The position numbers and the translations under genes are program-made. Source: Ridgeia piscesae (taxonomy: Eukaryota > Annelida > Polychaeta > Sabellida > Siboglinidae). Taken from it: a DNA stretch of 64,000 nucleotides. The notes below the pieces were generated by a model. The model had not been told where the DNA came from. It searched no databases and saw only the letters and a list, made by a program, of their open reading frames with translations. This document shows, piece after piece, positions 1 through 64,000 of the stretch. How positions within the stretch are numbered: position 1 is the stretch's first letter; each line of letters begins with the position of its first letter. The stretch is taken from contig JAODUO010000053.1 of the NCBI GenBank assembly GCA_025642075.2, forward strand, positions 1,869,501-1,933,500, in the 5' to 3' direction.

Positions 1-197
1 CACCATCACGTCCTACGACACAGAGCATCACAATGACAACACATCGCTACACCACAGGACTGTCAAACCGGTTTCACCATATATTGTATAACAATCTGTG
101 TTAATTAACCTAGTTGACTCCTGTCTATTTTAAGAACCAAGACATTATACTACACACTGCATGAACTGAACGAAATTAAACTAATTGAACCATTTTA

Positions 198-9679
<9,482 letters not shown>

Positions 9680-9699
9680 GCACCTTGATGTCTAATTGT

Positions 9700-11020
9700 C
9701 GCCGTAATTGTCTGTATATTTCACGTGCTTGAAGCCATTCTTTTAATAACCTTGATTACCGAAACGAGCCGTTTCAAAACCGTCCAGAAACAAGCCCGTC
9801 CTCCTTGCACATGCGCGACCGCTCTGGTTTTAAAGTCATGCCCCGGACCGTGCATAGTTATTCATTTCAGGATTATTAAGGACACAGCAGGCCCAGAGTA
9901 GAGCGGTCGATTTGCATACGATCAGCCGCAAAATATGTGGTGCAATTTAGAAGCATAGTCATATATTACTCATCAATATGTGACCTATATAGCGCAGTCA
10001 TGGATTTTGTCTAACACTAAGCAAACATTGATGTGTAAAATATCATAATCTAGTTGGACTATAAAAGGTTAAACTACAATTCTGCAGTGTATAGTTGCAA
10101 TAAGTAAAATTTACTTGGTTACTTATGTATACGTCTTATATGAATAATGGCATTATAGTGTAGCCCTAGTTTGGGGCTAGCTCCAGACTATACAATACAT
10201 AGGTACATGTATATCAGCCATTATGAGAAGTCATTAAATGGTAATATAAATAAAAACATTCCAAATTCGATTGGTGTTCAAGATATAAAAAAATTATTAT
10301 AAAAGTTTGCGATGTGGGATCAAAGTTGATTGTAATAATAATAAATAACAGTATTTATCTACGCCATATCTCTAGCAATAAAACCATGCGCATTACACTT
10401 GACTGGAATATAAAGATTGTTTGCAAGAAAAGTCAATGAAATTGTTTATGACGTGTCTAATGGCACTGAGATATGCATAACTGCATGTATTCAACAGTTG
10501 CACAGCAAGTATTCAAGTTTAAGTGGGATTTGCTCACTTCAAACTGCTTTGTGTAGAGGATTTACTTTACCTCTTAGAACAGTGAGCTTTCCAAACCAAA
10601 CAATTGAATGGATATGTGTGAAAGTCATGTGGAGCTTTAAATGATTAACTCCACCTACAATTAGAAGGAACTACAAAGCGGTGGGTGTTAAACCAACAGC
10701 TACTGTCACCCAAATCTTACACTACGAGCCGGGCCTAGAGATGCAGGGTCTACTGGGATGACACCAATGCACACATGGTGCTGTTGTGACATGGCTAGGT
10801 GTGTGTATACATGTGTGGTGTGTCTAATATTCTAGTATACAGTGCATTTAAACTCAACAGAAAAGGCAGTGGTTATTCTTGTCAAAAATTCCATTACTGC
10901 TAAATAATTCCATGTCAACACCTATAATAAAGCATAAATCCATGGCATCAGCCACACAGTAGATACTCAACAGCTAAGGATGTCTAACATAATTATATAC
11001 TGCCCAGTGCCAACCAGACA
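9700..11020. other. intergenic region upstream of TENT4
   Basis: The first 200 bp upstream of the TENT4 start are relatively CpG-rich and probably hold its promoter and 5' UTR, but no definite TATA or initiator stands out. The rest is AT-rich with no supported gene. Confidence 0.4.
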
Positions 11021-11028
11021 GAGCTAAA

Positions 11029-11496
11029 TTGATGTACCACATGGAACTCCTAGATATATCAGATATCAGAGCATCTGAGAGAAGAGGAGAAGAAGTTGAC
11101 CACTGGCAAGCGGAAAACAATCTTCAGCTTGTGAAGCAGCAACGGTCAAGACTCGTCAGTCATCAACCATGTGTTTCATTCAGGAATGAGCAAGCCATCA
11201 AAAACGATATCCTAAAAGATCCTGCTTCATACATCAATACAGGATGCTTGAGGGGAAATACCCAGAACTGTTGGATCAAATGCGAGAACCAATACCATCA
11301 AATGCATCTGATCCCTTATGGCAGAGGATACATTTCCTTGTTGTGTAAAGCAACATCTCAGGAATCCAGAACAAAATACAGACGAACGAGGACAGAAAAG
11401 CCATTGCTCTTCATGCCCTCCAGAATCCCCAAAAGAAAGTTATACATAAACTGGCTCGGTCAGAATTTAGTGTATATGCAAACATTCCAATCTTGA
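11029..11496 (+). other. unrecognised 155-codon open frame
   Basis: The longest non-repeat frame in this intergenic stretch starts MMYHMELLDISDIRASERRG, is rich in Arg, Lys and Gln and has no signal peptide or membrane segment. I do not recognise a family. No splice partners are visible and no TATA box is evident. It lies just upstream of a LINE 3' end, so it may be a decayed mobile-element ORF or a chance frame. Confidence 0.25.
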
Positions 11497-11686
11497 TGGT
11501 AAACACTTGGAAGAAAATTATTCGACCTTAACAGAACTAAGATGTGAGCTACAAACTACTTTATTCTTTTGACCGATATAGTATATTCATTCAAAAGTGT
11601 TTAAAGGGCATTTATTTTATTGTGACATCGTGACGAAATGGTTTTTATTATTATGTTATTCAAACAACTATCGTCAATCCATGTTG

Positions 11687-11713
11687 CAACTGTCCACTTT
11701 TTGTGGACAGTTG
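11687..11713. repeat. short perfect inverted repeat
   Basis: An 11-bp stem caactgtccac pairs with gtggacagttg around a five-T loop. It lies between the open frame at 11.0-11.5 kb and a LINE fragment; it may be a foldback or element end. Confidence 0.6.
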
Positions 11714-11866
11714 TAAATAGTACCATATCACTAGTGTAGAACCATGGTTTTATTTTGAATGAAGTAACAGTGTTATTGTTGGCTTCAATTATCAGGTAGT
11801 TGCAAACAGAGCAACACAGAAGTTAAGGTGCTGTACAATGTACACAACATAAACAGTTCATAGTAC

Positions 11867-12490
11867 TACTTGTACTTGTGCACAGGGCCATATACAATGG
11901 CACGCCGGAGTATCTTGCGCCACTGCTACGCCGCCATACACCTCCCCGTTCGCTGCGCTCTGCAGGCGGGTTACTGCTAGAGGTGCCCAGAGTCAACCTG
12001 GAACGTTTCGGCCGCCGTGCATTTGCCTGTGCAGGACCCACTCTGTGGAACAAACTTCCAAGGAACATACGTGACAACAGCAACATTACACAATTCAAGA
12101 AGCAATTAAAGACACTTTTATTTTCCACATAACTAGTTTCACACAACGAACATTATATTTAAGCTAATTTATTATTACGATGTATACATATATTATTTAT
12201 CTTATTTATTTGTATTACTATCAGTGCAGTATAGCTGGTTCTAATGTTTTGTCTGTAATGTCTATGTTTAATATTCATTTTTTTAAAGAATTATATAATT
12301 TATACATAGCCAATTTTACACGTTTTTTTATCATAGTGTCTCATTACTTTATATTATTATCATTATTACTGTCACCATTAGTTTAATCAGTATACGCAAA
12401 TTTACATGTATGTACACACCCGTGAACGGGACAGCCGTCCCGGATTTGATGGTGTCAAAATAAAGTTATTATTATTATTATTATTATTAT
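11867..12490 (+). mobile_element. LINE (CR1/L2-like) 3' end, 5'-truncated, with TTA tail
   Basis: The reading frame ending at 12132 encodes the typical C-terminus of a CR1/L2-like reverse transcriptase polyprotein: YLAPLLRRHTPPRSLRS, then VPRVNLERFGRRAFACAGP, LWNKLPRNIRD and FKKQLKTLLFST. It is followed by an AT-rich 3' UTR, a small GC-rich foldback (gggacagccgtcccgg) and a terminal (TTA)n tail at about 12466-12494. The upstream reverse transcriptase and endonuclease domains are missing, as expected for a 5'-truncated insertion. The preserved open frame suggests moderate age. Confidence 0.85.
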
Positions 12491-12579
12491 TATAGACCTT
12501 TATTGGAGCTCAACACGTACAGATGAGAGATATTGAATGTTCATTTGTTGACTGATACAATAAGATATACATTATAACA

Positions 12580-12850
12580 TAATTTGATATACATGATATA
12601 CACAATATACACTGAGTTTAGAATACTGATATACACTGAGTTTAGAATACTGATATACACAATATACACTGAGTTTTATATATTATATCATGCCACTGTA
12701 TGTATTGTTGCTATTTATCTTATTTTATCAGGTTTTTATTATTCTCCGTGTGTCTTTTATATGTCAATGTACGTATGAATACGTATGTAATGTTTCTTCT
12801 CCGGCAACGGAGGCTGAATAAATTAATAATTATTATTAATAATAATAATT
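12580..12850 (+). mobile_element. probable second retroelement 3' tail with 26-bp tandem units
   Basis: It holds three tandem copies of gatatacactgagtttagaatact (12588-12675) and ends with a hairpin-like ccggcaacgg segment, gctgaataaattaa and a TTA/AAT-rich tail. This architecture resembles the tail of the neighbouring LINE, but no coding part remains. Confidence 0.4.
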
Positions 12851-13779
12851 ATCGTATGGTTGAAAATGTGTAGTTATTATATCGATCAACAAAAATACTT
12901 GCACCATCACTCACAATTTGTGCTCCCAATAAATGTCTACCTGTGTTAACTTTGTATAAGCTATGTACATTGTGCAGCTGCTTAACTTCTATTGTTTGCT
13001 TGTCTGCAAGTGTTTCACACATTGTTATACATCTAGGTATATTAGCTCAGTTGCAAGAGTTGCCTTAACTGGCTTCCTAACACCTCTGATCAAACAATCA
13101 GGTAATGCTCTTAGACCTAATTGTTCTCTAAGGATTGAAAGGATTCTCATTGTACTCCTGTTCTCCTGTGCTCTTGAGCAAATACTTGATAACTGAAGCC
13201 ACAACAACTCACTTGGTTCTAAAGGGCTGCAATTCCATAACAAATAAAACCAATGGGTTTATAATGGAATTACAATACATAGTTGTGTATATAACTTAAT
13301 GATGAAAAACAGTTTGTCATAAATCATAATTTTACTATAAAATAATGCCCTTAATATTTTTCATGAATGTACTATTTCAGACAAAACTACAAAACAATGT
13401 GTAGCTTACATCTATCAATAAAGTCAAAAAAATGTGTTACTAGATTATTTGCTAATATTATCAATACATAATTATACACTTATCTATTGGCATTATTATT
13501 ACGTAATTATTATTTTACAGTTTTAATATATACTAAACTATTTATTACTAATAATAATTATACCTATGCCATCATTTATCAATACCATTGCAATGTAATT
13601 ATACACTAGACTGGTTATTATGTGTTTTTATGACTAATACGTAATTTATTTTATTTATATATTTAAAAGTGCTACGCTATTTAATACTGTACTAATTTTA
13701 TTTATTTATATACCTATACATATATTTTTTTCATTTATTTTAAAACACTAGTATTTGTCTTATTGTATACATATATCTT

Positions 13780-13866
13780 TTTATATCTTTTAAATTGTAA
13801 TATGTTGTGAAGCACCACAAACGATTATGGATGTGGCGCTATACCATATAAATATATTATTATTTT
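13780..13866 (+). mobile_element. retroelement tail fragment
   Basis: The sequence gtggcgctataccatataaatata followed by TTATTATT is typical of the 3' end of LINE/SINE insertions in invertebrates. Only the tail is visible. Confidence 0.4.
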
Positions 13867-14055
13867 CTTCCAAATGTCTGTGATCAAGACTTGACCATCA
13901 GTTGCAATTGACAAGTGCTTTATAACATCGTTACTTTTTCTACAGTGTACTCATTTCATTTAAACCTTTCGAATATAATTCACAGAAGTTCCACAAGTTT
14001 CTGTGTTATAAAAGAAAAATGTAAGTTCTTATATAAATCAAAGTAAATCACAGTG

Positions 14056-14335
14056 CAGTTTTTAGGACTCCTCAAAGACCCTTACACTTTACTCCTTCAC
14101 AGACTTGTTCAGTCGAACACGTCTCGACTCCTCTAGAAAGCATTAAAATTTTACACACAAATATCTGCCACTGTCTATTGCAAGCTACTCTTTCACAGAA
14201 TTGAGGAAACAGGAGAAATGTAGAGTGAATGAACTTGCCCAAGGTTCGACATGATGACAGCATTTGAACTCAGGTTCTTTAGACTGATATAACAAGGTGA
14301 TACTCCATCGAAGCAACTGTCCAGGTGCAAGGTGT
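14056..14335 (-). mobile_element. tRNA-derived SINE, copy 1
   Basis: Read on the minus strand, it has a B-box-like segment (tgagttcaaatgctg), then accttgggcaagtt, gtctgtgaaggagtaaagtgt and ctttgaggagtcct. These blocks match in order the SINE at 39093-39415 (accttgggcaactt, tctgtcagggaagtaaagtg, ctttgaag.ttgatcagtcct). It is a diverged copy with the 5' tRNA-like end degraded. Confidence 0.6.
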
Positions 14336-15061
14336 ATTGAACTAGAGCACAGCTGGATTCTTGGCCTGTTTGTTTTGTTGTTTTGTTATCTTTGTTATAT
14401 TTTATATGCTTTTTATAGTATTGATATTCTGAAAATAGTTTTGTATCTAACTGGATATTCTCTGGTAATTTTAGCAGGAAGTTTGCTAAATAAGATGTAT
14501 GCCATCGCAATGTTCTGTCCGTCTGTCATTGGAACCATCAAACTTCAAAAGTATTTGCAGGTAAGGATCTATGCCTCTGCAAGTAATCTAAGTACCCCAC
14601 TGTCTTCTATCACTTGGTCATTGCACAGTATACAACATTCACATTTTGAACACTGATTCTCACTTATTCATAATTTGCTGACAATGTACATTCATCATAA
14701 TAATTTATTATAGTATGAAGAATATTTCTATAATGAATTAACCCTTTACATTTAACTGTTGTGTGCCTCTACTGGAAATATGGAAGCCCCAAGGAAACTA
14801 CCCTCGCCTACCCCAAGAAATCAATCATCCCTAAGACATTAAGCCAAAGAATAAAAACTTAATTTTTTCCTGTTCAAGCCAATGCACAGTGACTAAACTT
14901 TCAATAAATGCAAATAATAAAACTCTGAGTAAGATTAATCTCATATTACTAATGCTATATAGTTTCTGACTAATATGAATATCTGTCTAGTAGAAATCTC
15001 AGGAAAATGTCCAAGTTTTCTATTTAAATCATCATGCAGACAATTAATTTGCAACATTCTG

Positions 15062-15260
15062 GAGATCATTCATGCAAAGCCTGTTATTAACTTCCGTGAT
15101 GAACGCGTGTCACACCTCAAATTGATGCACAAGGTGAGAAATATATGTACTTCCAAGAATGCAAATATCTAAAATAGGGAGTGTAGGGATGAGTTGCACT
15201 ATACAGAGCACAAATGTACCACCCTAAGAGATCACAAGGGTTAGATCAAAGGAAATAGAT
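15062..15260. repeat. dispersed repeat family R1, copy B
   Basis: Second copy of the repeat at 1870-2110, with the shared blocks taacttccgtgatgaac, gtcacacctcaa and tgcacaaggtgagaaa. No coding potential. Confidence 0.55.
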
Positions 15261-15548
15261 GTGTGATAATTACAATTACCATACTTTTGTGAATACTACA
15301 AAGTTAATAACAGAGTCCCACTAAAATCATTCCCAGTGAGCCCTATATATAGTTGGTCACCCTTACCTATTTCAGATTATCATAATGAAACCCAATCAAT
15401 ACAATGATAATGTAGACAATATGTATCTATGAAAGTAATTTTAATAATTTAAGACATTAAAACATATACATACATAAATTTAATACACATATATGTACAC
15501 ATACAGTACACACACATAAAGTACACATGCATATATATTATATATGTA

Positions 15549-16006
<458 letters not shown>

Positions 16007-16499
16007 CCAAATCTGTTTTTTTACTCTGGGTAACTACATTGTGTATTATGTGTTGTCCATAGCCCTTGGCACTTGCGGCTATACAACCCTTGCTTTTGGA
16101 AGTAGTTTATGCCGTTTGTGCTGCGGCTGTTCGATTTGTGTGAAGACATGTTCATATAACTTCACACGTCTCTCTTTCAAAGTCAGCTGTGCATTCATTA
16201 GTTCGATCTATAGCCTTTCTAACTACCTTAACCCAGTCCTAGCCTATCTAGACTCTTGCAGACTCTACCCTGCCATGGGCCTGGCCTGCATGTGCTCGAG
16301 CCTCTAGACTGACTAGACTAGAGTCTAGTCAAATCTAATTCTGAAAATTATAGAACCAAAGTTCATTATACTATAGCCTATGTTATTTTGTAAATGAACA
16401 ACGACATTAATTATCGTATTCGAACATTTGTAAACATCGTTCTTTGCTAAATGTATTTTGCCATTTATGCACCCCGCAGCAATTTGCACCCCCTGACTT

Positions 16500-16656
16500 C
16501 GAAGCACCGCAACGGATGACTCATCGACACTTTCCGTAAGGCGTCGACTATTTCCGCCAAAGAGGATTACAAATTTGTATGAACCAATCAGAGCCTAGCT
16601 GGGACGATGCGCCAACCAATAAAAGTACTCATGTCAAATCTTATGGTTATTCCAAT
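16500..16656 (+). promoter_or_regulatory. PPP4R1 promoter-proximal region with CCAAT boxes
   Basis: The 150 bp before the PPP4R1 start are less AT-rich than their surroundings and contain CCAAT motifs (near 16583 and 16615). No TATA box is placed correctly, which suggests a TATA-less housekeeping promoter. The transcription start cannot be fixed from sequence. Confidence 0.5.
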
Positions 16657-16665
16657 ATGGCGGGT
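16654..16665 (+). promoter_or_regulatory. YY1-type motif over the start codon
   Basis: The sequence aatATGGCGGg matches the core of the YY1 consensus (AAnATGGCGGC), with the ATG being the start codon and the first intron donor directly after it. This arrangement is known from a set of TATA-less housekeeping genes in animals. Binding is inferred only. Confidence 0.45.
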
Positions 16666-19600
16666 AAGACTAATTCGCATTTGTTCGTTTTAATTGTGAG
16701 ATTTCCTTAAAATTTCAAATGGCTAATGAAGGATTTGTTATCTTCAGATATAGAACTTTATCAAGAGGATTCGCTGGATGATGGTACGTGTTTTATATTC
16801 CTTTAAGCAACATCCTTATCTCGCGAGTTTTTGTTTTTTGTGCATCATTGAAATATCTGCGCCATCGCGCATCATTTAAACGCTTACGTACACTGTAATG
16901 TGCTTCGTGTAGTCAGTATAACCGCACCCGTTTGATGCTACGATTTTCAAAGATCAAGAATATAGCATATTCGTGTATTGGTGAATACCACAGAGTCGGA
17001 AACGTGCGCGAGAATTGGGTCGATACGATACGGATTACAACAACCGTGCGCCAAATGGTCACGTGACCGCCGAGTTCCCTTTGACCTTCCTAACCTCGAA
17101 TGTTCGAACGCACTTTTTGTTATTATTTATTTACATTAATCCAGATAAACATAACCCATCCTATAATGTAGCAGCGACTGCAGATTATCTTATCAAATTA
17201 AACTGAATATATGAGCGTGATACTGATAATTCGCATGATTTGTAAAGCCAAACAATGGAGCCTGGAGGGACCTGTTAAAAGTAGGTCAAGTCCCGTGTGC
17301 TTCTGTTTTTGTTTGGATCGCGGGCTGTTGACGTGTTTATTTTTGTACCTGGCATTTGTTGGAATTGGTGAATGAAACATTTATTTATTTCTGAGTATGT
17401 AGTACAATCTTTTAGGGTGATGTGTGAAGCAACCTGTACTGGATCATACAAAATTAGATAGTTGACAGTGGCAGCGGAGTGGCTTGTGATGTGTGTTGTC
17501 ATTGTTCACTATTTGGGTGTTCAAGCCTGTTCACTGGCACTGGTGCACTGTTATGAGGATGCATATTAATTAAATGAATGAGTTTGAACGAATCATAAGT
17601 ATTTGTAAATTATATGCACGTTTTTATTGTGTGAATAAACAATTTAAATGCACATAAACTGTCACCAAGCTTGATTTGTTAGATCATATTTAAGGTTCAT
17701 TATTTTTGATAGTATTGTTTTAATACAAGCTTGGGTTATATTTTAAAGAATGTTTACTGATGAGATTATTGCAGCTTTAAATGAATTTTTTTGTTCTTAA
17801 TATTGGGTCTGTATTAGAAATGTTTATACAGTTATATTGTGTAACTTATTAACAATAAGGGCCTGTATTTAATTTAAGATTCATAAATAATATTAAAATG
17901 TCTTGTAATACTATGAATTGTTATTTGTACCATTATCCGGGGTTCATATTAACAGTCATTCACTCACCATTACGCATGCATGTCCGCACACACATTTTAC
18001 AGTTTTCAGTGTAAACATTTGCGCAACATTCTCCCATGAAGATGAGTACTTAAGTACGTATGTTATTTCAAAAAGGAAACTATTATCCAAAATTTACCCA
18101 GCTGCCAGTGAATCTGCTTATAAGAATGATTATTTGGAAAATTAGTGCACTTGTACCTATGATCCTCATTATATTAACACGGTAAGCACATTGTTTTCAG
18201 CTTTATTGTTGTTAGCATTAGCAGCTGGAGGATTATCTAAATATTAACAATTCAGGGTAATGCTGACAAGTCTGCATTTGTATGCAATTCTGACAGCAGA
18301 CGTCTCTGTTAGGACCTACAAAATTCTAATTGTGAAACCACTAATAATGCTGACAATGTCAAAAAAACTGTTTGTAGTCCCTTGATGATACATGTCCAGA
18401 AATGTAAGATTTGTTGAATATATTAATAATTGTCTAACGCAATTTATCACAGCCAGATTGGATGTACGATTATAAAATGTGAATGCTGTGTTAACTGTAA
18501 GGCATGAAGAGTTTATTAGCATGTCACAGCTCTGCCATTATGCATGATTATATGCAACAACCTAATTTATAATAAAAAATGAAAAGGTCTACATAGTTCC
18601 ATGTTAAACTAGATACAGCTAATTCAGTGCAATTGTTTGAATAGTCGTAACATCTTAAGGCTGTGAATAAGCTGCACCAGGTTTATTATTATCATTGAAC
18701 TTTGTTATACAGCTGCACTGCACTAGGCTTTGTTGTATTATATTGCCTTGTGGATGTGTTGTTTCATGATCGGTTGTATACAGGTTAGATTTGTTGTCAT
18801 ACGTGGTCTTTGAGTTTGACAGTAGTAATTAGTAAATGTCGCAAACTATTGACGCCCGTTATTGAGATTATTCTTGTTGTTCATGTAACCATTTTTGATC
18901 AGTTCATTTGAAAATTAGGAAATATAATATTTGATGGATACTGTTAATTAAAAAACAGTTTAGACGTAATAAGTAGTTTGGGACTTTTGCTTCATGTACT
19001 TTTTTATATGTGAAAATGAGTATTTTTCATAACAGGTCTAAAATCTGGCAAACTTTCATTTACTTGAATGTTATTTTGGATGATGCCCAAGAACATTAAA
19101 CTACTGAAAACGTTAAGCTAATGTAAGACACGTCTTCAAACAGGTATATGATTGGCTCACTCTTGTTTTAATGACATTCTGTTCTAAAATTTAATTTTCT
19201 CTTTAAAGTTTTTATTGATATGTATATTTAATGTGTTTATTTACTATTTATAAATCAGCTTTGTGTACTTTTTATTTATTTATAATATATATTTTATAGT
19301 TTTATTTAATTTAATGCCACTCTGTATAAAGAGTACAAGAGCATTTCTGGATGGATTTGGGCACTGTAAACATTCTTATAGTATTGGTATAATTAGTAGA
19401 ATAATTAGTACAAAGCAAAGCTTTATCTAGAAACATGGCGACCTGTCATTTGGAGGGGTGACGTCTCTTTTGGACGGGCAAAATGTGTAACTGGACGGGT
19501 AAACATTTGAGGAGCAATACACATGTAAAATATATGTCAATTATGCTTTGATAATGGGTGTCATATGTTTGCGTGGGTTATTGTGTATTACTAGACATAT

Positions 19601-22600
19601 ACTCGTCTAGAATGGCTTCTGTGTAAGCAAGTTTGGACGCATTTCTACTGGGACTTTTTTGGTCTGGCAAAATTATGTTATAGATAAAGGTCTGGTCTAT
19701 GTAGTGCAGGGCTTGACATTAACTCCCAGAAAGCAATTCCAGTACTAGGACAGTTGCGAGTTCAATTTATGGTGTTGGTGTTTTATGTTTAACTTGTTTT
19801 ATTGTGGGATGAGTTAATTTCTTTTGTAAAAAGTTAACTAGGAGATTGTTCAAACTGCTACAATAAACAGTGTATATTGCAACTCGTTTGGCTTGTCCCA
19901 TCTGACTTTCTGAGAAGAGCCCTGTATAATGTACTTGTCCGACATGGACAACTACATGTCCCGGGCAAGCCTCTGTGTTGAGCCCTGCAATGACATTACA
20001 CTGGCACATGAACAATTGGTATATTTGTATCTCAGATATCTTTCTTGTTCATGAATTCGGCAGTAACTAATTAGAGTCTGGTGGTAGCTTACACATATGT
20101 AATACTCAAATTTGGATGATTTTCACACCATGTTATGCTCTGAATTATACATCCATTGCTAAATGCTTGACTGGACATGTCATATGCAGCTGCTTCAGTG
20201 AACAATTATGTTATTCACCTTTCTGGTAAATACGACCTTGGTGGACTGATTTTATTCAGTGATTCAAAACCTTAATTTCTAAGACTACATTACCATCAGC
20301 AATAATGTTGCAAGACACCAGTTGGTTAGGATGCCTATGAAAGTATGAAATATTTTTTTTTTAATATTCATATACGTTTGTCAGTATTTTTTAATAGGCA
20401 GAGGTGGCATACCATGTTGAAAAAACAACTAAGCAGTATCAACTAATATGATTCATTGTTGTGGTTTGCATTTAATATATGTGGCTGTTTGTCCCAATAA
20501 AAATAAAATTATTAGCATACATCCACGCTGTAATTATTTGAGCTTTTTATGAAATACATATGGATTATATTAATCAATACGTACTTTAGTTATAATTTTA
20601 TTATGGCAGTGCTTTGTTAGCAATATAATGTATACATTATTCAATCCGTTCAGTGATCTGTGTCTGCCGTACACATTCTCAGTCCAACAGTGATGTTCCC
20701 CTAAATTTCAGATCAGCTGAGTCAGTAAGTGGTAACCCATGACTGAAGATCTGATGATGAATACATAACAACAATAAGTTGATAGATATGAAGAAAATTG
20801 CACTGCGTACCGCTCAGCCATTCATCAGTACTACATGTCTGTCCTTTGATGTGAGACGCCTGAATGCTTTATCAGTAGTTGTTGCTACACTTATTGTTCA
20901 TGCATGAGTGTGCCGGCGGTATGAATACTACAGGTCTCCTCATGCTCCATTCATGCAGCCACTTGGCTACACACCAGTGACACGGCGCTGCACCTCTTTA
21001 CCATTGACATGTTACATTACACTGTGTGGTTTTCCCCAACAGGAAGCTCCGGCGAGATGAGCTTAGATGACCTAGAATCACCGGAGCTTAACCTCGAGGA
21101 CGACTCGCAGGAGTGCGACCAGTGCAACCCAGATGACGACCTGTCGGCCATACAGAAGCTGGAGAGATATCTCAACAGTGAAAATGTTTACAGCAGGTAT
21201 TTATTGCGGTTCATTAGTCCATTTTAATTATACCGTCATGAACCTGTTGATGTATGATGTTGAATGCTTCATTTAATCCATAAGTAGTTGTTGAATTGTC
21301 TTTGTTTTTTATTTTACCATTTATTTACTGTTGGCCTGATGTCCAATTATTTAGTAGTTCACTGGTTTGCAGTGTACAGTTAAAATACAATGTTGAACTG
21401 ATAAAATTTTGAACTAGTTGGTGAGTTTTTACTTTTTAGATTGTATTGTGAATATTAAGAATATATTGTTTTTCTTATCATTGTACATAGACAGCTTTTG
21501 TTGTACTCAGCTACAATGGAACAATATATATATAAGCACTATCTTTAGAAGATGGTGGGTTCTAATGTCGTTACTGTTACCGATTTGTCTTTACCATGGA
21601 CCATGATACTCTACAGTCCTGATAAAGACTGGTGAAGACATGATACTGGTAAATGTAGTTTTTCATATATCACAGTAAGTGTCGACTTTCTATAGTTTGG
21701 CTCATTCAGGTGGAACCTTGTAAGTTACACGCTGGCTTGGATACCAACATGTCGTGACAACCAATCAGCTTTTCCAGTTGCTTTTACTCTTACTTGGCAC
21801 ATTTCACTAGAATTTTTTCTTGTTTGTTACATATTTGTTAATCATTTGTGGATGCAGTTTAATGCAATACTTCAGGGTGTGTGGCTCAGACTTGGTTCCG
21901 TAATCTGGATGTAGGTTATAAATAATTAAAATAATTCAGTTAAAAATAATTGGGCGACCACCCGGAATGAGAAAGTAATTACAGTTATATTAGTTATATA
22001 ACACCTGTTGCATTATTACCGATACTTGATAGCACTGGTGACAAAACTTAGTTATGCCCTCCTTCGACTGAATGTTTGCTAGATGAAAATAGATTTCAAT
22101 GTTAACCTGACGAGTAGGAAGTGTTTTTCTGCATTTGTAGCCATTGTGTGTGATGTGTTTGTTTGTAGACAAATGGTGGCTCGCAACCTGCTTGAAACAA
22201 TTAGGTGCGGTGAACCAAATGCAGAAAATGCCACAAAAGTACTGGAAGCAATGGCCCAGTTAGCAGAAGACCAAGGTGCTTTTTTGTGTGTTATATAAGT
22301 CATTTAACATTGTCAGCTGTTGTGTTTAATGCAATGGTAATAATGGATGTGATTGTCTTAGAAATTAGAATCATATTGACTACAAATCACTTCAACTTTT
22401 GACTGCAGTCAAAGTAGTGTTATTTTTGGCAGAATTAATATTGCTAAGTAATGTCCTAGATGTACACTCATTATTTATTGTAGATTGTCAATGCATACAA
22501 ACGTTATCTATAGTGTGGCTATACAACCACCCATGGCTGGTCTTCTGTTCTCATCTAATATGCATGTATAAATCTATATTTGATGGTGCTATTGGCAAAA

Positions 22601-25600
22601 CAAAACCAAAAAGTTGATGTAGTCATTGTCACCCGCCATTGCTAGCTTCACTAAAGTGGTGCAAAAGAAAAAAAATTACAATCATAGATAACAGAAAGCA
22701 AATGCAAAACGATTTGAATTAGCTATTTATGGAATGTAACTTTCCTGATGGAACAACGTGAACATTACCATTGCAGATCCGATGGTGCGCACAGAACTTA
22801 TGGAACAAGTTCCTCACATTGCAATGTTCTGCCATGAGAACGCCTCGCTGTTCCACGAAGACAAACCCATCTCCAGTTATATTCTACCAATCATAATCAA
22901 GTACTTGACATACACCAACAACCAGGTTGGTTTAAATGATGTGTTTTCACTCTTTCTTGCTTTCAATCGATAGTCTTGTTGAATGGATGTACAAATAAGA
23001 GCTTAGATTAAGTGGATGGTTTTGTTTTAAATGTGATTATGCTCTGCCAGGAGTTAAATTAAGTAAATCAGAAATCATATTGCAGGTTCGCAAGACAAGT
23101 CAAGCTGCTCTATTAGTGCTCTTGGAACAAGGTCTATTAGAAAAAGGTATGATTTTGAAATTCGTTCTTTTGCAGTTATTATGTTCTCCAATTTTACAGA
23201 TTTCCCATAATTATTTTACCTAAGAGAAATATTTCAGTGCAGGTAAGCACGTGAACATTTTATTTTGTGTTGAAGGTGTATACCATTTCTTGAGTTCAGA
23301 ATAATCAGAGAGAAAATAGTTTCCAGCATCATGATAGGTAGAGATTGTGTCACTGGACAGATTTCCAATTTTCCTTTCCGTTGCAGGATAACTATTACAA
23401 ATTTATAAATAATGTATTTTCTATGTGATGTTGTGAAAATGTAAACAAAGTCCGTTTGGTAATTGGAAATTAGATGTTCTGCCTTTAAGGCCAGATTTGT
23501 GATTGTGTTGCAACGCTGCTCTGGATTAGTATTTTTATGTGGTTTAGAAACCGGTAATTTTTGTCCTGTTGAATCAGTGGTCTATGTTACATTTTTAATA
23601 AGTGACAATACTTGATACTTCCCAGTTCCAAACCATCTAAAAGTCAACTAAATGCTAGACATTGAACACATGCATCAAATAAAGATTGGACCTGCGGCAC
23701 TAGGAAGAGCAAGATGTAATCCACAATATGGAACCACATCTACGTGTCTGCATTTCATGTATGCGGTGTGTCGAACTCATCGTCTCTGTGGAATAATTTG
23801 GATATTTTATTGGGAAACTATACAGAACATATAGCTTGTACCTGATGCTGTGTGTACAGAAGTAAGGTGCACGATGTGTTATTTACTGGGAGACATTTGT
23901 TTTGTCAGGTGACGTGGAGCAGCACGTGTGTCCTGTCATCATTGACTTGGCCTGTGCAGAGAGCCCTGATGACTTCCGCACCGAAGCTGTAGCGGTTGGT
24001 GGACTTAATTCTTTTGTGACCAATACTCGTTTCACGAATAAATGACAACTATGTCCAGTAATTAAAACACTCTGTCCACACAGTTTCAGTAATCTGCTGA
24101 CGATACATCAATTGCGAGTGCTACATAGATAGATATACACATATTGTTCTGGTCTTTGTTATCCAAGTCATGTTTCCCATAAGCCTGTGGTATAAATGTT
24201 TTTGTTTAAAGAGGTTGATTCAGAAAAAGTTATTACCATATCTGACATGTGCCGGGGATGGTGTTTGAGAAGCTGTGGAGTTCACAGAACTGTTTGTCTG
24301 GGCCATCTGAAAGACATGGGTAGTGAGATGTTGACAGTTGGATCATCTTACTATTCTGTCTTTCCAATGGAACAGATCTAAGTCTGCTGACACAAGGAGA
24401 TAAACAGCAGCGAGTAGACTCAGAGGCAATTAGAAAAGCCATAGATTTTGGTGTCGCCATTCAGGCATACCTCTGGAGTAGTAGCTTCCAGCTAGTTCTA
24501 CAGTCCAAGTGGCTGTGATCCGTGTGCTAACAAGCGTATCACAGCCTGCTTGGATCATAGAAACACTGCGAATGTCTTCAGTTGACGGTGTACATGTGTA
24601 TTGTACCAGTTACTATCACACACACTTGTCAAATGATGACTGTAAGCTTTGTAATAAGACGGACATTAGTATGTACATGATAGTAATAATAGACTTCTTT
24701 TGCGCCAACATCCTCGAAGATCAAGCTGAGTGGTGCGACAAAACGAAGTATTAAGCAAACTCGTAATCATAAAACAATGTGTGAGTCGTCAATGGATGGA
24801 TGAAGATGCTAGGAATCTAAGGAGGATAGGCAGCAATAAAGAAATAGGTTTTTAGACGTTGGCAGAATGAAACTATATTACATTCTGATTTAACACTGGC
24901 AGGAAGTGAATAGTCTATGTTTCACAATAGTAAAATGTGGTTGTATGATGGAGCAACAGTTTGAGAATGAACGTGGTTACATGGATGAAGACTTTGAGAT
25001 TGTGGGGTCGTCAAAGTGGCTGTGAGATGCTCAATCTACAGACATATCACAGCACGCTTTGATGAGCCCCATCTTCTTCATAGACAAACAGGACGTTTTC
25101 ACTTACATGTTGTGCTGCTCTGAAGATCAAGGTAAAATGTGGGCATTGGGATCTTGTGGTTCTTTGGCACAGATACCAACAATGGCTTTTAGTGTCGCTT
25201 CTGAAAGCATGAGGTGAATGAAATTGTGAAACCTTCAAAAACCTGTTGATGTGTCTCCATGGCGACGGTGTAGCTGACTCATCACAGTGGCTGTGATGTG
25301 TGTCTTATGCTATCATATCACAGCCTGCTTTGATGAGCCGGAACACTGCCTCTGTCAGCCAGAGGAACATGTCCAGCCAAACAACTGACCATGACCAGTG
25401 ATCCAAGCCGGCTAGACATTGGAGGGAGAACTGACCAGAATACAGCTGTCAAAGTGGCTGTGATGTGTTGATCGTATCGTATCACAGCCAGCTTTGATGA
25501 GCTGCTGTCTGGTGTATTACTGCAGTCTTCAGTGACTTCTATCTCTGAAGACACTCAGGAGGTGTAGATTCATTGTGTCTGTATTTATTGTGTATTTATT

Positions 25601-28600
25601 GTGGCCTTATCAAAGGAAAGGTGTAATACATTGAGATGCCATATCAACAAAAGATTATTTCTGACAAATAAAACTGAATCACAGTTATAACATATATACT
25701 TATGTTTATCCTCTTTCTAACACACGATTGTTTTATATATTTATAAAACAATCGTGTGTTAGAAAGAGGATAAACATAAGTATATATGAACGTTATGATA
25801 CTTACGTATCATTAAAACCAGTTGCAGTGTTAATTTTCAAAGTCGGCATGATTTTAGATCTTTGATGTGATGTGTGTTGTGGTGATTGTCAGTGATGCTG
25901 GACTTGTTGTGCGCATTGAAGCGACTGTGAAATGGTACGTTGGACTTCATATCACAGCCTGCTTTGATGAGCATAATGTCCTTGAGCGACATCTGCAGAC
26001 TCTATAGTGCACCACCACGGCATATTACAGCAGTTTTATATTTGGCAGATCTCCATTCAGAAGTAAGATGTGTTTGTAACTGGGTTCGTCTGTATCATAT
26101 GCATATCATGTTATTATATCACTAGGGAGTTAAATGAAATGAAAGACTGATGATTATCAGTAGCAGCTGCAGTAGTAGACCACTTGCAGTGGATTACACA
26201 TGTTGAACAAGTAACAATTTGATAGGAATTTTACTCTTAAAAGTGCTTACTATTTTATTCTTGCCAAAGTTTTAAACTGTTGCAAAATTTGTATGGAATT
26301 TATACAGGCACGGCTGACTTCTAATTTCTAATTTACTTTTATATATAATTTAATGTATATTTATTTCTTGTAAAACACTTAAGGAAACTGCATGGTGTGA
26401 CTATTGTTATACTCTGTCTGTTGTGCAGCTTATGAGCAAGATGGCGCCACTTGTTGGTGACGACATGACTTGCAGAATCTTCCTGCCCCGGTTCGCAGAT
26501 ATGTGCACAGATACACTATTCCATGTGAGAAAGGTAGGCACAGCTGTAAGTGGTTGTCATGCCTAGTCATGATTTAGCTGTCACAAACTGCAAACAATAC
26601 CTAAGAGAGGAGTGTAGAGTCTTCGTGCTCTTTGACCTCGTAAATCTTAGTAAATTTAGTGTTTTATCTACTGCTGCAGATGATATAGCAATGATTGTGC
26701 TACAGTGTTAGTTCCAAAGTTACGCTTATAGCCTCCTAACCCTGAGATAAATATAAGCATTGCTTGGCCACCGATTCTGGGGCATTCATTTCAGACATTG
26801 CATTCTTGTAAACAGTGTTTATGTGTGGCAGGTGTGTGCGGCTAACTTTGGTGACTTGTGCAGCGTTGTGGGACAAGACAGCACAGAAGCACTGCTGGTG
26901 AGAACTACCCTCAGTCCCTTACACTCTCACAATGTACATGTCTGTTTTCTCTGTACACAACCAGTTTACTAGATGTTTTGTTAAACGTTTTTAAACTGGA
27001 ATACCTGCATTATCATGTAGCATAATAGCAATTGTACTGGAAGGATGTTTTTTTCTTTGCAATGGGAAGTTAAACAATAATAGTTTTATTAGTATCATGT
27101 TGTCGCAATTGTAGTTATAGGCAGGTCAATGTCTGAATATAATTATAATAATTTTATATATATAGTGCCATATGAAATAATAATGTTATCAGTTAGAAAC
27201 GTGTTATCAGTTAGAAATTATTGAGTAGACATGTCGTGTTTGCGGTGTTCCAGCTGCCCAAGTTCTGCTTCCTGTGCGAGGACGGGGTGTGGGGAGTGAG
27301 GAAGGCATGCGCCGAGTGCTTTACACAAGTCGCCTGTGCCTGCTCCACTGACGTCCGCCGCAAAGAACTAGCTCAGACCTTTCTGTCCCTCATCTGTGAT
27401 CAGTCGAGATGGGTAAGTGGCATGCCATATATTGTGCATGTTTTGCCAGTCGGTGGCTTTGAATGAATGTAGCCCATTTGTTCAGCCCTTATTGTGCTTG
27501 ATTAGAACTCTAGACTACCCTTTAGATTCTTATTGATAAGACACAAACAAGGGTGCTCACTCTAGCTCATGGTAAGGAAGATTTGGAGTCCTTTCCTGGC
27601 ATATACGTGTCACCGTCATCACAGCAAGTTATCTGTGGTTACATTGCTAGGTGTCCATGATCCTGACCATCATTTATTCTTTCACTTCAGGTTCGCATGG
27701 CAGCCTTTCAAGCTCTGGGAGGATTCATTGCAACATTCGCAGACTCTAGTATGACAGGGTTATATTTCAACGAAGAGGGACTATTAGTTGTTAGCAAGGC
27801 ACATGACTGTAGAAGGTGAGTTGTCTTTACAAATGACTGCACCCTTTTCTAGTCATGACTGGGTGAGTCTCCAGCTGTTCTGTATCTGTGTACAGGGAAT
27901 TCAGTAAAGACATTAAATTGGCTCTGTATCTTGTCTGTTTGGACCTTAAAGTATAATTTATTGATTTGAATAGTCGGTGGATATTTAGTAGCTTGTTTTG
28001 GACAAAGTTGGTTACGGAAGTTCCACTACTGGTGCATAAATTGGCAATGGATCAGTCAGAAATGTCACCAGTGTTTTGTTATCTGAACAGTGATCAAGCT
28101 TTGACAGTGTAAAAGGTGTTGTGTTGGTACACTGTAGTGTTGGTACGCTGTAGTGTTGGTACGCTGTAATATTGGTACGCTGTAATGTTGGTATACTGTA
28201 GTGTTGGTACACTGTAGTGTTGGTACGCTGTAATGTTGGTATACTGTAGTGTTGGTACGCTGTAATGTTGGTATACTGTAGTGTTGGTATGCTGTAATGT
28301 TGGTATACTGTAGTGTTGGTACGCTGTAATGTTGGTACACTGTAGTGTTGGTACACTGTAGTGTTGGTACACTGTAAGTGTTGGTACACTGTAGTGTTGG
28401 TACGCTGTAATGTTGGTACACAGTTGTGTTGGTAAGACCACAATAAGGGGTTCATCTGCCATTCCCTGATGGAAGAGTACCCTATAGAAATAGCGTTGTG
28501 CAGGCAGTCTGAATTTGAGGACATATAGTGTTGAGTGAGTAGAAATTAAATTTTTGTGCAATGTGGCATCAGAGCTGTTACATGACAGTTGGCGGTCTTT

Positions 28601-31600
28601 CTGCTTATTGATACTGGTGTCATGTTGATTGGTGATGTCAACATGACAAATAATTGTGTGACGTGTGACATTGTGTCAGGTTTCAAAGCGGTTTGTAGGA
28701 AACTGAGGTATTAAAATGTCACAAATTGTCCATGGCACATCTGTCATTGAAGGTACGTGTGACGTTTTAATAACAATATAAATTTTGTAGGAAATGAAGG
28801 AAACATTATAATGGCTGCCTGGTCAGATGGTATAGTCAGATGTGTTCATTGTTGTAGAATGTGTTTTGTTGACTTCTCACCATGTGACTGTTGTAGCAGT
28901 GACGAGGATGAGTGTGATCCACCAGTCTACAGCGACTGTGACAGCTGCGAGGACACGCCAGACCCGTCACCCCCGACGTCACACACTGCCCCTGACACCA
29001 AGGAAAGTAGCACCGAGCCGGGACAGTTGACATCTGACATGGACGTGAGTTGTGAGGTAGACGACGTGGCTGGCGACACAAACATTAACAATGCAGGTGG
29101 TGACGTATCTGTGGAGGAGAGCAGGGCGCAGAACTACAAGGGTCTTTCAGAGGGTGAGAAGTCACCGGACAGTGGCGAGACAGCTGCTGCAGCTAGTCAC
29201 GGGAGTGAGGCTGCGGAGGTGACGCAAGACAGGAGCAACCTCCCGTCGAATGACGGTGATGCGAAAGAAGTGCATATGGCGCCCGAGAAAGAACCAACGG
29301 AAGAGTTCAACTCGTTTCTCTATTGGCGCACGCCACTGCCGGATGTAGACATTACAGTTGCAGCAACCGATGATGACACATCTGCTGTGACAAGGTCCAC
29401 AACAGTACCTGATGAACTCCATGACGAGACGGCAACGAAAACACAGTCGGAGGTGACTGTTGGTGAATGTTCCAATGACACGGATAGAGAACTATCAGAG
29501 AATGCGGCCAGGCTAGAGATTGGCACGAGCAGCAGTGATGCGACTGTGGTGAAGGACGCTACCGAGCCAACTGGGGTCGTAGTGCACACAGCAAGTTTGA
29601 TCACAACGGAAGAAGAACCAACGGAAACCGTCGCTCACTTCGGCACGACTCACGTCCTCGGTGAACATGTCGGGGAGTTGGCTATGAAGGTTGTAGATGG
29701 CGTTGTACAAGGTGAGAGCACAAATGTGTCTTCTTAGTTCCTGCCTTGCGTGTGGTCCTGTCACTGTCTGTATTCATAAGACATGACAAAATATGTTGTT
29801 ATAAATAGAAACTGATGGCAAATGGCTATGAGAAAGGTATTGAAGAAGATTATAACGTCAGTTTTCATGTATTTACTGTCAGATATGCTGCACTACAGTT
29901 TATTTAGAGGTACCTCTGGGTAAACTTGAAAATATTTAGATGTATTATGGGTTATTGTAACTAACAAACAAAACAAAAAATATAGTTATTGTTCATGTAA
30001 AAAGATAAACTCTTAATTAAGAGTTTGTTGATTAGAAAATGTGTTTTATAGATTTCTCAGACACGAATATGACTTACTCGTTAGTGGAGGACAAACTGTG
30101 TGCACGAAGAGACAGCTCAAGTAGAGAGGACGACATGTCAGACGAATTTCATCCAGACCAGGTCTGTTTCCGTACATCATTTATTACTAGGGTAATCAAA
30201 ATCTCCATCGGTCAAATGCTCTCAGACCCAGGGGCTCTTAAAATACTGGCATTTCATGTCGAGCGTAAGTGTCGGTTTGTAACTTGTTCACAATGATGTG
30301 CATGTGTTCTGTGAACCTATGTTCTAAGCCTACATGTAATGTAAATGTTATTTCACCAAACGAAATACATGAGTAGCCATGGTTACAGTAAGATGAATAC
30401 TGCATAATCAGTGAGGACGGTGATTTGGCTCTCGTAGATGCCATGCAGTAAGCTGATCATCTGTTTAATGAATTTCTCAGACATCTCGATAACCTCCTGT
30501 CTTGTATGAATTAATTGTATTCTGGTGCCTATCCCTTAAACAAACCCGAATCCCTTTCAGGACGTCATACCCCAGGTGCTTCTTGACCAATATCTCAGCA
30601 TGACTGACCCGGCGCGTGCACAGACAGTGGACTCGGAGATAGCCAAGCACTGTGCGTACAGCCTGCCTGCCGTCGCCTACACACTGGGCAGGAAGTACTG
30701 GCCATGTCTGCGGGAACTCTATGAGACGCTTGCTGCCGACATGCAGGTAGTTGTGGTCATGTACTCACACGCTGTCACTAGTGTAACAAATCCTCACCCA
30801 GTGCCAGCATAATTGGTGTATGAGACTTGGGCTAAAGAGTTGGTAGACCTACATTAATGTAAACCACAGTGCATTGTCAGTTTTGGAAGTGCACATATTT
30901 GTAGTTTTCTGACAAGTAGGCCACTTCTGGGCGGCAGTAAATTTAGGCTGTTGTAACAGTAGCACGATGGTAATGACTATATTATCCTGGCGTTGTGGAC
31001 AGATAAGAATTGAAGGATTAACAATATGTCAAGCACTCAAAGTGTGAAGTGAAAGTGATGTATAATTTATAGGAGATAGAAACAGAACTTTATTATTTAT
31101 ACGAGATGGAAACAGTCTGCTATGCCTGAGTACCTGCTTAGATTTAGCACTTGGCTTATTGTGTTTCTTGTGTGTACAGTAAGTGAAACCGTTGTAATGT
31201 AAGAAAGTGTGTTGTTGTTAATATTATAATCCTATTGTGTTGTTAATCCTGACATTTAACATGTTGTTTTGTGATGAAAATATCACCTGGCTGGTAAAAT
31301 GACTGATTTCCCAATCGTCCTTGGTTCTTACCAGTGTGATGTGTCTTTGTAGTGGAAAGTCCGACGCACACTCGCGTTTTCCATCCATGAACTGGGGATG
31401 ATACTTGGTGAAGAAATCACAACTGCAGATCTTGTGCCAATCTTCAATGGCTTCCTGCGAGACTTGGACGAAGTACGGGTTGGTGTACTCAAACACCTTG
31501 CCGACTTTCTTAAGGTGGGTTACACTCGTGTTTAGAAACAAAGACAGCAGGTATCGCTTGAAACAGAGGCAACAAATGTCATTTGTTTAGTCAACAAGGC

Positions 31601-34600
31601 TTTGTGTAGAAAATTTGTAATTCATAATTACCACAAAATCAGTTTTAGATGATCTTTGTATGTCAGTCGTAAACGCGTTTGTGTTGTACACGGTCAAATT
31701 GCCTGTATGGAATGCTGCATTTCCAATATGAGATTTAGATGTCACATTTACATACTCAGATTAAATTGAAAAAGAAATGTGACTCTCCACACAGCCCATC
31801 TTGACTGAACTGTGTGTGTACATTTGTATGTGTGTGTATCTTTATTCATGTCCCATGTTCAGTATGTATTTGGCATAAGTCTGTCAGACATGACCATAGT
31901 GATATATGTGATCAATATTGACATGTGGTTAGACAGTCAAGTGTGACGATATTGTCAGATATGTTCAAAATGCCAAATGTGACCACGTTGTCGGGTGTGG
32001 CCGTTGTCTTGGACCGTACTGCTGAACAGAAGTTAAGTACGTTTGTCACTGTCTTGCAGTTGCTCAAGCCGGAACTGCGACGTGAGTACCTCACGAGGTT
32101 GACAGACTTCCTAAACACTGATAACAATCGGAATTGGCGTTTTCGTGAAGATCTTGCCGAGTACGTATAGCATGCTGTTGTAATCGTTGCTAGAACTTTC
32201 TGATCAGTTGTTAGGTAATGCAGAAGGGATTCATTGTTACTGTAGATGTTCACTAAATGTTTGTGTTCATCGTGGAATCTACTGTGATTTTATAATGAAA
32301 TAAACTAAGCAAATGAGTGCACTGTAGTTGCAAATTTGGCCTCCAAAGCTTGCCTTAGGAAGAATGGAAATCATGTCTGTGTCTTTGCCGTGGTAAAATT
32401 CTGTTATGTGAATTACAGTTTAAATTTTTGAAAGGGAGTTGGCTATAAACTGTTTTTATATGGATTTGCATCAAATGTAATAACCATGATAAAGCATGTA
32501 TTTTTGCTGCTGACTGTGTTAGTGTTCTTGCTGACTGTGTTAGTGTTGTTGCAAGTGTCCAGGAGGCATCAACTGTGAGTTGTTGTTGCAGGCAGCTGGG
32601 ACTGCTGGTAGAGCTGTTCTCAGCGGATGACGTCAGTCTCTACATGCTGCCCATTGTCTTCACACTTGCCTATGATAAAGTTGCTCAAGTCAGATTGAAG
32701 GCATTCAGTGCGGTATGTAAGCGTCTCTGTTCAACTGGTGCTTTGTGTCTGTTGGACTTTCCTCTGAAACTAAATGACATTCGCACCCACCAAGCATTAT
32801 TGTAGGTCTTCTATTTCCGCCAAAATTTTGAAAGTAATATGTACACATCTTGTATGATTTTAATTGAAGGCCAGAGTGGCTTTATTTTTTACCATCGATG
32901 ATCCCACATGCCTGTCTCGTCCATCCATTCCTCCTCCCTCTAACTGTCTCTAGCTCTCCACTTCCCTCTCAGTCCTGCCCAGTTTGTCTTCACGCAGTTC
33001 TCACTTGCTGTCTGCCTCTTGCTGTAATCCACCATGTGTTAGTGGTTCCATTTCCATGCATCCAAACACTGATGCCTCATCAACTTCCTGCTCAGACTTG
33101 AAATACTTGTTGTTGTTTCAGATGAGTGTTGTGATGAGTCATCTGGCCGCTGACGAAGACAAGGAACTACTACAAGGCTACATTGCCGACTTGATCGACA
33201 AGTTCGCAAGCAATAAGCGGTGGACGCACAGACAGGCGTAAGTGAACGTCTTCCATTGTTGGGTCGTGCTCATTATGTGTTGACTTGACATGATGCATGA
33301 CGTATTGATTGTCTTACTGCCACAACCGGTGATTAATTACATAAAATGTCACTACATTTTACAAGAGGATATAAACCCATCCATGCATTTTGTACGTGCT
33401 TGAAACAATGCCGACTTCAATATCATGTTTGCATTGTTTTCATGTTGCAAGTTTTGGTCTGTCAGTAGACACCCAGATGACAGTTCAAACACGTTTTGCT
33501 AGAGTAATATTGTGTGTATCATGTATCACAAGAGCTAGAATATAGAAGTTTACTAATTGTCTATGCAGTTGCCTGGGAATGCTTGCAGTTATGACAATTA
33601 TTTGTCGGCATGCATGATTCAAATGTTTTTATATTTGTAAATGATTACTTACTGAAAATGTGTTATGTCATTATGGATAGAGGCAGAGAATGATGGGGTG
33701 GAATTTCCTTACACAAACTGTCCTGTATTCGGTAGGTTTCAACACATATGTTATTGTATCCTGGACGACGAATCGTTAAGCCGGGATAAAGTTACCGAAG
33801 AACTCTTACCAGCCATGTTGAAAATGGCATCAGACCCGATCGTGAACGTCCGAATTACACTAGGAAAGACGTTGGCCCACCATGTGATAACTTCAGGTTG
33901 GTTCACTCGGATCGTAGATCCATAAGATGTTTTGCAATGAATAAACCCATGTAAATTTTGTTCAACCATGTGTCGTCATATACTATATGTAATCATTATC
34001 GGAAATCTACCTAGCTTCAAAAATAGATGCATATCCATTCTAGGACCATGATATAAATAACTTTCTTATTTTAATTTGTACTTGTGTCACAGATACAAGA
34101 AGACTTCACCATGCCATGTATATTTTAAGCAAATTCAAATATGTGTATGAGATGACCAGCAAGATTTATTAGAAATTTGCCTGGGTTTGCAGGAAATATT
34201 GATTGTGATAAATTGTACATATGCAATTGTAGAAATATTAGAAATTTACCCATATGTCCCAATCAGTAATAAAACATGTATAAGTATTTATTAATGTTTA
34301 TAAATTTATAACTTTTTGTTCTCAGCTGATTTATATTTGTTATTGTTTTCTTTCATTCTTGAGTCTTATTTAATCATAACACACATCTACGTGTGCCTGT
34401 GTGTGTGTCGTAGAAGTGGCTGTAACAAGAGACGCGTGTTTCAGACTACTTCATGAGTGCAGACAACCCCCACTTAGGGGACTTGTTGAATGCGGTGCAG
34501 GCACTGCGGTCAGACGGTGACCGCGACGTGTGTTGCTTCATGCACTGGGCACCCGAGTCTGACCACCTTGGTCATCCCGGTCACCCTGGCCACCCTGGTC

Positions 34601-34644
34601 TCCTGGACACGGTCAGTCTGGGCTGCACGCACTGTACTATCTAG
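16657..34644 (+). CDS. PPP4R1: PPP4R1: protein phosphatase 4 regulatory subunit 1, complete, 20 coding exons
   Basis: HEAT-repeat regulatory subunit that binds the catalytic subunit of protein phosphatase 4 and directs it to substrates. Inferred exons: 16657..16663, 16748..16783, 21043..21196, 22169..22275, 22777..22925, 23086..23146, 23909..23994, 26429..26533, 26832..26897, 27254..27412, 27691..27815, 28897..29711, 30061..30161, 30561..30746, 31353..31514, 32060..32160, 32592..32712, 33122..33237, 33736..33896, 34445..34644. All junctions are GT/AG and phase-consistent, summing to 3018 nt (1005 residues; the human protein is about 950). Start MADIELYQEDS resembles MADLSLLQED of vertebrates. 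Strongly family-like blocks are MEQVPHIAMFCHENAS, GVWGVRKACAECF, LLDQYLSMTDPARAQTVDSE, AKHCAYSLPAVAYTLGR and NGFLRDLDEVRVGVLKHL. The acidic linker in exon 12 separates the two HEAT blocks and keeps FLYWRTPLPDVDI. The intron 23995-26428 hosts the mir-71/mir-2 cluster. The C-terminus is uncertain (see the alternative last exon). Confidence 0.96.
19425..19510 (+). repeat. dispersed repeat family R2, copy B
   Basis: Plus-strand partner of 760-840, sharing agctttat, gtcatttgga and ttttggacgggc in order. It lies in the 4.2-kb intron between PPP4R1 exons 2 and 3, which otherwise shows nothing supported. Confidence 0.45.
24298..24372 (+). ncRNA. mir-71: mir-71 precursor hairpin
   Basis: The 5' arm at 24308-24330 begins TGAAAGACATGGGTAGTGAG, the conserved protostome miR-71 sequence (seed GAAAGAC). 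The 3' arm at 24344-24365 (catcttactattctgtcttt) pairs with it, with ccat/atgg flanks extending the stem and a loop of about 13 nt. It lies in sense in a PPP4R1 intron, upstream of five mir-2 hairpins, the order known for the protostome mir-71/mir-2 cluster. It is probably processed from the host intron. Confidence 0.96.
24501..24563 (+). ncRNA. mir-2: mir-2 family hairpin 1 (divergent 3' end)
   Basis: The 3' arm mature product at 24537-24559 starts TATCACAGCCTGCTTGGATC (seed ATCACAG), and the 5' arm tccaagtggctgtgat pairs with it. The 3' half (CTTGGATCA instead of CTTTGATGAGC) marks it as a distinct mir-2 subtype, and the star arm has co-varied (tccaag instead of tcaaag). Confidence 0.94.
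25005..25072 (+). ncRNA. mir-2: mir-2 family hairpin 2
   Basis: Mature 3' arm at 25045-25067, starting TATCACAGCACGCTTTGATG. The paired 5' arm is gtcaaagtggctgtgag. The A-C pair at positions 10-11 of the mature product differs from the other copies while the seed is unchanged. Confidence 0.94.
25272..25342 (+). ncRNA. mir-2: mir-2 family hairpin 3
   Basis: Mature 3' arm at 25316-25338, starting TATCACAGCCTGCTTTGATG. The 5' arm ctcatcacagtggctgtgat pairs over almost its whole length. Confidence 0.95.
25443..25508 (+). ncRNA. mir-2: mir-2 family hairpin 4 (canonical miR-2a sequence)
   Basis: Mature 3' arm at 25480-25502, starting TATCACAGCCAGCTTTGATG, which to my knowledge equals the insect miR-2a product. 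The 5' arm tgtcaaagtggctgtgatg pairs with it, and cagct/agctg extends the stem base. Confidence 0.96.
25692..25787. repeat. 46-bp perfect inverted repeat (long hairpin) within the microRNA cluster
   Basis: Arms 25692-25737 and 25742-25787 are exact reverse complements around a 4-nt loop, and the similarity continues imperfectly outward (ataac on both sides). The arm includes ctctttctaacacacgattg. It lies between mir-2 hairpins 4 and 5 in the transcribed intron, so the RNA would form a 46-bp duplex. It may be a recent foldback insertion or an assembly/sequencing inversion. Confidence 0.97.
25910..25978 (+). ncRNA. mir-2: mir-2 family hairpin 5
   Basis: Mature 3' arm at 25950-25972, starting TATCACAGCCTGCTTTGATG, so its product looks identical to that of hairpin 3. 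The 5' arm attgaagcgactgtgaaat is more diverged, with wobble pairs and mismatches. It is separated from hairpin 4 by about 400 bp that include a long perfect inverted repeat. Confidence 0.92.
28116..28435. repeat. 16-bp minisatellite, about 20 copies
   Basis: Tandem copies of gttggtacactgtagt with recurring c/a and g/a variants (tacgctgtaat, tatactgtagt) in the PPP4R1 intron before exon 12. The period of 16 cycles through all frames, which produces three overlapping minus-strand open frames rich in Tyr-Gln-His-Tyr; these are not genes. Confidence 0.97.
28897..29711 (+). CDS. PPP4R1: PPP4R1 exon 12: long acidic linker exon
   Basis: An 815-nt exon encoding a Ser/Thr/Asp/Glu-rich, probably disordered linker between the two HEAT-repeat blocks. 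The acceptor is ..tgttgtag at 28896 and the donor gtgagagc follows 29711. The only well conserved island is FLYWRTPLPDVDI (about 29316-29354), equivalent to FHFWRTPLPEIDL in vertebrates. The open frame extends upstream to 28811 and downstream to 29737, but those parts are intronic by phase and splice signals. Confidence 0.9.
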
Positions 34645-35043
34645 AGAGTGACTTAGTCACTAGAACATTGCAGGAGTTAATCTGAGTTCAGTTGTCAAGG
34701 ATACTGGCATCTAAGAAAGCTACTATTAGTGTTATCTTGCAGTTGTTTTGTTCACTCAATGTTGCCTTGTGCAGTGAGTTCCTAGTTAATTGTTGAGGCC
34801 TAATAGAACATATACGGAATATGATTTGCAAGAAATATAATTCTGTTCTATAAAGAATGGCAGTGGGTCTTCTTTTCCAGTGAAAATTACACATTTTGTT
34901 TGTTACCATGGAAGCGGGGGTCTGTCTGCAAAAGTTCAAAGATCCAACTTATACAGATTAAATTATACTATTTGCACCAATTACAAATGATTGTATATAT
35001 CAGCCATGTGTGGCAGTAGTAACAAATTGCCTGCATAGGACCC

Positions 35044-35049
35044 AATAAA
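35044..35049 (+). terminator. candidate PPP4R1 polyadenylation signal
   Basis: AATAAA lies 400 bp after the in-frame stop at 34644. If the alternative last exon at 35121 is used, a later signal is needed. Confidence 0.4.
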
Positions 35050-35120
35050 ATACAGTCAAAACATGAGCACATGTCTCTTGTCACCACTGTCTAGTAACAA
35101 TAATCATTTTGCTGTTGCAG

Positions 35121-35132
35121 ATTCCTGTGTAG
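35121..35132 (+). other. PPP4R1: possible alternative last coding exon of PPP4R1
   Basis: After LLDT the sequence reads gtcagt, a possible donor at 34612. The acceptor ..tttgctgttgcag ends at 35120. Joining them in phase gives I-P-V and a TAG stop, shortening the tail compared with readthrough (VSLGCTHCTI, stop at 34644). Neither end resembles the vertebrate tail clearly. Confidence 0.35.
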
Positions 35133-35149
35133 CGTTGTGGAGCCGGACG

Positions 35150-36600
35150 CTAGGATCGATGTGTGGCACACTTGCTCCGGAGACTGCTGCGTGTGTGTGT
35201 GCTCGCTGTGATATCTCTTGCTCTTCTCAGTCGCGCCATCAAACTCCAGTCACTGCTGTCCAGGTCACGTTGACACATCAAATGGACGTTTGCATTCTTG
35301 ACAGGCTTATCAGTGCCATTCTCCTTTGCTACGGAATGGCAGGATGCTGAGTTTGTTCCAATGCGAAAAGGATGTCTTATAACAATTGTGTGTATTCAGA
35401 TACTTAAAATACAAATTCTCAGCTATTAAAAATACTGTTTTTCCATACTGTATGTATTCAGACATGTAAATTAATGTCTGACTATATTCACTATATAAAA
35501 TAATTCTTATAACATTTTTGGGTGTTCTAAAAGTCGCTGAATACGTACAGTTGTCATGGTAACTGGAGCATGACCGCTGGGTTGGTCGCACTGGAGAAGA
35601 CAAGTTGCATTATCGTAAAGAGATGATATTTTTTATATTGCTAACATACCCGTATGTAAAATCGTAACGAATTGCTAAATACTATATGGTGTACATTAGG
35701 CGTAAATGAATACTTGTACAGACGAGGCAATGCCCCCGCGTTGGGGTGCCCAGGCATTCATAGCAGTGTCGATTGGTCTTTCACACCCCGTGAGGGTGCC
35801 ATAGGGGAGTTAGTGGATGCACAGTGCCTAGGTAATTCTACTGATGATAATCCGTGATATGTAGTGTGTTCTTGGGTGTCTATGGGGGGTATATATATAT
35901 ATATTAATGAACTTGATCGTTGTGTAATCGTCGTTTCAACGATGGTATGTCGAAGCATAAAATTTCACTTGTAAAAAGCTTCCGATTCATATAGCTAGGA
36001 TTCCTTACGTACAGAAATAGCTGCAGAATACCTCCATAGTAGTGTCATTTGTGTAGATACATTTTGAATCGGTATAATGGAACAACTCCGTTAGCTGCAG
36101 ACAGCCACAAATGTATCTTGTACAAGTGGAACTATGTATTAATTTCCACTGGGGACTATATTAACTGTTTTGCTGTGTTTGCATGTCACATCCATACACA
36201 GGGAATCCTAGCTTAAACACGAATGCAGTACACTTCAGAACAGGAGGTTGACAGATTGACATTGTCAATTTGCTAAATTACGTTGGTTCAGCATATCGGT
36301 TAACAGAATTTCAAGTTTTATGGAATATAACAACATTAATTTTTTGGTGTTTACAACATCTCGGGCGTATGTTTATAAATTATGCACAAAGTTAATGTTG
36401 TTAAGTTAGGTATACTTTGAGAACCAAACAAATCAGATAATTTTAGCTGTGTATTTTGTTAAAAAAGTAAATGTAAGTTAACCAAATGAATTGTTCATTC
36501 TTGGTTTGCCTGAAATCAACGAGTGGCTGAGTGGGAGTTTTATTGGACACATATATATGCAAAAGACAATGCCAGTATTTAATATGACCCCTTTATGACA
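35150..36600. other. intergenic, nothing recognised
   Basis: AT-rich, probably the PPP4R1 3' UTR followed by intergenic DNA. Only short unsupported open frames. Confidence 0.5.
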
Positions 36601-36630
36601 ACGTGTAAGTTTGTAATTTCAGTTGCATAA

Positions 36631-36804
36631 AGCCGGGTTTACACAAGGTGTTTATCATCATGTAACCCTATTGTAATGAGTTCAGTGTAAACCGTGCATC
36701 GCCAATGACAAATTTAACTAATTCGTGTAAGTGGTCGTGAACCTTTCTAATACCGTAGCCATTCCCTCGTCACTGTGTTTTTATTCCCTTGTGTAAACCC
36801 AGCT
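36631..36804. mobile_element. MITE-like element with 18-bp terminal inverted repeats
   Basis: Left end agccgggtttacacaagg (36631-36648) and right end ccttgtgtaaacccagct (36787-36804) are inverted with one mismatch, bounding a non-coding element of about 174 bp. A clear target-site duplication is not seen, so the superfamily is left open. Confidence 0.7.
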
Positions 36805-37989
36805 GTGTGCAGAATGGGCATTATCTACATTTCGGTGATGCCCGAGTTGTTGAAATGAACATTTACGTGTTGTTTGGGTGCAACAACCCGTGTAAAGCAA
36901 ACTCTGTTATCAGCTGTAACCTGCTGACTCCACCCGCTGCGTGTATTCGGTGGTGCACAGCGGTCACGTGACGCGGTCGTATTTATCCACGATTCTGTTA
37001 TCCACAAGCTCAGTTAATGTAGCAGTGCAGTGATATATTTATATGTAAAGGTAGAGAGTAGCCAGGACGTTCTAGAATCATTGTATAGCTGTACAGAGTT
37101 GATTAATTAAGCCTTTGTCGTAGCCTATTTAATGACCTCGTATTAGTGGTACGTGTTCACCGCTGTTTAAATCTTGGACTCACCCGGGTAGATGACGGAT
37201 ACATGTTCCTATTTGCGGTCGACAAAAAATTGGAAGTGTTATTTCGTTAATAATGTAACTCAAAGTACACACACGCGAGGCGAATTGGTGATTCAATATA
37301 ATTACGTTTGATTGATGTCGGTAACATTTGTTGTACAAACAGGATAGGATATGTAACAATTTGTGATGATAACGATAATTTTGTGACAAATCATATGTTT
37401 TAACAACCCCTAGGCAGCATAACGACAGTTCATATTGTACTCTACTTACACAACGCATTTAGACATTGTGCTATTTAACCCTTTGTTTGGCTGATTTTCT
37501 TCTGTCGGTTATATCCAACGGTAGCGCTACACTTGGTTATGGCGTCACCGACCTCTCATCAGAAGATGTCATTTAGCCAGAGCAAGGTGAACGTTATGTC
37601 GAGTTGTGTACATTAACTATTTGCAACAGGTGATAATGAAGAATTGTGAATACTACTACGGAACTGTGATACAATTTACATGGTTCCAAAACTTACGAAA
37701 CTCTAATAAATAAAACGATGTAATTAATGACTGGTGTTTCGTGTCAAATGTAGCGATGGTGTTATAGAGTTATATGCTTGTTTTTGGCATATTACTTTAT
37801 TCAAGATCCATCCTCAGTTTATTTAGCCAACCTACATGGTGTTGTCAACAAACATGATTCATACCGCACTAATAATATACAAACAATGAAAAACGCACAC
37901 ATACAACTATAAACAAACATTTCAAAGGTATCGTGAAAAGGTTGAAAATAAGTTCAGTTGCATGACCACTAAACAGGCCTTTGCGCGCA

Positions 37990-39760
37990 CTTGAAAAAGA
38001 TGTCGGGTCGTTCGGACCAATTATCTGTCCCTTACATTGAAATTTGTTTCGGACTTAAATTTGACAGCCAATGTTGTTCTATTAAATGTGAGTCGCTCCT
38101 AACTGCTGGCCCTTTACCCTTACTAGGTGATATTGAAATGTATACAGTGGATGTCACAAATCAATTAAAACATCTAAGGCTAATCAATCTCCTGGTCCAG
38201 ACGGCATTCCAGATCGGTGAGCTTTCAACAACCTGTGGATACGGGTGTAATTCCTACCATCTGGAAACATTCTATAGTGGTACCCGTCCCAAAAATGTCA
38301 TCCCCGAGTTAAACCATTTCAGACATGTGGTCCTAACGTCCATTATCATGAAATGTTTTGAAAGATTGATTCTGTCTCACCCTCTCCCATATGTTCAATA
38401 TCAACTTGACCCGTATCAGTTCACTTGCCGTTCCAGAAGAGGCACTGACAATGGAGTAGCGTGCCTTCTGCGGAAACTATTCGAACACATGGAAACAGCT
38501 GCTCGAATCTTATTTATCAATTGCAGTTCAGCATTTAATACCATACAGAGACATGTCATGATTGACAAATTACAGAAACTGGAAGTTCCAGCCGCACTTG
38601 TTCACTGGGTTCTCAATTAATCGTCAACGATATGTTCGAGTGGGTGACAAAGTCACCAGTGCATGTTAGCACCATAGGTGCGTCATTTTTGTGCACTTTA
38701 TATACCAATGACTGTCGGAGTGTTGATCCATCTACCATGTTTGTGAGGTGTTCTGATGATACAGTCATGCTCGCTGTTTTGAGTGATTTTGCCTCATATC
38801 AATCATGTCTTTCTTCAGTGGTTCGTTTCTCCAGTTGGTGCAGTACCAACTTTCTGCATCTCGGTGTTTCCTAAATGAAAGAAATGTGCATTGACTTCCG
38901 TCGTAATAGAACTGTCATTAGTCCCATTGTCATCAATTGTGAACATGTCAATTCATTCAAGTACCTTGATGTTGTGTTAGATAAGAAATTGTCCTTTACA
39001 GAGCATGTTACAGCCGTGCAAGAGAAGTCTCAACAGAGACTGCAAGTTCTTCGAAAGTGGTGGACTTTCAACGTTGACCCAATATTTCTCCTATGTAGAG
39101 TGCAATGGCTCACGGGTAGAGCATCGGACTATCGACTAAGAGAACCCGGGTTCAAAACCTTCGTGTGCTGCGGTTTTAAAACCTTGGGCAACTTTTTTCT
39201 CTCTACATAACTCCAGTTCACTCAGCTGTATCAATGAATATCCGGCTACAGACTGTGGCGCTTTAATTGTAGCATATGGCTGGGTGCTTCCCAGAAAAGT
39301 TGAGATGGTGTTTGATTAAACAGATCTGTCAGGGAAGTAAAGTGTAAAAGCGCTTTGAAGTTTGATCAGTCCTGAGGACCGGATTCTGCGCAATATAAGA
39401 ACTTACCTTTACCTTTGACCTTTAATATGTCTCTACTCTATACCGTTGGATATATATTGCAGTTCTTGTTAACATACTACTTTCCGTGAGTAACCGTACC
39501 AGGCTTCTAAAAATCTCACACGTTGCTGCCAAGATCACTGGTTTGCATACACCATTGCTGTCCCAAATGATCGACCATGCAATCTTGAAGAAATCTCGTG
39601 CTGTCGCTGCTAAGTCTGACCACCCGCTCTTTAATACTTTCATGTTCTTCCGTCTCGATGGAGATCGTTGCATAAAATGCAACACGGCTTGCTACAGCAA
39701 GAGTTTTGTGCCTGTGCCAATTAGAATGTTGCCGGTAAATAAACGATACTTGCTTTTTGT
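37990..39760 (+). pseudogene. degenerate non-LTR retrotransposon reverse transcriptase, interrupted by a SINE
   Basis: A decayed LINE ORF2 in several frames. 37991-38620 carries DPYQFTCRSRRGTDNGVACL and RILFINCSSAFNTIQRHVM (the catalytic F.D.S.AF block, with Asp replaced by Asn). 38632-38874 holds a GASFLCTLYTNDC block and CSDDTVMLAV (equivalent to the FADD box). 38875-39093 continues with HVNSFKYLDVVLDKKLSF and AVQEKSQQRLQVLRK. After the SINE the protein resumes in the frame ending at 39809 with RLLKISHVAAKITGL, SDHPLFNTF and SKSFVPVPIRMLP. Stop codons and frameshifts make it non-functional. The family resembles the CR1/L2-like elements of fish and molluscs. Confidence 0.88.
39093..39415 (+). 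mobile_element. tRNA-derived SINE, copy 2 (most complete), nested in a LINE
   Basis: It starts with a tRNA-like head: A-box-like tggctcacgggtagagc, and B-box-like gggttcaaaacc near 39150. This is followed by accttgggcaactt, a body (tctgtcagggaagtaaagtg, gcgctttgaag) and a tail of cttacctttacctttgacc. It splits the reverse transcriptase pseudogene; aatatttctcct before and aatatgtctcta after it may be a diverged target-site duplication. Confidence 0.75.
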
Positions 39761-40606
39761 GTGGTTACATTTTGCATTTCATTTGTATTTTCTGACATTC
39801 CTTTTTTAATAGTTTTTAGATGCGATCATGAGTTGTACGATGAATATGCTTTTTAAGGACATTCAAGTGAATTGAATTGTACTTCACACTCCGCAGGTTC
39901 ACCGGGGAACAATTTCGCTAACGTTGTGAAGAGCTCTTAAATCCATTTTTTGACTTAATATCTTATCTTTAATACGTGAAACCTGTCAAGACCATGTGAG
40001 TTGCCATATCACGCCGGCGGGACAATTACTAATGTATATTATGGTAATAGTGTCCAGGGTAATACGGCAATGTATATTTGCGTTTCGAAAACATAATTTA
40101 GTATAACAACGGATTTTGTATTAGGATGAATTTTCCTTAAGAGCTATTTGTCTTAGTGAAACGGTCCCCTCGTCCGACATCATCTCCCGCCCTAGGTATG
40201 TGCACCTCTGCCGCTTGACGACGTGGACCGAGCAGTCGAGTGTCTCGGTAGAGGACGCGTCGTGGAATGGGACGTCATGATAGGGTGGTATCTGAAGACA
40301 TCGGACACTACTGCACAAGACGTACAGCACGACACCGTCGCCTCGACCTGACATAAAAGGCCGTGTCCTTCGTCATGCTGTGGACAGTGCAATATATTAT
40401 GATCCTTTACTTATTGCTGACAGTGAGGACGGATTTAGAGAAGGAACATGATGGCGAGACAACGTATTCATGCGAAGACAGGCCGTGGACGATATAGTTG
40501 CTGCGGGAGATGCTGCGTACATACGTGTATGTACCAACAAATGCCTGCGCTGAATCACATATATGAACTGGTCAAACAAGGTACCCAACACTACACTCTG
40601 GAAATG

Positions 40607-40728
40607 GACCAAACAACCACAAATAGAAAATGAAATAAAGTAGAGAAAATGGAGGTGGATTGGATACACGCCTTGGACACCAGAAACCATCACCCGTCAG
40701 GCCATCACATGGAAGAGAGCTAGAGTTA
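40607..40728 (+). pseudogene. LINE ORF2 C-terminal fragment
   Basis: The frame W-T-K-Q-P-Q-I-E-N-E-I-K, stop, then RKWRWIGYTPWTPETITRQ matches the common C-terminal block of non-LTR elements (rrW.WIGHtLRkp...ITRQAL.W). It has an in-frame TAG and no downstream GRP motif, so it is a relic. Confidence 0.75.
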
Positions 40729-42256
40729 CTGTTGGACTCTCAAGAAACCAGACGTTCTAGTTCATATGCCGTCTAAAACTTCCAAATGTCTTCTTGTTTA
40801 TAAATTAAAGCTCAACGAACGTTTGCAATTAATGATAAGGGACTTTCAAAGTGTTATGTTAATTTTTAATCAATCTACAATATACGATAATTCATGATTA
40901 ACTCCACACTTCTCAACTCTCAATGTTGTAGCGTTCCGAATTTACAAAGAAATGTAAATTTTGTGTAATAGTTAAGGACCTACTGCATATCAACTGTGCC
41001 CATTGGGCGCTGCCAACATGCCATAGTGCCAAATGAACCGGCTTGTCAGATCCTAATGTCTTCCACGCAGCATCCTCGCATGCTAGGGGTCGTTGAGCTA
41101 CGCTACAACGTGAAATAGAACTGGTACTGACGCAATCAGCCGCAGCGACACCTGGCGTGGATGACACACGGGGGTTGATAAGTTTGCATTGAAATTACTC
41201 CAGCACCTGCCAAATAGCTGTTTTGTGTATTAACAAAACATGCATCATGAATGGCCATGGCTTTTGTCCAATCCCAAACCCACCGGTATCATTGTGCGCG
41301 TTGTTTCAAAGCCTATACAGGAGGTCTACACATGGTTGAACTGAAATCAGATCACCTATAGGCGGCCTACATTAAGTGGTAACAATTGACGTCTGACGTC
41401 TGACTGAAAGGCAACATAAACGTATGATTAAATCCAATTATTTTACTTTATTACTTCTGAGCTTCGATGGATGGTACTGTCAAACCATTCCTTAACTTCA
41501 AATGGCGTGTTGATACCAGATATATATCGGTATGTCGAGTGCAGCAACATAATACCACACAACAATCGTCCAAACAGAGTAACAAAGTGGCATAATTACA
41601 CAGTATCTAAGACGTATTTTTATTTAACACGCTAATTAGTTGTATATACATATCATGTGTTGATAGGTCTTGGAGCCTACATGTACAGCTAGCTAGGTCT
41701 GTTAGTTCTATTTGTATAAGTGATTGTTGTAGAATAATGCATGTTTTGACGTGTTTTCTACAAGCTGCGGTGGTACAACAAGAAGTATACATCCTGTGCA
41801 TGGAATACTAGATGTAGAACCAGGTGATACGACTTACGAGATAATTATGCTGCTATGATATAATAACACAAATAGGTACAGCAAAGTAAAACATTGATAA
41901 ATTTAGCGCTGTTTTCACTGAGCGCTGTACATCAAACAGTTATTTGTAACACATATAAGTATTACAGTAGGCTAACAGGAGAATGGAAATCTCGCGGAAA
42001 CAAATCGCGGACTGCCGTAAATTAACGGGAATATCGGTATTTAGAGCTATATAGGCGATGTTGGCACCCGAAAGTATATCGGAGACAGCAACGGTATGTG
42101 AATAAATGTGAAAGACGAAATGTTAAATAATAGCTGAAGCACTGCAACAATAGTGAACAACCACACTAGAAAACAGTGCAACAAACATAACACACAGTCC
42201 TGTTGTGTGCGCGCTGACAATTGCTTCTCGGTGTTTGACGGCCTCGGTCGACGTGT

Positions 42257-43842
42257 CTACAACGCGACGTAGGCCACAACGGCCGCCAAGGCTGTCACGA
42301 CGACGGACAGTTTGAAACCGCTGGCGTCCCCAGATCTGGCGTCCCCAGATGCATCATCGTCGTCCTCATCGCCAGCCACGGTCGGGTCGTAGTCGATCGT
42401 GTTAGTGAAGCGCGGGAACCGCAAGACGAATAAATCGCCATCCATCTTAGGGTACCCGGCCGTCATGTTTTCCCAGCTACCTTTGTCCTTCTTCAACTGA
42501 AATGCAGACCACGCATGTTTAGGCTGCGATAAAAAACAACGAGTGACGATATTTATAAGCGGTGACGAAATCGTAGAGTGTACAAAAAGTTCTCCATCGA
42601 CAGCCATGTTTTATGGTAGAGCGCTATGAAGCACGAAACTGAAAGAAAACAGTTTAGCAAGGAATTAACAATTGAAGCCTTGGTAACAAAATACACTTGC
42701 ATATAGGAACCTATGCAACACACATGCGTCCATACACGCACACGTGTGCACACACACAAGCGCGCGGGTGTAATTTTTTATTCCAAATTAAAGCGCCCGC
42801 CGTCGTTTAAAAACTCTTGCAACTTTTAATTTTTAATAATGGTTACGAGGACGTCAAATGCGGATTTATAGTAAATATGCAGACTTTGTTGTTGTTCCAC
42901 ATAATGTTCACAGACTCGCCAGTAACGGCTGTTATCATTTCGCTAGTTAACCTCTTAAATCGTTTGTCAATATTTTATTACATCGTTAATTACTATAACG
43001 AAAATGAAATTTTCATATGATCAATAATATATAATAAAATACATTATTTATCTCTAGACAATCATAGATCAACATTGAAATGGGTACATAAAACATGATA
43101 AAGTACAGTTGTTAAAACTAGAATGAAATAATGTAAACAGACATACCTTTTTTGAGAAGCTCATTGTTATGTTATCTCCGAGATCGAAAGCGACAGGCGC
43201 AGCAGTGTCGCTGGCGCTACCCTTCAGGGTTGCCGCCACCTTGCTTGTCACCTTCATATACAGATCCAGGAATGCGGCTGCATTAGCGGCACCAGCCGCG
43301 CCACACCATTTCCACTTCGACAGCTCCATGTTGAACTTCATGTCTCCCATCTTCAGCGGCTGCTTCTCTCCTGCGATCAACACTTCTCCGGCTTGTTCTG
43401 CGAGCGTGGCGCTGATTGACAGTGTGCCAACGGCGTCTCCGAGGTTCGCGGAAAAACTAATCATCGACCCTTTTATGTTATTGGCGTTTGGTATGTATTG
43501 GCCCGCTTGTTTGGCAGCGATCGTGAATGTCTTGTCTGCAAACGTTTTAAACATGTTCATTGGATTTAGCGTAGAGCCACCGAATGGAAGCGAGGTGCCG
43601 CTGCATGTCGATGTCGCCACCTCTTGGCCGGCTGCTGTCATCTGAACCACTTTTTCCATCACGATCTTCACCGGATCCGTGAGCATGGACGTGTTTCCAA
43701 GCATGCGCTGGAATTGAATCTCACCGGATTTGGCTAAGATCTTCACCTTGGACATGCCCATCGTCATGTCCTGGTTGGCAGTGGCGGCTGCGAGCAAAAG
43801 GGCCGCCAACAGGACACGAGACATCGCTCGGATCTTGGACAT
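42257..43842 (-). CDS. secreted, predicted GPI-anchored protein of unknown function, two exons
   Basis: Inferred exons are 43147..43842 and 42257..42523 (donor gtatgt, acceptor ..tttttatcgcag, phase 0), giving 320 residues. Residues 1-23 (MSKIRAMSRVLLAALLLAAA) form a signal peptide. The C-terminus has an acidic spacer (GDEDDDDASGDARSGDASG) followed by FKLSVVVTALAAVVAYVAL, a hydrophobic end without a basic tail, as in GPI-anchor signals. Sequons GNTS, DNIT and ENMT fit an extracellular protein, and two mature-region cysteines (STCSG, KWCGA) may pair. The patterns FNMELSKWKWCG and LRFPRFTNTIDYDP remind me of acidic SAARP-like skeletal matrix proteins, but this is a weak, memory-based impression. 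Its TATA promoter suggests regulated, tissue-specific expression. The exons are much richer in GC than the flanking DNA, as expected for coding sequence. Confidence 0.78.
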
Positions 43843-43924
43843 TTCTCGGCTCTGCAGTTCGCTGTGTACAGTGCTAACTCTTCGGAGGTCTTAGTAGCGA
43901 ACTGACTCTCAACTGCCGCTGCTG

Positions 43925-43934
43925 CCTTATATAG
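43925..43934 (-). promoter_or_regulatory. TATA box of the GPI-anchored protein gene
   Basis: On the minus strand the motif is ctatataagg, about 85 bp before the start codon. An initiator-like tcagttcg lies about 30 bp downstream, giving a short 5' UTR. This is the only clearly TATA-driven gene in the window. Confidence 0.7.
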
Positions 43935-44659
43935 GTCGATGCCAGTAGGTTCAATGTAATGATCGTTCCTTTGTTGCGGCCGTTTCCATGTTGACTAAAG
44001 AATATATGTCTTATTGTCACGAGGTCACGTTCTCAGGAACGTGACGGAACACGTGCGTGTCGTGTACTTAGACCGAACGAGTCGCCACAAATAGGTTCGT
44101 CTACAATACGTAACTCAATTACATAGCATGATATGCGGCTTTAGTTGCACTGTATGCACGGTGAGTTGCACTTTACACGTGAGTCTACGCAACAATGAGA
44201 AGAAGAAAAGAAAGAACACAATAACACGACTAGACATGATTTAATAAGAGTTAAACATATTTGTCAGCATATTATAAATAAATTGCCACACAGAGCAGCC
44301 CATTCCACTCCGGACGTCAACACTCCAAAATTACACTGCTATTGTATCGTCGTATGCCTTTATCTATTTAATAATATTCAAATTTGAGCGATAATAATCT
44401 ATTCGATTTTGAAAGTGTTTCACATTAATATTGTATTCCATTTTAAACGTGTACATTCGACTACGCCGTCACTAACAGTATATGAAGTGCGGCCATAAAA
44501 TGTACATTGCTTATAGATATGCATCAGTTAACAGCCAGCTAGGCAGAGCCGCCGAGGAAATCAACCAGTCTAACATTTATAACCATTCTTTCATACAACA
44601 CAGCTATTCTAGTCCATAGTCCATTCTAGCCCATAACTCCAAACCCAGAGAGCAACTGG

Positions 44660-44805
44660 CTACAGACACCACTTCTTCTCGACCAGAGTGGTTAAAATGT
44701 GGAACTCCCTGTCAGACGACACAGTTCAGGCCAGGACAGTGAACGAACTGAAGTCACGCCTCCGAAGAGATTGGAGAGGTCACCCAGACCTGTATAATTA
44801 AAACA
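44660..44805 (+). pseudogene. LINE ORF2 C-terminal fragment
   Basis: One frame reads HHFFSTRVVKMWNSLSDDTV, then QARTVNELKSRLRRDW and ends GHPDLYN with a stop. This is the usual end of a non-LTR retrotransposon ORF2 (FFs.RVv..WNsLp..vv.a.svn.FKsrLd). The reverse transcriptase core is absent. Confidence 0.75.
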
Positions 44806-44921
44806 TTTCAAAGTAAGTGCAGTTTCTTGCGAGAAATCAGACGGTAATGCCAGTCAGTGGTAGCCTCGCTTGCTTGATGCAATAAGAACGACCGACATTT
44901 CTACTAGTTATTACTTGATTG

Positions 44922-44972
44922 TGTGTGTGTGCGTGTGCGTGTGCGTGTGCGTGTGCGTGTGCGTGTGCGTGT
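44922..44972. repeat. (GTGTGC)n microsatellite
   Basis: Tandem gtgtgc hexamers after a short GT run, about 50 bp. Confidence 0.95.
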
Positions 44973-45794
44973 CTATATAGATATATCGACTTATCTATAT
45001 GACGGGATGCTGATAGTTGTTGATCGGCACACGTGAGCCTCTTTTTGAAATTGTCGACACGGGACACTCAAAAAGTAAGAAGTTAGATTCCAAATGAGAA
45101 ATGTACGGATACGTCATGCGGACGCGGCAACAAATAGCTATAATGTGAACGCACAGGAGTGAGTTCATATTATGCAGATGCGGATGCGGTTTGTGGTGCG
45201 GATACGGATGCGGCTAACTGAATCGGTCAATGTAGCGATTCAAAACGTATCCGCACACGAATCGGACAAGAAATTTCAAGGAGTGACGTCATTACAGACG
45301 TGTTTTCCCAACTTTCACAAATGGCGGAAAGGTACTAGCGGGAAGGTAGTAGTTTTCCGTGTCTGACATCGAGGATTGAAACATGCCGTCGCAGAATTAC
45401 TACAAACAGTTCAAGTAGAAGCTGTCGTAGAAGAAGAACTTCTCATCCTACTGTAGTTCACGGAACAGATCATTGTGCGCACCATATCGACTCCGTTTTT
45501 AATTATGAATGAACCTACCAACGGCAACGGCGCGGTGTCTTCGTTCCATCGGAGGGGATTTTTGAAATGGGTCCTCTACGTTTAAATCCCACAGTGCACC
45601 AGCTCGCTGTCTAGCAGCTCTGCTTAAATGTCGGCATTCGCACATAAACATTTCTTTTAAAATGTTTTGTCGCTATATAAACATTATCGGTCAAAAACAA
45701 ATAAAAACACAGTGTCGGAGACAAGCAGGGTATATCCGAGGGCTGTCTTATGAACAAATTTAATTATTGAACATTCATGCAGTTGACTAAATTA

Positions 45795-45985
45795 GGGGAG
45801 ACCGGGGCTAATTGAGACAGAATTGAGTAACATAGGGGAGACTGGGGCTAATTGAGACATAACATTGAGTAATATAGGGGAGACTGGGGCTAATTGAGAC
45901 AGCATTGAGTAACACAGGGGAAACCAGGGCTAATTGGGACATAGCATTGAGTGATATAGGGGAGACCGGGGCTAATTGCCGCTTC
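45795..45985. repeat. 40-bp satellite, left block (about 5 copies)
   Basis: Unit cattgagtaatataggggag + accggggctaattgagacag, with variants reading gggacata. The array stops within a unit, at gctaattg, where LINE sequence begins. Confidence 0.96.
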
Positions 45986-46431
45986 TAAAATCATTGCATG
46001 ATGTGCACTATTTTCAAAATTTGTACAATAGCCTATCAAGCACTCTCATCTACACAACACAGCATATCTAAATTCAATGCTAACTCCAGCAAGAAATTCC
46101 AAACAGCTACACTTAGCCAGTAGTAACCCTCTTTACATTCCTCGGGTGAAAACGAAAGCCGGGACCCGAGCTTTCTCGGTTGCCGCACCAACGGTGTGGA
46201 ATTTGCTTCCTGCCAGTGTTAAATCAGAAGATAATATAGTTTCATTCCACCGACGTCTAAAAACCTATCTCTTTAATGCTGCCTATCCTCCTTAGCCATC
46301 TAGCTTCTTCATCCATCCGTTGACGTCTCACGCTTACGAGTTTGCTTAATCCCTTGGTTTAGTCGCGCCACTGAGCTTGAACTTCGAGGATATTGGTGCA
46401 AAAGAAGTCATTATTATTATTAAATTTTGGG
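45986..46431 (+). mobile_element. 5'-truncated LINE 3' end inserted in the 40-bp satellite
   Basis: It encodes IFKICTIAYQALSSTQ and, after a frameshift, VKTKAGTRAFSVAAPTVWNL, LLPASVKSEDN and FHRRLKTYLFNAA, the C-terminus of a CR1/L2-like reverse transcriptase. It ends with cattattattatta. The same satellite occupies both sides, so the LINE landed in the array. Confidence 0.85.
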
Positions 46432-46890
46432 ACAGCATTGAGTAATATAGGGGAGACCGGGGCTAATTTGGACATAGCATTGAATAATATAAGGGAGACC
46501 GGGGCTAATTGAGACAGCATTGAGTAATATAGGGGAGACCGGGGCTAATTGAGACAGCATTGAGTAATATAGGGGAGACCAGGGTTAATTGGGACATAGC
46601 ATTGAGTAATATAGGGGAGACCGGGGCTAATTGAGACAGCATTGAGTAATATAGGGGAGACCGGGGCTAATTGAGACAGCATTGAGTAATATAGGGGAGA
46701 CCAGGGTTAATTGGGACATAGCATTGAGTAATATAGGGGAGACCGGGGCTAATTGAGACAGCATTGAGTAATATAGGGGAGACCGGGGCTAATTTAATTG
46801 AGACAGCTTTGAGTAATATAGGGGAGACTGGAGCTAATTGGGACATAGCATTGAGTAATATAGGGGAGACCAGGGCTAATTGAGACGTAG
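46432..46890. repeat. 40-bp satellite, right block (about 11 copies)
   Basis: Continuation of the 40-41 bp array. Units alternate between gagacag and gggacatag endings in a roughly three-unit pattern (two of the first, one of the second), suggesting higher-order duplication. Diverged relics continue to about 47150, and ggattaactgggacac near 47365 may be an older outlier. Confidence 0.95.
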
Positions 46891-46904
46891 TAATATAACG
46901 TAAA

Positions 46905-47065
46905 AGTTAGTTTTTATATAGTGCAGTATCTAATCCTCAGGATTGCTCAAAGCACTTTTTACACTATACTCCCTGGCAGACCTGTTCAAACGAAGACCAT
47001 TTTGGCTTCTCTTGGAAGCATTCAGTTATGCAGCAATTTCGCGAAGACTGTCATAGACAAATATT
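46905..47065 (-). mobile_element. tRNA-derived SINE, copy 3 (body and 3' end)
   Basis: On the minus strand it reads caggtctgccagggagtata, gtgctttgagcaatcctgag and tgcactatataaaaacta, matching in order the body and tail of the SINE at 39093-39415 (agatctgtcagggaagtaaa, gcgctttgaag, cagtcctgagg, tgcgcaatataagaactta). The tRNA-like head is missing. Confidence 0.7.
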
Positions 47066-47159
47066 CATCATTGTCTATGTCAATGCACTGTCTACACAAA
47101 TATTCATCACATAGCATTGAATAATATAGACCGAAGATAATTGGGACATGGTTTTAAGT

Positions 47160-50100
47160 AGAACAATGCTATAGTCGGGAATTCCCAAATCAGAAATTCT
47201 TCTTCTTTTAGAATAACAGGGAAGATTCCTTTCATTCATAGGAAGATTTTACATTATAATTTTGCAGCATTTTTACAGAGGAATTAAGTATAAAAAGTAA
47301 CTATAATCACGAATCATTCTCAAATATGTAAAAGATTAATCAATTCATGACACATCCTATTGGGATTAACTGGGACACTTGTGATGGGGCTACCTGAGAC
47401 CAACTGATGCTTCTGATGGTGAAGTAGATGGACTATAAGATGAGATGATTTCTAAATGGATTATCCACTCATAAAAACATAAAACCCGGAAGATATTGCA
47501 GATGCATGGTACAATAAACCATTAGTGACAACCTGTTCCGAATATTGTCATCCCACAAGAGAGCTGATCCTGAACATGTGCTACTGGATATATAATACTA
47601 AATTTACAATAATAAATTGTTCTTCATTTATGTTATGAGATTCAAAGGTAACATTTTTTAAACTTCGGAGACAATTTTGCCGGTCAAATGAACATCTACA
47701 CCATCAAACAGCATCGACAAACAGTCAGCTAAAGTGCCTTCATGAAGTCTTGCAATAATTTTATAGTATTCCAGTTTATGGCACAAACATATTTATTGAA
47801 CAGTAAACACTCTTCAATTGTCTTGAATCTGAAACAATAACAATGTATTTAAAAGCCCCATTTCACACATAGTGGAATAATGTGTATATAAAATTAATAG
47901 AATGATAATAAACAGAGTTAAGTTTATTAATTTATGCTGTAGTGCATAATACAAACATAAATAAATTGTTTACATTATTTTTTAGAAATGTGATCCAATA
48001 ATTAAATATAACATTTGTGTGCATTGAAAATGCATTATTTTAAACTGTTAAAGTTGCAGTATAATCAAAATGTTGGCAACCAAAAAAACTGTTGTTGCAT
48101 TTGCTGTAAAAGAAAAAAATAAAGGGATTAAATATCTTATGCATCTGTACATGGAATGTTAGAAAGTTCTTAATTGTTAGGACATCGGGCTACATGTAAA
48201 CAGTAACTAGCTGTTATGGCAGACGAACATACCTAAACACTTCTCTAAATGAATAGTGTTATTACATTTATAGTCTAAAGCTTTGACTTTATTACTGGTA
48301 CTTATTTATGTCAAGTCATATCTGATATGTTTCTGTTACATGATTGTATTACTTATCAGTATTGTCCCGTCTTCCTGAATCAGAATGAATATTCATACAC
48401 ACGGGCCATGTGTAGCAATTATGACACAGCAGTTTAAGGTACAATATTAGTAACATCCATTGAATCTCTCGTCACGAATCACAACAAAGACCCAAAGTTA
48501 ATTAACGTTCTAACGTGCATATCTGTTTCATGTGTCACTGATTGTATCTTTGACGATGTCAATCAATAGCTTACATATTTTTTGTCCTTGACCAAACAAA
48601 TGTCTCGACATTTGCCATCTAGTTTACATGCACTTGGCTTCTATGGATAGAAGTTTAGAAGACCACTAAAATCTGAACATCTTCAAAACGTTTCTACCAC
48701 TTTATATATTTGTCGTTATCACTCATAACCCTGACAACATAAAAAATAACTGCGTTTCTAATTTGGGCTTCACTTATGCTATCCATATAAGGCATGGTCA
48801 TGAATATTCAGTTCAGTTCCCCAGCATGGTTAAGTTCACTGTTTAAAGACAACAGCCATTGCTTGGTTTACTGCACGTGCATGAATATTCATTATAGTCG
48901 GGCTGCATAATTAACAACCATCAAGTTATGCATTGATTTTGCAAGACAAAAGTAGCAGAGGAAATAAAATTATCACGTTTTGATAAAGTACTTTCTTGAG
49001 TGCACATATGCTTAAAAAAATTCCTTTAAATTCTACGGTGAACGATGGAAAATCCTGCTGCTAAATTCTGTTAGAAAATTCCTGTCAACGAAGGAGGGTA
49101 ATTTTTTGAATGTTATACATAAAACTCATGCTCGCTGACTGCAGAGACAGATTTCACATTTGTCATGATGACTCCGGTATAACAACAACGACCAGTATGC
49201 CACCACCTTTTGAGGTAGAACTCAACGACACAAGACGGCTAAAAACAACCTTTCCATGTATGTACATAAGTCACATTACTACACAACAGGGGTGGGGGAT
49301 GGGTGATGTTTTTCAGCACTGCTGCCGTCTCAATCTATATGACACAACACAGTCAGTTCTCAAGGCACTGTACACACAAACAACATATCATATTTCAAAT
49401 ATATTTAATAAAATCTTGCACACTTTATTTTACAACAACAAGCAACAACTGTTTTATATTAGCATTTAAAAAATAAATCTGATTTACTATAGGATTGGAT
49501 TCAGCTACAAAAGCTCACTTCGATGTACATCTATGTTGCAGTTATCTAACAAAACACCATTCATTGTTGGACTGGATCGTAGTCTTGGATCCAGTACAGG
49601 AATTGTTGGATTTAAGAGAATTGTTACATACTCAGGTACTCGCACACCTAAATGGTCTTGACCTAAATAAAAAGATCATCGCGCATAATGATTGTGTTAT
49701 TGGGAGGCATCAGCAGTAATGTTTTAACCAACACAAACTGGAAAATTAGATGATGAAGATTACAACTTTGCTGTACAAATTTATTAATGTTATTGTCTCT
49801 AGTTAGGTGCCACCATCTGGCTCCGAGGCAGACAGTGAGTTGGTTAATGGTGTGAACTCTTTATTTAAATACAAATCTTTCCTGTGGTATTCGATCCCTG
49901 CAGAACAAGGCTGCTACAGCAGTAGTAACTGAATCCAAACCTGTTTTAAACTAACAATTTCAGTACATGATTTCATCGCAACACGTCCAGCTTTGATCCT
50001 TGAATAGCGCAAACCGTTTTCTCATTAGTCATAATTCTTATGGCACAAGTTACTACATAAACTTCCACTACTTCTCACAGAACACACACTGGCTGTCTAT

Positions 50101-50593
50101 AATTGTCAGCCGTCTCGTAGCCCTGTTGGCCATGTCAAACCCTTCACCGGTAAAAAACTAAAATATTCTAGTCTCTATAACATAACTACACATATACACA
50201 AACAAGCTACATTAAATGGACTCAACGGTTATAATATTTTAAGGTTTTGGGGATTGGAAGATTCACAATGTAAAATTTTCTTGTGTACATCATGCGACAT
50301 ATAATCAAGTTAGAAACTGATCAAGGGGAAAATAATGTTGAACATTACAAAACAAGTTAGGTTTCTTGTAGGTTCAGCTGAACTTTGTAGCCTGGCGTAT
50401 CATGGCACTTGATAAATTTGCGCAAGATTAGCAGAATTTATGTAGAAAGTGTTAGTCTTGTAGCCAGAAACATTCAACTGAAACAGGAATGACCTTGACA
50501 TCTGTAGCCTCTCGCCCTGTAGTTACGTCCAGCATAAGAATGAGCGAGTCTAGCATGTGACAGTTCTGTCGTTTTGTCCAACTGCCCTTGAGA
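47160..50593. other. intergenic and probable caspase 3' UTR, no gene recognised
   Basis: AT-rich with no recognisable exon. The part nearest 50593 is likely the 3' UTR of the caspase gene; possible minus-strand AATAAA signals lie near 49859 and 49779. Three ATGAATATTCA palindromic motifs occur at about 48385, 48800 and 48881. Confidence 0.45.
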
Positions 50594-53500
50594 TCAGCAG
50601 CCGTCCTCGTCTGTTATCCCTGGGAAGAAGTAGAGAGGGAGCCTCAGTGAATGTCTCACTTCTGGCATCTGGACCTTGTTGCAGTCCTCGTATTTGTGAG
50701 ACCGGGAGAGTTTGCGTGATACGATATTGTTGACCTGAAACAATGGTTATTACGGTTAAAGGTACGATATCTAATTGACAATTTGCAGTGAATAGCTAGG
50801 ATATTTTCCAGGAAGGACATGACCAAAGAGGCAGAGATTGCTAATGTTTGTCAGTTATGGTATGTTGTGTCACACACTGTTGCATGTTCCATTTGTCAGA
50901 TGTTGAACTTAACTTGGCCGTAGGTTGTGGTTTTCTGCCCTATATCCTTGCAGCGTAAACAGACACAAATACCAGTTTGTTGTTTTTTGTGGGCCTTCAA
51001 CATATGTACTGTTCTATTCAGATTTGTATCTTTAAAACTATTTACAAAACATATTCCTACTGCACATGCATATTATATGGAACTCAACAAAAACATACTT
51101 CATTAGAAACTTGTAACAACATCAAATGTATATTTTGTAGTTCTCTTTATGTAAACCTCAGAACTCTCTGAATGACAGCCATACTGATCCACGGACGGAA
51201 CCATAGATGAGTACTTCATGTTTGGTCTTCGAAGGTCTCCCTTACCAAGGATGGAACCATAGATGGGTACTTCATGTTTGGTCTTTGAAGGTCTCCCTTA
51301 CCAAGGATGGAACCATAGATGAGTACTTCATGTTTGGTCTTCGAAGGTCTCCCTTACCAAGGATGGAACCATAGATGGGTACTTCATGTTTGGTCTTTGA
51401 AGGTCTCCCTTACCAAGGATGGAACCATAGATGAGTACTTCATGTTTGGTCTTTGAAGGTCTCCCTTACCAAGGATGGAACCATAGATGAGTACTTCATG
51501 TTTGGTCTTTGAAGGTATCCCTTTCCAAAAATTGAACCATAGATGAGTACTTCATGTTTGGTCTTTGAAGGTCTCCCTTACCAAGGATGGAACCATAGAT
51601 GAGTACTTCATGTTTGGTCTTCGAAGGTCTCCCTTACCAAGGATGGAACCATAGATGAGTACTTCATGTTTGGTCTTTGAAGGTCTCCCTTACCAAGGAT
51701 GGAACCATAGATGAGTACTTCATGTTTGGTCTTCGAAGGTCTCCCTTACCAAGGATGGAACCATAGATGAGTACTTCATGTTTGGTCTTTGAAGGTCTCC
51801 CTTACCAAGGATGGAACCATAGATGAGTACTTCATGTTTGGTCTTTGAAGGTCTCCCTTACCTTGTGAAATGTGATTATGATTTTTTTGATCAATATTGC
51901 TTGATATTTTATCTACCAAGTCCATCATTGCCATATAAGTAGAGTAATTTTCCCTAAATCCATATTGTTTATTTGATAGTATGTTACATTCAGCTAGGAA
52001 TTTATTAATCCTATTGTACATTAGGCGCTCAAGTATTTTTGATAGACATGGATGAATCGAAATAGGTCTGTAATTTGTAAACAGTTCAGGGTTTTCACTT
52101 TTGTATAACGGAATAACTTTAGCAATCTTCAACTTTCTTGGAACAATACCCATAGTAAATGAACTATTGAAGATGTGAGCTAGTTGATTTTACAATTTGT
52201 AGAATAACATGTTGAATAAAGTTTGGGTCAATGTTGTCATAACCAACCTCCTTATACTCTCTTACACCCACTGACAGAACCTGTCGTATTTACAGTGGCG
52301 TCACCTAGTGGACTAATCACCATCCAAACTGTCAAAAGCAACAGAAAGTCCCTAAAGAAAGGCTATGCATATCAAAAACGAATAACTCCGAATAACTAGT
52401 TTTCTGAAATGCATTTTAGAAAACTATTATAGTTATTTCAATTTGTACCATTTTGTGTTGGAAATAAATTACTGATTAAATGAACATTTGGGAGAAATAG
52501 AATAAGAAAACAATATTAACATAGCAACCATCATGCATCAAATCAATTTTTTTATAGTTGAAATATTGTTTTAAACAACCACTCCATACTGGCATGTATA
52601 TTGATGTAACATCGATGTTTCTCAAACCACAACATGACTGTGACTGTAATGTCCTGATCCTTACTCAGAATATTTTATTTAAAGGTGACATCTAAGGGGT
52701 TCGGTGAATAAATCACCTATGGTTATGACTGGTGAACAATTCCCTACATCAACCAATACCTTCGTCATCAGTTCGTCGATGTTCTTGGTCGCCGCCAGCT
52801 CCATGAAAACCTGCACGATGGCGCTGATGTACCAACTGCCCTTCTTGCAGTTTCGCCACGCCTTGTACCCTAGGAACAGACCTTCACTTACAATGTCCTA
52901 AAAACTGACATCAGTTCTTACAATTCCACTAAGTACCCTCACATATCTTCATGCACTTACAGTTCCACTGAGTACCCTCACATATCTTCCCTTACAGTTC
53001 CACTGAGTAACCTCATATATCTCCACTTACAGTTCCACTGAGTACCCCCAGATATCTTCATTTACAGATCCACTGAGTACCCTCAGATATCTTCACTTAC
53101 AATTCCACTGAGTACCCTAAGATATCTCCACTTACAGTTCCACTAAGTACCCTCAGATATATTCACTTACAGTTCCACTGAGTACCCTCAGATATCTTCA
53201 CTTACAGTTCCACTAAGTACCCTCCAGATATCGTCACTTACAGTTCCACTAAGTACCCTCAGATATCTTCACTTACAGTTCCACTAAGTACCCTCAGATA
53301 TCTTCAATTACAGTTCCACTAACTACCCTCCAGATATCTTCACTTACAGTTCCACTAAGTACCCTCAGATATCTTCACTTACAGTTCCACTAAGTACCCT
53401 CAGATATCTTCACTTACAGTTCCACTAACTACCCTCCAGATATCTTCACTTACAGTTCCACTAACTACCCTCCAGATATCGTCACTTACAGTTCCACTAA

Positions 53501-55695
53501 CTACCCTCAGATATCTTCACTTACAGTTCCACTGAGTACCCTCCAGATATCTTCACTTACAGTTCCACTAACTACTCTCCAGATATCTTCACTTACAGTT
53601 CCACTGAGTACCCTTCAGATATCTTCACTTACAGTTCCACTAAGTACCCTCAGATATCTTCACTTACAGTTTTTAATAAGTTTCCCTCAGATATCTTCAC
53701 TTACAGTTCCACTGAGTACCCTCCAGATATCTTCACTTACAGTTCCACTGAGTACCCTCCAGATATCTTCACTTACAGTTCCACTAAGTACCCTCCAGAT
53801 ATCTTCACATACAGTTCCACTGAGTACCCTCAGATATCTTCACTTACAGTTTTTAATAAGTTTCCCTCAGATATCTTCACTTACAGTTCCACTGAGTACC
53901 CTCCAGATATCTTCACTTACAGTTCCACTGAGTACCCTCCAGATATCTTCACTTACAGTTCCACTAAGTACCCTCCAGATATCTTCACGTACAGTTCCAC
54001 TGAGTACCCTCAGATATCTTCACTTACAGTTTTTAATAAGTTTCCCTCAGATATCTTCACTTACAGTTCCACTGAGTACCCTCCAGATATCTTCACTTAC
54101 AGTTCCACTAAGTACCCTCCAGATATCTTCACGTACAGTTCCACTGAGTACCCTCAGATATCTTCACTTACAGTTTTTAATAAGTTTCCCTCAGATATCT
54201 TCACTTACAGTTCCACTGAGTACCCTCCAGATATCTTCACTTACAGTTCCACTGAGTACCCTCAGATATCTTCACTTACAGTTCCACTGAGTACCCTCAG
54301 ATATCTTCACTTACAGTTCCACTGAGTACCCTCAGATATCTTCACTTACAGTTCCACTGAGTACCCTCAGATATCTTCACTTACAGTTCCACTAAGTACC
54401 CTCCAGATATCTTCACGTACAGTTCCACTGAGTACCCTCAGATATCTTCACTTACAGTTCCACTAAGAACTCTACAAACAATCCTACAGACAGATATCTC
54501 CCCTATATATTATACAACAAAAATGTTTTGTATTCAATACTTGTGTGGGACTTTTATAACGCCCAGTTCTAACATAACTACCGGGGTATACAATACTAGC
54601 ATGTATCAATGTGTATTAATACCAGCGTCATCATTAAGTGCACAACTGGAATTATATTTTATCTTTGCGAAATGTGTCAACCATCACAATGTCATGTTTG
54701 AGGACTTTACAAACTGATGCGACATCCTCTTGATATCACCACAACTCACAAGAGGGCGCCTGTGTGAACTGACCTGGTTGCGATGGAAAGCCAACCAGGA
54801 AGTCAGCGTGGGACGGACAGTCTGCTACATCTGTGTCAGCAATATCTGAAGAACAAACTTACGTTGACCATACAAACTTAACTTGTATTACATCTCAAAC
54901 AAGATTAAACATAAATTTTGTATTAATGCTGGTATATAATCAATATAATTATATTACATACATGCTGAAACAGCAACCAAATTTTAACAAAACTGGTAAT
55001 AACTGATAAAAAAAAATGGAAGAACCTATTGATCAACCTATTGCTGTCATAATCTGATACATTGCTTTATAACAAATGATTCTTGGCATGTTCTTATTGG
55101 TTTCTATTTCTTAAAAAACAACCTTCTTATTGTTTAAACATGAAAACCTAGAAATGTAAGGAAAATGCATAATCAGAATCAGAGGAAGTCCAAGAAACAC
55201 GTCAACAAGAAATGAAAAAAACACAGATTAAATAACAAATTAACAACAACAGGAATGCAAAGCTTGACATTTGAATTCTGGTACCATTCGTCAACACATC
55301 CGATAGACACTACAGTATGTATTGCCCATCACCTAACCTCCTCGACAAGCCTCAAGAAATATCAACTTTGGCTTGTCTTTGAGTGCCCTGCAGCGCTTTG
55401 CATCGAGGTGGTATTTTAACTCAGCCACTGGCAGTAGTTTGCCATCTGTCCCATAGATGGCACCGTTTTCACCGTGACTCAGCACGCACAGCACACAGCA
55501 CTGTGCACGCTGATGTCCTGGCTCAGCCGCAAACTGAATCACCTTGTCCCGAATCCCCTGGTGATAGGAAGAAAGACGGGACAGAGCATCATATTGCGGC
55601 CAAACAAACAGCAGCAATACGTGTGTTACTCCTAGACTGGATTGGAGGAGATGGTGGACAGATGTGTTTGTAAACCAGACCATACAAGTTATATA

Positions 55696-55731
<36 letters not shown>

Positions 55732-58700
55732 TGGTGGTGTGTGGTGTGGTGTGTGTGTGTGTGTGTGTGTTGTGTGTGCTTGTGTGTGTGTGTGTGTTGT
55801 GTGTGTCTTGTGTGTGCTTGTGTGTGCTTGTGTGTGCTTGTGTGTGCTTGTGTGTGTTATGTTACATTATAACATTTTAAATGTTCCACTACAACATTTT
55901 AAATGTTTCATGACAACATTCTAAAGTCTCCTATTTAACATTTATTTTACATCTTGCACATTTTTGTTGTGCAAATATTTGAAACTGTTTTGGAATAGGA
56001 AGTAATGTTGGTTTCTATAAAAATGTGACCTAAGCCACTGCACACATATCTTATAGTCTACATCAAACCAGCATAAATTTGAACAAACTTACAGTGACCA
56101 AAGCAAACACATATATTGCAATCTCAGCAGACTGCCAACAAAACATGTAACTTGTTTGATTTAGACAGATGGTGAGACTTGAGTGAAACAGAAATGCTAA
56201 ACACTTGTAAACCTGACAAATGCAACATCAAAGTCTGTTAAATATGTAAATTTAAGAAATATTATTATATTACTAAACACATTTTTATTTGACACATTCC
56301 CCTAATGGTCTGACGGTCATTCTCACCTGGACGGTGAGGTCATCCTCGTCATTGTAGACAACCACCTGAAAGCCCAATTGTACCCACAGATGCTGCAGGT
56401 TCTCACAGTCGATGTCTGTGCCTGCGCGGTCGTCTGTGCCAACCACATGCTTCACATTGATGATACATGCCAGGCCTCGGCATGGCACACACATTGGGTA
56501 GGCCTGGAATAGACAGGGACAAGACAATGTCAGTGTACGTGTGTGTGTGTGTGTGTGCGTGTGTGCGTGCGTGCGTGCATGTGTGCGTGTGTGCGTGTGT
56601 AAAATGTAAGTTTCAGATATGTTTGGGTGCTTGCACTGTGCATGCATGCGTGTGCGTACGTGTATGCATGTGTATGTATGTGCATGTGTGCATGCGTGCA
56701 TGTGTGTACATGTGTGTGGTTGTCTTATCTTTTAGCTGAACCTTTAGCACAACCTAGTAATCACTCCATGGGCACGAGTCTCACAAGAATGGAATCATAT
56801 ATTTTCCTTGCTGGGAAACTAAGAGTACATTCTTATTTGAACTTCATACAACATGATCTATGAGCTATTCACCTCTCGGAATTTCTTTTCGTAAAATTCC
56901 GGTGTGCTCTGATGCACACGGACTGAGATGGGACCATCATTGATGTCAATGCCTTCGTCCATGTCCTCTTCCTCATCATTTTGCGTCGCATCTTGTTTGC
57001 GCGCCTTCTTTCCTACAACGACATAAACAAAAATAAAAAAATCCGTATAAAAACACGCTATGCACTCTAACACGCTATGCACTCTTGATGAAATGTTTAA
57101 AAAAAATAATTCATTTTTTTGCCACATTCTGATAGCTTTCAACAGAACAAAAAATACACTTTTGTAAGTATTACATGGTATAAATTCACTTTTATTCGTA
57201 GATATGCTGCCACTGTTAAACAAACAATACCTCTTTTCAATACATTTTTCATGGCTGATTTCTCAGAAATTGTAGTATCTTGTTTATACTTCTCTAAGCA
57301 ACACATTTGTTTAAAGGTTGTTGAAATATTTGCTGCCAGTTTTATAACAGAATTTATACTGAACATGATTTTCACTGTATGGTTATCTTTTAACTTACAT
57401 AGTTCCAGGTAAGTGCAATTTGTTTTGTTTTGACTGTAGTGAGTCTAGTTACTGATCAAAACCTGACTAAAGATATAATAAATAAATGTATTATTGCAGA
57501 CAGATCCCTAGTTTCCATAGAAACATCTAAAGCCTGCCACCTGAAATAAATTTGGCAAACTTGATTATTTATTTGTGTCGAGTCCTAACAGAATGAGACA
57601 CGTGTTCAGAAATAAAAATAGTAGACATACCATTGGATGGAATATATACTAAGTGTTCCAATGGTGCATAGACCATTGACCTAGCTCACTCTAGCCAAAG
57701 TGAACATGATTGGGTACGAACGTTTAAACTGAGAAAAATACATTTGAAGTTCAAAATACACTCCTAAGTCATGGTCATTATCAAATATATATTCTATTTA
57801 GGCACTGCTATTGCCTAAAATTTACAACATTTAAGAAATCCAGTGCCACAATCAGACAGTAGACATTCTGGGCTTTCCTTTAGTACCATACTTCTCCACC
57901 ATGCAGCGAGGGATGCACAAAATAAGTGACTGAACAATTGCAAATTATCGGTCCTGTTTTACAGAATTCATGCAAGAAATATTACGTAATCGTTCTAAAA
58001 ATGTAAAAGGTAGTAAATATTATGAATGACAAAAAGGCATTGCCAGTTGATAGAAAAGTCATTAAAGTGTCATTTGGTGAAAAAAATATAAATCATTGTA
58101 TATTACCATGTCAGTGTTTTCTTGAAATAAAATGTTGTACATGCGACTAATTTTGTTGCAACTCGACTCATTTGTAGTGTTGTAGATTCAATAACTTTGA
58201 TTTAACCTCCACTGTTACCAACTGCATGCAGGTTCAACATAAATACAAAGTTATGACTTCAGTTTCAAGAAAATACAAACATTTTAACACCCTAAGAACA
58301 CAACATTTAAAAAGTAGTAATGAATTAACTGCAAGAAACAGAGTCTTTCAGACATCCAAGAAAACACAACCCTTGAAACCTGTGGATTCCTCGACACTTA
58401 CTTGGTGGTTCTTCTTCGGTTTTGGCCAAGATGTCTGGCTTGAGATAGTCCTGGACAATCCTCTCTTGGTCACTTGCTATTAAAGCTTCACACAAGTCGT
58501 CGAAAGCATGTTTACCACGTCGTGGAATCAGGTCGAGAATTATTTCGACCTGCTCCGCTCTCACTCTCTGTCCGTTCAGCTGGCAACGTCAACAAGATTT
58601 AGAACTGAATTTTCTTCATTTTACAACTATTAAACCAAAGTGGTCTATTTTCCTAAATTAATATGATGATGGTATACTTCCGGCCAAGTTATGTTAAACA

Positions 58701-58929
58701 ATTTAATAAGTTTAAAACATTTTTATGTTGCACCCAGCAACTTTATCAACTTAACATGTGGCTAAATTGCAAGGTGAAAATAGTGTTGACTCACTTTTAT
58801 TTTGTCCTCTTGTCGGCTTGTCAAAAGTTTTCTCTTCCGTAGCTCAGGTAAGAGGGAGTCTGTGTCAACTTCATCTACTAGTTCGGGTCGATGTTTTTCT
58901 AGTATACCCCTGTGTGTCTTACTAAACAT
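50594..58929 (-). CDS. CASP2: caspase-2-like CARD initiator caspase, complete, eight coding exons
   Basis: Cysteine protease that starts apoptosis after CARD-mediated activation. Inferred exons in transcript order: 58795..58929, 58402..58579, 56873..57012, 56327..56503, 55338..55557, 54774..54845, 52760..52869, 50594..50734. All are GT/AG and in phase, 1173 nt, 390 residues (human caspase-2 is 452). Residues 1-90 form a CARD (LLPELRKRKLLTSRQEDKI, then VEIILDLIPRRGKHAFDDLC). GPISVRVHQSTPEFYEKKF precedes p20, like GPVCLQVKPCTPEFY in caspase-2. p20 has DDRAGTDIDCENL (S1 Arg), catalytic His in VLSHGENGAIYGTDGKLL and catalytic Cys in LIFLEACRGG. DIADTDVADCPSHAD is the likely linker. p10 has GYKAWRNCKKGSWYISAI (S1 Arg) and ends PLYFFPGITDEDGC. 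Odd: Glu replaces the usual Gln of QACxG. A good acceptor (ctgtttttgcag) just before the ATG suggests a 5' UTR intron. Confidence 0.92.
51190..51861. repeat. 56-bp satellite, about 12 copies
   Basis: Unit accatagatgagtacttcat + gtttggtcttcgaaggtctc + ccttaccaaggatgga, highly homogeneous, in the last intron of the caspase gene. It directly abuts a LINE reverse transcriptase fragment. On the transcribed minus strand each unit contains ccttggtaaggg, a splice-donor-like motif. Confidence 0.97.
51862..52256 (-). pseudogene. LINE reverse transcriptase fragment (N-terminal palm/fingers)
   Basis: Minus-strand frame GIVPRKLKIAKVIPLYKSEN, FTNYRPISIHPCLSKILERL, NKQYGFRENYSTYMAMMDLV, then DKISSNID, where it is cut by the 56-bp satellite. 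Upstream VGYDNIDPNFIQHVILQIVK lies in a different frame, so at least one frameshift exists. The catalytic DD box is missing. It is in the same orientation as the caspase gene whose intron it occupies. Confidence 0.88.
52760..52869 (-). CDS. CASP2: caspase exon 7: p10 substrate-binding exon
   Basis: 110 nt encoding GYKAWRNCKKGSWYISAIVQ and VFMELAATKNIDELMTK. The acceptor gtctgttcctag is chosen because the upstream alternative (cagtttttag at about 52891) brings a stop codon in the required phase. The exon is flanked on both sides by introns holding satellites with donor-like motifs. Confidence 0.9.
52910..54475. repeat. 35-36 bp satellite with higher-order structure, about 43 copies
   Basis: Unit cttacagttccactgagtac + cctcagatatcttca (35 bp; the cctccagatat variant is 36 bp). 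A variant unit reading cagtttttaataagtttccc recurs near 53668, 53848, 54028 and 54172, giving a higher-order repeat of about 180 bp (five units), the last one shortened. The array fills most of the caspase intron 52870-54773. Confidence 0.97.
55338..55557 (-). CDS. CASP2: caspase exon 5: catalytic His and Cys
   Basis: This 220-nt exon runs from GIRDKVIQFAAEPGHQ to FLEACRG plus one nucleotide. Both catalytic residues are present (SHGE and EACRG). The donor at 55337 is gttagg, a weaker but acceptable donor. The Gln to Glu change is a GAG codon and is not next to a splice junction, so mis-splicing does not explain it. Confidence 0.93.
55700..55856. repeat. compound (GT)n microsatellite
   Basis: GT runs mixed with GTGGTG and CTTGTGTGTG units, in the caspase intron before exon 5. 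Confidence 0.97.
56533..56716. repeat. (GT)n/(GTGC)n/(GTAT)n compound microsatellite
   Basis: Two purine-pyrimidine alternating tracts of GTGT, GCGT and CATGTGTG, separated by about 35 bp of unique sequence, in the caspase intron between exons 3 and 4. Confidence 0.9.
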
Positions 58930-59184
58930 TCTGTTTGATTTTCACTGCAAAAACAGTAAGTCATATACCGAGGTAGTCAATGTGCTGTAACTCAAACACG
59001 TTCGCCAATCAAACACTCAAGGATATCGTTAGTAGTTACCTATGCGAAACAGGTACATTTGGCGTCTACAGAAACAATCTGACTGACAAAGATGCAAAAT
59101 TAGATTTGTGAAGACATATTTTTGGATAAGCCAAATAGGCCTGTCTATTTTGTAAATGTTTCTTCAGGTATTTGGAAAAAACGG

Positions 59185-59545
59185 CATCCCAGCAAACTAC
59201 GACCTGTGATTTCACATGTTCTGTAAGTGAATTCAAGAATTCAACTGGCTCGTTTCCTGTGTTTCCGTACGTTAATTCACCGAATTCTGTGAACAAATTT
59301 GGTGTGTCGACACGTGTTTACCGTGAAATCACGAGTTTTTCATGTGATGACACGTACCAGTGAAACCGTACCAGTTCTGACCCAGTACGACTCGTGTCAA
59401 ACTCGTTCAAAACTTGTGACAACAGGTAGAACATGTGTATTCACGTGAATACACATGAAAACATGTACTGGTGGAGCGGTACCAATTATGAACCAGTATG
59501 ACATGTGCCAACTGGTTCAGAAATGGTTCCTTGTTTGCTGGGATG
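59185..59545. mobile_element. MITE-like foldback element, about 361 bp
   Basis: The ends catcccagcaaac (59185-59197) and gtttgctgggatg (59533-59545) are perfect 13-bp inverted repeats. Inside there is a perfect 26-bp palindrome (59432-59457, core attcacgtgaat). Two diverged direct copies of ggtaccagttctgaccagta-like sequence lie at about 59367-59412 and 59472-59520. Non-coding. It sits roughly 250 bp upstream of the caspase start codon, in the likely promoter or 5' UTR intron. Confidence 0.8.
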
Positions 59546-59874
59546 TTTTGAATCATGTGTTCGACCTGAGGGCTGGCCAGATATACGTACACACACAAGT
59601 GATAGGAGTCTCTGAGATAAAAATTCATCACATAGCCATGTTTTTAAATGCTGATATAATGCAGTCCAATTTTCTAATTTAAGGATACTAACAAATTTTG
59701 TGACCCTTTCACAGAATGTTAACTACGACATCCTGTATTATAATTTGCCAATCAGCCACTTTGCTATCCAGTTAATTGTACCTTTTATGTAGTAATTGAG
59801 ACTTTAAGATTGTGTGGTGCTGTAAATTAAGACTGGTAAATAAATTGTAGATGATGTCTCTCTTCTCTATTTGC

Positions 59875-60482
59875 TGTCCATCATGTCCGATGATGACATC
59901 AGTGTAGGGGTACGTCTGTTACGTGCTTTGCTCGTTGGTGAGAGAATAGTCCAATTTGAGATTTAAACCCTTTCCCGCAGTTGACACAGAAGATGACAGG
60001 GGCAGAAGCATCAGGCGGAGATTGTGATCGTGTTGGTATTTTTGTTGTATCTTTTCTTCAATGTGGCTTTTTCCTGTGTGTATGGTCTGCCTCCACTGTT
60101 GTCGATCTTTTGCAAGGGTCTCCCAGTGGTCTACGGTTATGCGTGTAGCCTTTAGGTGTCGTTTGACTACATCTTTGTATCGCAGCCGTTGTCCACCACG
60201 AAGACGGTTAATTCTCCATAGAATACAGTCTTTGGTAATCTGCTGTCATTCATACGGATGATATGTCCAGTCCAACGGAGTTGGGAAGCCGTTAGAGTGG
60301 CTTCTATGCTGGACATATTAGCCCGTCTCAAGACTTCAACATTTGGAATGTGATCTTTCCATGAGATCTGCAGGATTTGTCGTAGATGCACTTTGGAGTT
60401 TTCTAAGATGGCGACGATAGAGTGTATGTCTCTGCTGAGTACAGTAGTGTTAGAAGCACAATTGCCTTGTACACCTTGCACT
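59875..60482 (-). pseudogene. LINE ORF2 C-terminal region with zinc-finger-like end
   Basis: Minus-strand frame HLRQILQISWKDHIPNVEVL, RRANMSSIEATLTASQLRWT, GHIIRMNDSRLPKTVFYGEL is the common C-terminal domain of a non-LTR element class. After a frame break it continues with PVIFCVNCGKGFKSQIGLFS + HQRAKH, a C2H2-like finger that ends such proteins. The GQRKRYKD block is replaced by frameshifted sequence, so it is a dead copy. Confidence 0.85.
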
Positions 60483-60489
60483 TTGTGGA

Positions 60490-63400
60490 GACTGAAATAC
60501 CATGGTATTTCAGATTATATCTAGGTACTAATGGCAATGATATCAACCTATTTTTTAGTTAAGTCTTGGTGATGTAGCATGCATGGAATTCACCAGCATG
60601 TTGAGGCCCAACCACGAGACACTATGGCTGTACAATGATGATGATGATTGGTGATGTCTTCCAAGAAACACAACATATTTGTTAACCATGATCTAACTGT
60701 TTAGGAACTCATGTGCATGCATTGTTGAGATGGGTTTATAATTCTTTAATAATATTTAATTTGTCTTAATACCACGTCTATAAAAAAGACACCTAAATAT
60801 GGTTAACTTCATCGAATGCATGGTTATACAGCAGGTAACAAAACGAAACCTTGAGCCTAGAAATGGTGCAAGAGTCAAGAAGCGTGATCCTGGCTGCAAT
60901 GACTGCAGTGCCAGTGAACCGTAAGATTAGTTAGTTGCCTTGTCTTGTACGGTCACTATAACTATCAAACGAGATTCGTATTACATTGATAGATTTTAAT
61001 AGCAATGCTGTTATCATTCGCAACAAATCAACTTTCACCTACAGCACTCACTCCGGCTAAGAAACCATTCGAACGAGTAATTAGACGCTGCCGCCAATCT
61101 ACTCACCTCCGTACACAAACAATCACAATGGCATCAAACCGGGCCGCAAATGAATACACCGCCTTTCACAACACGTGCCCTACTAGGCAAGTTCTTCTCA
61201 TAAAATATGTACGTGGAAAGTTTTTGTTACGGTACCACAGCCTGCGCAGTAAATTCAGGAGATACTATATTACTGTCAATATACGATCATCTGTTAATAC
61301 AAGTTAACGCACCTTAGCTTGCTTACGTTAACTAGATACGTTATTAAAATAAATATTAGATAAACATGTAACATGAGTATACGAAAACGGGTGTCGCCAA
61401 TCGGAGCTTGAGCGTGCGCAGAGAAATGGGAATTCCCCTCAAAAATTTGGCGGGTATATTTATCGACGCATTACTAACGGATTACTATAAGATTGCATAA
61501 CACACATGGAACTACAACGCTGTAGCTTCACGATTTCGTGCCAATGAACAACAATACAGAGCAAAACAATAACATTAGGTTGAGCCAAGCAGGACAAAAA
61601 CGAAATTGTTCACACTGTTTGCCGCTAGGTGTCGCGAATACCTTCAGCGCCTCCGTGGCGCCAGTGTATGGAAGCCGATAGGTGCCAAACAGTAGCACAA
61701 AAAAGATTGCGAAAATTGCTACTTTTATTTCTTCTATTAACTGACCTCGGTCAACTTGCTGACCATTATTGTCACTGGTTGTTAGAATTGTCCTTACACA
61801 TTTACCCCGTGTTGGATCTTTTACTACCCCGGCATATACTATTTGAAAACCATATACAGCTGTATGCATAATTTCCACCATATAATGGAGAGATTAATTT
61901 TGTTTCCACCAATGGACCGTAGCCATGAAAATCACGATAATAGTGCAAACTACATATAAGCACTCTGAATAGAGTTCACTTTATTAAAAAAATTGTGTTG
62001 TCTTCTTTATCATAAAAATCGTTTTGGGCCAGAATTTCTATACCAAAATTTCAGCAATGTATGAACACTTCCCTTGTCAGACATCCATTTTATGGGATGT
62101 TGGACCTTTTACAAGGAAGAAATGCATATTCATATATCCGTGATGTGCTATTCCACAATCTAACTTCAACTTCCTGGGATTAAGATCTAGGACCCCAGCT
62201 ATATGAAGTAAGACTGTTCACTTCAAAATCTTTTTTATTGCAATAACCAAACAATCAGTCTATGTGATAATCACTACCACATTCAGAGCGGCTCCAATGT
62301 CGATTGATCTCCTCTTGGAGATTTAAACAGTCAACAACATTGTCCCATGTCGGTGAATTAAATTTATTATAGCAACCAATATATCCATGTATACTGCAAA
62401 TAAATCATGTCTTCCACCAGCATCAAAATTAATCTATGTATAAAAATAATGTTCACCTTCCAAAAGGCAACAAAACTAGTTCAAGTGCAGGAGACAGTTT
62501 TAATAAAATATAAACACATCGTTTTCATGACAATTTGTGGTGAAAAGATGTTTGTTCATCATGTTTTCAAGTTTTGTTTATTTCACACTGCTGAATTATA
62601 ATATAATTGTCCTCATTTCATTTATATTATAAATGAGGTGAGGACAAAAAGAATATTACTTTTTTTTGGTTTGTTTGCGTCATAGTTCAAATTGCAAAAA
62701 TTAAGATAAAAAAGCCTATAAATCATACACATGACTCCAAGCCTAAGTACATAAATAAACACGATGATACATTATACACATGTGTACGATTGTTTGCTAA
62801 ATTTGTAAAATTTTGACATGGTGAGAAAAATCCTTGTCTTGAAATTAAAATATGCCACAAATTATTCCACTGTACAATTTACTTTCCCGATAAATTTGCA
62901 TTGATTTAATCAGGTCATAATTTATACAAAATCATATTCATTGTCCCTCTAGATCCCTTGTTGTAGCAGAGGGATGGTATATACCATTTAAGAATTATTT
63001 TTCCCATTCTCATTTGTTCATATTTACACAAATGTTGTGTAAATATTCCTTTATGAGAATAAAAACAAATTAATTACCTCAACAAAAATCCATTGTGTTT
63101 TGAAAGAGGTAAACCATACATAGACTATGGTAATCCGTGGCGTACCATGTTGTATTGTGTATTACCAATGGATAACGTGGTAGTATGCTGAATGAATCAT
63201 ATAACAAATACGTGGTCTATTAAATTGTGCAAATGCATGTTGGATTAAGTACTGCTCACAGTAACCGAAATTCTACTGAAATAACAAACTAATGTAAAAT
63301 GTGTACATTTGATTTTTGTAGATGTGGAATGTTTCTGAAATTAGTTTTAATGTAATTAACTTAATAATCACAGTGCGACTTTGTAAGTGCTCTACTCAAT

Positions 63401-63550
63401 GCCATAGATAGATTAATATCGTCAGTTAACTGTATACTTTTATTGTTATAACATCCGTAGCCAAACCATCGACTCCACCAGATCTTCCTGCATGTTATTT
63501 GAAATGAATGTTGTCATCGAACATATTAATGATGTGTCTCATTCGTGTGT
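60490..63550. other. intergenic, no gene recognised
   Basis: AT-rich, with small open frames lacking family features. A minus-strand 117-codon frame (61528-61881) has two hydrophobic stretches but no signal sequence logic or splice support. The sequence attTGGCGGG near 61448 resembles an E2F site, but no gene start is nearby. Confidence 0.4.
63438..63443 (-). terminator. candidate polyadenylation signal for the UBA-domain gene
   Basis: AATAAA on the minus strand, about 250 bp after the stop codon at 63693. Confidence 0.4.
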
Positions 63551-63556
63551 CCAAGC

Positions 63557-63640
63557 TGTCACAGTTCACACACAGCTGTCACAGTTCACACACAGCTGTC
63601 CCAGTTCACACACAGCTGTCACAGTTCACACACAGCTGCA
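63557..63640. repeat. 20-bp minisatellite, 4 copies
   Basis: Unit agctgtcacagttcacacac, four tandem copies, lying in the probable 3' UTR of the UBA-domain gene. Confidence 0.95.
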
Positions 63641-63692
63641 TCCAAGTTCAGCATTCTGCATATAAATAGACGTGGGCCTCAGAAGTGTGACG

Positions 63693-63803
63693 CTATGACT
63701 CCTGTAGAAGTATGTTGATTGCTACACTAGGGTTGTTATTGGCCACCCTCAAGGCTTGCAGCACTTTGTCTCGGTCAAACCCCATTTCTGTCATCCTCTC
63801 GAT
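63693..63803 (-). CDS. UBAC2: last exon of a UBA-domain protein, probably UBAC2
   Basis: A 111-nt phase-0 exon (acceptor ..gacatttcag) encoding IERMTEMGFDRDKVLQALRV + ANNNPSVAINILLQES and a stop. This is a complete three-helix UBA fold signature (MGF loop, LL near the end) at the very C-terminus. UBAC2, a rhomboid-like ER membrane protein involved in ER-associated degradation, ends with a closely similar UBA (LMEMGFSRGDALEALRASNN). Other proteins with a C-terminal UBA, such as ubiquilins or UBL7, fit less well. The rest of the gene is right of the window. Confidence 0.6.
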   Translation of the reverse strand: MERMTEMGFDRDKVLQALRVANNNPSVAINILLQES

Positions 63804-64000
63804 CTGAAATGTCAAATGTTTTGTCTGCATGACGCTGATGATAAATTACAGTCACACTTTGCATGGCTGCAGTATTTCTACAATAACTTCCACACTGACA
63901 CTTAAGATAATTCTGTGATCATTATAATCTGGTGTGAACACTGTTCAAATAACCATTGTTGTCACATGATCATTATCATCTTATGTGAATGTTCTTCAAG

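What the first reader, a model, noticed from the sequence alone, without database searches (positions are those of the whole stretch)
24298..25978. Intronic mir-71/mir-2 cluster (1+5 hairpins) in sense inside PPP4R1
One mir-71 and five mir-2 hairpins lie within 1.7 kb of a single PPP4R1 intron, in the host orientation. Seeds and star-arm pairing are visible directly. The mir-71/mir-2 linkage is established for protostomes. The PPP4R1 host intron means co-transcription with a phosphatase regulator. One copy (hairpin 1) has a different 3' half with a co-varied star arm.
Basis: partly seen in the sequence, partly recalled or inferred. Interest (0 to 1): 0.75.

Follow-up and report, generated by a model that had tools for sequence, protein, structure and literature searches.

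The report
mir-71/mir-2 microRNA cluster in PPP4R1
A well-known group of invertebrate microRNA genes sits inside an intron of a phosphatase-regulator gene, where it has already been described in oyster and in the worm C. elegans; the sequence reading is correct, and the arrangement is conserved rather than new.

Summary
One mir-71 and five mir-2 hairpins lie on the + strand at 24302-25976, all inside one phase-0 intron (23995-26428) of PPP4R1 (no second copy found), in the same orientation. Rfam passes mir-71 and four mir-2. The fifth ("hairpin 1") scores below cut-off, but its predicted product matches the known mollusc miR-2d at 21 of 23 bases, so its "different 3' half" is an old paralog. 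All six fold far better than shuffles, and the mir-2 stems covary.

PMC4138081 (oyster) reports six mir-2 in a PPP4R1 intron, notes C. elegans mir-2 in ppfr-1 (the ortholog), and suggests ancestry. In C. elegans mir-71 is also in ppfr-1, but in another intron than mir-2, and both have intronic promoters. Co-transcription with the host is therefore plausible (oyster best r = 0.93) but not shown here.

Two additions. The same genome carries a second, unlinked group of four mir-2-like hairpins, each below the Rfam cut-off, with no mir-71 or PPP4R1 found nearby. A 47-bp perfect inverted repeat, found nowhere else in the assembly, sits between mir-2 copies 4 and 5; its nature is unresolved.

The parts
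21057..23994 (+). PPP4R1 exons 1-5 as drafted: 21057-21196, 22169-22275, 22777-22925, 23086-23146, 23909-23994 (5' UTR exons not mapped)
   Evidence: frame-consistent joins with GT donors and AG acceptors; tblastn with scallop and oyster PPP4R1
23995..26428 (+). Host intron, phase 0, 2434 bases, between ..RTEAVA and LMSKMAP..
   Evidence: the joined residues EAVALMSKMAP are contiguous in PPP4R1 proteins P0002, P0007, P0019, P0028, P0049
24302..24372 (+). mir-71 hairpin; predicted 5p arm product TGAAAGACATGGGTAGTGAGATG from 24308
   Evidence: 65.9 bits; 23 of 23 identical to bgl-miR-71-5p as printed in PMC7328434; fold -40.4 kcal/mol, z -6.64
24490..24565 (+). mir-2 hairpin 1, miR-2d type; predicted 3p arm product from 24537
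   Evidence: Rfam sub-threshold, 31.9 of 45.5 bits; 21 of 23 identical to lgi/cgi-miR-2d; fold -34.9, z -6.12
25004..25071 (+). mir-2 hairpin 2; predicted 3p arm product from 25045 (TATCACAGCACGCTTTGATGAGC)
   Evidence: 47.5 bits; -41.2, z -7.57
25275..25342 (+). mir-2 hairpin 3; predicted 3p arm product from 25316
   Evidence: 58.8 bits; -38.2, z -5.58
25442..25506 (+). mir-2 hairpin 4, miR-2a type; predicted 3p arm product from 25480, first 21 bases identical to bgl-miR-2a-2-3p as printed in PMC7328434
   Evidence: 60.6 bits; (-38.1, z -6.20)
25691..25788 (.). 47-bp perfect inverted repeat with a 4-base loop, between mir-2 hairpins 4 and 5; probably not part of the miRNA cluster
   Evidence: fold -71.2, z -19.2; no second copy found in the assembly
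25909..25976 (+). mir-2 hairpin 5; predicted 3p arm product from 25950, same as that of hairpin 3
   Evidence: 49.7 bits; -29.0, z -4.46
26429..34557 (+). Remaining PPP4R1 exons as far as mapped (26429-26533, 26832-26897, 27254-27412, 27691-~27780, ~28907-29716, ~30561-30746, ~31353-31514, ~32060-32161, ~32593-32715, ~33122-33235, ~33764-33889, ~34444-34557); the first three are splice-checked, the rest approximate

Best explanation
This is the conserved protostome mir-71/mir-2 microRNA cluster in what is probably its ancestral place, inside PPP4R1, in a spiralian animal (mollusc, annelid, nemertean or the like). The intron is transcribed either as part of PPP4R1 pre-mRNA or from a promoter inside the intron. 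Drosha cuts six hairpins out and Dicer makes one miR-71 (from the 5' arm) and five miR-2 products (from the 3' arm, seed AUCACAG) that repress mRNAs. Shown: hairpins, family membership, strand, host intron, host found once in the assembly, paralog structure. Inferred from the family: processing, expression, target repression, shared transcript.
For: Rfam matches, five of six over the curated cut-off. Shuffle controls and strand energies. Mature sequences exact or nearly exact to those reported from small-RNA sequencing of other molluscs and to miR-2d as tabulated in PMC4941716. Stem covariation over nine mir-2 copies from this genome: 89.3% of cells paired, 23 cells with both sides changed against a shuffled mean of 9.4, 0 of 500 shuffles as high on these two measures; 8 and 9 of 500 shuffles reach the observed number of pairs changed on both sides and of further pair types; slid versions 32-46% paired. 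Host gene by homology and splice-consistent exons. Same host in oyster and C. elegans.
Against: No small-RNA or RNA-seq data could be consulted, so no hairpin is shown to be expressed here. Hairpin 1 is below the Rfam cut-off, and the minus strand of hairpin 3 scores higher with the mir-2 model (38.4) than hairpin 1 does (31.9). Hairpin 5 is the weakest fold. The RNA spellings searched for hairpins 3/5 (22 bases) and 2 (21 bases) were found in no held paper, although papers listing them only in supplements would not show.
Confidence: 0.95

Rival explanations
1. The cluster is transcribed mainly from its own promoter inside the intron (for example the 307 bases between the upstream exon and mir-71), so that the host intron is only a conserved location and not an expression unit.
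For: C. elegans mir-71 and mir-2 lie in different introns of ppfr-1 and their upstream intron pieces drive different reporter patterns, mir-71's only partly overlapping the host's (PMC2835999, passages). In PMC3410857 (passages) a ppfr-1 deletion did not reproduce the genetic suppression seen with loss of mir-71.
Against: Oyster PPP4R1-intron mir-2 levels correlate with the host, best r = 0.93 of six (PMC4138081, passages). No promoter evidence was obtained in the window.
Confidence: 0.4
2. Some of the five mir-2 copies, above all hairpin 5, are decaying pseudo-hairpins that are no longer processed.
For: Hairpin 5 has the weakest fold (-29.0, z -4.46) with internal mismatches. A miR-2f copy without reads is reported in liver flukes (PMC4405270, passages).
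Against: Hairpin 5 passes the Rfam cut-off at 49.7 bits and its predicted product equals that of hairpin 3.
Confidence: 0.1
3. Chance hairpins or a repeat family that happens to resemble mir-2.
For: Hairpins as stable as the weakest one occur at 12 other places in the window; the motif TATCACAGC occurs once more on the + strand, at 18445, and once on the - strand, at 35205. The RF00047 control search rang, below the cut-off, in 1 of 14 control genomes.
Against: Neither of the two extra motif sites folds (z +0.81 and +2.12). Rfam E-values of the five matches run from 8.6e-12 to 4e-6, six hairpins lie in one intron on one strand, and the stems covary.
Confidence: 0.01

Closest known systems
Oyster (Crassostrea gigas) PPP4R1-intron mir-2 cluster, PMC4138081
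   Same: Same host gene, intronic, several tandem mir-2 copies; miR-2d present in oyster
   Different: Six mir-2 reported there, five here; mir-71 is not named in that paper's main text (0 occurrences), here it is in the same intron. The other oyster mir-2 is in SMC4; here the second locus is a group of four
C. elegans mir-71 and mir-2 in ppfr-1
   Same: Both families inside the PPP4R1 ortholog, sense strand
   Different: One mir-2 only, and mir-71 and mir-2 lie in different introns
Flatworm miR-71/miR-2 clusters (schistosomes, opisthorchiids)
   Same: mir-71 with mir-2 copies; more than one cluster per genome
   Different: There both clusters carry a mir-71; here the second group has none detected. 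No PPP4R1 host was named in the passages seen
Drosophila mir-2/mir-13 clusters
   Same: Same mir-2 family, intronic
   Different: Hosts are spitz and CG7033 and mir-71 is lost

Membership tests
mir-71 (Rfam RF00832) | Covariance-model score over the curated cut-off of 50 bits | tested here: met
   65.9 bits, full model 1-73
mir-71 (Rfam RF00832) | Conserved 5p mature sequence | tested here: met
   23 of 23 identical to bgl-miR-71-5p
mir-2 (Rfam RF00047) | Covariance-model score over the curated cut-off of 45.5 bits, hairpins 2-5 | tested here: met
   4 of 4: 47.5, 58.8, 60.6, 49.7
mir-2 (Rfam RF00047) | Covariance-model score over the curated cut-off of 45.5 bits, hairpin 1 | tested here: not met
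   31.9 bits, model positions 7-64; assigned to the family by its miR-2d product and seed instead
mir-2 (Rfam RF00047) | Covariance-model score over the cut-off, four hairpins of the second locus on C148 | tested here: not met
   44.7, 43.3, 27.5, 26.9 bits: 0 of 4
mir-2 (Rfam RF00047) | 3p product with seed AUCACAG | tested here: met
   5 of 5 in the window and 4 of 4 in the second locus
miR-2d | 3p sequence UAUCACAGCCUGCUUGGAUCAGU | tested here: met
   Hairpin 1, 21 of 23; differs in the last two bases
Expressed miRNA gene (small-RNA criteria) | Reads with uniform 5' ends and star reads with 2-base overhangs | not testable with these tools
   No small-RNA data available
Protostome mir-71/mir-2 cluster | mir-71 upstream of and close to tandem mir-2 copies, same strand | tested here: met
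   Six hairpins within 1.7 kb, all +
PPP4R1-hosted cluster | All hairpins inside one PPP4R1 intron, sense strand | tested here: met
   Intron 23995-26428
PPP4R1-hosted cluster | Same intron position as in oyster or C. elegans | not tested
   No animal gene structures could be fetched

The most novel reading that the evidence does not exclude
In this lineage the mir-2 family has split: one cluster stayed with mir-71 in PPP4R1, and a second group of four mir-2 genes, with its own 3' halves (..UUUGGUC..) and possibly shifted target choice, moved out of the host to an independent locus without mir-71. This would be a separate case from the flatworm duplications, in which mir-71 went along.
Probability: 0.5. 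Interest if true: 0.35.

Novelty: new member of a known kind. Interest (0 to 1): 0.25.

Why it matters
It adds one more spiralian genome in which mir-71 and several mir-2 copies share one PPP4R1 intron. Together with oyster and C. elegans this supports an ancestral protostome location. The contrast with C. elegans (two introns, two promoters) makes it testable whether sharing one intron goes with shared expression. The second mir-2 group, if real and expressed, is a natural test of what happens to copies that leave the host.

Tried and rejected
Rejected: the idea that hairpin 1 is a new variant (it is miR-2d); further mir-2 sites at 18445 (+) and 35205 (-) (neither folds); a further known miRNA in the intron (no other Rfam match over cut-off; sub-threshold hits to unrelated miRNA families around 25686-25792 reflect the perfect inverted repeat; in my own scan of the intron the hairpins listed besides the inverted repeat and those overlapping the six are -24.0 kcal/mol or weaker, list cut at 19); the inverted repeat as a copy of a repeat family (no other place found in the 628-Mb assembly, though that search skips very common words); a PPP4R1 duplicate as host of the second mir-2 group (all 11 PPP4R1 matches are on C53; no PPP4R1 match in C148:76001-124000). 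Seed-complement sites for miR-2 and miR-71 were counted over the whole + strand of the window, not the 3' UTR alone: 11 and 7 against about 4 expected for each from base composition. Three of the 11 are star arms of hairpins 1, 3 and 4 and one of the 7 is the mir-71 star arm; the other 8 and 6 were not followed.

Led nowhere: a PDB sequence search with one PPP4R1 exon and Pfam scans of single exons (no match over a curated cut-off). The main comparative paper on the miR-2 family (10.4161/rna.19160) is not held.
Full report
What is there. The window holds one mir-71 and five mir-2 hairpins on the + strand between 24302 and 25976. Rfam's curated cut-offs pass mir-71 (65.9 bits) and four mir-2 (60.6, 58.8, 49.7, 47.5 bits), and nothing else in the 64 kb. 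The remaining mir-2, hairpin 1, reaches 31.9 bits against a cut-off of 45.5; minus strands of the mir-2 hairpins score up to 38.4 bits (hairpin 3), each below the + strand of the same hairpin. All six fold as single hairpins with z-scores of -6.64, -6.12, -7.57, -5.58, -6.20 and -4.46; in each case 0 of 200 shuffles folds as well. By energy the + strand folds better than the - strand in 6 of 6; by z-score the - strand of hairpin 4 is better (-7.35). As a control, 22 of 12,260 folds of eighty-base windows outside the intron (both strands, 12 places) are as good as the weakest of the six, so folding alone would not carry the case.

Covariation. Nine mir-2 hairpins of this genome (five here, four from a second locus) were aligned. 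For the RNAalifold consensus, 89.3% of cells form standard pairs, and 23 cells are changed on both sides with the pair kept, against a shuffled mean of 9.4 (0 of 500 shuffles as high). For the number of pairs with such a change (9) and for further pair types (24), 8 and 9 of 500 shuffles reach the observed value. Sliding the partner by 1-3 columns gives 32-46% paired. The structure was derived from the same alignment, so the slid comparison is favoured by construction, and related sequences can exceed shuffles without structure.

Hairpin 1 is miR-2d. Its predicted product agrees at 21 of 23 bases with lgi-miR-2d and cgi-miR-2d as printed in PMC4941716 (passages). The same sequence core is printed for Tegillarca and Biomphalaria (PMC3972184 and PMC7328434, passages). 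In oyster, miR-2d is reported to target CgIkappaB2 (abstract and passages). So the different 3' half is an old paralog and not a local oddity. Hairpin 4 gives the standard miR-2a sequence (first 21 bases as bgl-miR-2a-2-3p), hairpins 3 and 5 share one predicted product, and hairpin 2 has its own. The spellings searched for 3/5 and 2 were found in 0 held papers; supplements were not searched.

Host. Nine drafted exons join in one open frame of 321 codons, with AG acceptors for exons 2-9 and GT donors for exons 1-8; the end of the ninth is not resolved. The joined protein (later exons approximate) has 1523 relatives at E <= 0.001, of which 120 were listed; most of the named ones are annotated as PPP4R1, for example scallop Mizuhopecten, 47% identity over 99% of the query. 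tblastn with scallop and oyster PPP4R1 lays the exons out in order on the + strand. The intron 23995-26428 (phase 0) separates ..RTEAVA from LMSKMAP.. The residues EAVALMSKMAP are contiguous in five of the ten relatives whose sequences were inspected; a sixth (Biomphalaria) reads EAAALMSKMAP, a seventh (duck) reads EAVAIMCKMA, and for three my text search found no such stretch and they were not looked at further. No second PPP4R1 was found in the assembly: all 11 matches lie on the window's contig.

Organism. Of the first 40 PPP4R1 relatives listed, 37 are from molluscs, annelids, a nemertean or a brachiopod, two from fishes (one of them marked as unverified contamination, and first in the list) and one is unnamed; further down the list vertebrates and echinoderms dominate. 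I take it to be a spiralian; the species is not determined.

Comparison with print. PMC4138081 (2014; passages) reports six mir-2 in a PPP4R1 intron in oyster, notes that C. elegans mir-2 lies in ppfr-1, the PPP4R1 ortholog, and suggests that this may be the ancestral organization; it gives r = 0.93 as the largest correlation of these mir-2 with the host, and strong co-expression for 21 of 76 miRNA/host pairs in all. PMC3410857 (passages) places C. elegans mir-71 in a large intron of ppfr-1. [quoted passage not shown] PMC3763532 (passages) gives the view that mir-2 arose within the mir-71 transcript and that mir-71 was later lost in Drosophila. Searches for mir-71 + mir-2 + PPP4R1, mir-2 + PPP4R1 + intron and ppfr-1 + mir-71 listed no further paper on this host, judging by titles and abstracts. 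That says nothing about subscription journals.

How it most likely works. The intron is transcribed, Drosha and Dicer release miR-71 and five miR-2 products, and these repress target mRNAs. The sequence shows hairpins, strand, host and paralogs. Expression, processing and targets are inferred from the family. Whether the transcript is the host pre-mRNA or starts inside the intron is open: oyster data favour the first, C. elegans data the second.

A second mir-2 locus. The genome search with RF00047 (60 of 138,085 first-look candidates scored) found, besides the four window hairpins over the cut-off, two matches on contig C148 at 44.7 and 43.3 bits, just below the cut-off; its control search also rang, below the cut-off, in 1 of 14 control genomes. 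The surrounding 18 kb hold four mir-2-like hairpins on one strand (44.7, 43.3, 27.5 and 26.9 bits; none over the cut-off, and the 26.9-bit one scores higher, 35.8 bits but also below cut-off, with the mir-2944 model), at C148:104112-105862, and no mir-71 match up to E 0.5. The only mir-71 that RF00832 found in the genome is the window's (60 of 76,650 candidates scored). All four fold as hairpins, have the AUCACAG seed and carry ..UUUGGUC.. where window hairpins 2-5 carry ..UUUGAUG... No PPP4R1 exon was found in C148:76001-124000. SAM-domain exons (+) lie upstream; exons (-) downstream resemble SBF transporters, just below Pfam's cut-off. Whole-hairpin identities between the two loci are 54-68%, overlapping those within each locus, so no one-to-one pairing shows. 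Four spellings covering the four products were found in 0 held papers.

An inverted repeat in the cluster. 25691-25737 and 25742-25788 are perfectly complementary over 47 bases with a 4-base loop. With arms of 28 bases or more and at most 400 bases apart, it is the only one in the window besides a TA run, and no second copy was found in the assembly. It could be a fold-back error of the assembly, a recent inverted duplication, or a source of small RNAs. None of these was tested.

Verdict. The finding is real and well read. It is a new member of a known, already described arrangement, with modest interest.

Noticed in passing
L008:8112-9862 (G000:C148:104112-105862): A second, unlinked group of four mir-2-like hairpins on one strand (each below the Rfam cut-off), with no mir-71 and no PPP4R1 exon found nearby; products share the seed but have other 3' halves.
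   Followed up: partly
window 25691-25788: A 47-bp perfect inverted repeat with a 4-base loop, between mir-2 hairpins 4 and 5, no other copy found in the assembly.
   Followed up: partly
window 55333-55866, - strand: Caspase-domain exon (Peptidase_C14, E 2.3e-17), about 20 kb beyond the mapped PPP4R1 exons.
   Followed up: no
window 51776-52189, - strand: Fragment of a reverse transcriptase (RVT_1, E 2.7e-7), probably a LINE-type element.
   Followed up: no
window 15550-16000: Long CA/TG dinucleotide run, open in several frames.
   Followed up: no
L012:2463-8646 (C148): A stretch of several kb that is open in many frames with short repeated peptides, so probably a tandem array, upstream of the second mir-2 group.
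   Followed up: no
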